From: Deferrisoma camini S3R1
Lineage (GTDB): Bacteria; Desulfobacterota; Deferrisomatia; Deferrisomatales; Deferrisomataceae
DNA: 64,000 nt
Assembly: GCF_000526155.1 (NCBI RefSeq)
Contig: NZ_JAFN01000001.1
Coordinates: 1,699,014 to 1,763,013 of the forward strand
Direction: 5' to 3'
Shown here: one piece after another, positions 1 through 64,000 of the stretch
Numbering within the stretch: position 1 is the stretch's first letter
Layout: each line of letters starts with the position of its first letter
Notes under the pieces: model-generated
What the model saw: the letters and a program-made list of their open reading frames with translations, nothing else
Told to the model about the DNA's origin: nothing
The model's database searches: none
Translations under genes and position numbers: made by a program

Positions 1-36
1 CAGACACGCTAAAGACACCGAACCAGCGGGGACACC

Positions 37-1452
37 ATGAAAGACCTGAACCGAGTCATCGACCAAGTGGTCCGGGAGAAGGGCATCGACCGGGAGGTGC
101 TGATCGACGCCCTGGAGCAGGCCATGGCCACGGCCGCCCGGCGGCAACTGGGCAACCGAGAGATCGAGGCCCAGTTCGACGAGGAGACCGGCCGCGTCCA
201 GATCTTCGAGTACATGACCGTGGTGGAGGAGGTGGAGGACTCCTACACCCAGATCAGCCTGCAGGAGGCCCGGGAGAAGTACGACCCCGAGTGCGAGGTG
301 GGCGACGAGCTCGGCATCCCCCTGGAGCTCGGCGAGATGGGCCGGATCACGGCCCAGGTGGCCAAGCAGGTGATCATCCAGAAGGTCCGGGAGGCCGAAC
401 GGGAGCTGATCTACAGCGAGTTCATCGACCGCCGCGGCGAGATCATCAACGGCATCGTCCAGCGGTTCGAGCGCGGCGACATCATCGTGAACCTGGGGCG
501 CACCGACGCGGTGCTGCCCCACGCCGAGCAGATCCGAAGCGAGAACTACCGCCAGGGCGACCGGATCCGGGCGCTGCTGCTCAAGGTGCAGAAGGAGTCC
601 CGGGGACCGCAGCTGGTCCTGTCGCGGACCCATCCGGATTTCGTGAAGAAGCTGTTCGAGGCGGAGGTGCCCGAGATCCGGGAGGGCGTGGTGGAGATCC
701 AGGCCTGCGCCCGCGACCCGGGCGAACGGGCGAAGATCGCCGTGGTCTCCCACGATCCGGACGTGGACCCGGTGGGCGCCTGCGTCGGCGTGCGCGGGAG
801 CCGGGTCCGAGCCGTGGTCCAGGAGCTCCGTGGCGAACGGATCGACATCGTGGTGTGGAACGAGGAGCCGGCCATGTTCGCGGCCAACGCCCTCTCCCCC
901 GCGCAGATCTCCCGGGTGCTGGTGGACGAGGAGCGGCACGTCATGACCGTGATCGTGCCGGAGGACCAGCTGAGCCTCGCCATCGGCCGAAGGGGCCAGA
1001 ACGTGAAGCTCGCGGCGAAGCTCATGGGGTGGCGGCTCGACATCATCACCGAGCAGGAGGCCCGACGCCGAGAGGAGGAGCGGGGCAAGATCTTGCGTCT
1101 TCCCGGCATGGACCCCCTCAAGGTGGCCCTGCTCGGCCGGATCGACGTGCACTCGCTGGAGGATCTGTCCGAGATCCCGGTCCCCAAACTGTGCGAGGCC
1201 CTCGGCCTGGACACCGAAGAGGCCGAGGCCCTGCGGGACGCGGCCAAGAAGGCCTTCGAGGCCGAGCTGATCGCCGCCACGAGCGAGGCCGCTACGGAGC
1301 GGACCGAAGGGGGGCCCGAGGAGGCGGGTCCGGGGGCCCCACCCGCGGGTGAGGAATCCGAACCGGCCGAAGAATCCGAACAAGAGGACGAAGAAGACGA
1401 GGAGCGGGCCGAGCACGGCGCCTCGGCCCCGGACCTCCCCCCGGCCGACTGA
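37..1452 (+). CDS. nusA: Transcription termination/antitermination factor NusA
   Basis: NusA binds RNA polymerase and nascent RNA in the cytoplasm and modulates pausing, termination and antitermination. The 471-residue product has an N-terminal RNAP-binding domain (about 1-125), an S1 domain (about 130-200) and two KH domains, with a GVRGSRV signature near residue 251 and AIGRRGQN near residue 315. An acidic Glu/Ser-rich tail follows residue 410 or so. infB begins 72 bases downstream, giving the conserved nusA-infB order. The small ylxR gene that often lies between them is missing. A TAA at 10-12 might close an upstream rimP, but too little is visible to call it. The family assignment is certain; the role of the acidic tail is not known. 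Confidence 0.97.
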   Translation: MKDLNRVIDQVVREKGIDREVLIDALEQAMATAARRQLGNREIEAQFDEETGRVQIFEYMTVVEEVEDSYTQISLQEAREKYDPECEVGDELGIPLELGEMGRITAQVAKQVIIQKVREAERELIYSEFIDRRGEIINGIVQRFERGDIIVNLGRTDAVLPHAEQIRSENYRQGDRIRALLLKVQKESRGPQLVLSRTHPDFVKKLFEAEVPEIREGVVEIQACARDPGERAKIAVVSHDPDVDPVGACVGVRGSRVRAVVQELRGERIDIVVWNEEPAMFAANALSPAQISRVLVDEERHVMTVIVPEDQLSLAIGRRGQNVKLAAKLMGWRLDIITEQEARRREEERGKILRLPGMDPLKVALLGRIDVHSLEDLSEIPVPKLCEALGLDTEEAEALRDAAKKAFEAELIAATSEAATERTEGGPEEAGPGAPPAGEESEPAEESEQEDEEDEERAEHGASAPDLPPAD

Positions 1453-1524
1453 GCCGGCCCGAGGAACCGAAGGGTAGCGCCCCCGGGGCGCATGACACGA
1501 TCTGTCCCTGGCAGGAAGGCGGGA

Positions 1525-4008
1525 ATGGCGAAGATCCGCGTATTTGAAGCCGCGAAGAAGCACGGTGTGGAGGTTCAGGCCTTGCTGGGCGCCTTGACCG
1601 ACCTGGGCGTCAAGGTCCGAAGCCACCTTTCGCCCGTGGACGAGGCCGACCTCGAGAAGGCGCTGGGCACCCTGGGCGCGGGGCAGACGCCCGAGGCCGA
1701 GGCCGCCACGGCGCCGAAGCCGGCGAAGGTGGTGCGCCGCCGCCGAAAGAAGGAAGAGACCCCGCCGCCGGAGGAACCGGCGACCGAGGCCGAAGCGGCC
1801 GGTGTGCCTGCGGAGAAACCGATTTCGGAACCCCGGGAGGAGGGCGAGGCCGCCCCTGCCGAGGCGGAGGCGCCCCCACCGGCGGAGCCCCCCGAACCCG
1901 CGGGGGAACCCACGGCTCCGGAACCGGAGCCCGCCCCGCCCGCCGAGGAGCCGTCGAAGGAGGCCGAGGTCCCTGCCGAACCCGAGGCCGGCGAGCCCGC
2001 GGCGGAAGAGGGCAAAGAGCCGGCCGAGGGGGAGGAGAAGTTCAAGCTCAAGGTGGTTCGGTTCATCCACCACCTCCCGGAGCAGCCCACCCCACCGCCC
2101 TCGTACCAGATGTCCAAGGAGGAGCGGGAGGCGTCGAAGGCGGCCCGCAAGGCCCGCAAGGGCAAGAAGGGCAAGAGGGCCAAGCGGGAGGTCCACGCCA
2201 GGCCCCAGCGCAAGGCGGCCCCCCAGGCCCCCAGCACGGTGGCGCCCAAGGCCCAAAAACGCCGGATCCGCATCGGCGAGGTGATCACGGTCTCGGACCT
2301 GAGCCAGCGGATGGGCGTGAAGGCCACCGAGCTGATCCGTCAGCTGATGGGGCTCGGGGTCTTGGCCACCATCAATCAGACCATCGACGTGGAGACCGCG
2401 GCCCTGGTGGCGTCGGAGTTCGGGTACGAGGTCGAGAGCTACCAGGTGGGCGAGGAGGAGATGCTGGCCCAGAGCGAGGACCGGCCCGAGGACCTCGAAG
2501 CCCGGCCCCCCGTCGTCACCGTCATGGGCCACGTGGACCACGGGAAGACCTCGCTGCTCGACGCCATTCGCGAGACCCGGGTCGCCGACCGCGAGGCCGG
2601 CGGGATCACCCAGCACATCGGCGCCTACGAGGTGGAGACCAGCCGGGGCAAGCTGGTGTTCCTCGACACGCCGGGGCACGAGGCGTTCACCGCCCTGCGG
2701 GCCCGGGGCGCCAAAGTCACCGACATCACGGTGCTCGTGGTGGCGGCGGACGACGGCATCATGCCCCAGACCATCGAGGCCATCGACCACTCCAAGGCGG
2801 CCGGGGTGCCCATCATCGTGGCCGTCAACAAGATGGACAAGCCCGATGCCGACCCCGAGCGGGTCAAGCGTCAGCTCACCGAGCACGGGCTGGTGCCAGA
2901 GGAGTGGGGAGGCGACGTGATCTGCGTGCCGGTGTCGGCCAAGAAGCGCGACGGCATCGACGATCTGCTCGAGATGATCGCCCTTCAAGCCGAGCTGTTG
3001 GACCTCAAGGCCAACCCCAACAAGCCCGCCCGCGGCGTGGTGATCGAGGCCCGGGTGGACCGCGGCCGGGGGCCCGTGGCCTCGGTGCTGGTGCAGGAGG
3101 GTACCCTCAAGGTGGGCGACGTGGTCCTGGCGGGCCACCACTACGGCCGGATCCGGGCCCTGATCAACGACCAGGGCAAGCGGGTCAAGCAGGCCGGGCC
3201 GTCGATCCCGGTGGAGGTCCTGGGCCTCGGCGGAGTGCCCACCGCCGGCGAGGCGTTCCAGGTGGTGGAGAGCGAGCGGGTGGCGAAGCAGATCGCCACG
3301 CGCCGCGCCGAGAAGGCCCGGCAGGAAGAGATGGCGAAGACCAGACGGGTCAGCCTGGAGGACCTCCACGCCCAGCTCGCCCAGGGCGAGGTGCAGGACC
3401 TCAACCTCATCATCAAGGCCGACGTGCAAGGCTCGGTGGAGGCCCTCACCAAGGCCCTGGAGGAACGATCCACCGACGAGGTGCGGGTCCGGGTGATCCA
3501 CGGGGCCGTCGGCGGGATCACCGAGAACGACGTGAACCTGGCCACGGCGTCCCACGCGATCATCATCGGGTTCAACGTGCGGCCCGAGTCCAAGGCCTCC
3601 CAGCTGGCCGACCAGCAGGGAGTGGACATCCGTCTGTACAACGTCATCTACGACGCCATCGACGACCTGAACAAGGCCGTGCAGGGGCTGCTCGCGCCGA
3701 CCATCGAGGAAAAGGTGCTGGGACGGGCCGAGGTGCGGCAGCTGTTCCGGGTGCCCAAGGTTGGCACCGTGGCCGGATGCTACGTCACCGAGGGCGTGGC
3801 CCAGCGATCGGCCCGGGTGCGGCTGCTGCGGGACAACGTGGTGGTGTACGAGGGCACCCTGGCGAGCCTCAAACGGTTCAAGGACGACGTGCGCGAGGTG
3901 CGTGAGGGCATGGAGTGCGGCCTGTCCATCCAGAACTACAACGACATCAAGGAGGGCGATGTGGTGGAGTTCTTCGTGGTGGAGGAGAAGGCCGCAGACG
4001 AGGCCTAG
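1525..4008 (+). CDS. infB: Translation initiation factor IF-2
   Basis: GTPase that places initiator fMet-tRNA on the 30S subunit and promotes subunit joining. The start is the ATG at 1525, with an AGGAAGG ribosome site ahead of it; an in-frame ATG at 1492 lacks one. The product is 827 residues. An N-terminal IF2_N module ([15 protein letters not shown]) is followed by a long Pro/Glu/Ala linker to about residue 180, a second IF2_N-like module near 260, then the GTPase core: G1 GHVDHGKT near residue 335, G3 DTPGHE, G4 NKMDK near 435, and G5 SAK. Two beta-barrel domains follow. It lies between nusA and a DUF503 gene in the usual order. Confidence 0.97.
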
Positions 4009-4014
4009 CCCCCC

Positions 4015-4302
4015 ATGGTGATCGGAGTGGCCCGGTTCGACCTGTACATTCCCGAGGCCCACAGCCTCAAGGAGAAGCGCTCCGTGGTGCGCCGGGTGGT
4101 GGACCGGGTGCGCAACCGGTTTCCGGTGAGCGTGGCAGAGGTGGACAGCCTCGACCTGCACCAGCGGGCCACGATCGGGTTCGCCGTGGTCTCGGGGTCG
4201 GCTCCCCTGGCCGACCGGGTGCTGGAAGGGGTGCTCCAGTTCGTGGAGGATCAGCACCTGGCCCAGATCCTGACCGTGGACCGGGAGATCCTGCATTTTT
4301 GA
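4015..4302 (+). CDS. DUF503 (YlxP-like) small protein
   Basis: A 95-residue protein of the DUF503/YlxP family, recognised by its start (VIGVARFDLYIPEAHSLKEKR), the central AEVDSLDLHQRATIGFAV stretch and the family length of about 90-100. Members sit almost always between infB and rbfA in many bacteria and are thought to have a translation- or ribosome-linked role, but no biochemical activity is established. The ATG begins 6 bases after the infB stop, so translation is probably coupled; no strong ribosome site of its own is visible. A roughly 190-bp inverted-repeat element separates it from rbfA. Confidence 0.9.
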   Translation: MVIGVARFDLYIPEAHSLKEKRSVVRRVVDRVRNRFPVSVAEVDSLDLHQRATIGFAVVSGSAPLADRVLEGVLQFVEDQHLAQILTVDREILHF

Positions 4303-4423
4303 TTCGGGGGCGGTTCCCCATGCCGAGAGATTGCCGGGGGCGGGAGACGGAGGGCCTCGGCCCTTCTCGCCTTTCAGCCTTCCACCAACCTGGCGACAAA
4401 ACAGGCTCGTTTCCTTGGTGGGT

Positions 4424-4612
4424 GGGGGCAAGGAACCTACCTCCGGCCGGGCGCGAAGCCGGGCATCGGGATTCGCCGCGCAGGCACAAGACACGAGAGT
4501 TGGTTTCATTCCAACTCGGTAGAATACGTATCGTTTCGTAGTCCGAACGCCGGAGGCGCTGCGCGGCGAACTGAGGGGCCGCGCCCGGCTCTCCGGCAGG
4601 TCCCTTGCCCCC
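4424..4612. repeat. Element A, full copy with terminal inverted repeats
   Basis: The ends are inverted versions of each other: the left end begins GGGGGCAAGGAACCTACC and the right end closes GGCAGGTCCCTTGCCCCC, each followed inward by CCGG/CCCGG blocks. The interior contains GCGAAGCCGGGCAT and GAGGCGCTGCGCGGCGAA. Related sequence recurs at 61251-61408 (opposite orientation, left terminus missing), 23382-23442 (one end) and, more diverged, within 19877-20102. It fills most of the 359-base gap between the DUF503 gene and rbfA. It has no coding capacity, so it behaves like a MITE-type or large palindromic intergenic element. No target-site duplication could be assigned. Confidence 0.75.
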
Positions 4613-4661
4613 TTCGCGTGTATGTTCGTCGCCGGTTTCATAGCCTTTACAGGAGCCATCC

Positions 4662-5024
4662 ATGGAATCACGGCGGACCCAGCGGGTGGCCGACCTGCTC
4701 CATCACGAGATCGCGTGGGTGCTCCAGCGGGAGATCAAGGACCCGCGGGTGGGATTCGTGACCATCACGGGGGTGCGGGTCAGCGCCGACCTGCGCCACG
4801 CCCGGGTCTACTACACGGTGCTGGGAGAGGCCCTCCAGCGTTCGGAGACCCAGAAGGGCCTCGACAGCGCCCGGGCCTTCGTGCGCCGGGCGGTGGGTGC
4901 CCGCCTGCGGATCAAGGTGGTGCCGGAGCTCAAGTTCGTCTACGACGAGGATTTCGAGCGGGCCCTACGGACCCAGGCCGCCCTGGAGGACGTGCGCGAT
5001 GCAAAGGAAGACCCGGATCGCTGA
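4662..5024 (+). CDS. rbfA: Ribosome-binding factor A
   Basis: Small 30S-maturation factor that helps process the 5' end of 16S rRNA and supports growth in the cold. The 120-residue protein carries the expected N terminus (RTQRVADLLHHEIAWVLQ), the PRVGFVTITGVRVSADLRHA core and the LRIKVVPELKFVYDE strand of the KH-like fold. Its ATG lies 49 bases downstream of repeat element A. The 3' end overlaps the next gene by 26 bases, so the two are co-translated. Length and all core motifs fit the family. Confidence 0.95.
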   Translation: MESRRTQRVADLLHHEIAWVLQREIKDPRVGFVTITGVRVSADLRHARVYYTVLGEALQRSETQKGLDSARAFVRRAVGARLRIKVVPELKFVYDEDFERALRTQAALEDVRDAKEDPDR

Positions 5025-5994
5025 GGTGCGCCGGGCCCTCCTCCCGGCCCGGCGGGTGCTCATCGTCTCCCACCGCAACCCCGACGGCGACGCCATGGGG
5101 TCCTCGCTGGCGCTGCTGTCGGGCCTGCTGACCCTCGGAAAGACCTGCGAGGTGGTGAACACAGACGGCGTTCCCGCCAACCTGGTGTGGCTGCCCCTGG
5201 CCGAACGGGTGGGCATCGCGCCGGAGCGCGGCGACTACGACACGGTGGTGTTCCTGGACTGCGGCAACCCCGACCGGCCCGGCGTGGACCTCGCTCCCCT
5301 CCGGGGAGCCCGGTGGATCAACATCGACCATCACCCGGGCAACGGCGAGTTTGGCCACGCCAACCTGGTGGATCCGGCGGCCTGCGCCACGGCCGAGCTG
5401 GTCTACGAGGTGCTCGTGGGGCTCCAGGTGCCGGTCGGATTCACCGCCGCGACGAACATCTACACGGCCATCCTCACCGACACGGGTTGCTTCCGGTTCT
5501 CCAACTCCAACGCCCGGGCGTTCGAGATCGCCTCGCGGATGGTGGGTCGAGGCGTGGATCCGTCGTGGGTGGCCCAGATGGTGTACGACCAGCAGCCGGT
5601 CAACCGCCTGAGGCTTCTTAGCCGGGTGTTGGAGACCCTCGAGCTCTCTCCCCGCGACAAGGCCGCCTGCGTGGTGGTGACCCAGGACATGTTCCGGGCC
5701 ACCCACACCGGGGTGGAGGACGTGGAGGGGTTCGTGAACTACCCCCGGTCCGTCTGCGGAGTGGAGGTGGGGTTCCTGCTGCGCGAGGAGCCCGACGGCC
5801 GGTACCGGGTGGCGTTCCGCTCCAAGGGTCGGGTGGACGTGGCCGAGATCGCCCGGGAGTTCGGCGGGGGCGGCCACCGCAACGCGGCCGGCGCCACGGT
5901 GGAGGGGACCGCCCCCCAGATCCGCCAGCGAATCTTCGACCGGGTGGAGGCGGCCTGCGACGAACTGCTCCTGGCAAGGCGCGAGGTGGGATGA
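4999..5994 (+). CDS. nrnA: DHH-family oligoribonuclease/pAp phosphatase (NrnA-like)
   Basis: DHH/DHHA1 phosphoesterase that degrades nanoRNAs, pAp or cyclic-dinucleotide linear products. The 331-residue protein shows SHRNPDGDA (about 24-32), DCGNPDR, the DHH box in NIDHHPGN, and the DHHA1 signature [11 protein letters not shown] near the C terminus. The start is taken as the ATG at 4999, inside the end of rbfA; an upstream in-frame ATG at 4897 would add residues unlike the family. The stop overlaps the truB start (ATGA). Its position between rbfA and truB is the common arrangement. Confidence 0.92.
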
Positions 5995-6872
5995 CGGATC
6001 CCCGTTCGGGCCTTCTGGTCTGCGCAAAACCCCCCGGCCCCACATCCCATACGGCCGTGGCGCGGGTCCGCCGCGCCCTGGCCGCCACAAAGGCCGGCCA
6101 CGCCGGCACGCTGGACCCGTTCGCCTCGGGGGTCCTGCTGGTGGGGCTCGGCCGGGCGACCCGGCTGCTCGAGTACCTGGTGGGCCACCCCAAGGCCTAC
6201 CGGGCCCGGATCCGGCTGGGCGAGGAGCGCGACACCCTCGACCGCACCGGCCGGATCACGGCCACCGCCCCGGTTCCCGCCCTGACCCCAGGGGAGATCG
6301 AACGGCTGCTGCACCGGTTCCGCGGCACCCTCACCCAGATCCCGCCCGTATACTCCGCCGTGAAGGTGGGGGGCCAGGCCTTGCACCGCCGGGCCCGGCG
6401 GGGCGAGCGGGTCGAGCCCCCTGCCCGAACCGTGGAGATCCACCGGCTCGACCTGATCACGGTGGACCTGCCCGAGATCGAGGTGGAGGTGGAGTGCTCG
6501 GCCGGCACCTACATCCGGTCGCTGGCCCGGGATCTGGGCCGGGCCGCCGGATGCGGCGCGGTCCTGTGGGAGCTCGAGCGGACCCGCTCCGGCCCCTTCT
6601 CCTTGGGGGATGCGGTGCCCCTCGACGAGGTGGAGGAGCTGGGGACCGCTGCCTGGGAACGGGTGCTCCCCCCCGAACGCATGGTGGAGGGGCTGCCTCG
6701 GGTCGAGGTCGGGCCGGACGAGGCGGCGCGCCTGGCCCACGGAACCGCCGTGGAGTGGGCGGGCCCGCCCCACGACGGGCCGGTGGCTGTGTTCGGCCCT
6801 GCCGGCGAGCTCGTGGCAGTGGGCAGGGTCGAGGAGCAGCGCCTGCGGCCCGTGAAGGTGTTCGCCGCCTGA
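5991..6872 (+). CDS. truB: tRNA pseudouridine(55) synthase
   Basis: Converts U55 of the tRNA T-loop to pseudouridine. The 293-residue protein has the opening [11 protein letters not shown] motif and [14 protein letters not shown], in which Asp42 is the expected catalytic nucleophile. The [15 protein letters not shown] and [19 protein letters not shown] stretches and a C-terminal PUA-like region also match the family. The ATG overlaps the nrnA stop codon and a GCGAGGTGGG ribosome site precedes it. rpsO follows after 126 bases. Confidence 0.96.
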
Positions 6873-6936
6873 CCGCCACCTCGCGCGCTTTACCGAAATC
6901 GGCGGTTGTGCTAAAAAGTCATGTTCATGCTCGTAC

Positions 6937-6957
6937 CCGGCCCGGCCGACGGGCCGG
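6937..6957 (+). promoter_or_regulatory. Hairpin in the rpsO leader
   Basis: A perfect 8-bp inverted repeat (CCGGCCCG, 5-base loop, CGGGCCGG) lies 42 bases upstream of the rpsO start. rpsO leaders are often autoregulated by S15 through RNA structure. Whether this hairpin does that, or simply ends part of the truB transcript, cannot be told: no T-run follows it. Confidence 0.4.
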
Positions 6958-6998
6958 ATGGTCCCAGGAAACAAGGAAATACCAGGAGGATATTGAAG

Positions 6999-7268
6999 AT
7001 GGCCCTCACCCCCGAACGGAAGCAGGAGATCATCGAGCAGTTTCAGACCCACGAAGGGGACACCGGCTCCCCCGAGGTCCAGATCGCGCTCCTGAGCGAG
7101 CGGATCAGCTATCTGACCGAGCACTTCCAGCACCACCACAAGGACCACTCGTCCCGCCGGGGACTCCTGAAGCTGGTCGGCCAGCGCCGTCGGCTGCTCG
7201 AGTACCTCAAAAAGAAAGACATCGAGCGCTACCGCACCCTGATCGAACGCCTCGGCATCCGCAAGTAG
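6999..7268 (+). CDS. rpsO: 30S ribosomal protein S15
   Basis: Primary 16S rRNA-binding protein of the small subunit. The 89-residue product has the full family pattern: [36 protein letters not shown] and [12 protein letters not shown]. The start at 6999 is fixed by an AGGAGG ribosome site 7 bases upstream and by the conserved MALTPERK beginning; in-frame codons further upstream are not conserved. It is followed by pnp, the classical rpsO-pnp pair, with 32 bases between them. Confidence 0.98.
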
Positions 7269-7300
7269 TTCCCTTTTCCTTCCCGTCACGGAGTAGTGCG

Positions 7301-9448
7301 TTGTTCGACACCAAAACCGTAGAGATCGAACTGGGGGGCAGAACCCTCTCCATCGAAACCGGCCGCATGGCCCGCCAGGCCCACGGCGCCGTGGTGGTGA
7401 GCTACGGGGGAACCGTGGTGCTCGTCACGGCCGTGGCCGCCGAGGAAGCCCGGGAAGGAGTGGACTTCTTCCCCCTGACCGTGAACTTTCAGTCCAAGAC
7501 GTTTGCCGCCGGGAAGATTCCCGGCGGTTTTTTCAAACGCGAGGGCCGGCCGCCCGACTACGACACCCTGGCCTCCCGGCTGATCGACCGGCCGATCCGG
7601 CCCCTGTTCCCCAAGGGCTTCCGGTCGGAGACCCAGATCATCGCCACGGTGCTGTCCCACGACTCCCAGAACTCCCCGGACGTGCTCGGGCTGGTGGGCG
7701 CGAGCGCGGCCCTGTCCATCTCGGACATCCCGTTCCAGGGGCCGATCGCGGCCGTGCGGGTGGGCTACATCGACGGCGAGTACGTGGTGAACCCCACCCT
7801 GGAGCAGCTGGAGCGCAGCCGGCTGAACCTGGTGGTGGCCGGCACCCGCGACGCGGTCACCATGGTGGAGAGCGGCTCCAACATCCTCTCCGAGGAGGAG
7901 GTGCTGGGAGCCATCGAGAGGGGCCACGCCGAGATCCGGCGGCTGGTGGAACTCCAGGACCGGCTCGTAGAGCAGGTCGGCAAGCCCAAGCGCGAGATCC
8001 CCGAGGCTGCGGCAGACCCCGAGGTGGAGGCCCGGGTGGCCCCGATCTTTGCCGAGCACGGGGTGGCGGCCTACCAGGAGGTCCGGAAGAAGGCCCGGTA
8101 CGCCGCCTTGCGGCAGGCCAAGCAGATTCTGCTCGAGTCCCTGACCGAAGAGGAGCGGCTGCGGGAGAAGGAGTACCTGGCCGCGTTCGACGAGCTGGCC
8201 AAACGGCACGTGCGGCGGATGATCCTGGAGGAGGGTCGCCGCATCGACGGCCGGGGCTTGGCGGACATCCGTCCGATCGACTGCCAGGTGGGCGTGCTCC
8301 CGCGCACCCACGGCTCGGCCCTGTTCACCCGGGGCGAGACCCAGGCCCTGGTCGTCACCACCCTGGGCACCTCCAGTGACGAGCAGATGATCGACGCCCT
8401 GGAGGGCGAGTACTACAAGCGGTTCATGCTGCACTACAACTTCCCCCCGTTCTCGGTGGGCGAGGCCCGGTTCCTCCGTGCCCCCAGCCGCCGCGAGATC
8501 GGCCACGGCGCCCTGGCCGAGCGGGCCCTGGAGCCCCTGCTGCCCGACCAGGAGAAGTTCCCGTATACGATCCGGGTGGTCTCGGAGATCCTGGAGTCCA
8601 ACGGCTCCAGCTCCATGGCCACCGTGTGCGGCGGCAGCCTGAGCATGATGGACGCCGGCGTTCCCATCGCCCACCCGGTGGCCGGGATCGCCATGGGCCT
8701 CATCCTCGAGGGAGACCGGTTCGCCGTGCTGTCCGACATCCTCGGCGACGAGGACCACCTGGGCGACATGGACTTCAAGGTGGCCGGCACCCGCGAGGGC
8801 ATCACGGCCCTCCAGATGGACATCAAGGTGGGTGGCATCACCACTGAGATCATGCGCCAGGCCCTCGAGCAGGCCCGGCAGGGCCGGCTGCACATCCTGG
8901 GCGAGATGGAGAAGGCCATCTCGGCCCCCCGGCCCGACATCTCGCCCCTGGCCCCCCGGATCACGGTGATCAAGATCAACCCCGAGAAGATCAAGGACGT
9001 GATCGGCCCGGGCGGGAAGACGATCCGCAAGATCATCCAGACCACTCAGACCACCATCGACATCGAGGACGACGGCACGGTCCAGATCGCCAGCACCAAC
9101 GAAGAGCAGTGCAAGAAGGCGATCCAGATGATCGAGGAGCTCACCCAGGAGGCCGAGGTGGGCCGGGTGTACGAGGGCATCGTGCGGCGGGTGACCGACT
9201 ACGGCGCGTTCGTCGAGATCTTCCCGGGCACCGACGGGCTGCTGCACATCAGCGAGATCGACAAGGAACGCGTGAACAAGGTCACCGACTACATGAAGGA
9301 GGGCGACACCGTGCCGGTGAAGGTGGTGAGCATCGACCAGACCGGCCGGATCAAGCTCTCCCGCAAGGCGGCCCTGTACCCGGACGAGGCCGGATCGTCG
9401 AACGCCCGCCACGACAACGGACGGAACCGGCGCGGCGGCCGACGTTAG
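7301..9448 (+). CDS. pnp: Polyribonucleotide nucleotidyltransferase (PNPase)
   Basis: Phosphorolytic 3'-5' exoribonuclease that forms a trimeric ring and participates in mRNA turnover. The product is 715 residues when started at TTG 7301. That codon has a CACGGAG ribosome site 7 bases upstream, and the family N terminus ([20 protein letters not shown]) begins right after it. Two RNase PH domains flank an all-helical linker; [15 protein letters not shown] and [14 protein letters not shown] are visible. A KH domain ([11 protein letters not shown]) and a C-terminal S1 domain ([19 protein letters not shown]) follow. No in-frame ATG or GTG fits the expected N terminus. A strong terminator follows at 9478. 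Confidence 0.96.
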
Positions 9449-9477
9449 ACCGGCCTGGATCCCGCCCCAGCCTACAA

Positions 9478-9507
9478 AAAGGGCAACCCCCGAGGGGGTT
9501 GCCCTTT
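9478..9507 (+). terminator. Intrinsic terminator after pnp
   Basis: A 13-bp perfect stem (AAAGGGCAACCCC with GGGGTTGCCCTTT, loop CGAG) lies 29 bases past the pnp stop. The 3' arm ends in TTT. It closes the nusA-to-pnp region. Confidence 0.88.
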
Positions 9508-9545
9508 CCCTTCTCACGTCTTGTGCTTTTTGTCCTTTGGCCCGC

Positions 9546-9750
9546 TTAAAGGCTGGGAAGCTAGGAGGCTGGGAGGCCGTAAGGCTAAAAGACCTCTTTT
9601 ATCTCCTAAAATTCCAAGCATGCCTGCGTTACTGCATCACACTCCGGGGGCCTGGGGCCTGGGTGGAGCCCCGGCCGTCCAACGAACCAACGCACCCGGA
9701 ATCTCTCCCGTCTCCAGTTTCTAGTCTCTAGTTTCTAGTTTCTAGTCTCA
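9546..9750. repeat. Low-complexity repeat tracts after pnp
   Basis: The 317-base gap 9449-9765 holds no gene. It contains an AAGCTAGGAGGCTGGGAGGC tract (about 9556-9580), a diverged stretch shared with the 19.8-kb and 23.4-kb gaps (TGCGTTACTGCATCACACTCCGGGGGCCTGGGG near 9623-9655, similar but not identical), and a TCTAGTTTCTAG tandem tract (about 9712-9750). The last recurs at 45617-45650. No coding or promoter function is evident. Confidence 0.7.
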
Positions 9751-9765
9751 CCGGGCCTCCCGGTC

Positions 9766-10305
9766 TCACTCCACCGTGTAGGTGAACTCGTCCACGAGCT
9801 TCGTGTCGCCCGCCACGACCTTAGCCTTGATCGTGTAGGTGCCCTTGGCCTTGAAGTCCACGTCGGCGCCGAACCCGCCGGACATGGCCATGCACATCAC
9901 CTTCTGCACGGGCACCTGGGCGCCGCTCGGCCCCTCCACCTTGAACCCGGCCTTGGCGTCGGCCACCGGCTTTCCGTCGGCCCCCTTGACGAACACCATG
10001 AGATGGTGGGACTTCATCTTGGACATGTCCATGCCCTTCATGGACATACCCTTCATGCCCTTCATCATCTCCATCTTCTGCTTCATGTCGATCAGGCGGT
10101 AGGTGAGCGTGTAGCCGTTCACCTGGGTCGTGCGGATCTCCTTGCCCATCATCGGCATAGACCCCTTCATGTCCATGCCTTTCATCTGCATCCCCTTCAT
10201 GCCGCCGCCCTGCATGCCGCCGCCGTGGTCCGAGCCGGCGAACGCCGGAACGGAGAGGCTCAGGCTCACCAGGGTCACCAGGGTCCAGATCGTGTGCTTC
10301 TTCAT
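9766..10305 (-). CDS. Met-rich exported protein, putative copper-binding
   Basis: A 179-residue exported protein with a clear Sec signal (MKKHTIWTLVTLVSLSLSVPAFA). A Met/Gly/Lys-rich segment of about 70 residues follows, with repeated KGMQMKGMDMKG and MKGMSMKGMDMSKM clusters. The C-terminal half looks like an immunoglobulin-type FixH/YtkA-like domain (HHLMVFVKGADGKPVADAKAGF, then GTYTIKAKVVAGDTKLVDEF). Met clusters of this kind bind Cu(I) or Ag(I) in periplasmic proteins, and the gene is last in the Cus-type efflux operon, so a copper buffer or chaperone is the natural inference. The start at 10305 follows an AAGGAGAAGACGCC ribosome site. Function is not demonstrated. Confidence 0.8.
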   Translation of the reverse strand: MKKHTIWTLVTLVSLSLSVPAFAGSDHGGGMQGGGMKGMQMKGMDMKGSMPMMGKEIRTTQVNGYTLTYRLIDMKQKMEMMKGMKGMSMKGMDMSKMKSHHLMVFVKGADGKPVADAKAGFKVEGPSGAQVPVQKVMCMAMSGGFGADVDFKAKGTYTIKAKVVAGDTKLVDEFTYTVE

Positions 10306-10446
10306 GGCGTCTTCTCCTTGGTACTCAGGTTTGGATGGTGCGGGTTCGGGCCTGGAAGGCCCCCTGGCGGCAACCCGCTCCCGCCGGGGGGAACGATCAA
10401 CACGGCACTGAAATGGGCCTACCGGTCTCTCGCCAATCACCGCCCC

Positions 10447-10785
10447 TCACAACGCGTCCACGCTCTCCTTGGCGGTGCGGATCTTCACCAGCCGGTTCAG
10501 GTTCTGCACGGCCACCACCCCGTCGCCGGGCTGCCCCGTACAGGCCGCCTTCCGGATCGTCTCGACCATCATGCTCTCGTCCTTGTCCGGACAGATCAGC
10601 TCCAGCTTGACCATGCGGTTCACCCGCCGGCCGAACTCCATGCTCACCTTGCTCTGGTCGGGATCCTGATTGGGCCCCACGGCCAGCACGTGGGTCAGGG
10701 TGGCGTTCACGATGCCGGCCTGGCTCAAGGCGTCGAGCACCTCGTCGGCCCGTTCCACGCGGATGTAGGCTCGGATCAGTTTCAT
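10447..10785 (-). CDS. PII-like protein associated with metal RND efflux
   Basis: A 112-residue GlnB/PII-superfamily trimeric signal protein (MKLIRAYIRVERADEVLDAL, then a T-loop region and GDGVVAVQNLNRLVKIRT at the end). It lacks the canonical uridylylated-Tyr T-loop of GlnB, and its partner gene is cusA rather than glnA or amtB. A PII subgroup (PII-NG) is known to be encoded with heavy-metal RND pumps, and this gene fits it by sequence type and position. The start has a GGAGTCACCGC ribosome site. It is probably co-transcribed with cusA, whose stop lies 67 bases upstream. The ligand and target are unknown. Confidence 0.82.
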   Translation of the reverse strand: MKLIRAYIRVERADEVLDALSQAGIVNATLTHVLAVGPNQDPDQSKVSMEFGRRVNRMVKLELICPDKDESMMVETIRKAACTGQPGDGVVAVQNLNRLVKIRTAKESVDAL

Positions 10786-10852
10786 GCGGTGACTCCGTGG
10801 TCTGGGCCGCCGGAGGGGCCGGACTCCCCCCCGGCGGCGGGTTCAAGGGGGT

Positions 10853-13800
10853 CTACCCTTCTTCGTCGTCCTCGGGCGCCGCGTCCGTGGCCCGGCCGTG
10901 AACCAAAACGCCCCTCAGCTCCCAGCGCTTCCAGATGTCGTACACGGCCGGGATGATCACCAGGGTCAGGATCGTCGAGGAGATCAGCCCGCCCACCATG
11001 GGCGCCGCGATCCGCTTCATCACCTGGGAGCCGGTCTCGTGGCCCCACATCACGGGCAGGAGCCCGATCAAGGTGGTGGCCACGGTCATCAGCTTGGGCC
11101 GCACGCGCTCCACCGCGCCCTCGATGATCGAGGCGTGCAGGTCCCCGGTGGTCTTCATCAGGGCGTGGGTTCGGCGTCGGTGGAACGTCTCGTCCAGGTA
11201 CACCAGCATCACCACCCCGGTCTCCGCCGCCAGCCCGGCCAGGGCGATGAACCCCACGGTCACGGCCACCGAGAGGTTGTACCCCAGCAAGAACAGGAGC
11301 CACACCCCGCCCACCAGGGCGAAGGGAAGGCTCGCCATCACGATGGTGGCCTCGGCGATGCTGTGGAAGTGGAGGTACAGCAGCAGGAAGATCACGACCA
11401 GGGTGATCGGCACGATCACGTTCAGGGTCTTGCGGGCCTTCTGCATGTACTCGTACTGACCGGACCACACGATGGAGTACCCAGCCGGGAACTTCACCTC
11501 CCGCTCCACCACCTCCTTGGCCTTCTCCACGTAGGACCCCACGTCCACCCCCTTCAGGTCCACGTAGATCCACGCGGTCTGGCGGGCGTTCTCGCTCTTG
11601 ATGCTCGGCGGGCCCTTCACGATCGACAGCTTCGTCAGCTGCCCCAGGGGCACCTGGGCGCCGGTGGGCGTGGGCACCAGCACCCGCTGGAGCTTGTCCA
11701 GGTCGTCCCGGAGCTCCCGGCTGTAGCGCAGGTTCACCGGGTAGCGCTCGAGCCCCTCGACCGTGTAGGTCACGTTCATGCCGCCGATGGCGGTCATGAT
11801 CACGTCCTGCACGTCCTGCACGGTCAGGCCGTACCGGGCGATCTCCTTGCGATCGATCTCGAAGTCCACGTAGTTGCCGCCGGTGACCCGCTCGGAGTAG
11901 GCCGATAGGGTGCCCGGGATGTCCCGCACCACGGCCTCGATCTTGGCACCCAGGTCCGAGAGCACCTGCAGATCCGGCCCCATCAGCTTGATGCCCACCG
12001 GGGTCTTGATGCCGGTCGACAGCATGTCGATCCGGGTCTTGATGGGCATGGTCCAGGCGTTGGTGAGCCCCGGGAACTGGATGGCCCGGTCCAGGTCCTC
12101 CACCAGCTCGTCGATGGTGATGTAGCGCTCCTCGGGCCAGATCTTGGCCAGGGGCTTCCGGATCCAGTCGGGCCAGTCCGAGAAGAACCGCTCCACCTTC
12201 TTCTTGCGCCACTCGTGGAGCACCTTGCCCCGCTTCACCTCGGGCCAGATCCAGGTCAGGGGCTTCTTGAGCCACCCCGGCCAGTCCGAGAAGAACCGCT
12301 TCACCCGGATCTCCTCGTACTCCACCTGGGGCCGCAACATGATGGTGGTCTCGATCATCGACAGGGGCGCCGGGTCGGTGGCCGTCTCGGCCCGGCCGAT
12401 CTTGCCCAGGGTGTGGTGCACCTCGGGAAAGCTCTGGATGATCTTGTCGGTCTGCTGGAGGACCTCCTTGGCCTTGGTGATGGAGATCCCCGGCAGCGTG
12501 GTGGGCATGTACAGGAGGTCGCCCTCGTTCAGGGGCGGCATGAACTCGCTGCCCAGCCGCGACAGGGGGTACCAGGTGACCACCACCGCCACCAGGGCCA
12601 CCAGCACGGTGGTCTTACGCCACTTGAGCACCGTTCGGATGAACGGCAGGTACAGGCGGATGAAGAACCGGCTGATGGGGTTCTTCGCCTCGGGGATCAT
12701 CCGCTGGGGCACCAGGCACACCGCCGCAAACGCCGACACCCCCAGGGCCGCCACCAGGCTCCAGTCCGGGAGCGCGAGCCCCGCCACTCCCCCGGCCACC
12801 ACCAGGGCCGGGGGCCCCGCCACCGCCCCCACCCAGGTCCAGAACCGGCGTCGGCGCGACGTTTCGGGCGAGAACGTCTCCTCGCGCACGAAGAAGGTCA
12901 TGAGCACCGGGATGATGGTGATGGCCAAGATGGACGAGGCCGCCATGGCGAAGGTCTTGGTGTAGGCCAGGGGTTTGAACAGCCGGCCCGACTGCTCCTG
13001 CAGGGCGAACACCGGCAGGAAGCTCACCGTGATGATCAAGAGGCTGTAGAACAGCGCCGGGCCCACCTCCTTCGAGGCCTCCACGATGATCTCGATGTGG
13101 GGCCGTTTGCCCCGGTCGTGCTCCAGGTGCTTGTGGGCGTTCTCCACCAGCACCACCGAGGCGTCCACCATCACCCCGATGGCGATGGCGATTCCCCCCA
13201 GGCTCATGATGTTGGCGTTGATCCCCAGGGCGTACATCACCAGGAACGACATCAGGATGCCCACCGGCAGGGTGAAGATCGCCACGAACGCGGACCGGAA
13301 GTGCAGGAGGAAGATGACGCAGATGATCGCCACCACCGTCATCTCCTCGATGAGCTTCCCTTTCAGGGTGTCCACCGCCCGCAGGATCAGGGCCGACCGG
13401 TCGTAGCCCGTCTCGATCACCACGCCCTCGGGCAGGCCCTTCTCCAGGTCCTTGAGTTTCTCCTTCACCCGGCGGATCACCTCGAGGGCGTTCTCGCCGA
13501 ACCGCATCACCACCACCCCGCCCACGGCCTCGCCCTCGCCGTTCCACTCGAGGATACCGCGCCTGAGCTCGGGCCCCAGGTGCACGTCGGCCACCTGCCG
13601 CAGGAGCACCGGCGTGCCGAACTTGTCCACCCCGATGGCGATGTTCTCGATGTCCTCGATGCTTCGCAGGTACCCCTTGCCCCGCACCATGAACTCGGTC
13701 TCGCCCATCTCGATGAGCTTGCCGCCCACGTCGTTGTTGGACCGCTGGATGGCGCGGCGCACCTTCTGGATGGGGATGCCGTAGGCCAGCAGCTTGTTGG

Positions 13801-14377
13801 GGTCCACCTCGACCTGGTACTGCTTCACGAACCCGCCCACGCTCGCGACCTCCGACACACCGGGCACGGCCGTCAGCTCGTAGCGCAGGTACCAGTCCTG
13901 GAGGGACCGCAGCTCCGAGAGGTCGTGGGTGCCGGTGGTGTCCTTAAGGACGTACTCGTAGATCCACCCCACGCCGGTGCCGTCGGGGCCCAGGCTCGGG
14001 GTCACCCCCTGGGGCAGCCGGCCGGCCACGAAGTTCAGGTACTCGAGCACCCGGCTCCGGGCCCAGTACAGGTCGGTGCCGTCCTCGAAGATGATGTAGA
14101 CGAAGGAGAACCCGAAGAACGAGTATCCGCGCACCACCTTGGCGTAGGGTACGGCCAGCATGGCCGTGGTCAGCGGATAGGTGACCTGGTCCTCCACCAC
14201 CTGGGGGGCCTGGCCAGGGTACTCGGTGTAGATGATCACCTGCACGTCCGACAGGTCCGGAATCGCGTCCAGGGGGGTGTTGGTCATGGCCAGCACCCCG
14301 CCCAGGATCACGAACACCGTGGCCAGGATCACCATGAACTTGTTGTTGATCGACCATTCGATGATCTTTTCAATCAT
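10853..14377 (-). CDS. cusA: CusA/CzcA-family heavy-metal RND efflux pump
   Basis: Inner-membrane proton-driven pump of the HME-RND family, working with a CusB-type adaptor and a TolC-type channel. At 1174 residues it exceeds the usual length of about 1040. The N terminus (MIEKIIEWSINNKFMVILATVF) and the TM4 motif AIGVMVDASVVLVENAH with its proton-relay Asp and Glu residues identify the family. Extra length comes from a hydrophobic insert after about residue 490 and from a duplicated RFFSDWPxWxxKPL segment in the periplasmic loop. Context with a Met-rich protein and cusB suggests Cu(I)/Ag(I) export. A GGAAGG ribosome site precedes the ATG. Confidence 0.93.
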   Translation of the reverse strand: MIEKIIEWSINNKFMVILATVFVILGGVLAMTNTPLDAIPDLSDVQVIIYTEYPGQAPQVVEDQVTYPLTTAMLAVPYAKVVRGYSFFGFSFVYIIFEDGTDLYWARSRVLEYLNFVAGRLPQGVTPSLGPDGTGVGWIYEYVLKDTTGTHDLSELRSLQDWYLRYELTAVPGVSEVASVGGFVKQYQVEVDPNKLLAYGIPIQKVRRAIQRSNNDVGGKLIEMGETEFMVRGKGYLRSIEDIENIAIGVDKFGTPVLLRQVADVHLGPELRRGILEWNGEGEAVGGVVVMRFGENALEVIRRVKEKLKDLEKGLPEGVVIETGYDRSALILRAVDTLKGKLIEEMTVVAIICVIFLLHFRSAFVAIFTLPVGILMSFLVMYALGINANIMSLGGIAIAIGVMVDASVVLVENAHKHLEHDRGKRPHIEIIVEASKEVGPALFYSLLIITVSFLPVFALQEQSGRLFKPLAYTKTFAMAASSILAITIIPVLMTFFVREETFSPETSRRRRFWTWVGAVAGPPALVVAGGVAGLALPDWSLVAALGVSAFAAVCLVPQRMIPEAKNPISRFFIRLYLPFIRTVLKWRKTTVLVALVAVVVTWYPLSRLGSEFMPPLNEGDLLYMPTTLPGISITKAKEVLQQTDKIIQSFPEVHHTLGKIGRAETATDPAPLSMIETTIMLRPQVEYEEIRVKRFFSDWPGWLKKPLTWIWPEVKRGKVLHEWRKKKVERFFSDWPDWIRKPLAKIWPEERYITIDELVEDLDRAIQFPGLTNAWTMPIKTRIDMLSTGIKTPVGIKLMGPDLQVLSDLGAKIEAVVRDIPGTLSAYSERVTGGNYVDFEIDRKEIARYGLTVQDVQDVIMTAIGGMNVTYTVEGLERYPVNLRYSRELRDDLDKLQRVLVPTPTGAQVPLGQLTKLSIVKGPPSIKSENARQTAWIYVDLKGVDVGSYVEKAKEVVEREVKFPAGYSIVWSGQYEYMQKARKTLNVIVPITLVVIFLLLYLHFHSIAEATIVMASLPFALVGGVWLLFLLGYNLSVAVTVGFIALAGLAAETGVVMLVYLDETFHRRRTHALMKTTGDLHASIIEGAVERVRPKLMTVATTLIGLLPVMWGHETGSQVMKRIAAPMVGGLISSTILTLVIIPAVYDIWKRWELRGVLVHGRATDAAPEDDEEG

Positions 14378-14387
14378 GTCGGCCTTC

Positions 14388-14427
14388 CGCTGGAAAGCTA
14401 GGAGGCTAGGAGGCTAGGACGCTGGAA
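14388..14427. repeat. CTAGGAGG minisatellite tract inside the efflux operon
   Basis: Tandem AAGCTAGGAGGCTAGGAGG-type units sit 11 bases upstream of the cusA start, in the 206-base cusB-cusA gap. The same unit type occurs at about 9556, 19780 and 53073 and, inverted, near 29325. The ribosome site of cusA lies between this tract and the ATG, so the tract is transcribed but not coding. Confidence 0.65.
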
Positions 14428-14583
14428 GGCGGAAACCCGTCGTGTTCTCGCGCCATCGTTTACCTCCACCCGTCAGAACGGCCTCCGGGTCAGGTACAGA
14501 GCTCAAATCCGGACTTTCCGAACCCCTGGGTGCCGACTTCTGGGCCCGACAGCGGAGGCCGGGCCGCTCCGGCCGCCCCGTGG

Positions 14584-16119
14584 TCACATGTCCTCGAAAA
14601 AGTCGTCCTTCTTCTTGCCCGCGTCGCCACCGTCCATGTCGTCGAAGAAGTCGTCGGACGACTTGGCCGGCTTCTCGGCCTTGGGCTTGCCCATCTTGGC
14701 CTCGAGCATCTTCTGCACGGCCTCCTTGAGCTTGGACTCGGAGTCCAGGAGGAACTGGCCCGACGTGACCACGTACTCGCCCTCGGCCACTCCCGAGAGG
14801 ATCTGCACCTTCCCGCCGTCCACCTCGAGCCCCAGGGTCACCTCGCGGGGCGTAAACTTGCCGTCGCCGCGGGTCACGAACACCACGTTGCGCTCGCCGG
14901 ACCGGAGCACCGCCTCGGAGGGGATCAGCAGGCCCTGGCCGGGCAGGGTGGTGCGCAGCTCCACGTCGGCGTACATGTCGGGCTTGAGCTCCAGGTCGGG
15001 GTTGTCGAACTCCAGCCGGATCACCACGTCCCGGGTCTGCCGCTGGAGGTAGGGGTACACGTAGGTCACCTTGCCCACGTACACCCTGCCCGGCTGGTAG
15101 GGCAGGGTCATCCGGGCCTCCTGCCCGACCTTCACCCAGGGCAGCTCGTACTCGTAGATGTGGGCCTCCACCCAGACCTTCGACAGGTCGGCGATCTGGT
15201 ACACGGGCTGGCCGGCCTTCACGAACACCCCCTCCACCGCCTTCTTGTGGGTCACCACCCCGGTGAACGGAGACCGGATCAGGAGGGTCCGGCGGACCTT
15301 GCCGTACTTCTCGATGGCCCGGATCTGGTCGGGGGGGATGTCCATGTACTCCAGCCGGCGGCGGGCCGACGCCAGGAGATCCGATCCGCCCTCGGTCTCG
15401 CTCAGGCTCCGGTAGGCGGTGAGGTACTCCTCCTGGGCCGAGACCAGGTCCGGGGAGTAGATCTCGAACAACGGATCGCCCTTCTTCACCAACTGGCCGG
15501 TGAAGTCCACGTAGAGCTTCTCGATCCAGCCCCCGAACTTGGGGCTCACCGTGGCGGTGCGGGTCTCGTCGTAGGTCACGTGGCCGTAGGTGCGGATGGT
15601 GCGGACCAGGGGGCCCTTCTCCACCGGCGCCGTCCGGATGCCCATGTTCTGCTGGATCACCGGGTCGATCCGGACCTCCACCCCGCCGACCACCTCATCC
15701 TCGTACACCGGCACCAGGTCCATGCCCATCTTGCTCTTGCCGGGGTGGTCGTAGATCTCCGTGGGGTTCATGGGGGCCCGCCAGTACAGGATCTTGCGCT
15801 CCTTCTTTCCCGACGCGGCGGCCTTGGCCTCGGATGCCTCGTCGCGCTTGGGCACCAGTTCCATGCCGCAGATCGGGCAGGTCCCCGGCTCCTCCGAGAT
15901 GATCCAGGGGTGCATGCCGCAGGTGTAGAGGGTTTTCTCGCCCTTCTGTCCCCCGGCCTCACCCACCGGCTGGGGAGCCGTGGCCACGCCGGTTCCTGGG
16001 GCGGAGAGCCATCCGAAGAAGTAGGCGGCTCCCCCGGCCACGCCCAGGGTCACCACCGCCGTGATCAGCACCACCCGCAGGGGGGATCGGGTTTTCGGAT
16101 TCTCAGTGTTGGTCGCCAT
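14584..16119 (-). CDS. cusB: CusB-type periplasmic adaptor with heavy-metal-binding domain
   Basis: Membrane-fusion protein linking the RND pump to an outer-membrane channel. The 511-residue product has an N-terminal membrane anchor (about 15-37) and a heavy-metal-binding motif (YTCGMHP, Cys67, then CPICGMELVP, Cys81 and Cys84). Next come the CusB-type segment MNPTEIYDHPGKSKMGMDLVPVY, hairpin and barrel domains (IEKLYVDFTGQLVKKGDPLF; KVWVEAHIYEYELPWVKVGQ) and an unusual Asp/Phe tail repeated as DDFFDDM and DDFFEDM. The start has an AGGAG site 8 bases upstream. It lies between a TolC-like gene and cusA. The duplicated acidic tail is not typical and may bind metal or a partner. Confidence 0.93.
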   Translation of the reverse strand: MATNTENPKTRSPLRVVLITAVVTLGVAGGAAYFFGWLSAPGTGVATAPQPVGEAGGQKGEKTLYTCGMHPWIISEEPGTCPICGMELVPKRDEASEAKAAASGKKERKILYWRAPMNPTEIYDHPGKSKMGMDLVPVYEDEVVGGVEVRIDPVIQQNMGIRTAPVEKGPLVRTIRTYGHVTYDETRTATVSPKFGGWIEKLYVDFTGQLVKKGDPLFEIYSPDLVSAQEEYLTAYRSLSETEGGSDLLASARRRLEYMDIPPDQIRAIEKYGKVRRTLLIRSPFTGVVTHKKAVEGVFVKAGQPVYQIADLSKVWVEAHIYEYELPWVKVGQEARMTLPYQPGRVYVGKVTYVYPYLQRQTRDVVIRLEFDNPDLELKPDMYADVELRTTLPGQGLLIPSEAVLRSGERNVVFVTRGDGKFTPREVTLGLEVDGGKVQILSGVAEGEYVVTSGQFLLDSESKLKEAVQKMLEAKMGKPKAEKPAKSSDDFFDDMDGGDAGKKKDDFFEDM

Positions 16120-16131
16120 GAAAGGAACTCC

Positions 16132-16176
16132 TAAGCCGTTGGTCGTTGATCGTCGGTCGTCAGCCGTCGGGGGAAC
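16132..16176. repeat. GGTCGTTGATCGTCGGTCGTC-like tract
   Basis: Short run of TTGGTCGTTGATCGTCGGTC-type units in the 72-base gap between the TolC-like gene and cusB. Related tracts occur at 20925, 29380, 36132, 45370 and 47243, always intergenic. It does not interrupt the cusB ribosome site. Confidence 0.55.
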
Positions 16177-16191
16177 AGGGGGGCGGTCCTC

Positions 16192-17778
16192 CTACCGGCT
16201 CGTGCCCCCTTGGTCCATCCCCAAAGCCTCGGCCAGCTCGGCCCAGGCCACGCCCAGGTCGGCGCGTTTTCGCGCCTCGGTCAGGTTCGCCCCCAGCCAC
16301 CCCATGTACGAGCCGATCACGTCGGCGAACATGACCTCACCGGCCTCGTACCCCCGGGTGGCCACGTCCAGGGCCGCCCGGGACAGCCCCACCACCTTGC
16401 TGGCGTACAGGTCCTCTTCGCGGGCCGCGCGGTCCAGCCGGAACCAGGCGTCGTGGACCCCGAAGCGGGTGGCGGCCTCTTCCTTGCGCAGCCGCTGCCG
16501 CAGGGCCTCGAGCTTTTGGCGGGTCTCCCGCACGTAGGCGTCCCCGCGGCCGTACCACGGCATCTTGGGCAGCCCCGCCCCCACCGAAGCCGTGGTCACC
16601 GTGGCGAACGGCTCCTTCACGCGGGCCGTGCCCACCTGGTTCACCGCCTCGTCCTGGTACAGGGAAAGGTTCAGGGTGTAATCGGGGTAGATCCGCGTCT
16701 CGGCCAACTCGATCATCCGCTCCATCTTGCCCACCTGCGCCCGGAGCATCCGCAGCTCCTGGCGCCGGTCCAGGGCGACCTCGTACAGGGGGCCGAGTTC
16801 CGGCACGTTTCGCACGGGCTCGATCTTGGCCGGCCGTCCCACCGTCACCTCGGGGGGCAGGTCCAGGATCTCGCGGATCTTCGACTCCACGGTGTGGCGC
16901 TGCTCGGCCAGGGTCTGCACGTCCTCGGTCACGGTCTCGCGCCGGATCCGAACCTGGATCACGTCCTGGAAGTTGGTCTTCCCGGCCTCGTACCGGGCCT
17001 TGGCCACGGACTCGAGCCGTTCGAGCAGTTCGAGCATCTCAGTGGTGATCCGCTCGGCCTCGGTCACGAACTCCAGGTTCCAATAGGCCTTGCGGATGTT
17101 GGTGATCGCGGTGCGCCGGGCGATCTCGAGCCCCTCGGCGGCCGCCCTCACCTCCTGGGTGACGATCTCGCCCTTCAGGGCCAGCAGGCCGGGGAACGGG
17201 AACCGCATCTGCACCGGCTCCCGGCCCTTCATGGGCCCCACCCCGTTCATCAGCCCCTCGGTGAAGGCCGTGTACTGGCGTAGGATCTCGTCGAGGTTCC
17301 ACGCCTGGGTGTAGCGCTCCAAGATCCCACGCAAGCGGTCCTGGGCGGCACGGATTCCCGGGTTGCGCAGCCAGGTGAGCACCTCGAGGTCCTGCAGGGT
17401 GACCCCGTCGGCGGCGAGTGCCCGGGCGGCGACCCCGGCGTCGTCGGCAGCGTCCCGGAGCCGGGCGAGAACTTCGTCCGGCGGGGAGTAGAACCCTTCC
17501 GACGGCGCTGCCTGCTCCAGGGCCTTGGTCCATCGCTGCCGGGCCTGCGCAAGCACCTCCTTCTGGCGCTCGAACTCTTCGCTCCCGGCGGGTTTCGCCT
17601 TTGCCGGAACGGCCGGAGCGGCAGCGGTCTGGGTTCGGTACAGCCCCTCGGGCTGGTAGGACTCCCACTGGTCGCTCAGCTCCCCGTACCCGGCCCAGGC
17701 CGGCGCCCCGGCGAACACGGCGACGCCCAACGCCCAGAGCGCCGGCATCCGGCGGATCCAATTCCGTAACCGTCTCAT
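16192..17778 (-). CDS. TolC-family outer-membrane efflux protein (second of two)
   Basis: A 528-residue exported outer-membrane factor of the TolC/CusC family. It has a signal sequence (MPALWALGVAVFAGAPAWA within residues 10-30), long amphipathic helices (ARYEAGKTNFQDVIQVRIRRETV) and a C-terminal repeat half (TRGYEAGEVMFADVIGSYMGWLGANL). The ATG at 17778 overlaps the stop of the upstream TolC-like gene (ATGA), so the two are translationally coupled. It has an extra N-terminal region (about 60-150) compared with its neighbour and is only distantly related to it. Probably the second channel of the efflux operon. Confidence 0.88.
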   Translation of the reverse strand: MRRLRNWIRRMPALWALGVAVFAGAPAWAGYGELSDQWESYQPEGLYRTQTAAAPAVPAKAKPAGSEEFERQKEVLAQARQRWTKALEQAAPSEGFYSPPDEVLARLRDAADDAGVAARALAADGVTLQDLEVLTWLRNPGIRAAQDRLRGILERYTQAWNLDEILRQYTAFTEGLMNGVGPMKGREPVQMRFPFPGLLALKGEIVTQEVRAAAEGLEIARRTAITNIRKAYWNLEFVTEAERITTEMLELLERLESVAKARYEAGKTNFQDVIQVRIRRETVTEDVQTLAEQRHTVESKIREILDLPPEVTVGRPAKIEPVRNVPELGPLYEVALDRRQELRMLRAQVGKMERMIELAETRIYPDYTLNLSLYQDEAVNQVGTARVKEPFATVTTASVGAGLPKMPWYGRGDAYVRETRQKLEALRQRLRKEEAATRFGVHDAWFRLDRAAREEDLYASKVVGLSRAALDVATRGYEAGEVMFADVIGSYMGWLGANLTEARKRADLGVAWAELAEALGMDQGGTSR

Positions 17779-19106
17779 TGCTTCCCCTCCTCGGCGCTTG
17801 CTTCCCGCCGGGTCAGGCTCGTGGCCGTCAGCCGTTCCAGCCGGGCCAGGAACTTCCCGTAGTCGGCCTCGGCCCGGGCCAGGGAGAGCTGGAAGTTGTA
17901 GTACACCGACTGAGTCTCCACGAAGTCGCTGAAGCTCCCCTCCCCCTCCTGGAACCACGTCTCGGCCACATCCAGGGACTGGGCAGCCTGGGGCAGGAGC
18001 TCGTCCCGGTAGAGCGTAACCAACCGCTCCGCATTCTTGAGACGGAAGTACACGCTTCGGATGGCCGCGTCGGTGTCGTTGATCCGCGCGACCTTCAGGG
18101 CCCGGGCCCGCTCGATCTCCGCGCGGGCGGCCGCGGTCCGGCCCGCGTTCTTCCCGAGCCACAGGGGAATCGTCATGCCGAACTGAACGCCCAGGGCGTC
18201 ACGGCCGGCATCGTCGGGCTCGTTGGCCACGTCCGGCTCCCCGACGCCCGCGTAGAACAGCCCCACCTTGAAGTCCGGCCGGTTCTCGTACCGGGCTAGG
18301 TCCAGCTTGGCCCTCGCCTTCGCCACCCGGGCCTCGGCGATCCGGATCTCCTCCTGCCGCTTGGCCGCCAGCTCGTGGATCTCATCGAGGCTGTAGGCCA
18401 GGGGCTGGAACGGGATCTCCGGCAGAGGCCCCAGCTCGGCGCCCGGAGCGCGGTTGAGCAGCGCGTTCAACCGGGCCCGCTCCGTGGCCTCGAGCTCCTC
18501 GAGCAGGAGGGCGTCGTACTCCAGCTGGGCCCGCTGGGACTGGGCCTTGGCCACGTCCACGAACGTGGCCCGGTCGCCGGCGTGGGCGGTCTCGGCCACC
18601 TTGCGCATGTGGTCCAGCAGCTCCCGGTTCGCCGCCACCACCTGCTTGGCGCGCCGGATGTAGAGCAGCTCGTGGACCGACTCGCGAAGCGCCACGATCA
18701 CGTCCCTCACCGTCTTGTCGAGCTCCAGACGGGCGATGCGCGCATCCGCCTCCACCACCTCCCCGGCCTTCGAGAGCTTGCCGGGAAACGGAATCATCTG
18801 ACTCAGCACCGCGTTCCAGTCCTGCGGCCCCAACCTCGTCTCGATCGGCTCGGGGAAGTAGGTCACCATGACCTGGGGATCGGGGTACGCCGTGGAGACC
18901 CGGTAACGCTCCACCACGGACTTCCATTTCTGACGGGCCGCCGCAATCTTGGGGTTGGTCTGGTACGCGTAGGTCACCAGATCCGCCACCGAGGGGCCGC
19001 TCCGGAGCCGGGCCTCCAAAGCGGCCGGGGCCTCGGCAGCCCGGACCGGCGCCACCGCAACGGCGACCGCCAGCGCGCCCATCATCCATCCAACGGTTCG
19101 TTTCAT
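17775..19106 (-). CDS. TolC-family outer-membrane efflux protein (first gene of the efflux operon)
   Basis: A 443-residue exported outer-membrane factor, family TolC/CusC/CzcC. The signal sequence is MKRTVGWMMGALAVAVAVAPVRA. Typical features are DPQVMVTYFPEPIETRLGPQ, the helix AKQVVAANRELLDHMRKVAETAHAGDRATFVDVAKAQ and EGSFSDFVETQSVYYNFQLSLARAE (the last two are spaced repeats of the two-fold helical barrel). The start at 19106 has a GGAGAGAATGGG site. It is the first gene behind a sigma-54 core at 19217-19232, about 100 bases downstream of the expected transcription start. Confidence 0.9.
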   Translation of the reverse strand: MKRTVGWMMGALAVAVAVAPVRAAEAPAALEARLRSGPSVADLVTYAYQTNPKIAAARQKWKSVVERYRVSTAYPDPQVMVTYFPEPIETRLGPQDWNAVLSQMIPFPGKLSKAGEVVEADARIARLELDKTVRDVIVALRESVHELLYIRRAKQVVAANRELLDHMRKVAETAHAGDRATFVDVAKAQSQRAQLEYDALLLEELEATERARLNALLNRAPGAELGPLPEIPFQPLAYSLDEIHELAAKRQEEIRIAEARVAKARAKLDLARYENRPDFKVGLFYAGVGEPDVANEPDDAGRDALGVQFGMTIPLWLGKNAGRTAAARAEIERARALKVARINDTDAAIRSVYFRLKNAERLVTLYRDELLPQAAQSLDVAETWFQEGEGSFSDFVETQSVYYNFQLSLARAEADYGKFLARLERLTATSLTRREASAEEGKQ

Positions 19107-19216
19107 CCCATTCTCTCCGGTCTTCGAAGAAACCCAGCGGACGGCAGCCGTTATACCCGGGGCCCAGAAATTCGCAAACCGAACTCGCGTCGCCGTCCCG
19201 GGTCGGCGGCCCAAGG

Positions 19217-19232
19217 AGCAACCCATGTGCCA
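19217..19232 (-). promoter_or_regulatory. Sigma-54 promoter core for the efflux operon
   Basis: Read on the minus strand the sequence is TGGCACATGGGTTGCT. GG and GC are exactly 10 bases apart, with near-consensus TGGCAC (-24) and TTGCT (-12). Transcription should start near 19206, leaving a leader of about 100 bases before the first TolC-like gene. A tandem pair of 14-base motifs lies about 70-105 bases upstream, the usual position for an enhancer-binding protein. Confidence 0.8.
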
Positions 19233-19299
19233 GCCACCATTCCACCGTTATTCTCACCTGTTAGCACGATGGGTTTCCTCTCGAGAACGGCGGCATGAA

Positions 19300-19335
19300 G
19301 ACTATTCTCCAACCGCCTGTGGACTATTGAGCACC
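19300..19335. promoter_or_regulatory. Tandem 14-base enhancer-like motifs (efflux operon)
   Basis: Forward-strand GACTATTCTCCAAC (19300-19313) and GACTATTGAGCACC (19322-19335) start 22 bases apart, two helical turns. A pair with the same spacing and near-identical sequence is found at 33080-33115, again upstream of a sigma-54 core. The second copy overlaps the stop codon of the HMA-domain gene. Likely binding sites for a sigma-54 activator, with the response regulator at 23605-24975 as the nearest candidate; this is inference. Confidence 0.65.
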
Positions 19336-19728
19336 CTGGCAGCAACTCCCCCCACACCCGCCGTCACCGGCCTGGCCCCGCTGCCCCAGCGGCACGGAGG
19401 GGCCGGAGGCCAGGTACCGGGCCGGGTACCCGATGCGGGTCACGGCATCGGCCAGCCGCTTCGCATCGACCACCGCGGGCTCGTACTCCACCACCACACG
19501 GCCCGCCCGCAGATCCACGCCGACCGCCCGGACCCCGGGCTGGGCCTGCAGGGCTTTGACCACCTGACCTTCACAACTGCCGCAGGAAAGGCCCTCCACC
19601 GCGAACAGAACCCGGTCGGTGGCCGCGGCGGCCGGGGCCTCGTCCGGAAAACCGGCGAACGCCAGCCACACGACCAACACCGCCCCTCCAGCCAGCACCC
19701 CCGCCCACCATTTCCACGGATATTTCAT
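19324..19728 (-). CDS. Membrane-anchored HMA-domain (MerP/CopZ-like) protein
   Basis: A 134-residue protein with an N-terminal hydrophobic signal/anchor (WWAGVLAGGAVLVVWLAFAGF). A heavy-metal-associated domain follows (VEGLSCGSCEGQVVKALQ, metal-binding CGSC), and it ends in a Cys-rich tail (GGCGGSCCQGAQ). HMA domains carry Cu(I), Hg(II) or Zn(II); here the extracytoplasmic location and the efflux operon just downstream point to metal delivery or sensing in the periplasm. The start at 19728 was chosen because the signal begins there. The stop codon lies inside an enhancer-like motif. Whether it shares a transcript with the efflux operon is unclear. Confidence 0.82.
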   Translation of the reverse strand: MKYPWKWWAGVLAGGAVLVVWLAFAGFPDEAPAAAATDRVLFAVEGLSCGSCEGQVVKALQAQPGVRAVGVDLRAGRVVVEYEPAVVDAKRLADAVTRIGYPARYLASGPSVPLGQRGQAGDGGCGGSCCQGAQ

Positions 19729-19779
19729 CGTCACGTCTCCTCGACTCTTGATGTCTTGCCAGTAGCTTCTGCCGGGACG

Positions 19780-20102
19780 CCAGGAGGCTAGGAGCCTGAG
19801 AGCCTCTTTCACCTCCTAACGTTTCAAGTATCTCTCTGCGTCGCAGCATCACGGTCCGGGGGCATGGGGTCTGCTGGAGAGCCGCGTGCGGCTCCTTCGC
19901 TCGCCGCGCAGCGCCTCCAACGCTCGCACCGTGAATTCGTTCGGGCCCCGCCGGACTGCCATGAAGCCACCGCCGGTGCCCCGTGCCTGCGCGGCGAATC
20001 TCAATGCCCGGCTTCACGCACGGCCGGAAACAGGCCCCCTGCCCCGCGGGACGGCGTCCGGTTGCGCCGCAGGTTGTAGGGGCCCCCCAGGGGCCTGACG
20101 AT
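19780..20102. repeat. Composite of dispersed repeats (minisatellite plus diverged element A)
   Basis: The 476-base gap 19729-20204 holds no gene. It begins with a GCCAGGAGGCTAGGAGCCTG tract (19781-19800) and a TCCTAACGTTTCAAG block also found near 23450. An element-A-related part follows (GCCGCGCAGCGCCTCC; GCGGCGAATCTCAATGCCCGG). It then carries a GGCCGGAAACAGGCCCCC to GGGGCCTGACGA stretch shared with 45664-45752. The pieces are recognisable but rearranged, as expected for decayed mobile or palindromic repeats. Confidence 0.65.
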
Positions 20103-20204
20103 GCTTCCCACTCACTTCGGGCCATCCGGCAGCTAGGCGGCCGGAACAGGCGCAAGGTCTGCACCCCGAAAACCGGCCGCCTCGTGGCCTACCGAGGCGG
20201 ACAT

Positions 20205-20909
20205 CTAGCCCCCCAGCGCCGTCTCCCGCACGATCCGGTCCTCCTCCACCACGCGGCCGTCCACCACCCGAAGGATCCGCCGGGCGTACGCGGCGCAGTC
20301 CGGGCTGTGGGTCACCATGACCACGGTGGTGCCCTCCTGGTTGAGCCGGGTGAGAAGCCCCATGATCTCCTGGCTCGTCTTGGTGTCCAGGTTTCCGGTG
20401 GGCTCGTCCGCCAACAGGATCGGGGGATCGTTCACGATGGCCCGGGCGATGGCCACCCGTTCCTGCTCCCCGCCCGAGACCTGGCTGGGAAGCCGGTCGG
20501 CCTTGCCGCCCAGTCCCACCCGGTCTAGGGCCTCGATGGCCATGCGCCGCTTCTCGTTCCTGGCGGCCTTCACCGTGGCGAGCGGCAACATCACGTTCTC
20601 GGCCAACGTGAGGTACGGCACCAGGTGGAAGCTCTGGAATACGAACCCCAGGAACTCCCGCCGGAAGTCGGCTTGCCGCTCGCTGTCGAGCCCGTACACG
20701 TCGATGTCGTCCACCAGGTAGCGGCCTTCGGTCGGCGTATTTAGCGCCCCCAGGATCGACAGCAGGGTGGACTTGCCCGATCCGGACTCGCCCATCACCG
20801 CCACGAACTCGCCCTGCTCCACCGAAAACGTCATTCCTCGAACGGCCAGCACGGCCGCATCGCCGCTGCCGTACCGTTTGGTCAGGTTCTCCGCGATCAA
20901 ATAGGACAT
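20205..20909 (-). CDS. ABC transporter ATPase, MacB/LolD type
   Basis: A 234-residue cytoplasmic ATPase with Walker A GESGSGKST, Q-loop FQSFHLVPYLTLAENVMLPL, signature VSGGEQERVAIARA, Walker B ILLADEPTGNLD and the switch His in VMVTHS. The sequence is of the MacB/LolD/FtsE group. The partner permease is encoded 108 bases upstream, with an inverted-repeat copy in the gap, and a DUF2318 protein lies before that. The same trio occurs in iron-linked FetM/P19-type loci (for example the Campylobacter p19 cluster), but neither an Ftr1-type permease nor P19 is present here. Substrate unknown. Confidence 0.9.
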   Translation of the reverse strand: MSYLIAENLTKRYGSGDAAVLAVRGMTFSVEQGEFVAVMGESGSGKSTLLSILGALNTPTEGRYLVDDIDVYGLDSERQADFRREFLGFVFQSFHLVPYLTLAENVMLPLATVKAARNEKRRMAIEALDRVGLGGKADRLPSQVSGGEQERVAIARAIVNDPPILLADEPTGNLDTKTSQEIMGLLTRLNQEGTTVVMVTHSPDCAAYARRILRVVDGRVVEEDRIVRETALGG

Positions 20910-20962
20910 GGGTGAGACTCCGTTGGTCTTCGGTTTGGGGCCTTCGGCCCGCTGGAAGGAGG

Positions 20963-21008
20963 GGCCCCCAGCCCCACCCCCTGGGAAAACCACGAGATTT
21001 CGGAAACG
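20963..21008. repeat. Element E, copy 1 (inverted relative to copy 2)
   Basis: About 46 bases running from GGCCCCCAGCCCC to ACGAGATTTCGGAAACG. It matches the reverse complement of 54000-54046 at nearly every position, differing by a few bases. It lies between the ABC permease and ATPase genes and is presumably transcribed with them. It has no coding role. Confidence 0.8.
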
Positions 21009-21017
21009 CTACATTCG

Positions 21018-22175
21018 TCACAGGGCCCGGAGGGCCTCGTTGGGGTCCATTCGGGCGGCCAAGAGCGCGGGGTAGAAGCTGGCGGCCAGCCCCACGACCA
21101 GGGCGGTGGCCACGGCACCCGCGGCCACCACAGGGTCAATGGGCACGGCCACCCCCTGGCTCTCGGTGAAGAACGGCACGAGCAGCCGCGAGCCCCCCAG
21201 CCCCGTCAGGTACCCCAGCACCCCTGCCAGAACCGAAACCACGGCGGCCTCCAACAGCACGATGCGCATCACATGGCTCTTTCGAAATCCGATGGCGCGG
21301 AAGATGCCGATCTCGGTGGTGCGCTCCCGAACGCTCCCCATCATGGTCACGAGCACCACCAGAGCGCCCACTCCCACCACCACGGCCGACACCCCCAACG
21401 AGAACCGCTTCAGATGGCCCAAGGCCTCCATGCGGCCCCGCACCACCTGTTGGATCGCCATGACCTTGGCGCCGGGCAGCACGTCGCCGATCTGCCTGAC
21501 CATCGCCTCGATGGGGCAGTCCTTGCATAGGGCCGCCACCTCCACCATGGACACCCGCCCGGGTTTTCCGAGAACGGCCTGGGCCGTGGCCAGGCGCGCG
21601 AACACCAGCTGATCGTCCTGGCTGCCCGTGGGCTCCAGCACCCCGGTCACCTGGAGCCGCCGGCTCGGCAAGGCCAGCGCATCCCCCACCGAGAGCCCGA
21701 GCACCCGGGCAGCCTCGGCTCCCAGCACGACCCCGTCCGGTCCGGGCAGATCACCCCGCACCCGCCACCACGGCTTCAGGATGCGCACCGCGCCGAAGTC
21801 CACCCCCGCGAGCAGCGCCCTTCGGCCCCCGGTGTCGACCGCGCCCAGCACCACCGGCCCGACGGCGGCCACGTTGCCCGCGTTCTTGATGGTCTGGATG
21901 CGTGCGAGATCGGCCTGGCGGATCTCCTCCATCTCGAACGACACCCCTCCGAGTTGAAGCCCCCCGTAGGTGAGGGAAAGGTTCTCGGTCTTGGGGACGA
22001 TGAGGATGTTCGCCCCGAACTTCTCGAGTTTGCGGTTGACGTCGGCGGTCATGGCCTGGACCAGGGTGAGCAGACCGACGGCGGTGGACACCCCCACCAG
22101 GAGTCCGGCCAGCACGAACGCCGCCTTGGCCCTGCGCCGCCTCAGGTTCAACAGCGCGATGTCCTTGAGCGTCAT
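21018..22175 (-). CDS. MacB/FtsX-type ABC permease
   Basis: A 385-residue inner-membrane protein with one N-terminal TM (RRRAKAAFVLAGLLVGVSTAVGLLTLV), a large extracytoplasmic domain and three C-terminal TMs. FtsX-family marks are MGSVRERTTEIGIFRAIGFRKSHVMRIVLLEA and the final LAARMDPNEALRAL. The start at ATG 22175 lies 10 bases after GGAGG; the GTG at 22181 would be too close to it. The gene begins 2 bases after the DUF2318 stop. With the ATPase it should form a mechanotransmission-type transporter rather than a classical importer. Confidence 0.88.
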   Translation of the reverse strand: MTLKDIALLNLRRRRAKAAFVLAGLLVGVSTAVGLLTLVQAMTADVNRKLEKFGANILIVPKTENLSLTYGGLQLGGVSFEMEEIRQADLARIQTIKNAGNVAAVGPVVLGAVDTGGRRALLAGVDFGAVRILKPWWRVRGDLPGPDGVVLGAEAARVLGLSVGDALALPSRRLQVTGVLEPTGSQDDQLVFARLATAQAVLGKPGRVSMVEVAALCKDCPIEAMVRQIGDVLPGAKVMAIQQVVRGRMEALGHLKRFSLGVSAVVVGVGALVVLVTMMGSVRERTTEIGIFRAIGFRKSHVMRIVLLEAAVVSVLAGVLGYLTGLGGSRLLVPFFTESQGVAVPIDPVVAAGAVATALVVGLAASFYPALLAARMDPNEALRAL

Positions 22176-22177
22176 GG

Positions 22178-22741
22178 TCACCCTTCCTCCGGCAGGTCGA
22201 AGTACCGCCGGCCCTCCAGGATATCGGCCACCCGGATCACCACCTTGCCCTCGCGGATCTCCCGGGCCAAGGGAGCGGGGTTGCACCCCCCCTTCACCTC
22301 GTTGACCTTTACCGACGGGAAGCGCCGGCGGCAGTTGCGGCACACCATGTCGTCGCCCTGCTGCTGGTACCCCTTGCCGGCCGGCCAGCACGAGTCACAC
22401 GCATCGAACGCCGCCCGGATCACCCCGTCGGAGCTCTTGAGCACGAAGTAGCGGATGGTGGTCCCGTCGCCGGTGCGGAAGCGGAAGAACCGGGCTTGGC
22501 CGTCGTCGAACTGGGCCGTGGGGAACGTGACCTCGCCGGCCTGGGCCGGGGTCGGAGCCGCCACCTCCACGGCCGGTCCGCCCCACAGCGCCCAGAAGGC
22601 GTATCCACCGCCCACCACCAGCGCGGCACAGGCAATCATCGCAAGCAGCGGCCCCTTCGATCTCTTTTTCGTTTGCTCCCCGAGCACCGCCGCCTTCTTG
22701 GCGGCGAGTTTGTCCTTGGAACGGTTGGTCTTCTGGCTCAT
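22178..22741 (-). CDS. Membrane-anchored DUF2318 Cys-rich protein
   Basis: A 187-residue protein with a Lys-rich cytoplasmic start, one TM (about 30-52) and an extracytoplasmic DUF2318 domain. The domain shows FFRFRTGDGTTIRYFVLKSSDG, then two CxxC motifs (FDACDSCWPAGKG and MVCRNCRRRFP) and a later GGCNPAPL. DUF2318 proteins occur beside Ftr1-like or MacB-like transporters in iron-linked clusters, where they are suspected metal- or electron-handling partners. Here it is the gene just before the permease. The start was chosen at the Ser/Lys-rich ATG with the signal-anchor in frame. Confidence 0.85.
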   Translation of the reverse strand: MSQKTNRSKDKLAAKKAAVLGEQTKKRSKGPLLAMIACAALVVGGGYAFWALWGGPAVEVAAPTPAQAGEVTFPTAQFDDGQARFFRFRTGDGTTIRYFVLKSSDGVIRAAFDACDSCWPAGKGYQQQGDDMVCRNCRRRFPSVKVNEVKGGCNPAPLAREIREGKVVIRVADILEGRRYFDLPEEG

Positions 22742-22927
22742 GTTTCCGTCTCTCCTCAAGATTGAACCGGTTCGCGGCATCTCCGTGGCCGAACGAGACC
22801 ACGCCGGGGCGGGCGCTCCCCGCCACGTTGACGCGGCGCGCAACTTCCCCCGTAGCCCGCCGGCGGCAAGGCAAACCATGCCTCCGGCGTCAGGGCGCAC
22901 TCCGGCGTTCCCCCCCGGGGGCGCGGC

Positions 22928-23314
22928 TCAACACAGGAAGGAGACGTTTCGAAGGTACAGGTCGGCGGGGGGAGAGGCGCCCGAAGGGTGGATCCGCTCG
23001 GGCCCGAGGGGCCCGGCAGGGGGAACGGGCGCCAGCGGGAGGGGGGCGATCCCAACCACATGGACCGAGGGGAAGAACGACGCGGCCCCCACGGCCGCAT
23101 CGGGAACGCGGCCCCCGAGGTCCTCGTGGAAGTCGCAGGGAATCGGGGCATGGCCGCAGCAGCAAGCCGGGGACGGTTGCCGCTCGGGGCCGTGCCCCGA
23201 CGGCATGGAGGCGCAGCACGATGCACCGCACGCGGCAGCCCCTGGGGACGCGAACCCCAGGAGCACCATCGCCACCACCAGCCGTGTTGCGACCCAACGC
23301 TGTACCGATGTCAT
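22928..23314 (-). CDS. Secreted Cys-rich small protein, unknown function
   Basis: A 128-residue protein with a signal sequence (VVAMVLLGFASPGAAA). A Cys/His-rich stretch follows (CGASCCASMPSG, then SPACCCGHAPIPCDFHEDLGG) and then a Pro/Gly-rich region ending VSFLC. I do not recognise a family. Eight Cys lie within about 35 residues, as in short periplasmic metal-binding proteins. It is the first gene before the DUF2318-permease-ATPase set (186 bases to the DUF2318 start). The minus-strand reading frame is favoured over overlapping frames because only it has a signal sequence and a good start. Confidence 0.6.
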   Translation of the reverse strand: MTSVQRWVATRLVVAMVLLGFASPGAAACGASCCASMPSGHGPERQPSPACCCGHAPIPCDFHEDLGGRVPDAAVGAASFFPSVHVVGIAPLPLAPVPPAGPLGPERIHPSGASPPADLYLRNVSFLC

Positions 23315-23381
23315 CCTCGCCTCGGGCGATCGTTCTCGCTATTGATCCGGCGGATAAACAGGCGCTATCGATCCCTGATCA

Positions 23382-23442
23382 GGGGGGCAAGGGACCTGCC
23401 GGAGAGCCGGGCGCGGCCCCTTAGCTCGCCGCGCAGCGCCTC
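23382..23442. repeat. Element A, one terminal segment
   Basis: GGGGGCAAGGGACCTGCC through GCCGCGCAGCGCCTC matches the reverse complement of the right end of 4424-4612 almost exactly. A TAGCGTTTCAAG block and CACGGTCCGGGCGCATGGGG follow, shared with the 19.8-kb gap. The rest of the 290-base gap 23315-23604 shows no gene. Confidence 0.7.
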
Positions 23443-23604
23443 TATCCCCTAGCGTTTCAAGCAGGTCTGCGTTACGGCGTCACGGTCCGGGCGCATGGGG
23501 CGCCCCTGGTGGAGTACCGCGCTCGGCCTGCCGAGGCTGTTCGCCCCCTCGGCGGCGCCGGCGCCGGAACCCGCTCCCCGCCCGATCCCCTGAAGAGCCT
23601 TGCA

Positions 23605-24975
23605 TCACCCCGCCTTTCGCCGCGGGACCCCGAACTTCTCCATGCGGTACAGCAGGATGTGCCGTGGAATCCGGAGCAGGCGGGCGGCCCGGCTCTGGTT
23701 CCACCCGGTCCGGCGCAGGGCCTCCTCGATCACGGCCCGCTCCACCTCCTCGAGGGAGATGCCCTCCGGGGGGAGGGTGAACGAGAACCCCCCCGCCTGC
23801 CCCGGGTCCTGGTCTGGAGCCCGGATCTTCTCCGGCAGGTCCTCCAGCTCGATCGTGTCCGAGTCCCGGAGCACCAGCAGCCGCTCAATGGTGTTCTCGA
23901 GCTCCCGCACGTTCCCCTTCCAGGGGTAGCGCTGCAGGGCCTCCAACGCCTCGGGCGTGACCCGGATCGTCTTGCCCGGGGCGAGCTTCTTCAGGAAGTG
24001 GGCGACCAGCAACGGCACGTCCTCGGGCCGCTCCCGAAGCGACGGCATGTGGATCGGCACCACCGCCAGCCGGTAGTACAGGTCCTCCCGGAACCGGCCC
24101 TCCTCGATCTCCGCCTCCAGGTCCCGGTTCGTGGCGGCCACCACCCGGGCGTCCACCCGGATCACCTCGTTCGACCCCACCGGCGTAATCTCCCGTTCCT
24201 GGAGGGCGCGCAGGATCTTTGGCTGGAGGTCCAAGGGCATCTCGCCGATCTCGTCGAGAAAGATCGTGCCGCCAGCGGCCTCCTCGAACCGGCCCTTCTT
24301 GTCGCGGATGGCGCCGGTGAACGCCCCCTTGCGGTGGCCGAACAGCTCGCTCTCCAGCAGTTCCCTGGGAATGGCCGCGCAGTTCACCGCCACGAACGGC
24401 CGGTCGGCCCGCCGGCTCTGGCGGTGAATGGCCCGGGCCACCAGCTCCTTGCCCGTCCCGCTCTCCCCGGTGATCAACACCGAGGCGTCCGAGTCGGCCA
24501 CCTTCTCGATGAGCCGGTACACGGCCTGCATCGCGGGCGAGTCCCCCACGATCCGATCCACCCCCTCGGAGCGTCGCACCTCCTGCCGGAGGCGGACGTT
24601 CTCCGCCTCGAGGTTCCGGATCCGAAGCGCCTTTCGGACCGCCAGTTTGAGCTCGTCGCGGTTGAACGGTTTGGTGATGTACTCGGCCGCGCCCGCCTTC
24701 ATGGCCTCCACGGCCATCTCGATGGTGCCGAAGGCCGTGATCACGATGACCTGGGTCTCGGGAGACTCGGCCTTGATCCGCCGCAGCAGGTCCATGCCGT
24801 CCATGCCGGGCATCTTGATGTCGGTGACCACCAGGTCGAACGAGGCCTTCTCCAGGCGCTCCAGCGCCTCCTCACCGCTGGCCGCCGTGGCCACGGCATA
24901 CCCTTCCTGGGCCAGGTTGTACTCCAGAATCCGTCTGAGGCTCGCATCGTCGTCCACCACCAGAACCCTAGCCAT
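23605..24975 (-). CDS. NtrC-family sigma-54-dependent response regulator
   Basis: A 456-residue enhancer-binding protein. It has a receiver domain (acidic pocket VVDDD, phospho-acceptor Asp52 in VVTDIKMPG, Lys in ITKPF), a central AAA+ domain with Walker A GESGTGKE, the sigma-54 contact loop GAFTGA and Walker B TIFLDEIGEM. A C-terminal Fis-type helix-turn-helix follows (LRRTGWNQSRAARLLRIPRHILLYRMEKFGV). It is similar to ZraR/AtoC/HydG regulators, which answer envelope or metal stress. The start overlaps the kinase stop by 8 bases. It is the best local candidate to act at the tandem motifs found near sigma-54 cores in this window. Confidence 0.95.
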   Translation of the reverse strand: MARVLVVDDDASLRRILEYNLAQEGYAVATAASGEEALERLEKASFDLVVTDIKMPGMDGMDLLRRIKAESPETQVIVITAFGTIEMAVEAMKAGAAEYITKPFNRDELKLAVRKALRIRNLEAENVRLRQEVRRSEGVDRIVGDSPAMQAVYRLIEKVADSDASVLITGESGTGKELVARAIHRQSRRADRPFVAVNCAAIPRELLESELFGHRKGAFTGAIRDKKGRFEEAAGGTIFLDEIGEMPLDLQPKILRALQEREITPVGSNEVIRVDARVVAATNRDLEAEIEEGRFREDLYYRLAVVPIHMPSLRERPEDVPLLVAHFLKKLAPGKTIRVTPEALEALQRYPWKGNVRELENTIERLLVLRDSDTIELEDLPEKIRAPDQDPGQAGGFSFTLPPEGISLEEVERAVIEEALRRTGWNQSRAARLLRIPRHILLYRMEKFGVPRRKAG

Positions 24976-26128
24976 CCGCTTCCTCCAGCGCCGGAAGGGT
25001 CAACACGAATCGGGCCCCCCCCTCGGGGCGGTTCTCCGCCACCAGGGTCCCTCCGTGGGCCTCGGCGATCTTGCGGCTGATCGCCAGCCCCAGCCCCGTG
25101 CCCTCCTCCTTGGTCGTGAAGAACGGCTCGAACACCCGCTGCTCCTCGCCCCGGGGCAGCCCCGGGCCCTCGTCCTCCACGCACAGGTGGGCCACCCGTC
25201 CCGCCACCTGCCGGAACTCGGGCCCGAGGACCCGCCCGTCGCAGCTGCCGACCCGCACGATGACTCTCCGGCCCGGGGGAGTGGCCTGGACCGCGTTCAA
25301 CACCAGGTTGAGAAGCACCTGCTTGAGCTGCGCCGGCCGCCCCCCCACCCGGACCGGCTCATCGGCCTCGAGCGACACCGTCACCCCCGCCTTGCGGGCC
25401 GGGGTGGACAGAAACCCCACCACCTGCCGTGCGACCTGGGCCAGATCCACCGCCTCCCCCTCTTCGGTGCTGCCGGGCCGGGCGTACCCCAGAAACTCCT
25501 CCACCACCTGGTTGAGGCGATCGGTTTCCTTCAGAAGGATCTCCAGGAACTCCGCCTTGGGGTGCCCGCTGGGGAACTCGTCGCGCAGGATCTCGGCCGT
25601 GCCCTTGATCGCACCCAGGGGGTTTCGGATCTCGTGGGTCACCGCGGCCGCGAGCTGGCCGATGGCCGAGAGCCGATCGGCCCGCCGGAGCTGCTCCTCC
25701 ACCTGGAGCAGGGTGTCGGCCTGACGCCGCAGCTCCTCGTAGGACCTCTCCAGACGCTCGTTGGCCATCTGGAGCCGGCGCCGGTAGGCCCGGTCGCGGT
25801 CGGCGAAGAAACCCACCAGCCCCGAGAACACGAAGTACAGCCCCACCTCCATGACCCGGTTCCACAGCTCCCGGCCCATGTCGTTCCAGTAGATGATGAT
25901 GTGGGGCACGTAGATCGCCGCCACCACCCCGGATACGGCGAGCCCGCCGCGCAGACCGAACCACACGGCGGCCAGCCCCACGGGGATGTAATAGAGGCGG
26001 CGGTACACGTCGTGGAGCAGCGGGCGGGCCGTGGTGGTGCCGTAGTGAAGGAGCGACACGCCGAACACGAGCACGGCTACCGCGCCCACCTTGATCCAGA
26101 AGTCCTTCCTCGGGTCGTTCACCAGCAT
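24968..26128 (-). CDS. Membrane sensor histidine kinase partnered with the NtrC-type regulator
   Basis: A 386-residue kinase. The N-terminal membrane domain has four or five hydrophobic segments (about 12-110) and no sizeable periplasmic loop. A coiled coil (about 115-150) follows, then HisKA with the phospho-acceptor His165 in VTHEIRNPLGAIKG, and an HATPase domain (N-box LNLVLNAVQAT, G1 EDEGPGLP, F-box EPFFTTKEEGTGLGLAI). The sensory part resembles membrane-embedded detectors rather than the periplasmic ZraS type. It overlaps the regulator gene by 8 bases, so both are made together. It is divergent from two secreted-peptide genes. Confidence 0.93.
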   Translation of the reverse strand: MLVNDPRKDFWIKVGAVAVLVFGVSLLHYGTTTARPLLHDVYRRLYYIPVGLAAVWFGLRGGLAVSGVVAAIYVPHIIIYWNDMGRELWNRVMEVGLYFVFSGLVGFFADRDRAYRRRLQMANERLERSYEELRRQADTLLQVEEQLRRADRLSAIGQLAAAVTHEIRNPLGAIKGTAEILRDEFPSGHPKAEFLEILLKETDRLNQVVEEFLGYARPGSTEEGEAVDLAQVARQVVGFLSTPARKAGVTVSLEADEPVRVGGRPAQLKQVLLNLVLNAVQATPPGRRVIVRVGSCDGRVLGPEFRQVAGRVAHLCVEDEGPGLPRGEEQRVFEPFFTTKEEGTGLGLAISRKIAEAHGGTLVAENRPEGGARFVLTLPALEEADG

Positions 26129-26258
26129 GGCGTGATCCCTCCGGCTCGGTCGGCCGGAGTCGGAAGCAAGGGTCGTACCGCCGCCTGAATCGGGCGGATT
26201 TCCGCGGTTCTCTCAGAATCCCCCGGCCCGGAGGCTACCACCGGTCTCTGTGGGTGTC

Positions 26259-26291
26259 GAGTTTTCTGCAGTCCGCACAATATTCACCTAA
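26259..26291. promoter_or_regulatory. Possible enhancer site upstream of the peptide genes
   Basis: GAGTTTTCTGCAGT (26259-26272) matches the 14-base enhancer motif at 11 positions. A weaker copy, CAATATTCACCTAA (26278-26291), starts 19 bases on, not the 22 seen elsewhere. They lie about 90-120 bases upstream of the sigma-54 core at 26378. The 313-base gap 26129-26441 between the kinase and the peptide genes contains nothing else recognisable apart from a small inverted repeat, CTTTGT with ACAAAG, near 26299-26321. Confidence 0.4.
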
Positions 26292-26377
26292 ACCAAACCT
26301 TTGTCAAAAAACCCCACAAAGCGGGCAGCGACAACACTATCTAATCATATCAGTGAGTTACGGATTTTTTCCTGCGC

Positions 26378-26393
26378 TGGCACGCCCTATGCT
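26378..26393 (+). promoter_or_regulatory. Sigma-54 promoter core for the secreted-peptide genes
   Basis: TGGCACGCCCTATGCT has the full -24 TGGCACG, exact GG-N10-GC spacing and a -12 ATGCT (consensus TTGCT/A). The predicted start near 26404 leaves a leader of about 38 bases to the first peptide ATG. A sigma-54 activator gene is 1.4 kb away. Confidence 0.75.
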
Positions 26394-26441
26394 TTGCACT
26401 CAGGTCGAACACAACCCCATTCCCACCAAGGAGGTGGAACC

Positions 26442-26588
26442 ATGAAACGCATCGCAGCCCTCACCGTCCTGTTGGCCCTGCTCGGCATCACCGGCGTGAG
26501 CCTGGCAGCCCCTGCCGCGTCGGCGTGCGGGTGCAGCTCGGCCCAGCAGACCACCACCAACCTGGAAGCCACAGACCTGGTGCGCTAG
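26442..26588 (+). CDS. Secreted micropeptide 1 (48 aa, CxC and EATDLVR C terminus)
   Basis: A 48-codon gene with an ideal ribosome site (AAGGAGGTGGAACC). The product has a positively charged start and hydrophobic core (MKRIAALTVLLALLGITG), then small residues around probable signal-peptidase sites (SLAAPAASA). The mature peptide is only about 20-26 residues, ACGCSSAQQTTTNLEATDLVR. A paralogue of equal length starts 22 bases downstream. I know no named family. A CxC pair could hold metal or form a disulfide; a peptide signal is also possible. No modification or export enzyme of RiPP type is adjacent. Confidence 0.75.
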   Translation: MKRIAALTVLLALLGITGVSLAAPAASACGCSSAQQTTTNLEATDLVR

Positions 26589-26609
26589 CGCACCGAAGGA
26601 GGTGATCCC

Positions 26610-26756
26610 ATGAAGCGCGCAGCATTTCTCGCCCTGCTCCTCTCGACCCTGGCGGTGGGAACCGTGAGCCTGGCGGCTCCGGCTACCACAGCCTCCGGAT
26701 GCTCCTGCCCCACGATGGAGCGCACCACCATGGAGGCGATCGACCTGGTCCGGTAA
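26610..26756 (+). CDS. Secreted micropeptide 2 (48 aa, paralogue of micropeptide 1)
   Basis: A 48-codon gene with a perfect GAAGGAGGTGATCCC ribosome site. The product begins MKRAAFLALLLSTLAVGTVSLA, with APATTA near the probable cleavage site, and its mature part is SGCSCPTMERTTMEAIDLVR. It aligns with micropeptide 1 over its whole length without gaps: the starts match (MKR), SLAAPA is identical, both have a CxC pair offset by a residue, and both end EAxDLVR. The tandem pair is likely co-transcribed from the sigma-54 core at 26378 and closed by the hairpin at 26794. Function unknown. Confidence 0.75.
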   Translation: MKRAAFLALLLSTLAVGTVSLAAPATTASGCSCPTMERTTMEAIDLVR

Positions 26757-26793
26757 TCCGCCTCCCTCCCCGCGCCCCGCCCTCCTCGCCCTT

Positions 26794-26824
26794 CCGGGCC
26801 CCCTGGACTTCCCAGGGGGCCCGG
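26794..26824 (+). terminator. Strong hairpin after the micropeptide genes
   Basis: A perfect 13-bp stem (CCGGGCCCCCTGG with CCAGGGGGCCCGG, loop ACTTC) lies 37 bases past the second peptide stop. Only CGCCGTTT follows, so the U-run is poor; it may terminate weakly or protect the 3' end of a short abundant transcript. Confidence 0.6.
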
Positions 26825-27431
26825 CGCCGTTTCGGGGAAAGGCCCGACGACCGCGTCCCGTTCGACTCGTTGCGCTGGCTTCCACCGACCGCTGTCGAGA
26901 TAGCCGGGGCGCTTGACGAACCGAGGGGATGCGGTAATGAGACACCTGAGTCCCTGTACGCGGAGTACGCGAACGGTTCGGGAGCGCCCCCCGGCACCTG
27001 GGCTTGGGGCGTTCGACAACGGCTCAGAGCGACGGGTCGTGAAGGACTTCCGGCACGTTCGCCGAGGCGCGAGGGAAGGGAACGAGGGCCCGGCAACCAC
27101 GCCGACCTCACCCGAGGGGCCGTGTCCCAGAGGCGTGAACCGACGGCGAGTGCTCCTCGTTCGGATCGGCACGCACAAAAAAGGGGGGAAGGGTGGACCA
27201 GACCCTTCCCCCCTCTACAGGAGGAATGGGAATCGGGTTGGGGCGATTCCCATGAAGGAAACGTTATGCATCAGGCGTGCCAAGGTCGCGGACCAACGGA
27301 CGACACCCGCAAGGCCGGGGATCGAGGCACGATCTTCCTCCCTCTGTCGCACCACCCGCGCGGGAGACAGCTGACGAATATTCCACACACCTGTCGAATA
27401 ATATACAAACTCAAACAGTGTTATTTTTTTG
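26825..27431. other. Gene-free region with strong hairpins upstream of the porin
   Basis: Between the peptide terminator and the porin promoter no convincing gene is seen. It contains a 12-bp perfect stem at 27183-27213 (GGGGGGAAGGGT with ACCCTTCCCCCC). This is preceded by six A's, so it reads as an intrinsic terminator on the minus strand although no minus-strand gene lies to the right. A GGGAATCG/CGATTCCC hairpin lies near 27227-27250, followed by a GAAGGAAACG tract. ACCTGTC (27389-27395) and GACAGGT (27434-27440) frame an AT-rich stretch. A small RNA is possible but no known family was recognised. Confidence 0.4.
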
Positions 27432-27460
27432 TTGACAGGTCAAGTTTGCCCTGGTATCGA
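27432..27460 (+). promoter_or_regulatory. Probable sigma-70 promoter of the porin
   Basis: A consensus -35 TTGACA at 27432-27437 and a 17-base spacer are followed by TATCGA at 27455-27460, a weak -10. The -35 overlaps the right half (GACAGGT) of an inverted repeat whose left half is at 27389. The leader to the porin start is about 125 bases. Confidence 0.5.
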
Positions 27461-27592
27461 TGGCGCGACGTATCAGCGGCATACCCCCAAGACGGGCATT
27501 CCATCGGAAGAAAGGAGGTGATACGGCAAACCCGAGCACTGTCTGCATCCGACAGCCACCACGGGAGTCTCACAACAGAAGGAGGAATCCTC

Positions 27593-29029
27593 ATGAAAAG
27601 AACCGTTTCCCAGATCGCGCTCGCCACGATCGCCGCGGTGGGGTTGGCCCTGCCGGCACAGGCGGCCATCCAGTTCTTCGGAACCGCCAAGATCAAGCCC
27701 ACCTTCTACAACAACTTCGACTTCGACGACTCCAAGGGCGACGCCCCGGCCCTGAACGAGGGCGGGTGGGCCTCGGGCGAGCACATCCGCGCCGAGCTAC
27801 GGCTCGGCTGGAAAGCCACGGGCGACAACTGGTCGGTGAAGATGATCGCCGAGTCCGACGTGATCATGAACAAGGACAACGGCGACCGGTCGTTCTACGC
27901 TGGAAAGAAGGACGACCCCAACAACACGGGAGCAACCAAGAACAACCAGCCCAACGCGGGCGGCGAGTTCGGGATCGAGCGGGCCGAGTTCCTCTACACC
28001 TTCGCCCCCGAGCTGCAACTGGAGACCGGCTGGGACATCCGGTTCCTCGACCTGAAGACCGGCGGCCTCCTGTACGGCGACGACCACCCGTTCATCGGGT
28101 TCCGCGGCAAGGTGGGCGACATGCTCTCGTACGAACTCCTGTACATGCCCATCCAGAACTCGGACCTGATCGGAACCCGGGACGACTGGCAGACCGGTGA
28201 CTGGCGGGTGTACACGGCCAAGGTGAACGCCACGTTCGACACGGGAATGGGTAAGTTCACGGTGAGCCCCTTGTTCGCCTACAGCGACAACGAGGCTAAG
28301 AACGTGAACGTGGCCTACTACGGCGTGGAGGGGCTCGGCCAGATCGGGCCGGTGAAGCCCAGCTTCGAGGTGGTGGCCGCCAACGGCGAGTTCGAGGACG
28401 GCGGGCCGGACGTGCGCTCCTGGGCCGCGTTCGCCGGGCTCGAGGTGCCGGTGAGCAAGGCGTTTAGCCCCTACGTGGCGTTTCGGTACACCCGGGGTGA
28501 CGACGACTCCAGCGACGACGACGTCGAAGGCTGGCTCGGCATCACCGACATCGGCCGGTTCACCCCGCTCATGGGCATGGACGGCAACATCCTGGGCGAG
28601 CACCTGGCCTCGGGCGCGAGCCCCTACGGCGCCTCCCTGTACGCCTATGCTCCGGAGCGGGCCGTGGGCGGCAACGGCTACGGTGGCATCGGCAACGGCG
28701 GCTCCGGCAACAACCCGGGCCAGCGGCTGATCGCGGTGGGCGCCAAGGGCGACCTGGGGCGGTTCGTGGCCAACCTCTCCTACAAAGCCCAGGCGTTCTT
28801 CATCTGGTACGACGAGACCGGCAACCTGACCAACGCGAAGGACCCGGGCGAGGACGTGGACGACTACGCCGGAACCACCTTCGACCTCCAGCTCAAGTAC
28901 AAGTTCAACAAGAACTTCTCCATCGACAACATCTTCTCGGCCTTCGTGCCGGGCCAGGGCATCGAGGACCAGGTGGACGCCAACGACACCGCCTGGCTCA
29001 ACATGCTGACGTTGGCGTGGGCCTACTAA
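27593..29029 (+). CDS. Outer-membrane beta-barrel porin (alginate-export-like)
   Basis: A 478-residue exported barrel. The signal is MKRTVSQIALATIAAVGLALPAQA. Alternating-strand segments follow (IQFFGTAKIKPTFYNNFDFDD, HIRAELRLGWKATGDNWSVKMIAE, RAEFLYTFAPELQLETGWDIRFLD), and the protein ends in an aromatic strand, MLTLAWAY, as in barrel proteins. A Gly/Asn-rich loop lies near residues 355-375 and an acidic loop (GDDDSSDDDVEG) near 300. The start has a GAAGGAGGAATCC ribosome site; upstream in-frame codons are not exported-protein-like. Single-gene unit with its own terminator. The substrate cannot be inferred. Confidence 0.85.
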   Translation: MKRTVSQIALATIAAVGLALPAQAAIQFFGTAKIKPTFYNNFDFDDSKGDAPALNEGGWASGEHIRAELRLGWKATGDNWSVKMIAESDVIMNKDNGDRSFYAGKKDDPNNTGATKNNQPNAGGEFGIERAEFLYTFAPELQLETGWDIRFLDLKTGGLLYGDDHPFIGFRGKVGDMLSYELLYMPIQNSDLIGTRDDWQTGDWRVYTAKVNATFDTGMGKFTVSPLFAYSDNEAKNVNVAYYGVEGLGQIGPVKPSFEVVAANGEFEDGGPDVRSWAAFAGLEVPVSKAFSPYVAFRYTRGDDDSSDDDVEGWLGITDIGRFTPLMGMDGNILGEHLASGASPYGASLYAYAPERAVGGNGYGGIGNGGSGNNPGQRLIAVGAKGDLGRFVANLSYKAQAFFIWYDETGNLTNAKDPGEDVDDYAGTTFDLQLKYKFNKNFSIDNIFSAFVPGQGIEDQVDANDTAWLNMLTLAWAY

Positions 29030-29072
29030 CCCACCCCGTTCCTTCCGCGTGGTTCTGACCCAACCCGCATCG

Positions 29073-29099
29073 GGGCCCCGGCAACGGGGCCCTTTTTTT
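29073..29099 (+). terminator. Intrinsic terminator after the porin gene
   Basis: Stem GGGCCCCG with CGGGGCCC, GCAA tetraloop, followed by seven T's. It lies 43 bases past the porin stop. Confidence 0.92.
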
Positions 29100-29147
29100 C
29101 GACTTCCGGAGACCGTGGTACCCTGGGCAAGGGGGGAGGGCATTTTT

Positions 29148-29405
29148 TGTGGAGCCGCACGCGTGTAGGCGCGACCGCCCGGTCGCGATCCCGGGCCGCA
29201 AGGCCCGGCAAGGGGGCTGGCCGCGGCCTGGAGGCCGCTCCCACAAGGGAGAGCGAGCGGCTCCGATCGCCGCGCCCGGTGCCCCACCAGCCCCCATGCC
29301 CTCGGAGATGAAAGAAGGTTTTTGCCTGTCAGCCTCCCAGCCTTCTAGATTCCCAGCCTTCAAGCAGGCCGGAGGCCCCAGACCGAAGACCGCCGACCGT
29401 TGACC
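29148..29405. repeat. REP-like and low-complexity repeats
   Basis: The 401-base gap 29030-29430 holds, after the terminator, a REP-like stretch. Its minus strand reads TGTGGGAGCGGCCTCCAGGC, the kind of palindromic sequence seen in proteobacterial REP elements, and it also contains GGCGCGACCGCCCGGTCGCG. After it come inverted CAGCCTCCCAGCCTTC units (the CTAGGAGGCTGG family) and an AGACCGAAGACCGCCGACCG tract. No gene is seen. Confidence 0.6.
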
Positions 29406-29430
29406 GAAGCTACATGGAAGGAGAACGAAC

Positions 29431-30819
29431 TTGCGCCGTCTCATGCTCCTGTTCTGCACCGTTCTCGCCGTTGTTTGGGCCGGGCCGGCCCCAGGGGCCG
29501 AAGTCTGGAAGGGCGTCTCCCAGGCCCTGGACGCCTGGCAGGGGGAGAAGACCGCCGTGATCCGGGGGACCGGAGCCGACCCCCTGGCCGTGCCCGAGGT
29601 TCGGGAACTGCTCCGGCTGTTCACCCAGCGGGGATTCGTGGTGGTGCCTGCGGCCCCGGCGGGTCAGGGGCCGGACAGGGGGCTGGTCCTGGATCTCCGG
29701 AGGGAGGGGGACAGCTGGGTGGCGGCTCTGCGCCGGGCCTCGGACGGGGCGTTTCTGGCCGTGGACGAGGCGGGGCTGTCCGGCCCCGCGACGGAGCCAC
29801 CTCCCCCCCCGTCTCCCCGAACAGCGGCCCCGCAAGCCGTACCCGAGGCCCCGGCCCGGAGAGCGCGGACGATCGAACTGCAGGAGACGCCCCGTCGGCT
29901 CGTCGCCGTGGGGGACGAGATCGTCCTCCTGTACGACGACCGGGTGGTTCGGGCCACGTTGACCGACGACGGCGTCCGGGAACTGGCCCGTTTCCAGGCG
30001 CGCACGCGCCCCAGCCGGGCCCTGTGGCTCGACGTGGGGGACCTGGACCGCGACGGCGTCCCCGAGGTGGCCGTCACGTGGGCCGAGGACGTGCAGCAGG
30101 TGTACGAGGGGACGGACTCGTGGCCCCATTCCTGGATCCTGGCCTGGCCGGATCTCGCCCCTCAGAGCAAAGACCTCACCGGGTACCTGCGAATCGTCGG
30201 GAATCGGGCATTCCTGCAGCGCCGGGGACGATTCTCCGCGTTCGAGGGCGGAGTCCTATCGGTGACGGAGCAGGCCGGCCAATGGCAGCCGGGGACTGCG
30301 GTCCCGTGGCTGCAGGGACACGCGATCTACGATGCCACCCCCCTCTCCGGAGGGCGCTGGGTGAGCCATCGAACCGACCAGCGGTGGCGGCTCTCGGACG
30401 CCGAGGGCAGGAGCGGTCCGGTCCTCCTGGCCGACCTGGGCCGGTTCCGGGGCCCTGCCGTGGCGGTGCGCCTAGAGAATCCGGAGTTCCGATCGGGTTT
30501 CGAAAAGGAAGACCGGGTCACGGAACGGTGGATCCCTCTGCCCCGAAGGGTGGTGGTGAGCCCCGACGGCGGGGTGTACACGATCCGTCGGGGCAGGACC
30601 CCGGGGCTTCCCCTGGTGGGGCGCCCCTCGGGATCGGACGCCGTGGTCCGGATCCGCCTCGGCGCCGACGCTATGGGGGTGGACGAGCCGTTCGGCGCCG
30701 TGGAGCTGTTCCTCGTGGACTTCGGCCTCCTCGGCCACGGCCAGGACGGCGTGCTCCTGCTGGGGAACGAGAGGGAGGACGGCCGGGGCACGGCGTATCT
30801 CCAGGAGATCCGGCCCTGA
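29431..30819 (+). CDS. Exported VCBS/FG-GAP-like protein
   Basis: A 462-residue exported protein. The TTG at 29431 has an AAGGAGAAC ribosome site and gives a good signal sequence (MRRLMLLFCTVLAVVWAGPAPGA). An N-terminal domain (about 25-120) is followed by a Pro-rich linker (about 128-155). Beta-propeller-like repeats come next, with an FG-GAP/VCBS calcium-type motif DVGDLDRDGVPEVAVTWAE; a second related block ends FLVDFGLLGHGQDGVLLLG. Such proteins are usual in deltaproteobacterial genomes but have no settled function. The 3' end is followed by a bidirectional terminator shared with the convergent lipoprotein gene. Confidence 0.7.
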   Translation: MRRLMLLFCTVLAVVWAGPAPGAEVWKGVSQALDAWQGEKTAVIRGTGADPLAVPEVRELLRLFTQRGFVVVPAAPAGQGPDRGLVLDLRREGDSWVAALRRASDGAFLAVDEAGLSGPATEPPPPPSPRTAAPQAVPEAPARRARTIELQETPRRLVAVGDEIVLLYDDRVVRATLTDDGVRELARFQARTRPSRALWLDVGDLDRDGVPEVAVTWAEDVQQVYEGTDSWPHSWILAWPDLAPQSKDLTGYLRIVGNRAFLQRRGRFSAFEGGVLSVTEQAGQWQPGTAVPWLQGHAIYDATPLSGGRWVSHRTDQRWRLSDAEGRSGPVLLADLGRFRGPAVAVRLENPEFRSGFEKEDRVTERWIPLPRRVVVSPDGGVYTIRRGRTPGLPLVGRPSGSDAVVRIRLGADAMGVDEPFGAVELFLVDFGLLGHGQDGVLLLGNEREDGRGTAYLQEIRP

Positions 30820-30850
30820 TTCGCCTCCCCGGCGCCCACCCGACGAAAAA

Positions 30851-30880
30851 CGGGCCACCCCCGGCGGGGTGGCCCGTTTC
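30851..30880. terminator. Bidirectional terminator between convergent genes
   Basis: Stem CGGGCCACCCC with GGGGTGGCCCG, loop CGGC. It has AAAAA before and TTT after, so it can stop transcripts from both the VCBS-like gene (plus) and the Asp-rich lipoprotein gene (minus). Confidence 0.85.
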
Positions 30881-30906
30881 CTGGGCGGGCAAAGAGCGCC
30901 GCATCC

Positions 30907-32286
30907 CTACATCGGCATCCCCCCACCCATCCCGCCGCCGTGCGTGGGCATGGGCATCGGCCACTCCATCGGTTCGTGGTGTTCCTCGCCGATGCCGTCC
31001 CCGGATCCGCCCATGTGGCCGGAGCCCATGGGATAGCCGTGTCCGGTCCGATCGTTCACCCCGTCGCCGTCCGCGTCGGTGAACGCATCGTTCTTGCCGT
31101 CACCGTCCGCGTCCACCCAGCCGAACCCGTGGCCGTAGGGCATGCCGGTCACGTCGTCGATCCCGTCCCCGTTCGCGTCCCGATGGGCCATGGCGAACCC
31201 GTAGCGCCAGGGCATGCCGGCGTGGTGGCCGAAAGCCGGCCCCTCGTCCACCATCCGGTCGCCGTCGGCGTCCGCAAACCGGTCGTTCGTCCCGTCACCG
31301 TCCGCGTCCACCCAGCCGAACCCGTGGCCGTAGGGCATGCCGGTCACGTCGTCGGTCCCGTCCCCGTCGGCATCCTGGAAGAAATCGTTTTTCCCGTCGC
31401 CGTCCTGGTCCACCCACCCCGGCATGGCCATGTACGGAACCCCGTCCACGTCGTTCACCCCGTCGCCGTCGGCGTCCGTGAACCGGTCGTTCACCCCGTC
31501 GCCGTCCTCGTCGGCCCACCCGAACGGGTGCTCGAACGGCATGCCGGTCAGATCGCAGATGCCGTCTCCGTCCGCGTCCTGGAACAGATCGTTCTTCCCG
31601 TCGCCGTCGGCGTCCATCCACCCGAACCCGTGACCCAGCGCCCCGCGGCCAGAATCGTCCGCGCCGTCGCCGTCGGCGTCCACAAACCGGTCGTTCCTCC
31701 CGTCGCCGTCCTCGTCGGCCCACCCCATGTCCATGAGGTAAGCGTACCCCTCGTACGGTGTGCCGGCGTCGCAGATGCCGTTTCCGTCGGCGTCGGTGCA
31801 CAGGTCGTTCTTCCCGTCACCATCCTCGTCCACGAACCCGAACCGGTACCCGTCGAATCCCGTATGGTCCACCGTTCGGCCCTGGGCGATCGTGACCACC
31901 CCCAGATCCAGGGGGCGTGCGTCCATCACCCGCACCGGGACGTTCACGTTGGTGCCGTCGGGCAGGTGGACCACCAGCGTGTGGTCGCCGTCGGGAACCC
32001 CCGTCATCGAGAAGTGCCCATCGGCGTCCACGGGAACCCCGGATTCCTGGTCGTCGAGCGACACGGTGGTTCCGGGATCGACCGCTGCTGCGGCCCGGGC
32101 CGCGATCCGGGCGGCCGTGTCGTCCACCTGGATCACGCCGGACACCGTGCCGCCGTCCGTCGCGACGGTGTCTCCGCTCCCCGACGAGCCGCAGCCAGCG
32201 ACCAGTAACGCCAACCCAACCGCCGCGGCCCACGCCGTCCAGGCGCGCCGCGCTCCGTGGTTCGAGATGTGCTTCGTGTACCTCAT
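30907..32286 (-). CDS. Lipoprotein with tandem DxDGDG calcium-type repeats
   Basis: A 459-residue lipoprotein. The signal ends in the lipobox LLVAGC (Cys at about 32), and an Ig-like/carboxypeptidase-regulatory domain follows (about 45-130). About ten DADGDGKNDLF- or DEDGDGxNDRF-type motifs then alternate with Gly/Phe/Trp linkers (GHGFGWVDADGDG; GMPFEHPFGWADEDGDG). These resemble thrombospondin type-3 or dockerin-like calcium sites. The C terminus is a Met/His/Gly-rich tail (EEHHEPMEWPMPMPTHGGG), suggestive of copper binding. It is encoded 81 bases behind a 39-residue lipoprotein gene. Likely surface or periplasmic metal binding, but no homologue is named. Confidence 0.75.
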   Translation of the reverse strand: MRYTKHISNHGARRAWTAWAAAVGLALLVAGCGSSGSGDTVATDGGTVSGVIQVDDTAARIAARAAAAVDPGTTVSLDDQESGVPVDADGHFSMTGVPDGDHTLVVHLPDGTNVNVPVRVMDARPLDLGVVTIAQGRTVDHTGFDGYRFGFVDEDGDGKNDLCTDADGNGICDAGTPYEGYAYLMDMGWADEDGDGRNDRFVDADGDGADDSGRGALGHGFGWMDADGDGKNDLFQDADGDGICDLTGMPFEHPFGWADEDGDGVNDRFTDADGDGVNDVDGVPYMAMPGWVDQDGDGKNDFFQDADGDGTDDVTGMPYGHGFGWVDADGDGTNDRFADADGDRMVDEGPAFGHHAGMPWRYGFAMAHRDANGDGIDDVTGMPYGHGFGWVDADGDGKNDAFTDADGDGVNDRTGHGYPMGSGHMGGSGDGIGEEHHEPMEWPMPMPTHGGGMGGGMPM

Positions 32287-32367
32287 GGTCTGTCTCTCCT
32301 GTTGTCGGTTCTTGGGTTCCCCCGTGGGGCCGCGCCGCCGCCCCCGGCCGGCTGGTCAGCCCCGGCC

Positions 32368-32487
32368 TCAGGGGACCACGCAGTGCCCTGGGGCCATGTG
32401 GCCCCAATGGTGAAAGGGGAAGCACCCTGCCAGGCCCAGCAGGGCGATGCCGGCGAGAACCAGCCACATCCATCTCCTCGGCAACAT
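32368..32487 (-). CDS. Small lipoprotein (39 aa)
   Basis: A 39-codon gene with an AGGAGG ribosome site 9 bases before the ATG. The product is MLPRRWMWLVLAGIALLGLAGC, a textbook lipoprotein signal with lipobox LAGC (Cys22), then FPFHHWGHMAPGHCVVP. The mature peptide would be 18 residues: a lipidated Cys, four His and a second Cys, plausible metal ligands. It lies ahead of the Asp-rich lipoprotein on the same strand. A CGATCG-GAA-CGATCG repeat at 32521-32535, upstream of both, could be an operator. Confidence 0.65.
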   Translation of the reverse strand: MLPRRWMWLVLAGIALLGLAGCFPFHHWGHMAPGHCVVP

Positions 32488-32610
32488 CGATTTTTACCTC
32501 CTCGGGCGTCCGGCCCCCGTCGATCGGAACGATCGGGTGGGGAAGTGGGGTTGCACACCCCGTTAGACGCGCCACCGGCCAGGGGGTTTACAGCCCGGGT
32601 CGATTTTTTT

Positions 32611-32931
32611 TCACCGGAACCCCTGCCACCGCAGATCCAACGCCTCTTCGATCGCCCGCAGCAGGTCCACCGCACGCACCGGAGCCGGCAGGATGACGTG
32701 GGCGCGCCGGGCCGGGTCCCCGTCGAAGCAGGCGCGGACCGTACCGGGGCACCAGACCACAGGCACCGACGGCCACCGCCTGCCGGGGGGCCACGCCCCC
32801 CAACACACCACCACGTCTACTTCACCCGGCTCCAGGACTCGCCCGCCGTCCCCGATCTGCACCACACGGAATCCCGCGGCCTCCAGCACCTCGGTCCACC
32901 CCAGGCTCTTCCCGATCCACCCCACGCGCAT
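32611..32931 (-). CDS. Receiver-like protein lacking phosphorylation residues
   Basis: A 106-residue cytoplasmic protein whose pattern of short hydrophobic strands follows a CheY receiver: MRVGWIG, FRVVQIG, VDVVVCWGA, VPVVWCPG, HVILPAPV, then a final helix LLRAIEEAL. The N-terminal acidic pair is absent, the phospho-Asp position is Cys (VVVCWG) and the usual Lys is replaced (LPAPV). It therefore could not be phosphorylated like a normal receiver. The identification rests on pattern, not motif identity. A sigma-54 core and a tandem enhancer-like pair lie upstream, so it may belong to the same regulon as the efflux operon. Confidence 0.5.
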   Translation of the reverse strand: MRVGWIGKSLGWTEVLEAAGFRVVQIGDGGRVLEPGEVDVVVCWGAWPPGRRWPSVPVVWCPGTVRACFDGDPARRAHVILPAPVRAVDLLRAIEEALDLRWQGFR

Positions 32932-32975
32932 CTCGGCCTCCTCGGCTTGAAGGTAGAGTTGAACGAACGGCGGAG

Positions 32976-32991
32976 TTGCAGGGGGCGTGCC
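32976..32991 (-). promoter_or_regulatory. Sigma-54 promoter core for the receiver-like gene
   Basis: On the minus strand GGCACGCCCCCTGCAA: GGCACG at -24, exactly 10 bases to GC, then CTGCA at -12. The predicted start near 32966 is 35 bases from the gene start. Two 14-base enhancer-like motifs lie about 90-125 bases upstream. Confidence 0.7.
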
Positions 32992-33079
32992 CCCCGTTGC
33001 CGGGGTGCCCCCAAAGAAACTGGCGGGAGGAAACGGAGACGGGTGGAAGGGACGGGTTGCCCGGCCTCCGCATGCTGCT

Positions 33080-33115
33080 GACTATTCTTCACTCAGGCGT
33101 AGACTATTCTCCACT
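33080..33115. promoter_or_regulatory. Tandem 14-base enhancer-like motifs (receiver-like gene)
   Basis: GACTATTCTTCACT (33080-33093) and GACTATTCTCCACT (33102-33115) differ by one base and start 22 bases apart. The same spacing and sequence type occurs at 19300-19335. The second copy contains the stop codon of the PepSY-like gene, as the equivalent site does for the HMA-domain gene. Confidence 0.7.
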
Positions 33116-33736
33116 CCCCGGGACTGCCGAAGGAGGAAACACGGAGGGAGGCCCCCCCCCGAACCGGGCCCAGACCACCCGGCCGCTGACCGTGTTCACC
33201 GCGGCCTCTCCGACCCAGCGGCCTCGTCGGTCCAGCAGGAACACCAACAGATACCCGTAGTAGCGCTCCTGGGAGCCGATCCGCAGCCCGGTCGAGGCCG
33301 GGATCGACTTCGCGACCCGGCCCAACGCCTGGTCGGGGGTCAGCCGCTCGCGGATCATGGACAGGTCCCTGCGGGCGCGGTGGCCGTACTTCTGGTTCCA
33401 CATCATCTCGGGGTCCATGGACGGAAACCCCCTGAGCGACAGCCGGCCCTCGGGCGTGATCTCCAAGGTGAACGCGCCCCTTCCGGTGGACTCCTCCGCC
33501 ACGTACACGTAGAACCGGTCCCCGGTTCCGGCCACCCGGCGCACCCGCAGGCCCTTCAACCCGAGGGTTTCCATGTACGAGCGGGTGTACCGAGCGGCAG
33601 CCGCCGCATCCGGAACCGCTTTCACCTCGAACCCGTCCGGAACGATCCCGACCCGGGCCCGCACGTGGGACGCCTGCGCATGACTCCCCAGCAGCACCGC
33701 GAGCAGGGCCACCCCAGCCACGAGTCGAATTCTCAT
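33104..33736 (-). CDS. Exported PepSY-like protein, unknown function
   Basis: A 210-residue exported protein. The start at 33736 gives a signal sequence (MRIRLVAGVALLAVLLGSHAQA). The mature part has two PepSY-like halves; the second is clearest (LTPDQALGRVAKSI, then YYGYLLVFLLDRRGRWVGEA and VNTVSGRVVWARFGGG). PepSY domains are found in metalloprotease propeptides and as periplasmic partners of redox or metal systems. It is divergent from a GerMN-domain gene. The stop codon lies within an enhancer-like motif belonging to the next gene. Confidence 0.65.
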   Translation of the reverse strand: MRIRLVAGVALLAVLLGSHAQASHVRARVGIVPDGFEVKAVPDAAAAARYTRSYMETLGLKGLRVRRVAGTGDRFYVYVAEESTGRGAFTLEITPEGRLSLRGFPSMDPEMMWNQKYGHRARRDLSMIRERLTPDQALGRVAKSIPASTGLRIGSQERYYGYLLVFLLDRRGRWVGEAAVNTVSGRVVWARFGGGPPSVFPPSAVPGSGE

Positions 33737-33922
33737 CGGCTCCTCCGATCTCCCGGTTTTCGGCACGGTCGTTGCTAACGAACGGTTTCGAGTTACCCTT
33801 TGTGCCTGCATAAACCTAGCCCGGCCCGTCTGCGACGCAAGGGTGTTGGCCCGAAGCAGAAAGAGCAAGAGCGGCCCGAGGCAGGAGACCCGCCGGGCAG
33901 GGCCCTCCTAAGGAGAAACGCC

Positions 33923-34777
33923 ATGAATCGATGCATGTTCCGAACCGCCGCCCTTGGGGCGAGCCTCGCCCTTTTTTTGGCCGGCCCCGCGGCAGGGGCC
34001 GGCACCCAGGTATCGGCAACCCCAGCCTACCGCGCGGCGTTCGGCGCCCCTCCGGCATCCCAAGGGGTCGACTGCCGGGCCGCAGTGGTGTACCTGCCCG
34101 GGCTCGGGGCCTCGGGCTCCGGGGATCGGCTGGCGCCGATCCCCTTGTTCTCGGTAACGCCTGGAAAGATCGTGGAGGAGGCCGCCCGGGTCCTGGTGGC
34201 CGGGCATCCGGAACAGGTCCGGCTCCTCCCCCTGCCCCGGCTGTTCCCCGAGGGGACGGCGCTCAAGGGCGTTGAGGTGGAAGAGGGCGTGGCCGTGGTC
34301 CGGATCGCCCTGGGCACCGCGGGCCAACCCCACCCCCTGGCCAGCCAGGCCCTGGCCCACACCCTGACCCAGTTCGAGGGGATCACGGGCGTGCGGCTCC
34401 GGTTGGGGGACGATCCCCCTGCCCCTGTGGTGCGACCCGACCCGGCCGCGGTGGAGCCGCCGGCCGCTCCGCGGCTCCTCGACGTCCTGACCGCCGTGCA
34501 AGAAGGCGAACCCCCAGCAGAGATCGACGTATTGTTCGATCGTCCGGTCGAAGTGATCGAGACCCGGCTCGAGAGACCGGACGGCACCCCCATCCCCGGC
34601 AAGCTCTACACCTCGATGTTCGACATGGCCGCCGTGCTGCGCCCCGAGGACCCGGGAGCGATCCGCGAGGGGATGGCGTTGCGCGTCACGTGGGCCGTGC
34701 GCGACCGCAAGGGCCGGGAATCGCGGGGCAGTCGGACGATCTCCCTGCGCTGGTACCGGCATCCCGGTACGAGATGA
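33923..34777 (+). CDS. Exported GerMN-domain protein
   Basis: A 284-residue exported protein with signal MNRCMFRTAALGASLALFLAGPAAGA and a GerMN-type domain. The domain is marked by AVVYLPGL, the phrase RVLVAGHPEQVRLLPLPRLFPEGTALKGV split across the fold, VAVVRIALGT and SQALAHTLTQFEGITGVRLRLG. A second Ig-like domain is at the C terminus (about 195-284, IDVLFDRPVEVIETRLERPDG). GerMN domains are common in envelope proteins of non-sporulating bacteria, where their role is unclear. The start has an AAGGAGAAACGCC site. The stop overlaps the next start (ATGA). Confidence 0.75.
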   Translation: MNRCMFRTAALGASLALFLAGPAAGAGTQVSATPAYRAAFGAPPASQGVDCRAAVVYLPGLGASGSGDRLAPIPLFSVTPGKIVEEAARVLVAGHPEQVRLLPLPRLFPEGTALKGVEVEEGVAVVRIALGTAGQPHPLASQALAHTLTQFEGITGVRLRLGDDPPAPVVRPDPAAVEPPAAPRLLDVLTAVQEGEPPAEIDVLFDRPVEVIETRLERPDGTPIPGKLYTSMFDMAAVLRPEDPGAIREGMALRVTWAVRDRKGRESRGSRTISLRWYRHPGTR

Positions 34778-35430
34778 TTCCTTTCCTCGTGGTGTTCGCG
34801 ACCTTGCTGGCGGCGCAGGCGGCGGCAGCTCCGTTGGAGACGGTGCCCGAGGCGGTACGGGCCGGCACGCCCGAGGCCGTGGCCCGGATTCGGGAGGGAG
34901 CCGCGATCCGGGCCGTATGGATCGAGGGCAAGTTCGGGGAGTACGGCGACCGCGTGCACGTGATCCGGTTCGACCCCGAGGGCAACCCCGTGTCCGTCGA
35001 AGGGAAGTTCATCCGCCTGGGGGACGACCGCTTCCGGTTCGAGCCCGCGCCGGGGGGCTGGCGCGTGTTCGGAAAGTTCGGGGACGGCGGCGGCACCACG
35101 TTCCAGGTGATTCTCGACCCCGAACGCCGCATCCGGGAGGTGAGGGGGCGTTTCTACCACTACGGCGACAAAGTGTTCCGGTTCGTCCGCGACGACGACG
35201 GCCGCCTGCTTCGGGTGGAGGGGAAGTTCGGTCGGGACGGCTCCCCGTCCTTCTCGTTTGAGTACGACGAACAGGGGCGGATCGCAGCGGTGGTCGGGAA
35301 GTTCTTGACCTTCGGAGACGAGCGGTTCACCCTGAGTCACTACCCCGGCACGCGTCTCCCCCTGGAGCTCCGGGGCAAGTTCGCGCGCTGGGGAGACGAC
35401 CGGTTCGGGTTCTACTATGAGACGTGGTGA
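34774..35430 (+). CDS. Exported GKF-repeat protein
   Basis: A 218-residue protein with a short signal (MIPFLVVFATLLAAQAAAA) and then about six imperfect repeats of 25-35 residues. Each has a GKF or GRF followed by a (Y/L/F)GD(D/K/E)xFxF strand, for example EGKFIRLGDDRFRFE, RGRFYHYGDKVFRF, VGKFLTFGDERFTL and RGKFARWGDDRFGFYYE. The pattern suggests stacked beta hairpins, similar in style to YD or WG repeats. No family is recognised. It is translationally coupled to the GerMN gene before it (ATGA) and overlaps the next gene by 14 bases, so the three form one operon. Confidence 0.75.
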   Translation: MIPFLVVFATLLAAQAAAAPLETVPEAVRAGTPEAVARIREGAAIRAVWIEGKFGEYGDRVHVIRFDPEGNPVSVEGKFIRLGDDRFRFEPAPGGWRVFGKFGDGGGTTFQVILDPERRIREVRGRFYHYGDKVFRFVRDDDGRLLRVEGKFGRDGSPSFSFEYDEQGRIAAVVGKFLTFGDERFTLSHYPGTRLPLELRGKFARWGDDRFGFYYETW

Positions 35431-35755
35431 GTGGTCGCTCATCCGGGTCGGGGCGTGGATCGGGCTCGGGATCGTGTTCGCCGTCGCGTATGACGCGGTG
35501 GCGCTCCTCCCCTACTGGGGCGTCCGGATCCCCCTGGCGTGGGCGGCCCGCATCCAGGACTGGGGCCAACCTCTCCGTTTCGGGCTCGCCCTGGCCGCCC
35601 TGGCCGCTCCCTGGTGGGCCCTATCGGCCGTCCACGGCTCTCCGTCCAGGATCCGATCCCCGGCCGTCAGGCGGCGGGCCGCATGGGTCGCTTGGACCGG
35701 GACGACGCTCGTCCTGGCCCTTCTCGTGGCCCCCTCCCTTTTCCTCCTGCTCTGA
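35417..35755 (+). CDS. Small integral membrane protein
   Basis: A 112-residue protein with three hydrophobic segments (about 9-28, 53-71 and 89-112), the last running to the end (ALLVAPSLFLLL). It starts inside the end of the GKF-repeat gene (14-base overlap, different frame), which supports it as a real, coupled gene. No motif or family is recognised. The third gene of a GerMN / GKF-repeat / membrane-protein operon. Confidence 0.6.
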   Translation: MRRGEWSLIRVGAWIGLGIVFAVAYDAVALLPYWGVRIPLAWAARIQDWGQPLRFGLALAALAAPWWALSAVHGSPSRIRSPAVRRRAAWVAWTGTTLVLALLVAPSLFLLL

Positions 35756-36399
35756 TCCGCCCTCCTCCCTGCACACGGCAAGAAACGGGCAGTTTTGGGT
35801 CGTGCCCAGGACCTGGCATGTGGGGGGGACGAACAAAGGTGGGCCATGTATCACCCCCTTTCGTGTGGGCTCGGCTCGGAGGGGCGTGTCCGCACGCCGA
35901 ATCCGGCCGGCACCGAGGTCCTCTGCACGCGACGTGCCACGCCCTCGTGGCCCGCCCGGCGTTCGTCCTCCGGCGTCTCCCCCCGGTCCCGGCGTCGAAC
36001 ATTCTACAGGGGTGACGGATACTGAACATCGAGGCCGGCGCACAACGGCCCCACGGCAGGCTGCCGAGGGGGGCATCCCGCAACGCCCCCCCGGAAAGGA
36101 AGGGGCGGGTCACGGGCCCGCCTTCCATGTAACTTCGGTCGTCGGTCTACGGTCAACGGTCGTCGGTCTGGGGCCTTCGGCCCGCTAGGCGGCCAGGCGG
36201 CTCTCGAACCGCGCCAAAGCTCGGGGGGCAGGGGGTCTGCTGGCGCGCCGGGCGCGGCCGGTTCAGCGGACAGAATCCAGAATTCAGCCGACAGGGGTCC
36301 GGCCATGCGCGTTCCTCCCTGCCCTCTGTCCTCTGATCCCTGGCTCTTGAACCGTAGGGCCGCGCAGCGGCCGATGAGGTCTTCCCACTGGGGCCACGG
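35756..36399. repeat. Gene-free region with dispersed repeat tracts
   Basis: No convincing gene lies in these bases. A GGTCGTCGGTCTACGGTCAA tract (36136 onwards) runs into GGGGCCTTCGGCCCGCTAGG, a phrase also seen near 20935. Next to it are GCCAGGCGGCT and CCGGGCGCGGCCGGTTCAG pieces related to element A and its neighbours. The earlier half (35756-36100) is unassigned and shows no repeat I could match. Confidence 0.55.
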
Positions 36400-36400
36400 C

Positions 36401-36416
36401 CGGCATCTTTCGTGCA
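36401..36416 (+). promoter_or_regulatory. Candidate sigma-54 core upstream of the 36.5-kb membrane protein
   Basis: CGGCATCTTTCGTGCA keeps GG-N10-GC. It is followed by TTCCTCGT, and the core at 37154 is followed by the near-identical TTTCTCGT. No 22-base tandem motif is seen upstream, so support is weaker than at 19217 or 26378. Confidence 0.45.
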
Positions 36417-36480
36417 TTCCTCGTGGGGGTACCGTGACGACATCCCGATCGATTCCGAAATGCCCGATACAGAGGCCGCC

Positions 36481-37119
36481 ATGCGTCGGTTCCGCCTACT
36501 ACCCCGATTCCGTCGCTCCCATGCCGAGACCAACCCACCGACGGGCTCTTGGCCGTCGCTCGCCGTGCCAGCGGGGATCGCCGCGCTGATCGTCGTGCCG
36601 GTGGTGGCCCTGTTCGTGGGCCTGGAGGCCCTTCATCAGATCGACTCGCTCCAGCGGGTGGCACTGGCCCCGGGCTCGGTTCCCACCAGTGAGATCGTAT
36701 GGGTGAACCTGGGCTACGGGATCCTGGCGACGGTGTTCCTGGTGGTGGGCCTGGCAGCCGTGTTCGACGGGCTGTGGTCCATGCGGGCCCGCCGAAACGC
36801 CGCCCCTGCCAAAACCGGCCGCCCCCTTCTCGCCGAGATGCCCACCCCTCCGCCCGAACGGGGAGAGCCGCTTCGAGCCGGAGCGGACATCGCGTTCCGG
36901 GCGCTCGAGGCGGAACTGCGCCTCGTGGCGGACCGCCTGTCCCCGCCGGCGGTCGTGGCGTTTCACGGGGTTCTGGAACGAGCCCGCAGACGGGCCTTTT
37001 TGGAGCTTCCCTCTGGTCCTCCGAACCGGTCGTTCCCGCCTCGATCGTCGGAGGGGGAAGTCGCCCCTGAGGGATCCACCGGTCTCCCCCGAGCCGGCTC
37101 GGGCCAGGACGCCGCATGA
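36481..37119 (+). CDS. Membrane protein of unknown function
   Basis: A 212-residue protein with two TMs (about 26-45, LAVPAGIAALIVVPVVALFVGL, and about 72-95, VNLGYGILATVFLVVGLAAVF). A cytoplasmic or periplasmic tail of about 115 residues includes a helix pair (LRAGADIAFRALEAELRLVADRL). No family is recognised. The start is uncertain: 36460 and 36412 are in-frame alternatives, and no strong ribosome site decides between them. It opens the cluster of small metal-related genes leading to the P-type ATPase. Confidence 0.5.
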   Translation: MRRFRLLPRFRRSHAETNPPTGSWPSLAVPAGIAALIVVPVVALFVGLEALHQIDSLQRVALAPGSVPTSEIVWVNLGYGILATVFLVVGLAAVFDGLWSMRARRNAAPAKTGRPLLAEMPTPPPERGEPLRAGADIAFRALEAELRLVADRLSPPAVVAFHGVLERARRRAFLELPSGPPNRSFPPRSSEGEVAPEGSTGLPRAGSGQDAA

Positions 37120-37153
37120 ATTGCAGGCCGGTCCGGGACTCGAGACCAAGCCT

Positions 37154-37169
37154 CGGCACACAACGTGCA
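37154..37169 (+). promoter_or_regulatory. Candidate sigma-54 core for the YHS gene cluster
   Basis: CGGCACACAACGTGCA has GGCAC at -24, a 10-base gap and GTGCA at -12. The predicted start near 37180 leaves about 70 bases to the YHS gene. The flank (TTTCTCGT) matches that of the core at 36401. Confidence 0.55.
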
Positions 37170-37250
37170 TTTCTCGTTCGTATCGAGTCGTTCCCGCGGT
37201 CAACGGCGCGGCCCTGCTCCCACGAGAAGTCAGGTCGGAAGGAGACCATC

Positions 37251-37463
37251 ATGAACCCACGCGAATCGCACCAGATCGCCCCGGGATTGACTGGACCCTA
37301 CAGCGGATGGAGCTATGATCCGATGTGCCGCATGCTGATCGATGAGAGGGACCCTCCGGGGGGCACGTTCGACCACGATGGCAAGCGGTATTACTTCTGC
37401 TCCGTCGGATGCCGGGAGGCGTTCCGAGCCGCCCCCGACTCGGCCCTGAAACGGAAACGATGA
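37251..37463 (+). CDS. YHS-domain protein
   Basis: A 70-residue cytoplasmic protein that is little more than one YHS domain: YDPMCRMLIDE, then FDHDGKRYYFCSVGCREAFRAAPD. YHS domains bind copper or other soft metals through the conserved Cys residues and are typical of copper chaperones and CopA N termini. A GGAAGGAGACCATC ribosome site fixes the ATG at 37251. It lies four genes ahead of a copper P-type ATPase that carries two YHS domains, so a role in copper handling is likely. Confidence 0.85.
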   Translation: MNPRESHQIAPGLTGPYSGWSYDPMCRMLIDERDPPGGTFDHDGKRYYFCSVGCREAFRAAPDSALKRKR

Positions 37464-37493
37464 ATGCCCCCCGCTCGCCATGGGAGACCCGTC

Positions 37494-37703
37494 ATGGGAG
37501 AGTTCCTTCGCAACAACTGGTTCTGGATCCTGCTGATCGCCCTCTTCCTCTGGATGCACCGCCGGGGTGGGGGGTGCGGCTCCCATGGGCAGCACGGCGG
37601 GGGAGGGCACGGCGGCCACGGCACCTCGCCCCAGGGTCCGGCGGCCGAGGGGGAGGAGCCGTCCGGCCACGGATCCCACGGCAAGGACGGCCCCCGGGGA
37701 TAG
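37494..37703 (+). CDS. Small His/Gly-rich membrane protein (DUF2933-like)
   Basis: A 69-residue protein with one TM (FLRNNWFWILLIALFLWMH) followed by a Gly/His-rich tail (GGGCGSHGQHGGGGHGGHG) and a Ser/His/Gly end. Small DUF2933-type proteins with this layout are common next to CopA or multicopper oxidase genes. The start at 37494 is favoured over 37464 because the TM begins right after it and GGGAGA precedes it. The His-rich tail probably binds metal. Confidence 0.65.
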   Translation: MGEFLRNNWFWILLIALFLWMHRRGGGCGSHGQHGGGGHGGHGTSPQGPAAEGEEPSGHGSHGKDGPRG

Positions 37704-37762
37704 CGATGCGGGCCGCCGCGCGAAGGAGGGGCGAGCCCTCCACCAACCGGAAGGAGAGGATC

Positions 37763-38287
37763 ATGGACCTCATCGGTCGCATTTTGCTGTCGCCGTTCGT
37801 GACCGGAGCGGGCGCCGGATGGCTCGTCCTCCACCCGTTCGCCATGGTGGCCGTGGGAGGCCCGGGAACGGGTATGGGAGCCGCGGGACCGACGGGCGCG
37901 TTCCACCTGTCCATGCTCCCCATGGCAGCGGCGTTCGCGGCCCTGGGGGCGGTGCTCGCGTGGGCGTTCCACCTGGCCGGTCCGGCCCGGCGAAGGCTCA
38001 GGGACGAGCCCTGCGGGCCGACGGGCGACAGGGGCGACTCGCTGTTGCGGACCTGCATGCACTGCAAGGCGATCCCGGTCTCCGGCGACGACGGGAGGGA
38101 GCACTGGTTGCCGCTGGAGCAGGCCCTGTTCCAGACCTACCACATCACCTTTAGCCACGGCATCTGCCCCCACTGCATGAGCGCGGTGGTCGAGCCGGAG
38201 CTGCGAGCCCTGCGTGAAAGACACCCCTCTTCCACGGGAACCCGCTCGTGCGGTTCCCGCCTTGCGGCCTCCGGGAAACGGGGGTAA
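37763..38287 (+). CDS. Membrane protein with a CxxC...FSHGICPxC motif
   Basis: A 174-residue protein with two hydrophobic stretches (about 9-30 and 50-75). A cytoplasmic tail carries RTCMHCKAIPVSGDDGREHW and ITFSHGICPHCM, a zinc-ribbon-like pair of CxxC motifs. The same CxWCKxxRDDxGxW...FSHGICPxC pattern is common at the ends of PAS or receiver proteins of deltaproteobacteria. Here it is on a small membrane protein. The start is fixed by a GGAAGGAGAGGATC site. Situated just before the copper P-type ATPase; function unknown. Confidence 0.65.
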   Translation: MDLIGRILLSPFVTGAGAGWLVLHPFAMVAVGGPGTGMGAAGPTGAFHLSMLPMAAAFAALGAVLAWAFHLAGPARRRLRDEPCGPTGDRGDSLLRTCMHCKAIPVSGDDGREHWLPLEQALFQTYHITFSHGICPHCMSAVVEPELRALRERHPSSTGTRSCGSRLAASGKRG

Positions 38288-38338
38288 GGTCCGACCCCGG
38301 TTGTATCTGGCTGTTTTTTGAGCAGGAGGAAACCGACT

Positions 38339-40963
<2,625 letters not shown>

Positions 40964-41021
40964 TGGCAAGACCGAGCCGCAGTCTTTGATTACCGAGCGG
41001 CCCCTTGGTACAGTGAACGCC

Positions 41022-41402
41022 ATGTGCGCCGGAAGGTGGTCGGACCACGAACTCGCCCCGTTTCGCGAAACCTACCGCTCGCGGGCACGCGCCGAGCACT
41101 CCCGGCTCTTGGTCAGGAGGACCCGGGCGCTGGCACTGGCCAAGGAGGCCGCCCGAATCCTACGGGAGCGGTATGGGGCCGGCCGGGTGATGCTGGTGGG
41201 CTCGCTCGCCGGCCCGGAGGACCTGTTTACACAGTGGTCCGACGTGGATCTCCTCGCGTGGGGAGTGCCGGCGTGCGACACTTTTCGGGCCGTCGCCGAG
41301 CTCGCGTATATGGATCCGGAGCTCCCCGTCGAACTGATCTGTGCGGAAACGTGTGCGCCGGACGTTCTGGACCGGCTGTTGGAGCAGGCGGTGGAGTTGT
41401 GA
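41022..41402 (+). CDS. MNT-family nucleotidyltransferase (antitoxin of an MNT-HEPN pair)
   Basis: A 126-residue minimal nucleotidyltransferase with the motif GSLAGPEDLFTQWSDVDLLAW (the GS and DxD active-site pieces). The first is near residue 64 and the second near 78. A third Asp/Glu-containing strand, LPVELICAE, completes the site. Proteins of this size paired with a HEPN protein act in toxin-antitoxin systems of the HepT/MntA kind, where the nucleotidyltransferase AMPylates the HEPN toxin. The stop overlaps the next start (GTGA). The start is the ATG at 41022. Confidence 0.8.
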   Translation: MCAGRWSDHELAPFRETYRSRARAEHSRLLVRRTRALALAKEAARILRERYGAGRVMLVGSLAGPEDLFTQWSDVDLLAWGVPACDTFRAVAELAYMDPELPVELICAETCAPDVLDRLLEQAVEL

Positions 41403-41893
41403 GGCCTCGATACGAGGTGCTCGCCGCCCGGATCCGGGCGGAACTGCGGGAAATCGCTCGGGTGGAAAGCCGGGTCGACCGCGCTTTGCGCGGGGCTCGG
41501 GAACACCCCGAGCACCAGGACGCCTTTCTCGACTCGTGCGCCCTGAACCTTCACGACTTCTATTGCGGGATTGAAAGAATCCTGGAGCGCGTCGCACGAA
41601 CGGTGGACGAAGTGGTACCGACCGGGAGGGACTGGCACCGCGAACTCCTGCGGCAGATGGCGGTCCCCGTCCCGGGCCTCCGCCCCGCAGTCCTACCCGA
41701 CTCCACGGCCAGGGCCCTTCAGGAGTATCTCGGATTTCGGCACGTCGTGCGAAACGTGTACGCCTTCCAGTTCGATCCGGAACGGCTGCAGCGTCTGGGC
41801 GAAAACCTACCTACCGTTTCCGCGGGCCTCCGCGCTGCTTTGAGCGATTTCTGCCGATTCCTCGAAGGCATTGCCGCAGGGGACAAAGACTGA
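41399..41893 (+). CDS. HEPN-domain protein (HepT-like toxin candidate)
   Basis: A 164-residue all-helical protein starting at GTG 41399, which overlaps the stop of the nucleotidyltransferase gene. Features of HepT/HEPN proteins are AFLDSCALNLHDFYCGIERILERVAR and the RxxxN-type loop in LGFRHVVRNVYAFQFD. The canonical RNxxxH ribonuclease motif is degenerate here (R-H-V-V-R-N-V-Y). That fits a variant HepT group but leaves catalytic activity uncertain. Together with the upstream gene it is a candidate toxin-antitoxin pair. Confidence 0.7.
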   Translation: MRPRYEVLAARIRAELREIARVESRVDRALRGAREHPEHQDAFLDSCALNLHDFYCGIERILERVARTVDEVVPTGRDWHRELLRQMAVPVPGLRPAVLPDSTARALQEYLGFRHVVRNVYAFQFDPERLQRLGENLPTVSAGLRAALSDFCRFLEGIAAGDKD

Positions 41894-41921
41894 GCCCCTC
41901 CGTTACCGGCGCGTGCCGCGC

Positions 41922-42767
41922 TCAGAACGCGACCGAAGCCGACACGCCCGCCCCGTAGTCGGGGGCGCCATCGGTGAGGCCCTTGGAGAGGTAGCCGCCG
42001 AGACCGAGCCCCGAGGGGAGGCCGAAGTCGATCCCGAGCCGCACCTCGGCCGAGGGATCCGAGAACTCCGAAGGGGCCGAGGCCCATGCGGTAGAGGCCC
42101 AGACCTCTGCCGCCTCCCCGACGAACCGGCCGAGCCCTGCTTCCAGCACCGCGAAGTCCTTGAGCCCGAACGCCTCGGACTCTCCCTGAAACACGTACCG
42201 GCCCGAAGCGAACACGTCCCAGTCACCCACGATCTTCGCCAGGGCCAGCCCGACCTCCAGGTCCCACTCGCCGGTGCCCAGATTCTTCTCCTCGTCGGCC
42301 GTGGGGATCTTGACCGCCGAGGAAACGGAGAGTTGGGGCAGGTCGTCGCCCTCTTCGATCAGGGTGTAGCCGACCCCCACCACCACGTCCCCCAACCCGC
42401 TCTGGGAGTCGGTGACCGTGGCGACGTTGCCGGCCCCCGGTTCCCTGTGGCCCGGCCCCATGGTGGAGCTGGAGGTGCGGCCGTCCGAGCTCACGTCGAA
42501 CCGCATACCGCCGGCGGTGGTCGTGGTGGTGCTCGCCGACTGGTACAGGTAGGGAACCGACACGTCGAGCACCCAACGATCCGTCGGCCGGAAGCTCGCC
42601 GTGAGGGTCACCGCCCAGGCATCGGTGGTCTGTCCGGACCCGTAGTCGCCGGTCTGGTAGTCCACCGCCATCCCCACGGTTCCCCGGGGGCTCGCCATGA
42701 CCCGCCCCCCCGCCACCACGACGAGGCCCCCAACGAGCGCAGCCGAAACGATCCGCCTCCTTCGCAT
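41922..42767 (-). CDS. Outer-membrane beta-barrel protein
   Basis: A 281-residue exported barrel with signal MRRRRIVSAALVGGLVVVAGGRVMA. Repeated amphipathic strands follow ([87 protein letters not shown]), and it ends in a Phe (GVSASVAF). It resembles the transporter/phenol-degradation-type barrels of proteobacteria. Last gene of a leftward operon of five exported proteins. No substrate is evident. Confidence 0.75.
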   Translation of the reverse strand: MRRRRIVSAALVGGLVVVAGGRVMASPRGTVGMAVDYQTGDYGSGQTTDAWAVTLTASFRPTDRWVLDVSVPYLYQSASTTTTTAGGMRFDVSSDGRTSSSTMGPGHREPGAGNVATVTDSQSGLGDVVVGVGYTLIEEGDDLPQLSVSSAVKIPTADEEKNLGTGEWDLEVGLALAKIVGDWDVFASGRYVFQGESEAFGLKDFAVLEAGLGRFVGEAAEVWASTAWASAPSEFSDPSAEVRLGIDFGLPSGLGLGGYLSKGLTDGAPDYGAGVSASVAF

Positions 42768-42818
42768 CTGCCGTCTCCCTATCGAAGGGCTCCCGGAGCC
42801 CGCTCCCCGGCCATCCCG

Positions 42819-43292
42819 TCATCCCCCGGGCGGGGGCACGACGAGATCGAACCGAACCCGGTCCTCAAGGTTCCCCTTCCGGACCCGCACCTCCAGGGTC
42901 CAGGTACCGGGCTCGTCGAAGGCCAGGCCGGTCACGTCGTAGGCCCCGTACTCCACCTCCCAGATCCGGGGGTGCACCTTCTGACCCGAGGGCCCCCTGG
43001 CGACCACCTCCACCCGCGCCCCTTCCACATCACCCATCTTGGCGTGGTGCACGATCAGCTCGAACCGGTTCTTCCCCACTCGAAGGCGGGCCGGACTCGT
43101 CTCCAGCTCCACGCTGAACACCCGGTTTTCGCCGATCCGGAAAAAGCTCTCGGCGTAGTGCTTGGTGAACCCCTCCACCTTGGTGTCGACCCGGGTCAAC
43201 GGGGCAAATGCGGCGCCCGCGCATCCCCACAGGGCCAGCAGCGCCGCGACCAGCCACCCCCATCCCCCCGGCACAGTCCGGCTCGTCCGCAT
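42819..43292 (-). CDS. Lipoprotein with FixH/YtkA-like domain
   Basis: A 157-residue lipoprotein (signal with lipobox LALWGC, Cys24). The mature Ig-like domain (about 55-157) contains RVGKNRFELIVHHAKMGDVEGARVEV and a final GTWTLEVRVRKGNLEDRVRFDL. This is the pattern of FixH/YtkA domains often found near metal or cytochrome genes. The gene is 52 bases upstream of the barrel gene and 24 bases downstream of the other barrel gene. The start has an ACGAGGAGGATCGG site. Possibly a periplasmic metal or redox partner. Confidence 0.7.
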   Translation of the reverse strand: MRTSRTVPGGWGWLVAALLALWGCAGAAFAPLTRVDTKVEGFTKHYAESFFRIGENRVFSVELETSPARLRVGKNRFELIVHHAKMGDVEGARVEVVARGPSGQKVHPRIWEVEYGAYDVTGLAFDEPGTWTLEVRVRKGNLEDRVRFDLVVPPPGG

Positions 43293-43315
43293 CCGATCCT
43301 CCTCGTCGTCTCTCG

Positions 43316-44293
43316 TCAAAACGCGCCTCCCACCCCGGCCAGCACCCGGAACCGCACCTCGTTCTGATCGCCGTTGAGGTCCTGGAACACCGGCAACCCC
43401 GCGGACACGTACGCGTTGGCCCGGGGGTGCATCCGCCACCTCAGCCCCGGGGAGACCAGGAGCACCTGCCCCCCGCTGTCCGGATCCTCCTCCCCCGCCC
43501 GGCGTTCCCGGTCCTGCCACAGGCCGTTCGCCTCCAGCACGAGATCCACCCGAACGGGCGGGGGAACCCGGTACACGAACGCCAGGTCGTAGTTGAACCG
43601 GTCGCCGAGGTCGGTGTCCAGAACCCCCTCCGTGACCCAGGTGTACCGCACCGCGCCGTGGAGGGCGAACGGTCCGTAGGCCTCGGACACGGCGAGCCCC
43701 ACGGTGGGATCCCAGGAGCCCGACCCCGGCTGGAACTCCGCGTCGAACCGGTTGCCCGCGTCGTCCCGGACGCGGGTCTGGCCCGTGGGGACCTTGAGCG
43801 CCACGATTCCCGTGACCTCGATCCCCCACGCCTCCGAGCCGAACAACCGGACGTGGGCGTGAGCCGAGGCGTCACCCAATCCGCTCGCGTCCCCGTGGCT
43901 GTGGATCTCGTCCGGGGGCTCCGACTCCTCGATCCCGCGCCGCACCACGTAGGGCACCGCCACGTGGAAGGTGGCGAAACGCCCGGCCCCGTAACTGGCC
44001 GAGACCGAGTAGGTGGTCACGCTCTCCAGGTTGTGGATCTCCCGGTCTTCGGCGGCGAACCCCAGCAACTCGCGGTCAGAGAACGTGTCAAAGGCCTGGT
44101 AGTCGACCTGGAAATTGAGGGCCACGGTTCCCTTCCCCAGGTTGCCGGCCGCCGGCGTGACGATCGGCCCGGCCCCCTTGCCGGATCCGCCGCCCAGAAC
44201 CGGGTGGGTGGCCCCCGCCGGAGGAACCGTCAGCATCGCCGCCGCCAGGGACAGCGCCGCGACCCCACCGATCCGTCTACCGGTTCGCCCCAT
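43316..44293 (-). CDS. Outer-membrane beta-barrel transporter-like protein
   Basis: A 325-residue exported barrel. The signal covers about residues 1-28 (GGVAALSLAAAMLTVPPAGA). Strand segments are GTVALNFQVDYQAFDTFSDRE, SVSASYGAGRFATFHVAVPY and GIEVTGIVALKVPTG, with a His-rich turn HSHGDASGLGDASAHAHV (about 140-158). It ends in VLAGVGGAF, a normal barrel terminus. The sequence style resembles periplasm-facing transporter barrels of metal operons. The His-rich loop is notable as a possible metal site. Confidence 0.75.
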   Translation of the reverse strand: MGRTGRRIGGVAALSLAAAMLTVPPAGATHPVLGGGSGKGAGPIVTPAAGNLGKGTVALNFQVDYQAFDTFSDRELLGFAAEDREIHNLESVTTYSVSASYGAGRFATFHVAVPYVVRRGIEESEPPDEIHSHGDASGLGDASAHAHVRLFGSEAWGIEVTGIVALKVPTGQTRVRDDAGNRFDAEFQPGSGSWDPTVGLAVSEAYGPFALHGAVRYTWVTEGVLDTDLGDRFNYDLAFVYRVPPPVRVDLVLEANGLWQDRERRAGEEDPDSGGQVLLVSPGLRWRMHPRANAYVSAGLPVFQDLNGDQNEVRFRVLAGVGGAF

Positions 44294-44439
44294 CTTCTGC
44301 CCCTTTCTCCGAGTCACGACGGCGGTATCGTCCCGGGCACGGCCGCACTTGAGATACGAACCCCAACGAGAGCATTGCCAGACCCCTGCTCCCGATCCCT
44401 CCGGGCCCCACCCCTCACCATGGCAAACCTGTTGAAGGT

Positions 44440-44892
44440 TCAGGACGAGCACCGGCCCAGGCGCCGGTCCACCCGCACCCACACCCCCCCCGTCGGCACC
44501 TCAGCCAGGGGAACCCGGACCGAAAACGTCCGCCACCGCCTTCCCCGGCCCCTCCTTGCCGTGGGAAACACCTTGGCGCACACCGTGCGGATCAGCCGCC
44601 CTCCGGGAGCAAACACGCTCGTCTCCACCTCGACGCGCAGGCGGGAGCGGAAGAACTGGACCACGCGGCCTCGCAGGATCAGCGTGTTGCCCTGCCACTG
44701 CGCCCGAAGGCTCCGCACGCTCGCGTCCCCCGGCAGGAAGGTGACCGCCGGAGCCGGGTCGCCCCCCCAGGCCGCCCCCGCGCACAGCAGCGCGACGGCG
44801 AGGACCGCCCCCGTGACCCGGCCCGCCCGTCGAGCGTCACCGGTAACACGCAACCGTGCGTTCGTACGCCTTGCGCACCTTTGCAAACGCAT
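44440..44892 (-). CDS. Exported small protein, FxLYD-like
   Basis: A 150-residue protein with a long basic start, a signal core (VTGAVLAVALLCAGAAWG) and one Ig-like domain (SLRAQWQGNTLILRGRVVQF, then LRVEVETSVFAPGGRL and FSVRVPLAEVPTGG). This is similar in outline to FxLYD domains. The start is uncertain. ATG 44892 has GGAGGTGGAGA just upstream and overlaps the previous gene by 56 bases; TTG 44853 would shorten the basic region. It lies second in the leftward five-gene operon. Confidence 0.6.
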   Translation of the reverse strand: MRLQRCARRTNARLRVTGDARRAGRVTGAVLAVALLCAGAAWGGDPAPAVTFLPGDASVRSLRAQWQGNTLILRGRVVQFFRSRLRVEVETSVFAPGGRLIRTVCAKVFPTARRGRGRRWRTFSVRVPLAEVPTGGVWVRVDRRLGRCSS

Positions 44893-45232
44893 TCTCCACC
44901 TCCACACGCAGTCGGGCCGCATCGGCCCGGGACCGGCGGGCGAGGGCCAGCTTGGCGCGCAGCTCGTCGCGCAACGTCACGTACTTCCGGCGCTCCACCC
45001 CGAACGCACACCGCCGAAGCGGGTCCTCCCCCAAGGCCCGGCGGGCGAGCTTCAGCATCTGCCCGTCCAGGTTCGCCAACGCGAACTCGATCTGCACCAG
45101 ATAGTCGGTCGGAGCGTCGGTGGCCAGCGCAAACTGCCGCCCACCCCCTCCGGGGCCGCCGGGAACCCACCCGGCCCCGAAAACCGCCCACAACAGGACC
45201 ACCACCCACCAAAATCCGCGTCGCCCTGACAT
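44837..45232 (-). CDS. Exported helical protein, unknown function
   Basis: A 131-residue protein with a signal (GFWWVVVLLWAVFGAGWV) and a mature part made almost entirely of helices (DYLVQIEFALANLDGQMLKLARRAL; YVTLRDELRAKLALARRSRADAARLRVEVENAFAKV). It has two Cys, RRCAFG and TVACYR. No family is recognised. It is the first gene of the five-gene operon running to 41922. A tandem enhancer-like pair (45299-45334) and a possible sigma-54 core precede it. Confidence 0.6.
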   Translation of the reverse strand: MSGRRGFWWVVVLLWAVFGAGWVPGGPGGGGRQFALATDAPTDYLVQIEFALANLDGQMLKLARRALGEDPLRRCAFGVERRKYVTLRDELRAKLALARRSRADAARLRVEVENAFAKVRKAYERTVACYR

Positions 45233-45254
45233 CGTGTCGCCTCCGGTCTCCGTC

Positions 45255-45268
45255 GCTGGACCCGTGCC
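45255..45268 (-). promoter_or_regulatory. Possible sigma-54 core for the five-gene secreted operon
   Basis: Minus-strand GGCACGGGTCCAGC has the -24 element GGCACG and GG-N10-GC spacing, but the -12 (CAGC) is poor. The start would lie only about 10 bases before the gene, almost at its ribosome site. An alternative core, TGGCCAATGAGGTGCA (45307-45322), overlaps the enhancer-like pair. Neither is secure. Confidence 0.35.
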
Positions 45269-45298
45269 GGGGGGAAAACCCTCCTGCACCGGCCAGGG

Positions 45299-45334
45299 GA
45301 TTATTCTGCACCTCATTGGCCATTTTTCTGCATG
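45299..45334. promoter_or_regulatory. Tandem enhancer-like motifs before the five-gene operon
   Basis: GATTATTCTGCACC (45299-45312) and CATTTTTCTGCATG (45321-45334) begin 22 bases apart. They match the 14-base motif seen at 19300, 19322, 33080 and 33102 in its TATTCT-CAC core. The second copy is more diverged. Confidence 0.5.
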
Positions 45335-45369
45335 CCCGCCCCCCGGTGCGGCCACTGCGTCCTTCCAAG

Positions 45370-45752
45370 TAACTTCGGTCTACGGTCGTCGATCGACGGT
45401 CTTCCGTCTCCTGGCCCCCAGGGCAAGAGGCTCTCGCCAACCCGGGGGCGGGGGGCCTGTTGCTGGAGAGCCCGTTCGCCCAACGGGCCGAGCTACCCGG
45501 AATCCCTTTAGAAACCTTGAAGGGCAAAACTTGTCGTAAATGCATCAGGTTTTTGCGTAGGGGCGCAGTTCCCTTGCTGCGGCTCCCCATGCCTCGACGG
45601 TCTGAGGCGGAGCCTCGCTAGTTTCTAGTCTCTAGTTTCTAGTCTCTGCCCCGTCACTCGTGCACGGCCGGAAACAGGCCCCCCGCCCCCGCGGGAGGGC
45701 GTCCGTTACGCCGCACGTTGTAGGGCCCCCGCAGGGGCCTGACGAGGCCTCC
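45370..45752. repeat. Composite repeat region before the multicopper oxidase gene
   Basis: The 675-base gap 45233-45907 holds no gene. It contains a CGGTCTACGGTCGTCGATCG tract (45377 onwards), a GGCTCTCGCC block, a TCTAGTCTCTAGTTTCTAG tandem tract (45617-45650) and a block at 45664-45752 nearly identical to one near 20025-20102 (GGCCGGAAACAGGCCCCC to GGGGCCTGACGA). Only the last 150 bases before the oxidase gene are unique sequence. Confidence 0.65.
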
Positions 45753-45907
45753 CCTCTGGCGTCCTGCCACGGCCCCAGGCACCCTGGGCCCGGGACTCGA
45801 CTCTACCACTCATTCCGACCTCCACCAGTCACGGTTGCCGGCTTTTGTTCCGGTGATAGACTGCGCCACCGGTCCCCATCCCTCACCGAAGAGGAGGAAG
45901 AGAGCCA

Positions 45908-47233
45908 ATGAGCGACAAGGCCCCGGAAGGGCACGACCCCGCTTCCGAACTCCCCAGAAGAACCTTTCTGAAGACCGGCCTCGCAGTGGCCGGTGCGGCC
46001 GCCGCAGGGCTCGCGACCAAGGCCGAGGCAGCGATTCCTAAGCCCCCTCCCGGCGGGGAGACGCGGTTCGTCGCCCCGCCCCTCCTCTCGCCCTCGGCTG
46101 CCCCCGATCCGGGGCACCAGACCCCCCTACCGGCCCAGGGGCGCACCATCGAGGCCCCGCTGCACGGCATCCCCGCCGTGGTGGAGCCGCCCGGAGCACC
46201 CCGGGACGACCAGGTCGCCTACAAGACCTTCGACCTGGACCTGCAGATCGCGCGCCACACCCTGCTTCCCGGGGTCGAGGCCCACCTGCTGGCCTTCAAC
46301 GGCAGGGTCCCCGGCCCCACCATCCGGGTGATGGAGGGGGACTGGGTCAAGGTACGGTTCAAAAACCGCACGGAGCTCATGCACACCATCCACTGGCACG
46401 GCATGGACGTGCCCTACACCATGGACGGCGTGCCCTGGGTCACCCAGGACCCGGTCCGGCCCGGGCAGACGTTCATCTACCGGTTCCAGGCCCGGCCCGC
46501 GGGCACGCGGTTCTACCACTGCCACTTCGGCACCCTGCTCCACATGCAGTCGGGCATGCACGGCGCGTTCATCATCGAGAAGCCCAACGACCCGATCCGC
46601 CAACGGTTTCCCTACACCCGCGACTACGTTTTGATCCTGACAAGCTGGGACCTGAACTTCATCCGCGAGGAGCTCAACGCCATGCTCCGGCGGATGAAGG
46701 AGCGGATGCTCCTCATGGAGCTGGGGAAGCTCGACCCCCAAACCATGGGCGTGTTCCGTACCTACGAGGACCTCCAGAGGGCCCTGGAGAGCGGCTACAT
46801 GCCCCCCTACACCACCCAGCGGCTGGCCGGCGAGGGCCGGGCCACCCTGAACTTCAATTTCTTCGCCATCAACGGCAAGTGCTATCCCTCCACCGAGAAT
46901 CTGCTGATCCGCGAGGGCGAGTGGATCCGGATCCGGCTCATCAACGCCGGCCAGCTGGAACACTATATGCATCTCCACGGCCATCAGTTCTTCATCGTGG
47001 CCGAGGACGGAAACGACCTGCCCGAGCCGATCGAGCAGAACACGGTGCGGGTGTCGCCGGGCAAGACCGCGGACATCGTGGTCTACGGCAACAATCCGGG
47101 GTACTGGACCTTTCACGACCACGACACCCGCAGGGTCACCAACAACGGGATCTACCCGGGCGGCATCCTGACCGTGCTCGCCTACGAGGGCATCGACGGC
47201 CCCTACGCCCCCAAGGTGGCCCTGGATGAGTGA
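45908..47233 (+). CDS. Tat-exported two-domain multicopper oxidase
   Basis: A 441-residue periplasmic copper oxidase. The Tat signal is RRTFLK at residues 17-22, followed by a hydrophobic Ala-rich core. Domain 1 has HTIHWHG (His159, His162, His164) and FYHCHFGTLLHMQSGM, containing Cys205, His206, His212 and Met217: a complete type-1 copper site plus type-3 ligands. Domain 2 has EHYMHLHGHQF and FHDHDTRRVTNNG, where the usual Cys and last His of HCHxxxHxxxxM are replaced. The type-1 site is therefore only in domain 1, the layout of type-C two-domain oxidases and NirK. Substrate may be Cu(I), Mn(II) or an organic donor. Confidence 0.9.
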   Translation: MSDKAPEGHDPASELPRRTFLKTGLAVAGAAAAGLATKAEAAIPKPPPGGETRFVAPPLLSPSAAPDPGHQTPLPAQGRTIEAPLHGIPAVVEPPGAPRDDQVAYKTFDLDLQIARHTLLPGVEAHLLAFNGRVPGPTIRVMEGDWVKVRFKNRTELMHTIHWHGMDVPYTMDGVPWVTQDPVRPGQTFIYRFQARPAGTRFYHCHFGTLLHMQSGMHGAFIIEKPNDPIRQRFPYTRDYVLILTSWDLNFIREELNAMLRRMKERMLLMELGKLDPQTMGVFRTYEDLQRALESGYMPPYTTQRLAGEGRATLNFNFFAINGKCYPSTENLLIREGEWIRIRLINAGQLEHYMHLHGHQFFIVAEDGNDLPEPIEQNTVRVSPGKTADIVVYGNNPGYWTFHDHDTRRVTNNGIYPGGILTVLAYEGIDGPYAPKVALDE

Positions 47234-47372
47234 TACCCAAGAGTTCGGTCGACCGTCATCGGTCCACGGTCAGAGATCCACCACCGACCCGCGGGTACGC
47301 GGAACGCCTGATGTCCCGTCAGAGATTTTGTTTCGCAACCAGGCCGCGAAGCGGCCTACCAAAGGAGCGAGC

Positions 47373-48569
47373 ATGCGTAGATGGGCCTTTGTGATCCTCG
47401 GCGCGCTGGCCACGTCGGTCCTGGCCTCCCCGGCGTCGGCGCGGGACGTGGGCGCCAACGTGGTGCCCCGCATCACCATCGGAGGCCGGCTGATCTCCAC
47501 GTTGAACGCCACCTGGCTCCAGGGGGACGGCAGGGACGACGACGACCTCTACGACGTGAGCATCGCCGACACGAGCATCCTGGCCCGGTTCGATCGCCGG
47601 CTGTTCGACAGGAGCGTGGGCGGAGCCGTGGTGGGGCTGGAGTTTCCCGACCCCGACGCGGACTTCACGGACTCGGTGTTCTACCACCGGGTGTTCGCGT
47701 TCCTGTGGGACCGAAGCTATCAGGTGGAACTGGGCCGCACGAAGCTTCGGAACTTCCTGGTGGAGTTCCCCACCCTCCGGGATGACGATCTCTTGCGGTT
47801 CACCGAGATCCTGAACGGCTTCTCCAACTCCAACACCGAGGAGTACCACCAGTTCGGGAATCACCTCGCCCTGGATCTGTTCTGGCCGCGGCGATTCCTG
47901 CAGCTGACGGGCTACCTGGCCCAACGGGTCGAGACCGATGCGGCCGGCGAGATGAAGGAAGAGTTCGACCTGAACTCGGGCGGGCTGTTCCTCCAGCGGA
48001 CCGTGCCGGGTCCCCTCAAGTTCTCGAGCCGGCTGCGGCAGCTCGGCGTGGGCTGGGACGCCCAGAAGGTAGACGTGGACGGCGACACCTGGAAGCACGC
48101 GTTCGTGGCGGGCGGCGTGGTCAACCTCACCATGGATCCCCTGGACCACTGGGAGGCCATGGCCCAGGTGATCTACGACACGGGCGCCGGCGACCGGGAC
48201 CTGACCACCGACCAAGGCCGGGCGCTCGCGGAGAGCGTCGCGATGGCGGCGGCCGTCAACTACCGGCACAGCACGTTTCAGGTGCTGCGCTGGAAGGCGT
48301 CCCTCACGGCCGCGTACAAGGACTACCGGGACGAGGACGGGGCCGAGTGGAGCGTGGTGCCCACCTTCCAGTACCGCCTGGGGGACGGCATGGGCCTGTT
48401 GGCCCAGTACCAGTACACCCGCCGGTCCGGGGACCTGGCCACGGCCGTGGGGTTCGACCAGGAGCACACCGTGCAGATCGGCCTCACCTTCGACTTCGAG
48501 ACAACCTTCAACGATTACATCGGGGAACGCCAGTCCATCCTGAACATGGAACACGGATACGTACGCTAA
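47373..48569 (+). CDS. Outer-membrane porin-like barrel protein
   Basis: A 398-residue exported barrel with signal MRRWAFVILGALATSVLASPASA. Strand patterns include RITIGGRLISTLNATWLQGDG, SIADTSILARFDRRLFDRSVGG, VELGRTKLRNFLVEFPT and VQIGLTFDFETTFNDYIGERQ. A hairpin GGCCGC-GAA-GCGGCC (47342-47356) lies just upstream of the AAAGGAGCGAGC ribosome site. It follows the multicopper oxidase after 139 bases and precedes the binding-protein gene by 16 bases. No substrate is evident. Confidence 0.75.
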   Translation: MRRWAFVILGALATSVLASPASARDVGANVVPRITIGGRLISTLNATWLQGDGRDDDDLYDVSIADTSILARFDRRLFDRSVGGAVVGLEFPDPDADFTDSVFYHRVFAFLWDRSYQVELGRTKLRNFLVEFPTLRDDDLLRFTEILNGFSNSNTEEYHQFGNHLALDLFWPRRFLQLTGYLAQRVETDAAGEMKEEFDLNSGGLFLQRTVPGPLKFSSRLRQLGVGWDAQKVDVDGDTWKHAFVAGGVVNLTMDPLDHWEAMAQVIYDTGAGDRDLTTDQGRALAESVAMAAAVNYRHSTFQVLRWKASLTAAYKDYRDEDGAEWSVVPTFQYRLGDGMGLLAQYQYTRRSGDLATAVGFDQEHTVQIGLTFDFETTFNDYIGERQSILNMEHGYVR

Positions 48570-48585
48570 CAGGAAGGAACTCCAA

Positions 48586-49827
48586 ATGAAATCATCCCTG
48601 ACTCGAATGACCTTTCTGCTGTTGGCAACCCTTCTGGCCGTGCCCCGGGCGGGTCTGGCCCAGGCCGCCCTGGACCGGATCCAGAAAACCGGGGTCATGG
48701 TGGTGGGCGTGCCGGAGGACGACCCGCCCCTGGCGTTCCGGGAACCCAACTCGGGGCGGCTGGTGGGGTACGACGTGGACGTGGCCACCGCCATCGCCCG
48801 GATCCTCGGGGTGAGGCCCCAATTCAAGCCGGTGAGCCCATCCAACCGCCTGGCCGCGTTGATCGACGGACGGGTGGACGTGGTGACCGGTCTGACCCAC
48901 ACGCAGCCCAGGGCGGCCGTGGTGGACTTTACCGAGCACTACCTGGTCTCCGGGCAGAAACTCATCGCCCGCACCGGCACCATCCGCACCCACGACGACC
49001 TGGAAGGCAAGCGGATCGGCGCCGTGGTGGGCACGTTTTCGGAGAGCTGCGCCCGCGATCGGTGCAAGGTGAGCGAGATCGTGCCGGTGGACGACTACAT
49101 CTCAGGCATTGAGGCCCTGCTCAACGGCGACATCGACGCGTTCACGGCGGACGAGGCGATCCTGGTGGACCTCCTGGCCGGGATCCCGGGCCGTGGATTC
49201 GAGATCCCGGACGTTGCGATCCTGCGGCAGGAGTATCACTTGGCGGTGCGAAAGGGCGAAATCGCTCTGCGGGAGACGATCAACCGGGCCATTGCCCAGC
49301 TGGGCGAGTCCGGGCAGCTGGCCGCGATCCGGGACGACTGGTACGGCCCCAAGGAGGCAAGGCAGCCCCCGGCCTACGGCGCAATCGTCCGGAAGGCGGC
49401 CACCCGGCCCCGGTTCCTGGGCCTGCTCCTGAACGGCGTGATGTACCCGGACGCCCCGGTGGACGTGTACGCCCTGGACGGCCGGCGCGTGGGGTCGGGC
49501 AAGGTCTCGAAGATCATCGGCGACGAATTTTACGTGGATGTCGAACCCGAGGCTTACGAGTACGTGCGGCCGGGCTACCTGGTGACCATGAACATGACCC
49601 CCGAGATGGCCCTCGATGTGCTGCTGCGGGGCCGCAGTTCTCTGAAAGCGGTGAAGGCCGAGACCGAGAAGGCGACGACCCAGCTCCAGGCCCAGAAGGA
49701 GCGGGAGGGCTTGGAGAAACTCCGGCGAGCCCAGAAGCTCGACACCCTGCGCGAGCGCACCCGGATCTCGATTCAGGGCGATCGCGCACGGTACTTTTAC
49801 TACTACCGCCGTTACCGCTACCGGTAG
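48586..49827 (+). CDS. Orphan family-3 solute-binding protein with coiled-coil tail
   Basis: A 413-residue exported protein. After a signal (FLLLATLLAVPRAGLAQA) comes a complete amino-acid-type (SBP_bac_3) binding domain (about 30-260). Its phrases include IQKTGVMVVGVPEDDPPLAF, LVGYDVDVATAIARILG, LIDGRVDVVTGLTHT and FTADEAILVDLLAG. The region after about 275 carries a beta segment, then a long coiled coil (LKAVKAETEKATTQLQAQKEREGLEKL) and a basic Tyr/Arg end (YFYYYRRYRYR). No ABC permease or ATPase is adjacent. It may be a sensor or outer-membrane-linked ligand protein. Confidence 0.75.
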   Translation: MKSSLTRMTFLLLATLLAVPRAGLAQAALDRIQKTGVMVVGVPEDDPPLAFREPNSGRLVGYDVDVATAIARILGVRPQFKPVSPSNRLAALIDGRVDVVTGLTHTQPRAAVVDFTEHYLVSGQKLIARTGTIRTHDDLEGKRIGAVVGTFSESCARDRCKVSEIVPVDDYISGIEALLNGDIDAFTADEAILVDLLAGIPGRGFEIPDVAILRQEYHLAVRKGEIALRETINRAIAQLGESGQLAAIRDDWYGPKEARQPPAYGAIVRKAATRPRFLGLLLNGVMYPDAPVDVYALDGRRVGSGKVSKIIGDEFYVDVEPEAYEYVRPGYLVTMNMTPEMALDVLLRGRSSLKAVKAETEKATTQLQAQKEREGLEKLRRAQKLDTLRERTRISIQGDRARYFYYYRRYRYR

Positions 49828-49867
49828 GCGCTGACGCGGGCGACCGGAGCCGAGCACGGAGGCACTC

Positions 49868-50371
49868 ATGAAGCGATCGCGGGACTGGTCCCTGGCCACG
49901 GTGGTCTCGTTCCACTGCACCTGGATCGTGGCGCTGTTCATGGGCGCGTACGGCACCATGGAGACCTGGGTGTTCGGGGGGGGTTGGACGGAGGCGCTGT
50001 TCCGCCACGCGTTCCACGTGGCACTGATCTCCTTCGGCCTGCTCGTGATCCTTCACATCGTGCTCCATCGAACGGTGGCCCGCCCCATCGCCCGGATCAG
50101 CGCGCAGCTGTACCGGCTGGGGGCCGGGGCGGACGAGATGGATCCCATCGAGACCTCGATCCGGGAGATCCGGCAGATCGTACGGGGCATCGAACTGATG
50201 CGGGAACGAAGACGTGGCGGCGCCGCCGGATCGCTCCGCCACAGCGCCGAGCCGGCGCTGGAGGAGCTGCGGGAGCAGGCGAAACGGATCCACTCCCGCG
50301 ACCCCGAGGCGAGCCGGGCGATCCTGGAGGCGACCGCACGGCTGCAGGGGATCTTGGACGCGGCATCCTGA
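49868..50371 (+). CDS. Two-TM membrane protein with HAMP-like tail
   Basis: A 167-residue protein with two TMs (about 12-32 and 52-68) joined by a short loop. A cytoplasmic helical region follows whose start (HRTVARPIARISAQLYRLGAGADE) resembles a HAMP linker, ending in a coiled coil (about 125-165). It has no catalytic domain. It follows the orphan solute-binding protein after 40 bases, so the two could form a small signalling unit; that is a guess from order. A GGAGGC ribosome site precedes the ATG. Confidence 0.6.
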   Translation: MKRSRDWSLATVVSFHCTWIVALFMGAYGTMETWVFGGGWTEALFRHAFHVALISFGLLVILHIVLHRTVARPIARISAQLYRLGAGADEMDPIETSIREIRQIVRGIELMRERRRGGAAGSLRHSAEPALEELREQAKRIHSRDPEASRAILEATARLQGILDAAS

Positions 50372-50510
50372 GCCGAAGACCGAGAGGAGCCCCCGGAACC
50401 CCCCTCTCCTACCGCGTCAGAATCGGGGGCGGACGGGGGAGCGACGGTGGCGCAATCGGGAAACCCTAAGGCAACAAGACGACACGAACCACAGAAAAAA
50501 GGAGAGGACC

Positions 50511-50897
50511 ATGATCCACATCGTCGAGACCGACAAGGACGTGGAGACCGCGGTGGCCGACCTGACCGAGGCGGTCAAGCGCCACGGGTTCGGGGTACTC
50601 CACACCTACGATCTCCGGGCCAAGATGGCGGAAAAGGGGGTCGATTTCCCCCGCGCGTGCCGGATCCTGGAGGTGTGCAACCCCCACCGGGCCTCCGAGG
50701 TGCTCACGGCCGACATGACCATCAGCCTCGCCCTGCCCTGCCGGATCACGGTGTACGAAGAGGGCGGAAAGACCCGGATCGGCACCCTGCTCCCCACGAA
50801 ACTGCTGAATGTCTTCCCCAACGCCGAGGCCGTGGCCGGCGTGGCCCGCGAGGTGGAGCGCGAGATCCTGGCCATGATCGAGGAAGCGGCAGGGTAG
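50511..50897 (+). CDS. DUF302 protein
   Basis: A 128-residue cytoplasmic protein of the DUF302 family, recognised by VETAVADLTEAVKRHGFGVLHTYDL, VDFPRACRILEVCNPHRASEVL and ISLALPCRITVYEEGGKTRIG. The conserved CNPxxAxxxL stretch carries a Cys that may bind copper or take part in sulfur chemistry. The start is set by an AAAGGAGAGGACC site. DUF302 genes often lie near copper or sulfur oxidation genes, as here, but no function is proven. Confidence 0.88.
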   Translation: MIHIVETDKDVETAVADLTEAVKRHGFGVLHTYDLRAKMAEKGVDFPRACRILEVCNPHRASEVLTADMTISLALPCRITVYEEGGKTRIGTLLPTKLLNVFPNAEAVAGVAREVEREILAMIEEAAG

Positions 50898-51101
50898 AGG
50901 AGATAGCTTCGCGAATCGTGAATGGTTTTAGGTGCTTCTCCGCGGCCGCGCCGACTCGCGGGCCGTCGCGGAACTCTCCTCCCGGACCGGCCCCGGCGGG
51001 GGGAGGGGCGCACCTCCGTGTCCCTGCGGGTCGCCCCCCTCACATCGACCCCGCCTTCGTGCTAGCATACCTCCCCTTCGCGTTCCCGAGGGAGGAGGCC
51101 C

Positions 51102-52187
51102 ATGCCCCACAGCCACGTGTTTCCGTTCTCGGCCCTGGTCGGCCAGGAGCGCATGAAGCTCGCCCTCGTGCTCAACGTGATCGACCCCACGATCGACGGG
51201 GTGCTGATCCGGGGCGAGAAGGGAACGGCCAAGTCCACGGCCGTGCGCGCCCTGGCGCAGCTCCTGCCGGAGATCCCGGTGGTGGCCGATTGCCCCTTCT
51301 CGTGCCACCCCACCCGGCCGGAGGAGATGTGCGAGCGCTGCCGGCAGCGCCGCAAGGCCGGAGAGAGCCTCCCCGCGCTCCGAAGGCCCATGGCCGTGCT
51401 GGACCTGCCGGTGGGCGCCACCGAGGACCGGGTGGTGGGGTCGATCGACATCGAGCGGGCCCTCAAGACGGGGGAGAAGGCCTTCGAGCCCGGCGTGCTC
51501 GCCCGGGTGAACCGGGGCATCCTCTACGTGGACGAGGTGAACCTGCTCGACGACCACATCGTGGACGTGCTCCTGGACGCCGCCGCCATGGGCGTGAACC
51601 ACGTGGAGCGAGAGGGCGTGTCGATCCGGCACCCGGCCCGCTTCGTGCTGGTGGGCACCATGAACCCCGAGGAGGGGGAGCTCCGGCCCCAGCTCCTCGA
51701 CCGGTTCGGCCTGTGCGTGGAGGTGGTGGGCATCCGGGACCCCAAGGATCGGGTCCAGGTGATCCGCCGGCGCCAGGCCTACGAGGCCGATCCCGAAGGG
51801 TTCCGGCGGGAGTGGTCCGAGGCCGACGCCCGGGTGCGGCAGGCCCTGGTGCGCGCCAAGGAGCTCCTGCCCCGGGTGGAGGTGACCGACGACGACCTGG
51901 AGGTGATCGCCACCCTGAGCGTGGACCTGGGGGTGGACGGCCACCGGGCCGATCTGGCCCTGCTCAAGGCCTGCCGGGCGCTCGCGGCGTACCGGGGTCG
52001 CACCCGGGTCACCGACGACGACATCGCCGAGGCCGCGGGCCTCGTGTACGCCCACCGGCTCAAAAGGACTCCGTTCGAGGAGCGGATCCTCTCGGAGGAG
52101 GAGGTGGTCTCCTCCATCCAGCGCACCCGCGAGGCCCAGAAGGCTCCGAAGCACAACCCTCCCCGTAAAAAAAAAGAGCCCACCTGA
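51102..52187 (+). CDS. Magnesium-chelatase-type AAA+ ATPase (ChlI/BchI-like)
   Basis: A 361-residue AAA+ ATPase with Walker [10 protein letters not shown] (about 36-44), Walker [13 protein letters not shown] (about 144-155), a Cys-rich insert [13 protein letters not shown] and sensor region [20 protein letters not shown]. It matches the I subunit of Mg chelatase. In organisms without chlorophyll such ATPases serve CobN-type cobalt chelatases or act as MoxR-like chaperones. The next gene is a VWA protein equivalent to the D subunit. No chlorophyll or cobalamin gene is visible nearby. Confidence 0.9.
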
Positions 52188-52213
52188 GCCCCCAGAAGAA
52201 GGCCGGCGACCGG

Positions 52214-53101
52214 TTGGTGCTGGAGCACCGGGTGTACGCCCCCACCGGCCGGTTTCGGGTCCGGGGAACCCTGGTGAACCGAGCGGTCCAGAAGCACCTG
52301 GCCCGGGGCCGCAGGGTCCGCAACCGCATGGCGCCCGACGCCGGCCGGTACATCCGGGCCCGGATCCCCCGCCGCAAACCCCGGGCACTCGCCGTGGACG
52401 CCACGCTCCGGGCCGCCGCGCCCGAGCAGGTGCGGCGCCGGGCCATGGGCCTCGCCCCTGCCCGCGGCATCGCCGTGCTCCCGTCGGACCTCCGGGAGAA
52501 GGTGCGCACCCGGCGCTCCGGGGTGAGCCTTCTGTTTGCCGTGGACGCGTCGGGATCCATGGGCGTCGAGGAGGTCATGGCCACGGCCAAGGGCATCGTG
52601 CTCACGCTCCTCACCGACGCCTACCAGAAGCGCGACCGGGTGGGGCTCTTGGCGTTCCGGGGCACGGAGGCGCGGCTGGTGCTGCCCTTCACCACGAGCG
52701 TGGCCCAGGCGCAGCAACGCCTCCGGGACCTCCCCACCGGCGGAAAGTCGCCCCTCGCCCTCGCCCTCGCCAAGAGCCTCGAGGCGTTCCACCGGGAGCT
52801 CACGAAGCACCCGGGCCGGTTGCCGCTCCTGGTGCTCCTCACCGACGGCAAGGCGAACATCAGCATGGCGGGCCGGGAACCGTTCGAGGAGGCGCTCGAT
52901 CAGGCCCGCCGCATCCGCCACGCCGGCATCCGCAGCCTGGTGGTCGACACCGACCTGACCTGGATCCACTCCTACGCCTACGCCCGGGTGCTGGCCGAGG
53001 CCATGGGCGCCCGCTGCCTGGGCATCCGCGACCTGGAGCTGGGGCAGGTGATCGATTTCATGGGGCTGGGAGGCGGGGAGGCTGGGAGGCGGGGAGGCTA
53101 A
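52214..53101 (+). CDS. VWA-domain protein (ChlD-like) with repeat-derived C terminus
   Basis: A 295-residue protein with a basic N-terminal half (MVLEHRVYAPTGRFRVRGTL) and a VWA domain with MIDAS motif VDASGSMG (about 110-117), TGGKSPLALAL and LTDGKAN. It corresponds to the C-terminal part of Mg-chelatase D without its AAA domain. TTG 52214 (then GTG 52217) is the likely start; the ribosome site is weak. The last residues (GGGEAGRRGG) and the stop codon come from a GGGAGGCGGGGAGGCTGGG minisatellite of the dispersed kind, so the true end may have been elsewhere before insertion. Confidence 0.78.
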   Translation: MVLEHRVYAPTGRFRVRGTLVNRAVQKHLARGRRVRNRMAPDAGRYIRARIPRRKPRALAVDATLRAAAPEQVRRRAMGLAPARGIAVLPSDLREKVRTRRSGVSLLFAVDASGSMGVEEVMATAKGIVLTLLTDAYQKRDRVGLLAFRGTEARLVLPFTTSVAQAQQRLRDLPTGGKSPLALALAKSLEAFHRELTKHPGRLPLLVLLTDGKANISMAGREPFEEALDQARRIRHAGIRSLVVDTDLTWIHSYAYARVLAEAMGARCLGIRDLELGQVIDFMGLGGGEAGRRGG

Positions 53102-53110
53102 ACATCTTTC

Positions 53111-53230
53111 GGCCACAGATTCACACAGATCTACACGGATCTTTTACCCCCGGGGTGGACCTGGCTTGCGTCGTTCCGTCCCCGCGGCCCCTGGACCCGG
53201 GGATCTCCCCATCCCCTATGAATCTGTGGC
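53111..53230. repeat. Element F, copy 1 (GGCCACAGATTCA inverted ends)
   Basis: Begins GGCCACAGATTCACACAGAT and ends TGAATCTGTGGC, so the ends are inverted. It contains CGGGGATCT inside. A second copy with the same plan lies at 55763-55907. It fills the gap between the VWA gene and the toxin gene and is non-coding. Confidence 0.75.
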
Positions 53231-53254
53231 GATCCCGCCCCCTTGGAGCCCGCA

Positions 53255-53659
53255 TCACGCCCCTACCGCCTCCCTAAGCGAAACCGCCAATGCCGGAAAC
53301 GCCCGCAGCACGGCACGGTCGGCCGTGACCAGCAGGCATCCCAGTTCCGCGGCCAGGGCCACGAACTCGCAGTCGTAGGCCGAACAGGGACTCTCCCGCA
53401 CGAACCGGAGCACCTCGTACGAGTCCACCGTGTACTCACGGCCCGCCATCAGATCCTCGGCTTCCCTCTGGAGCGCGTAGGCGCGGTCGAAATCGATCAC
53501 TTTCCTCCGCAGATAGAGGGAAAGGACGCTTCGAAACTCACTCCTCCAGAGCACCGGGGCCGCCCACTCCGGGTCTTGCCGCAGCAGCCGCTCGGCCAAG
53601 GGCGTCTCGCGGGTCGGAAGGTAGAGGTAGGCGAGAATGTTGGTGTCGACCACGATCAC
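53255..53659 (-). CDS. PIN-domain toxin (VapC family)
   Basis: A 134-residue PIN ribonuclease with the catalytic acidic residues in MIVVDTNILAYLYLP (Asp5), VLWRSEFRSVLSLYL (Glu), SAYDCEFVALAAELG (Asp) and LVTADRAVLRAFP (Asp). PIN toxins cleave tRNA or rRNA and are held inactive by their partner antitoxin. The ATG overlaps the stop of the antitoxin gene (ATGA), so both are made together. Confidence 0.92.
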   Translation of the reverse strand: MIVVDTNILAYLYLPTRETPLAERLLRQDPEWAAPVLWRSEFRSVLSLYLRRKVIDFDRAYALQREAEDLMAGREYTVDSYEVLRFVRESPCSAYDCEFVALAAELGCLLVTADRAVLRAFPALAVSLREAVGA

Positions 53660-53901
53660 GGACGGCCCTCGTCGATCGCGGCCGCGATCTCCCCCGCATC
53701 GAACGCTTCGGAACGCAGTCCGGCACGAAGCCGGCGGGCCCTCTCGATCCTCTCTTCCGGCACCACCGCGTTCGGCAGGAGAACGCGCTCCAAACAGGCG
53801 ATGGCCTCCCCATTGATGCTCCGGTGATGGGCGCGGGCGGACTCCTTCAGCCTCTCGTACAGGCCCTCGGGCACATTTTTCAACGTAACGGTCGTTGGCA
53901 T
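53656..53901 (-). CDS. Ribbon-helix-helix antitoxin (FitA/VapB-like)
   Basis: An 81-residue protein: MPTTVTLKNVPEGLYERLKE, then ARAHHRSINGEAIACLERVL, the RHH fold of Arc-type antitoxins related to FitA. A C-terminal acidic helix (FDAGEIAAAIDEGRP) would fill the toxin active site. Start 53901 is chosen because the RHH strand begins there; upstream in-frame codons run through the promoter. It is preceded by a promoter with an operator palindrome. Confidence 0.9.
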   Translation of the reverse strand: MPTTVTLKNVPEGLYERLKESARAHHRSINGEAIACLERVLLPNAVVPEERIERARRLRAGLRSEAFDAGEIAAAIDEGRP

Positions 53902-53928
53902 GGCACCCTCCGCACTACACCAATTTGC

Positions 53929-53961
53929 CACCATTATGGTGCCCACCCCACCGAAGAGCAA
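53929..53961 (-). promoter_or_regulatory. Promoter and operator of the toxin-antitoxin pair
   Basis: On the minus strand a -35 TTGCTC (53956-53961) and a -10 CATAAT (53933-53938) are 17 bases apart. The -10 lies inside the perfect palindrome CACCAT-T-ATGGTG (53929-53941), the expected site for an RHH autorepressor. The gap 53902-54219 otherwise holds element E (54000-54046) and GC-rich palindromes only. Confidence 0.75.
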
Positions 53962-53999
53962 GACCGTCGACCAACTCCCCTTTGCCGCCCCTAGTGGCG

Positions 54000-54046
54000 C
54001 GTTTCCGAAATCTCGTGGCATTCCCAGGGGGTAGGGCTGGGGGCCC
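54000..54046. repeat. Element E, copy 2
   Basis: Runs from CGTTTCCGAAATCTCGTGG to GGGCTGGGGGCCC. It matches the reverse complement of 20963-21008 except at a few positions. It is intergenic and non-coding. Confidence 0.8.
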
Positions 54047-54219
54047 TCCTTCGCTGAACGGTCTCGCAGGGGCCGCCTCGGCGCGGTCCGCTGCGGCGCG
54101 TGAGGGCACGCGCCGCGGCCGATCCCCTGGCGCCGGGCGGCCCGGGCTGCTCGGCCGTCGCGCTTCGTCGGAGCCGCGAGCCACGGCCGCCGATCGTTGG
54201 GGTGCGGCAGACGGTCCCC

Positions 54220-55731
54220 TCACCCGGCTTCCGCGACGGCCCGCACCCGGGCCCTTTGGATGTCCCACTCGTCGAGGAGGAACCGGCTCTCCTGGTCCAC
54301 GATCCAATAGCCGAACCGGTCCTCCGGATCCTCCAGCACGCGGCAAAGCCGGGCTCCGGCCCAGGGGGCCTCCCACGGTGGGGCCTTGCCCACCACCACC
54401 TCGAGCAGATCCCCGCTTTCCAGGGCCTGTCGTGCCAGACGGTGGATCGTGGGTTCGCACCGGTCCACCCACGGCACCGGGATCATCTCGTCGAGCCCTC
54501 TCCAGCGCAGGCGCACGGCGCCGTGCAGCCGGCCGTACTCGTACAGGGCGAACAGCGATTTGGCGTCGGCCTCCAGGCGCTGCAGCAGCCGGGTGCGCTC
54601 ACCCGAAACCAGGTAGCCGCGGAGCGTGGCCGCATCGCCGAACGGCCGGCGGATGCCGCACGAGCCCTGGATCAGCATCTCGGTGGTGATCTTGAGGGTG
54701 CGCCCCCTCCGGCCCGTCCTGGTCGTTTTCTTCGGGGGACCGAGCTCCGCGAGTCTGCGGATCCCCGGATCGAACCCGAGCCCCGCCAAAAACGCGCGCA
54801 CCCGAAGGCCGGCGATCAGGTCGTACCCCTCCAGAGCCTTTCTCGCGTCGGCGAGATCCTCCCCGGCGAACCCCTGGATCTCGCGGCGGTTCACATCGAG
54901 CACCACCGCGGCCCCGGGGCGCTCCGGCGGAAACCCGTGCACGATCGCCCGGCGCAGCGCCGCCAGTTCGGCGGCCTGGGCCGCTTGCCGGCGCTCGGCC
55001 GCCCGGATCTGTGCCCGGATCACCCCGGGATCCGGCTGCAACGAGGCCCACCGCCTCTTTTGCTCGATCCGCTCCCGGACCATCCCCCGGACCGTGCGCA
55101 CCAGGGCGTCGCCGCCCGGGGCCACGGCCCACCGGCCGTCGGGAAGGACCTCCACCGGAGAGCCGCGGCGCCCGAAATCGGGGTGGTCGGCCCGCACCCG
55201 GTGCCAACGGGTGCAGGTCTCCAGAAAGGAAACCACCTCGCCGGGCTGCATGGGCCGGCCGTGGGCGTCGAGCACCGCGACCACCACCCGCCGCACCGAC
55301 CACTTGCCGAACAGGCTCTCGTCGCCCCACGCTTCTTCGAGCTCCGCCGGCGTCAAGGGCTGGTCGGGGCCGGGAAGCGGCGCCGGGGCCGGACGCACCA
55401 CCTCGATCCTCGGCGCCCTGGGAGGGCGCAGTCCGAGCCGAAACGCCCACAGGTCCGTTTCGGACGCGTGGGGGTCCAGCGCGTAGAGCTCGCCCTCGCG
55501 GTACACGGGCGGGCGGCCCGGCCGGCAGCGTTTCAGGGATCGGATGGCCTGGTCGGCCGGCGCAATGCCGGCGCGCTCGAACCGTTCGGCCACCTGTTCC
55601 AGGGTCAAGGGGCCGCCCGCCTCGAGAAGGGCCACGATCAGCAGGGAGAAGGTGTTCGCCTCCCGGTGATCCTTCACCCCCTCAATTCGCGGGGGTTCGA
55701 TGCCGAGAACCTCACAGTACCGGTTCGTCAC
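54220..55731 (-). CDS. Protein of unknown function (503 aa)
   Basis: A soluble-looking 503-residue protein. The start is taken as GTG 55731 (GCGAGGATGCC ribosome site) because further upstream the frame runs into repeat DNA. The first 60 residues (CEVLGIEPPRIEGVKDHREA; FSLLIVALLEAGGPLTLEQV) look like a winged-helix unit. A basic linker with a coiled coil (about 245-275) follows. The C-terminal half (FALYEYGRLHGAVRLRWRGL; WIVDQESRFLLDEWDIQRARV) looks like an alpha/beta domain with aromatic strands. No catalytic motif is recognised. It is flanked by repeats on both sides. Confidence 0.6.
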   Translation of the reverse strand: MTNRYCEVLGIEPPRIEGVKDHREANTFSLLIVALLEAGGPLTLEQVAERFERAGIAPADQAIRSLKRCRPGRPPVYREGELYALDPHASETDLWAFRLGLRPPRAPRIEVVRPAPAPLPGPDQPLTPAELEEAWGDESLFGKWSVRRVVVAVLDAHGRPMQPGEVVSFLETCTRWHRVRADHPDFGRRGSPVEVLPDGRWAVAPGGDALVRTVRGMVRERIEQKRRWASLQPDPGVIRAQIRAAERRQAAQAAELAALRRAIVHGFPPERPGAAVVLDVNRREIQGFAGEDLADARKALEGYDLIAGLRVRAFLAGLGFDPGIRRLAELGPPKKTTRTGRRGRTLKITTEMLIQGSCGIRRPFGDAATLRGYLVSGERTRLLQRLEADAKSLFALYEYGRLHGAVRLRWRGLDEMIPVPWVDRCEPTIHRLARQALESGDLLEVVVGKAPPWEAPWAGARLCRVLEDPEDRFGYWIVDQESRFLLDEWDIQRARVRAVAEAG

Positions 55732-55762
55732 GGCATCCTCGCAGGCGAACCAAGATTTTTTT

Positions 55763-55907
55763 GGCCACGGATGAACACAGATCGACACAGATCCATTTGG
55801 CCCTGGGCCGGGATCCCGCCTGCGGCGGTTTCTTCCCACGGCCTCTTGGACCGCCCCGGGGATCTACCGCCCCCCAAATCCGTGTCCATCTATGTGCCTC
55901 CGTGGCC
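55763..55907. repeat. Element F, copy 2
   Basis: Begins GGCCACGGATGAACACAGAT and ends GTGCCTCCGTGGCC, an inverted end pair of about 31 bases with some mismatches. Like copy 1 it contains CCCCGGGGATCT. It lies between hslO and the unknown 503-residue gene. Confidence 0.75.
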
Positions 55908-55935
55908 GACATGGACGCGGGCGCGGATCCGTGGC

Positions 55936-56814
55936 TCAGCTCCCCCCACGGCCGCTCGCCCGCGCCCAGGGGCCGTCGAGGGAGCGGCGGATCCATTCGG
56001 TGCCGCAGAAGCTGCAGGTCACCCGGATCTCGCCCTTCTCCTCCAGGAGCCGGCGGGCCTCGTCCGGCCCCAGCGCCGCCAGGGTGGCGTCGAGGCGCTC
56101 CTCGTTGCACCGGCACCGGAACTCGGGGGTCCCCAGCTCCTCCACCTCGTACTCCAGGCCTGCCAGCGCCCGATCGAGAACCGCGTCGAGCCCCCCCTCC
56201 CGAAGGAGCTCCGTGACCCCCCCGAGCCGGGAGAAGTTCTCCACGAGCCGGTCGAGGTCCCGGTCGGTGGCGTCGGGCAACGCCTCCACCAGCACGCCGC
56301 CGGCCGCGCCCACCCGGTAGTCGGGGGCCACGTACACCCCCAGGGCCACGGCCGAGGGGATCTGCTCGCTGGTGAGAAGGTAGTACGCCAGGTCCTCGGC
56401 GACCTCTCCGGTCTGGATCGGAGCGGTCGAGACGTAGGGCTCCTTCAGCCCCAGGTCCCGCACCACCACCAGCTCGCCCTTCCCCACCCCGCCCCCCACG
56501 TCGAGCTTGCCGTCCCGGGAGGGAAGATCGGCCTGGGGGTTCTGGACGTAGCCCCGCACGGCCAGGTCGGCCCGGCCCTCGGCCACGACGGCCCCCAGCG
56601 GCCCGTCGCCCCGCCATTGGAGAAGGACCGACGCCTCGCCCTTCCCCAGGCTTCCCAGGAGGGCCGCGCCCGTGAGGGCCCGGCCGAGCGCGGCCGTGGC
56701 GGTGGGAGAGAGATTGTGCCGCCGGCGGGCCTCCTCCGCCAACGCCGTGGTCTCGGCCGCCCGCACCAGGAATCCGCCCCCCCGAGGGAACACGGCCACG
56801 ACACGGTCTGCCAT
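55936..56814 (-). CDS. hslO: Redox-regulated chaperone Hsp33
   Basis: Holdase chaperone switched on by oxidation and unfolding of a zinc-bound four-Cys site. The 292-residue protein has the N-terminal core (LSPTATAALGRALTGAALLG; GDGPLGAVVAEGRADLAVRGYV) and C-terminal zinc ligands in FRCRCNEER and VTCSFCGTEW. The usual CxC...CxxC arrangement is thus present. The ATG overlaps the stop of the upstream GAF kinase gene (TGA within ATGA), linking the two in translation. The fold and length fit the family. Confidence 0.95.
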   Translation of the reverse strand: MADRVVAVFPRGGGFLVRAAETTALAEEARRRHNLSPTATAALGRALTGAALLGSLGKGEASVLLQWRGDGPLGAVVAEGRADLAVRGYVQNPQADLPSRDGKLDVGGGVGKGELVVVRDLGLKEPYVSTAPIQTGEVAEDLAYYLLTSEQIPSAVALGVYVAPDYRVGAAGGVLVEALPDATDRDLDRLVENFSRLGGVTELLREGGLDAVLDRALAGLEYEVEELGTPEFRCRCNEERLDATLAALGPDEARRLLEEKGEIRVTCSFCGTEWIRRSLDGPWARASGRGGS

Positions 56815-58574
56815 CACTCGTCCTCCCGGTGGCGGGGCAGGGTCACCCGGAAGGTGGTCACCTCCCGGTTCGGGTCCAGCTCCACGTCGACGGTGCCGCC
56901 CATCGAGCGCACCAGCCGGTACACGATGCCCAGGCCCCTGCCCTTCACGTCGGCCTCCCGCAGCGCCTCCAGCTGCTCGGGGTCCAGCCGGCCGGGGTTC
57001 GAGATCTCCACGCAGGCCCGGTCCCCCTCGGCGTAGGTGCGCACGGTGAGCGTACCGCCCGTGGAAGGAACGGCCTTGGTGGCGTTGTTCAGCAGGTTGT
57101 CCAGCACCCGCTCTAAGGCCAGCCGGCGCACCCGAACCCAGAGTTCCGGCTCCAGCTCGCCCGCGTCGGTCTCCACCCCGGTGCGGCGCTGCTCCTGGAT
57201 CGCCTCGGTGTTGATGGCCACCCGGTCCTGGACCACCTGGCTCAGGTCCAGGGACTCGGGCCGGCTCACCGGGTAGAGGCTCAGCGCCATCTCCTGGATC
57301 CGGGTCCCCTCCCGGATCACCACGTCCAGGTACTTGAGCATCTCCTCGCGCCGAGGGTCTCCGGACTCCAGCATCCGCCGGACCCTCCGGGCGAATCCGG
57401 CCACCGCAATGGCCGGATTCTTGAAGTCGTGCAGGATGTCGTCGAGGCGCTCGATCTCCAGCACCTGCGTGAGCTGCTTCCCGAAGAAGGTGAGGATCTC
57501 GATCTCCTCGTCCGTGAAGAACCGGCGGCGCTCCACCGCGTCGAACACGAGGATGTATCGCACCCGGTCGGCCAGCCGCAGGGGCACGTACAGGATCGAG
57601 TGGATCCCGTGGGTGCGGCAGAACTCCCGGAGCTGCGAGGTCACGAGGTAGCTCTTCTGGGGGGACTTGATGAGCAAGTAGGAGGGGTGGACGCGCTCGT
57701 TCTCGAAGTCCCCCGCGGGCAGGCCCTGGCGGACCACGGCGTTCAGGTAGGGGTGGTCCGCCAGGAGGAACGACTTCCCCACCGTGTGGTAGCCGCCCTC
57801 GCTGGGCCACCCGGCCTCGAGCACGGCCTGGGTCTCGTCCTCGCTCACGGCGAACAGGCTGCAGCTCTGGATGCGGATGATGTCCTGCAGCTCGTCCAGG
57901 GCCGGCTGGAACAGGTCCTTGAGCTTGATTCCCCGGTCCTGGGAGAGCTTGGCGAAGATCCGCTCGACGATCCACTCCTTCTTCTCGTTCATCCGGCGCA
58001 GATCCAGGATCTGCTTGCGGGCCACCACATAGCTGACCCGCTGGGCCATGAGCTGGGCCACCTCGATCTCGGTGTCGGAGAACGCCCGGTTGGCCTCGGC
58101 GTAGTAGATCTGGATCGCGCCTTGCACGTCGGGGGCCCGTGGGTCGAATCGGGGGATCGACAGGGGCACGGCCAGCAGCGACCGCAGCCCCTGATCCACC
58201 ACCGACTTGTTCCGATACGAGGGATCCGACGCGATGTCCGAGATGGTGTGGGCCTTCTGGGTGGCCACCACCCGGCCGGCCACCGACTCTTCGAACGGGA
58301 TCGCAACCTCCCGCTCGGCTTCGGACATGTGGAACGAGCCGAAGGAGATCATCTGGTTGAGGCGGGGATCGTACAGACGGATCGAGGCCGCCCGGGCGCC
58401 CAGGAACTCCACGATGACCCGGGCCGCGTCGTAGAGGATCTTGCGCCACGACTGGTTCGGGTCGATGTCCATCAGGCGGCTGAAGGTCTCGAACACGCAG
58501 CCCAGGGCCCAGGGGAGGTCCGGGTGGTCGAGGCGCCGGAGGATCTCAGGGAGGGTGCAGGAACGCTCGGTCAT
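56814..58574 (-). CDS. Soluble GAF-GAF histidine kinase
   Basis: A 586-residue cytoplasmic kinase with no TM. GAF domain 1 (about 50-185, IVEFLGARAASIRLYDPRLN; AGRVVATQKAHTISDIASD) is followed by a second GAF-like domain (about 215-355, DELQDIIRIQSCSLFAVSED). HisKA has the phospho-acceptor in DDILHDFKNPAIAVAGFARR. The HATPase part has VLDNLLNNATKAVP and KGRGLGIVYRLVRSMGG. The start at 58574 was chosen over longer in-frame options that lack kinase-family sequence. It is co-translated with hslO. No response regulator is adjacent. Confidence 0.88.
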   Translation of the reverse strand: MTERSCTLPEILRRLDHPDLPWALGCVFETFSRLMDIDPNQSWRKILYDAARVIVEFLGARAASIRLYDPRLNQMISFGSFHMSEAEREVAIPFEESVAGRVVATQKAHTISDIASDPSYRNKSVVDQGLRSLLAVPLSIPRFDPRAPDVQGAIQIYYAEANRAFSDTEIEVAQLMAQRVSYVVARKQILDLRRMNEKKEWIVERIFAKLSQDRGIKLKDLFQPALDELQDIIRIQSCSLFAVSEDETQAVLEAGWPSEGGYHTVGKSFLLADHPYLNAVVRQGLPAGDFENERVHPSYLLIKSPQKSYLVTSQLREFCRTHGIHSILYVPLRLADRVRYILVFDAVERRRFFTDEEIEILTFFGKQLTQVLEIERLDDILHDFKNPAIAVAGFARRVRRMLESGDPRREEMLKYLDVVIREGTRIQEMALSLYPVSRPESLDLSQVVQDRVAINTEAIQEQRRTGVETDAGELEPELWVRVRRLALERVLDNLLNNATKAVPSTGGTLTVRTYAEGDRACVEISNPGRLDPEQLEALREADVKGRGLGIVYRLVRSMGGTVDVELDPNREVTTFRVTLPRHREDE

Positions 58575-58834
58575 GGGTCCGACCCGGTAAAAGGCGTTTG
58601 CTCGTTGTATACGGGAAGCATGCGCGTCGGTCAAGCGAGCCCCTATTTTCCCGGCGACCACCGGAAGAACGCCTCGAATTCCCGCCTTCGCCGGGCCTAC
58701 ACTCGGGACACCGCCGGGGGACGGTTGCGACGGGCGGAGACCCCGGTCGCACGACGAGCGTCCTGGTGGCATCGGGGACCCGGCTCCCGTACACTCTGCG
58801 CCGAACATCCGCCCTTTTGCCCGGAGGAGGCCCC

Positions 58835-59410
58835 ATGGATCGGATTGCGGACTTTCTGTTCGAGGCCGGCATGCTCAAGCGCACCCCCCGTACCGGCTGG
58901 CAGTTCCTCGGGTCGGGCACCGAGAGCGTGGCCGAGCACACGTTTCGCACCGCCGTCATCGCGTTCGCCCTGGCCCGCCTCAGCCCCGAGGTGGACGCGG
59001 ACCGCGTGCTGCGCATGGCTCTCCTCCACGACCTGCCGGAGGCGAGGACCGGAGACCTCAACTACATGAACCAGAAGTACGTGCGGGCCGACGAGGAGAC
59101 GGCCGCGGCCGATCTGACCCGCGGGCTTCCGTTCGGCGAGGAGATGGCCGAGCTGCTGGCCGAGTTCCGGGCCCAGCAGACCCCGGAGGCGGTGCTGGCC
59201 AAGGACGCCGACCACCTGGAGATGCTCCTGCAGCTCAAGGAGCACCTGGACGTGGGCAACCGCAACGCCGAGGAGTGGATCCCCTTCAGCCTGAGACGCC
59301 TCAAGACCGACGTGGCCCGGGATCTGGCCCAACGGATCCTTCAGAGGGACTCCTCGGCCTGGTGGTTCGACAAGGACTCGGAGTGGTGGGTCAGCGGGGG
59401 AAAGACGTAG
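58835..59410 (+). CDS. HD-domain phosphohydrolase (YfbR/HDDC2-like)
   Basis: A 191-residue HD-superfamily enzyme with the metal ligands in ESVAEHTFRTAVIAFALARL (His), MALLHDLPEARTGD (HD) and AKDADHLEMLLQ (Asp). It matches 5'-deoxynucleotidase YfbR/HDDC2-type proteins in length and motif order. A strong GGAGGAGG site lies 6 bases before the ATG at 58835. The next gene, hcp, has its own promoter. The substrate, probably a nucleoside monophosphate, is inferred from family only. Confidence 0.85.
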   Translation: MDRIADFLFEAGMLKRTPRTGWQFLGSGTESVAEHTFRTAVIAFALARLSPEVDADRVLRMALLHDLPEARTGDLNYMNQKYVRADEETAAADLTRGLPFGEEMAELLAEFRAQQTPEAVLAKDADHLEMLLQLKEHLDVGNRNAEEWIPFSLRRLKTDVARDLAQRILQRDSSAWWFDKDSEWWVSGGKT

Positions 59411-59451
59411 GCCACCCCGCCGCCTTGCGTTCCCGGAAAACCCTGGCACCC

Positions 59452-59493
59452 TTGACCTGGCTCAATGGCCAGGAGGATCGATCCGGGTATCAT
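59452..59493 (+). promoter_or_regulatory. FNR/HcpR-type box and promoter of hcp
   Basis: TTGA-N6-TCAA (59452-59465) is a perfect CRP/FNR-superfamily half-site pair. A -10 TATCAT lies at 59488-59493, and a start 7 bases beyond it, near 59500, would place the box centre at -41.5, the class II activator position. Hcp genes are commonly controlled by HcpR, DNR or FNR-type regulators sensing NO or low oxygen. The leader to the ATG is about 50 bases. Confidence 0.75.
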
Positions 59494-59550
59494 CGCCCCC
59501 ATTCAAGGGAACGAGATTCCCAACCCCACTCTCTTTCGAGGAGGTATGCC

Positions 59551-61185
59551 ATGTTCTGCAACCAGTGCGAACAAACCGCCAAGGGAACCGGATGCACCAA
59601 GTGGGGGGTCTGCGGCAAGTCCCCCGAGGTCGCGGCGCTCCAGGACCTGCTGACCTACGCCGTGCGCGGCCTGTCCCAGGTGGCCACCGAGGGCCGGCGG
59701 GTGGGCGTGGTGGACGCCGACGTGAACCGGTTCACGGCCAAGGCCATCTTCGCCACCCTGACCAATGTGGACTTCGACCCGGCCCGGTTCGAGGCCTGGG
59801 TCCGCGAGGCCGTGGAGCGGCGCGAGGCCCTGAAGGCCAAGGTGGCCGCGGCCGGGGGCCGCACCACCTTCGACGACCCGGCCGCGTCGTTCCAGCCCGC
59901 GGCGGACCAGGCCGGCATGGTCAAACAGGGCGAGGAGGTGGGCCTGCCCATCGATCAGGACCGGGACGAGGACGTGAAGAGCCTGCAGGAGATCACCCTG
60001 TACGGCATCCGGGGCGTGGCGGCCTACGCGGACCACGCTGCGATCCTGGGCCAAGAGGACGACTCGGTCTACGCATTCATCCACGAGGCCCTGGCGAAGA
60101 TCATCGACAAGGGTCTGGGGCTCCAGGACTGGGTGGGCCTGGCCCTCAAGACCGGCGAGGCCAACCTGCGGGCCATGGAGCTCCTCGACGCCGGCAACAC
60201 CGGCCGCTTCGGCCACCCCGTGCCCACCGAGGTGCCCCTGGGCCACAAGAAGGGCAAGGCCATCCTGATCTCGGGCCACGACCTCAAGGATCTCGAGGAC
60301 CTGCTCGAGCAGACCCAGGGCAAGGGCATCTACGTGTACACCCACGGCGAGATGCTCCCGGCTCACGGGTATCCGGAGCTCAAGAAGTACCCCCACTTCT
60401 ACGGCCACTACGGTACGGCCTGGCAGAACCAGAAGAAGGAGTTCGCCGAGTTCCCGGGCGCGATCCTGATGACCACCAACTGCCTGCAGGAGCCCAAGGA
60501 GGAGTACAAGGGGAATATCTTCACCACGGGTCTGGTGGGCTGGCCCGGCGTGACCCACGTGAAGAACGGCGACTTCGGACCGGTGATCGAGAAGGCCCTG
60601 GAGCTGCCCGGTTTTGCCGAGGACGAGGACAAGGGCACCGTGATGGTGGGGTTCGCCCGCAACGCGGTGCTGGGCGTGGCCGACAAGGTGATCGAGGCGG
60701 TGAAGGCCGGCGCCATCAAGCACTTCTTCCTGGTCGGCGGGTGCGACGGCGCCAAGCCCGGCCGCAACTACTACACCGAGTTCGTGGAGAAGACCCCGGC
60801 CGACACGGTGGTCCTCACCCTTGCCTGCGGCAAGTTCCGGTTCTTCGACAAGAAGCTCGGCGACATCGGGGGGATCCCGCGGCTGCTGGACGTGGGCCAG
60901 TGCAACGACGCCTACTCCGCGGTGCAGATCGCCGTGGCCCTGGCCAACGCCTTTGACTGCGGGGTGAACGACCTGCCCCTGTCGCTGGTGTTGTCCTGGT
61001 ACGAGCAGAAGGCGGTGGCCATCCTGCTGACGCTGCTCCACCTGGGCATCAAGGGCATCCGGCTCGGGCCCACCCTGCCCGCGTTCATCACCCCCAACGT
61101 GCTGAACGTGCTGGTGGAGAACTTCGACATCAAGCCCATCTCCACCCCGGACGAGGACCTGCAGGCCATCCTGAACGCGGCCTGA
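59551..61185 (+). CDS. hcp: Hybrid cluster protein / hydroxylamine reductase
   Basis: A 544-residue iron-sulfur-oxygen protein acting on NO or hydroxylamine under anaerobic conditions. The N-terminal cluster motif is FCNQCEQTAKGTGCTKWGVC (Cys3, Cys6, Cys14 and Cys20). Hybrid-cluster ligands appear later (ILISGHDLKDLE, THGEMLPAHGY, LMTTNCLQEP, FFLVGGCDGAK and LTLACGKFRF). The start has a CGAGGAGGTATGCC ribosome site. It is a single-gene unit with an FNR-type box upstream and a terminator downstream. No hcr reductase gene is adjacent. Confidence 0.97.
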   Translation: MFCNQCEQTAKGTGCTKWGVCGKSPEVAALQDLLTYAVRGLSQVATEGRRVGVVDADVNRFTAKAIFATLTNVDFDPARFEAWVREAVERREALKAKVAAAGGRTTFDDPAASFQPAADQAGMVKQGEEVGLPIDQDRDEDVKSLQEITLYGIRGVAAYADHAAILGQEDDSVYAFIHEALAKIIDKGLGLQDWVGLALKTGEANLRAMELLDAGNTGRFGHPVPTEVPLGHKKGKAILISGHDLKDLEDLLEQTQGKGIYVYTHGEMLPAHGYPELKKYPHFYGHYGTAWQNQKKEFAEFPGAILMTTNCLQEPKEEYKGNIFTTGLVGWPGVTHVKNGDFGPVIEKALELPGFAEDEDKGTVMVGFARNAVLGVADKVIEAVKAGAIKHFFLVGGCDGAKPGRNYYTEFVEKTPADTVVLTLACGKFRFFDKKLGDIGGIPRLLDVGQCNDAYSAVQIAVALANAFDCGVNDLPLSLVLSWYEQKAVAILLTLLHLGIKGIRLGPTLPAFITPNVLNVLVENFDIKPISTPDEDLQAILNAA

Positions 61186-61211
61186 CCCCTCGGACGAGCG
61201 CCTACACGTGG

Positions 61212-61248
61212 AAACGCCCCGCCGGCGGCATGCCGGTGGGGCGTTTTT
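61212..61248 (+). terminator. Intrinsic terminator after hcp
   Basis: Stem of about 15 bp (AAACGCCCCGCCGGC with GCCGGTGGGGCGTTT, one G-T pair, loop GGCAT) followed by TTTTT. Confidence 0.93.
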
Positions 61249-61250
61249 GC

Positions 61251-61408
61251 GCGGCCCCTTGGCTCACCGCGCAGCGCCTCTGACGCTAGGATCGCGAAAT
61301 GGTCCGGATTGCACCGAGTTGCTATGAAACCAGCTCTTCGGTTTCGCGCCTGCGCGGCGAATCTGAATGCCCGGCTTCGCGCCCGGCCGGAGGCAGGTCC
61401 CTTGCCCC
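61251..61408. repeat. Element A, copy lacking one end
   Basis: Inverted relative to 4424-4612. The sequence GCGGCCCCTTGGCTCACCGC to GGCAGGTCCCTTGCCCC matches its reverse complement over about 160 bases, with the first terminal repeat missing. It lies directly behind the hcp terminator. Confidence 0.75.
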
Positions 61409-61443
61409 GCCCGACGAGAACTCTCGGTGAACGCAACTCGGTA

Positions 61444-63879
61444 TCAGACCCCCAGGGCCTCGGCCACGGCCCGGGCCAGGTCGCGGCTGGCCACCGGCTT
61501 GAACAGCAGGGCCGATGCGCCCACCCCCGCCGCGGCCGACTCGTCCAGCGACTCGGAGTAGCCGGTGCACAGGACCACCGGGAGATCCGGCCTCACCTCC
61601 CGGATCCGCCGGCACAACTCGGTTCCCATCAGGCCCGGCATGGTCTGGTCCGTCACCACCAGGTCCCATTCCCCGGGGCCCGAGCGGACCAGATCGAGCG
61701 CCTCGGCCGGATCGGTCGTCCACCGGGTCCGGTAGCCCACCCCCTCCAGGACCGCTGCGGTGGCCTCGGCCACGGCGGGTTCGTCGTCCACCACCAGGAC
61801 CCGCTGGCCCGCGCCCCGGGCCCCCCCGTCCGGCCACGGGGCCCCACCGGCCCCTTCCTGCACCCCGGGGAGCCACACCGAGAAACGGGTCCCACGGCCC
61901 GGCCGGCTGTCCACCTCGACGGTGCCCCCCATGGCCTCCACCATGCCCCGGACGACGGCCAGCCCCAGCCCACTGCCCTGCCCCACCTCCTTGGTCGTGA
62001 AGTACGGCTCGAAGATCCGGGGCATCAGCTCCTCGGGGATGCCCGGCCCGTCGTCCTCCACCACGAGGAGCACCCCGTCCCGCTCCCCGCGCCGGGCCGG
62101 CTCCACGGCCACGGTGACCCGGCCCCCTGAGCCGCGCACGGCCTGGTAAGCGTTGGTGACCAGGTTCATCACCACCCGCTGGAGCCCCGCCGGGTCGGCC
62201 AGCACCGCACCCGCGGCCGGATCGATGCACTCCTCGATCTCGACGTTCGCCGGGATGGCCGCCCGCAGGAGCACCAGGGTGTCGGCCACGGCCCGGGCCG
62301 CGTCCACGGGCTGCCGGGGGCCCTCGGTCTTCCGGCAGAACGCCAACAGCTGGGCCACCACCTGCCGGGCCCGCTCCGAGGCCTCGAGGATCCGTTCCAG
62401 CCGCCTCCGCAGCTCGGGATCGGCCGGTCCCCGGCCCAGGGCCAGCTCGGCGTTGCCCAGCACCACGGCCAGGATGTTGTTGAAATCGTGGGCGATCCCC
62501 CCGGCCAGCGTGCCCACGGCCTCCATCTTCTGGGCCTCCCTCAGCCGGGCCTCGAGGGCCTTTCGCTCGGTGATGTCTGTGGACGTCTCGAGCCGCACCC
62601 ACCGACCGTCCACCCACCGGATGGCCCGGTCGCAGTTCAGGTAGAATCGACCGGTGACGGGGTTTCGTCCCTCCCACACCACCGTGGGGGCGGCCTCGCC
62701 GTCGGGGCCGACCAGGCGGGGGTTCGTGCAGTGGTCGCACGGGCCGTCCCGGTGACGGAATACCTCCCAGCACCGTCGCCCGACCGGATTGGTTCCGAAC
62801 GCCTCGCGCATGCGGGCGTTGGCGAACAGCACCTCGTGGGTCTCCATGTCGGCCACGAACACCAGTGCGTCCATGCCCTCGAGCACGGCGGTGAGGATCT
62901 GCCGCGCCGCCTCGGCGTCGGCCTCGGCTCGGCTCGTCCGGGCCAGGGCCCCCTCGAGCTCTGCCGTTCGCTCGCGGACCTGCCGCGAGAGCGAACGGTT
63001 CCACACGATGACCAGGGCGAACAGCAGCCCCACCGCGCCCACCACCCCGGCCGAGGTCCACCACACCTCCGGCCGGCGGTAGAAGGGCTTTCCGATCAAC
63101 CCGATCCAGCGGCGCTGCATCGCCTCCTGCTCGTCCGGGGGAATCGCGGCCAGCCCCTTGTCCAGGATGCGGGCCAGCTCGGGCCAGTCGCTGCGCACCC
63201 CGAACCGCAGGTTCCACTCGAACCCGGAGTAACCGGCCACCCGCAGGTTCGTGATGCCGAGCCGGCCGATGAAATAGGACGCCACGGCCAGGTCCACCAA
63301 CGCCGCGTCCGCCCGCCCCAGCGACACGGCTTGGAGCGCTTCGGGGTCGTCCCGGGTGGGAACGACCACCACCTCGGGATAGTTCTGCCGCACCCACCCC
63401 ACCGTGGCATACCCGGCGGGCACGGCCACGTGCATGCCGGCCATGTTGGCCAGCGTGAGGTCCCGGTCCAGGTCCTCACGGGTGAGGATCACCACGGGGA
63501 TCGTGATGTAGGGGCGGGTGAAGGCGAGGTACTCGTCGCGTTCGGGGGTCTGCTCGATCGCGGCCACCAGGTCGACCCGCCGATCCCGCAGTTTCTCGAG
63601 GATCTCCATCCAGTCCCCGCACGACTCCACCCGGATCCGGAACCCCAGCATCTCCTGGATGCGGGCCAGATAGTCCGCGGCCAGGCCGGCCGGCCTTCCG
63701 TCGCCGTCCACGAAGTCGATCGGGGCGTAGTTGGGGATGGGGCACCACCGCACCTGGCCCTCGTGGGCCTGGAGCCAGGCGCGCTCGTCGGGCGTGAGCA
63801 GGTCCGATGCGCCGGCCGGCGGGCACGCGAACATCCCTGCCAGCAGAAGAGCGGTGACCAGCCAACGTGTGCGGGCCAT
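61444..63879 (-). CDS. Hybrid sensor kinase with periplasmic binding domain, PAS and receiver
   Basis: An 811-residue protein. A signal (VTALLLAGMFACPPAGA) precedes one SBP_bac_3 binding domain (about 27-262, VRWCPIPNYAPIDFVDGDGR; DAALVDLAVASYFIGRLG). Then come a TM (about 276-296), a PAS domain with Cys residues (HRDGPCDHCTNP), HisKA (phospho-acceptor in GTLAGGIAHDFNNILA), HATPase (EDDGPGIPEELMPRIFEPYF; GSGLGLAVV) and a C-terminal receiver with Asp in LVVTDQTMPG. The ligand may be an amino acid or organic acid. The start has a GGGAGG site. No partner regulator is adjacent. Confidence 0.9.
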   Translation of the reverse strand: MARTRWLVTALLLAGMFACPPAGASDLLTPDERAWLQAHEGQVRWCPIPNYAPIDFVDGDGRPAGLAADYLARIQEMLGFRIRVESCGDWMEILEKLRDRRVDLVAAIEQTPERDEYLAFTRPYITIPVVILTREDLDRDLTLANMAGMHVAVPAGYATVGWVRQNYPEVVVVPTRDDPEALQAVSLGRADAALVDLAVASYFIGRLGITNLRVAGYSGFEWNLRFGVRSDWPELARILDKGLAAIPPDEQEAMQRRWIGLIGKPFYRRPEVWWTSAGVVGAVGLLFALVIVWNRSLSRQVRERTAELEGALARTSRAEADAEAARQILTAVLEGMDALVFVADMETHEVLFANARMREAFGTNPVGRRCWEVFRHRDGPCDHCTNPRLVGPDGEAAPTVVWEGRNPVTGRFYLNCDRAIRWVDGRWVRLETSTDITERKALEARLREAQKMEAVGTLAGGIAHDFNNILAVVLGNAELALGRGPADPELRRRLERILEASERARQVVAQLLAFCRKTEGPRQPVDAARAVADTLVLLRAAIPANVEIEECIDPAAGAVLADPAGLQRVVMNLVTNAYQAVRGSGGRVTVAVEPARRGERDGVLLVVEDDGPGIPEELMPRIFEPYFTTKEVGQGSGLGLAVVRGMVEAMGGTVEVDSRPGRGTRFSVWLPGVQEGAGGAPWPDGGARGAGQRVLVVDDEPAVAEATAAVLEGVGYRTRWTTDPAEALDLVRSGPGEWDLVVTDQTMPGLMGTELCRRIREVRPDLPVVLCTGYSESLDESAAAGVGASALLFKPVASRDLARAVAEALGV

Positions 63880-64000
63880 GGAAACCTCCCGGTCCCCGTT
63901 TCGACTGGGGTCGCGGAACTCTTGAAAAATCGGCGGGGAGAGCCGGTGCCGTTCTCAATCTATCACCGTTTCGGTCCTTGGCCATGTCGCGCTCCGCGCT

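Follow-up and report, generated by a model that had tools for sequence, protein, structure and literature searches.

Twin secreted peptides and the adjoining two-component system

Two tandem genes for 48-residue products lie divergent from an operon of a kinase and an NtrC-type regulator in the window, the 64,000-nucleotide stretch of Deferrisoma camini S3R1 DNA that was analysed as a whole and to which all positions refer. The features at the locus are the following.

23605..24975 (-), NtrC-type sigma-54-dependent response regulator (receiver, sigma-54 activator and Fis domains)
24968..26128 (-), membrane sensor histidine kinase (HisKA/HATPase), a short multi-TM sensor that shows no obvious large periplasmic domain
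26165..26180 (-), kinase-gene sigma-54 promoter, CGGTACGACCCTTGCT, score 21.0, at the same position in G001, G002, G004 and G007
26255..26289, degenerate enhancer pair (26255-26270 and 26274-26289) common to the kinase and peptide promoters
26378..26393 (+), sigma-54 promoter of the peptide genes, TGGCACGCCCTATGCT, 48 nt upstream of the ATG and conserved in three species
26442..26588 (+), peptide 1, 48 aa, MKRIAALTVLLALLGITGVSLAAPAASACGCSSAQQTTTNLEATDLVR; its orthologues in two sister species show 96-100% identity
26610..26756 (+), peptide 2, 48 aa, MKRAAFLALLLSTLAVGTVSLAAPATTASGCSCPTMERTTMEAIDLVR

Both peptide ORFs have strong ribosome sites (AAGGAGGTGG and AAGGAGGTGA), and each encodes a signal sequence, a CxC pair and an EAxDLVR end, in agreement with an earlier note on this DNA, whose coordinates and ribosome sites were also correct. 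The two products share 54% identity in an alignment without gaps, with their CxC pairs out of register by two residues (C29/C31 versus C31/C33). Orthologous peptide pairs are present in two other species of the genus, where the locus is kept together with its promoter. The second peptide of one sister species carries an extra codon (a whole-codon indel), so the description of the pair as gap-free homologues is valid for this genome only.

Comparison of the three species revealed purifying selection on the peptide genes. Most substitutions affect the third codon position, dN/dS by NG86 is about 0-0.17, and three-way invariant positions make up 92% and 82% of the two genes versus 13% of the downstream spacer. 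On these grounds the twin ORFs are very probably protein-coding genes, and conservation merely as a DNA-level repeat, which the earlier note had named as a refuting case, is excluded. Together with the conserved signal sequences, the coding pattern supports the prediction of real small secreted proteins. The predicted mature peptides comprise about 20 residues (CGCSSAQQTTTNLEATDLVR and SGCSCPTMERTTMEAIDLVR). The sequences ASAC and ASGC are poor lipoboxes, and in the related peptides of G004 and G007 the Cys lies, by eye, off the likely cleavage site.

Consistent with the proposal that the peptides belong to no known family, neither matched Pfam (up to E=1, DUF2282 included), and NCBIfam gave no comparable match for either and no homology to ZraP. 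Sequence and profile searches of 395 genomes of the phylum recovered only signal-sequence matches beyond the genus, where similarity was not significant alone (best E 0.016, in one genome). A scan of 84,980 species genomes with back-translated patterns found one locus, in a sister species. Small ORFs ending in EAxDLVR, which the earlier note had suggested looking for in relatives, occur within the genus, but beyond it the end is not kept, and the peptides of relatives share only a C-terminal [D/E]-hydrophobic-x-[P/R].

The domains of the two minus-strand proteins agree with the proposed divergent operon of a kinase and an NtrC-type regulator. Their best NCBIfam scores were to AtoC/NtrC/ZraR models, none above the equivalog cut-off, and both fail the Zra equivalog models (ZraS, 184 bits versus a cut-off of 479; ZraR, 435 versus 760). 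The divergent layout, with sigma-54 promoters on both sides, points to a functional link between the peptides and the two-component system. Directly after the regulator gene, a 128-aa Cys-rich secreted-looking protein without a family match is encoded at 22928-23314 (-).

Copper-efflux island, sigma-54 promoters and enhancer motif

Past the regulator, on the same strand, follow genes for a Cys-rich small protein, an FtrD-like protein, FtsX- and ABC-type transporter parts, an HMA protein and Cus proteins; on the other side of the peptides lie a copper-type ATPase and a multicopper oxidase. Judged by its gene content, the window is a copper/silver-type resistance (efflux) island. The features of the island, and the promoter and enhancer sites within it, are as follows.

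10853..14377 (-), CusA/CzcA heavy-metal RND pump (TIGR00914, above cut-off)
14584..16119 (-), CusB-type adaptor with a heavy-metal-binding domain
17775..19226 (-), efflux protein of the outer membrane, CusC/TolC type, probably starting at 19106
19217-19232 (-), sigma-54 site of cusC, from the weighted scan
19296-19333, enhancer pair of cusC
27174..27262 (-), putative small RNA dependent on sigma-54, with a hairpin, a CCUCCU linker and a strong terminator (position of the 5' end approximate)
27267..27282 (-), conserved sigma-54 promoter before the small RNA, TGGCACGCCTGATGCA
27372..27407, enhancer pair belonging to this promoter and upstream of it
27593..29029 (+), beta-barrel protein of the outer membrane, found with the small RNA in two genera
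32368..32487 (-), 39-aa His/Cys lipopeptide, MLPRRWMWLVLAGIALLGLAGCFPFHHWGHMAPGHCVVP, conserved in sister species
32977-32992 (-), sigma-54 site of the lipopeptide operon, score 20.5
33076-33113, enhancer pair of the lipopeptide operon
38339..40963 (+), YHS/HMBD copper-type P-type ATPase
45908..47233 (+), Tat-signal multicopper oxidase

A P-II-like protein (PF00543; 10447-10785, minus strand) adjoins CusA. The predicted sigma-54 lipopeptide operon comprises genes for a 106-aa protein, the 39-aa lipopeptide and, as its third gene (30907-32286, minus strand), a lipoprotein with many DxDGDG (calcium-type) repeats. A 41-aa His/Cys lipopeptide, MKTFWTVLAVVGLLAGATALAGCYPHHPYGPGHRHGPSCPY, is encoded behind another sigma-54 site (G000:C1:2682292, minus strand), just downstream of a different NtrC-type regulator and near a heavy-metal ATPase; it is also present in G001 and G003.

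A weighted sigma-54 scan of the window gave five sites scoring at least 21.5 versus 0.2 expected, a value that is approximate because the null was a local base shuffle. They include the sites before the peptides (26378, plus strand), cusC (19232, minus strand) and the non-coding element (27282, minus strand). Across 12 genomes of the order, a stringent sigma-54 pattern had about 53 matches versus 1 for the reversed control. The sigma-54 element reported before the peptides is at the position given earlier and belongs to a class of sites that exceeds chance both in the window and in the genomes of the order. Another strong sigma-54 site, without a clear gene, lies at 35939-36008 (-). A weak enhancer-like site is located 54 bp upstream of it, and it is followed by a 111-aa ORF with a ribosome site, antisense to another ORF.

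The intergenic regions of the kinase genes in relatives have in common the motif TGNNGAMTATTCNNCA. A weight matrix was built from relatives only, to which this genus contributed no sequence; its sites are mostly paired, 19-22 bp apart, and lie 40-230 bp upstream of the sigma-54 promoters. With up to two mismatches, the motif has 18 matches in the window versus 2.0 expected, a number reached in 0 of 100 shuffles; the 18 matches correspond to nine places, since the near-palindromic sites are counted on both strands. In the 4.24-Mb genome, exact copies of the motif are limited to three places, each inside the window, and with one mismatch it has a few isolated matches elsewhere (control, 1).

Units preceded by the motif here are cusC, the kinase and peptide genes, the small RNA and the lipopeptide operon, and in relatives cusC (G007), cusB (G004), copper-type ATPases (G003 and G005), the kinase and small secreted peptides. 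Of these enhancers, the pair in the kinase-peptide intergenic region is the weakest, with a score of 13.6 and two mismatches, its second site being weaker still. The TGNNGAMTATTCNNCA sites are presumably bound by the NtrC-type regulator, and regulation of the predicted regulon is well supported by comparative genomics.

The small RNA element lies downstream of the peptides and convergent with them, and 76 nt of it are 96% invariant in three species. Its minus strand is predicted to fold into a hairpin, a UUCCUCCUGU linker and a strong terminator (-47 kcal/mol, z -5.6). Rfam returned no match at the gathering threshold, and permissive matches were at chance level. A -24/-12 element at the proper distance, a conserved structure and a terminator are consistent with a sigma-54-dependent small RNA, and the element is predicted to belong to the same regulon as the peptides. 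With a covariance model it was also detected in G003, a member of another genus, next to the orthologous outer-membrane gene and without the peptides, which rules out a small RNA that acts as a partner of the peptides only. In duplex predictions, the ribosome site of the copper ATPase ranked best (-17.8 kcal/mol), followed by regions such as that of the outer-membrane protein (-14.2); no target is claimed, because the anti-Shine-Dalgarno linker pairs with many ribosome sites.

Relatives of the order and known systems

Orthologues of the kinase (60-64% identity) and the regulator (73-79%) are present in four genomes of the order. In G007, an enhancer and a sigma-54 promoter, divergent from the kinase, are followed 157 nt downstream by a gene for a 53-aa secreted peptide with CSC. 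In G005, paired enhancers and a sigma-54 promoter precede a gene, again divergent from the kinase, for a secreted peptide of 52 aa that contains a His/Cys cluster. Relatives with such divergent genes for small secreted proteins have kinase identities of 60-63% and regulator identities of 75-79%. The gene divergent from the G004 kinase encodes an 81-aa secreted protein with His but no Cys, and a 49-aa secreted CGC peptide is encoded behind an enhancer and a sigma-54 promoter on a separate contig (C133). A different gene, and no peptide, is divergent from the kinase orthologue in G006, and G003, where the small RNA is kept, yielded no clear kinase orthologue and no peptides.

The short peptides of G000, G004, G005 and G007 all end in [D/E]-hydrophobic-x-[P/R], a pattern spotted post hoc, and their tails otherwise diverge. 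Since sequence similarity is not significant alone, peptide homology outside the genus rests on position, promoter and design, and similarity searches alone do not reach the peptides of relatives. Kinase relatives from outside the order with less than about 48% identity mostly lack the layout, and AEC-type transporters or unrelated genes are divergent from the kinase. In a pair with 38-40% kinase identity (G051 and G012), a YHS-type secreted Cys/His protein is encoded behind a sigma-54 site.

ZraP is a larger chaperone-like zinc protein, and CusR is an OmpR-type sigma-70 regulator; the mature part of bufferins is much longer than that of the present peptides. The closest parallel is the ZraS-ZraR/ZraP system of enterobacteria, in which an NtrC-type regulator likewise accompanies an autoregulated kinase operon, and a secreted accessory protein for metal has a sigma-54 promoter that faces away from this operon. 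The zraSR and zraP genes have divergent sigma-54 promoters under the control of ZraR, and a reference title describes ZraP as a repressor of ZraSR (PMC4987338). An NtrC-type regulator and a membrane kinase in one operon are found here as well, and divergent sigma-54 promoters with shared enhancers are recognisable at the level of sequence. Unlike in that system, two thiol peptides of about 20 residues take the place of ZraP, and the predicted regulon adds Cus efflux, a small RNA and a lipopeptide operon. The locus is not assigned to ZraSR/ZraP, because the kinase, the regulator and the peptides fail the Zra models and because the output is far smaller and is encoded together with copper efflux.

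CusRS-CusCFBA and CopRS resemble the island in two-component control of CusCBA-type efflux, with a copper-type ATPase and a multicopper oxidase nearby, but the regulator here is an NtrC-type sigma-54 activator. Bufferins, oxazolins and methanobactins are likewise small Cys peptides tied to copper, whereas here no modifying enzyme was found in the window and there is no family match. SilE, CopK and CusF-type proteins are similar as probable periplasmic metal buffers; the present peptides have no sequence match to them, are shorter and appear to be sigma-54 controlled. Qrr and GlmY/GlmZ are also small RNAs behind sigma-54 promoters under NtrC-type regulators, but the putative RNA here has no Rfam match at the gathering threshold, carries a CCUCCU anti-Shine-Dalgarno linker and is linked to a metal regulon.

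Proposed function and competing explanations

The locus is probably a ZraSR/ZraP-like sigma-54 circuit for heavy-metal stress, most likely copper or silver, with ultra-short secreted peptides that buffer metal as its accessory output. That the peptides are such buffers is suggested by their apparent co-control with pumps and the small RNA by one metal-type sensor-regulator pair. In the proposed mechanism, the membrane kinase would sense excess metal, or damage caused by it, and phosphorylate the regulator, which would bind the paired TGNNGAMTATTCNNCA sites and activate the sigma-54 promoters of its own operon, the twin peptides, cusC, the small RNA and the His/Cys lipopeptide operon. Cleavage of the leader by signal peptidase would release about 20 residues into the periplasm or medium, with the CxC pair at the new N-terminus or close to it. 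There the thiols would bind Cu(I) or Ag(I), buffering the metal, and the peptides may pass it to the Cus pump or report to the kinase. Thiol-based periplasmic buffering is the most likely function, with feedback on the kinase possible in addition. Copper is probably the metal, judging by the neighbouring genes; silver, zinc or envelope stress would look alike.

Of the earlier suggestion of a metal-binding or signalling peptide, the metal half fits the copper-efflux island and the shared enhancer motif, while the signalling half is not supported. The peptides do not form a stand-alone new system, as had been supposed, but appear to be one output of a ZraSR-like regulon with Cus efflux, the small RNA and the lipopeptide operon.

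Alternatively, the peptides could be feedback modulators that, once metal-bound, attach to the short periplasmic loops of the kinase and damp the response, with the acidic-hydrophobic C-terminus as the docking end. The divergent layout with a sigma-54 kinase promoter, the description of ZraP as a ZraSR repressor and the C-terminal pattern retained in G000, G004, G005 and G007 despite divergent tails are in line with this account, which we nevertheless regard as unlikely, since the pattern was noticed after the fact and the G004:C133 peptide is not adjacent to the kinase. We give little credence to precursors of a modified copper-binding peptide, a bufferin-, oxazolin- or methanobactin-like RiPP: the products are secreted Cys peptides in a copper context, and bufferins and oxazolins carry Sec signal peptides too (PMC12452194), but DUF2282 was not matched and no MNIO or other modifying enzyme was found among the window proteins scanned. 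Still more improbable are secreted signalling or quorum peptides; short secreted products do adjoin a two-component system, but the kinase sensor is of a short membrane type, the predicted regulon is one of metal efflux, and neither a peptide receptor nor a dedicated exporter was found. Translated leaders or spurious ORFs with a true function at the RNA level, an idea prompted by the very short ORFs and the structured RNA in the same region, are the least credible in view of the position-3 pattern, dN/dS, whole-codon indel, two good ribosome sites and conserved signal sequences.

Beyond the circuit with metal-buffering peptides that we favour, we tentatively suggest that secreted thiol peptides of about 20 residues may constitute a distinct class that both buffers metal and provides the sensors of a sigma-54 copper regulon, and that is co-expressed with a regulatory RNA whose CCUCCU linker would sequester the ribosome sites of two genes, one for the outer-membrane protein and one for the copper ATPase. 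The part of the literature that was searched contains no description of a ZraP-like circuit with such peptides, and the passages found by metal keywords in papers on Desulfovibrio sigma-54 and response-regulator targets mention no equivalent system.

If correct, these proposals would provide a complete sigma-54 metal-stress regulon and its enhancer motif for a poorly studied bacterial order, and would imply that secreted peptides below the standard annotation size can be regulated outputs of metal resistance. They would also yield a transferable rule, in which an enhancer pair and a sigma-54 site near a kinase lead to fast-evolving micropeptides that are invisible to similarity searches, and the small RNA would tie metal sensing to outer-membrane remodelling.
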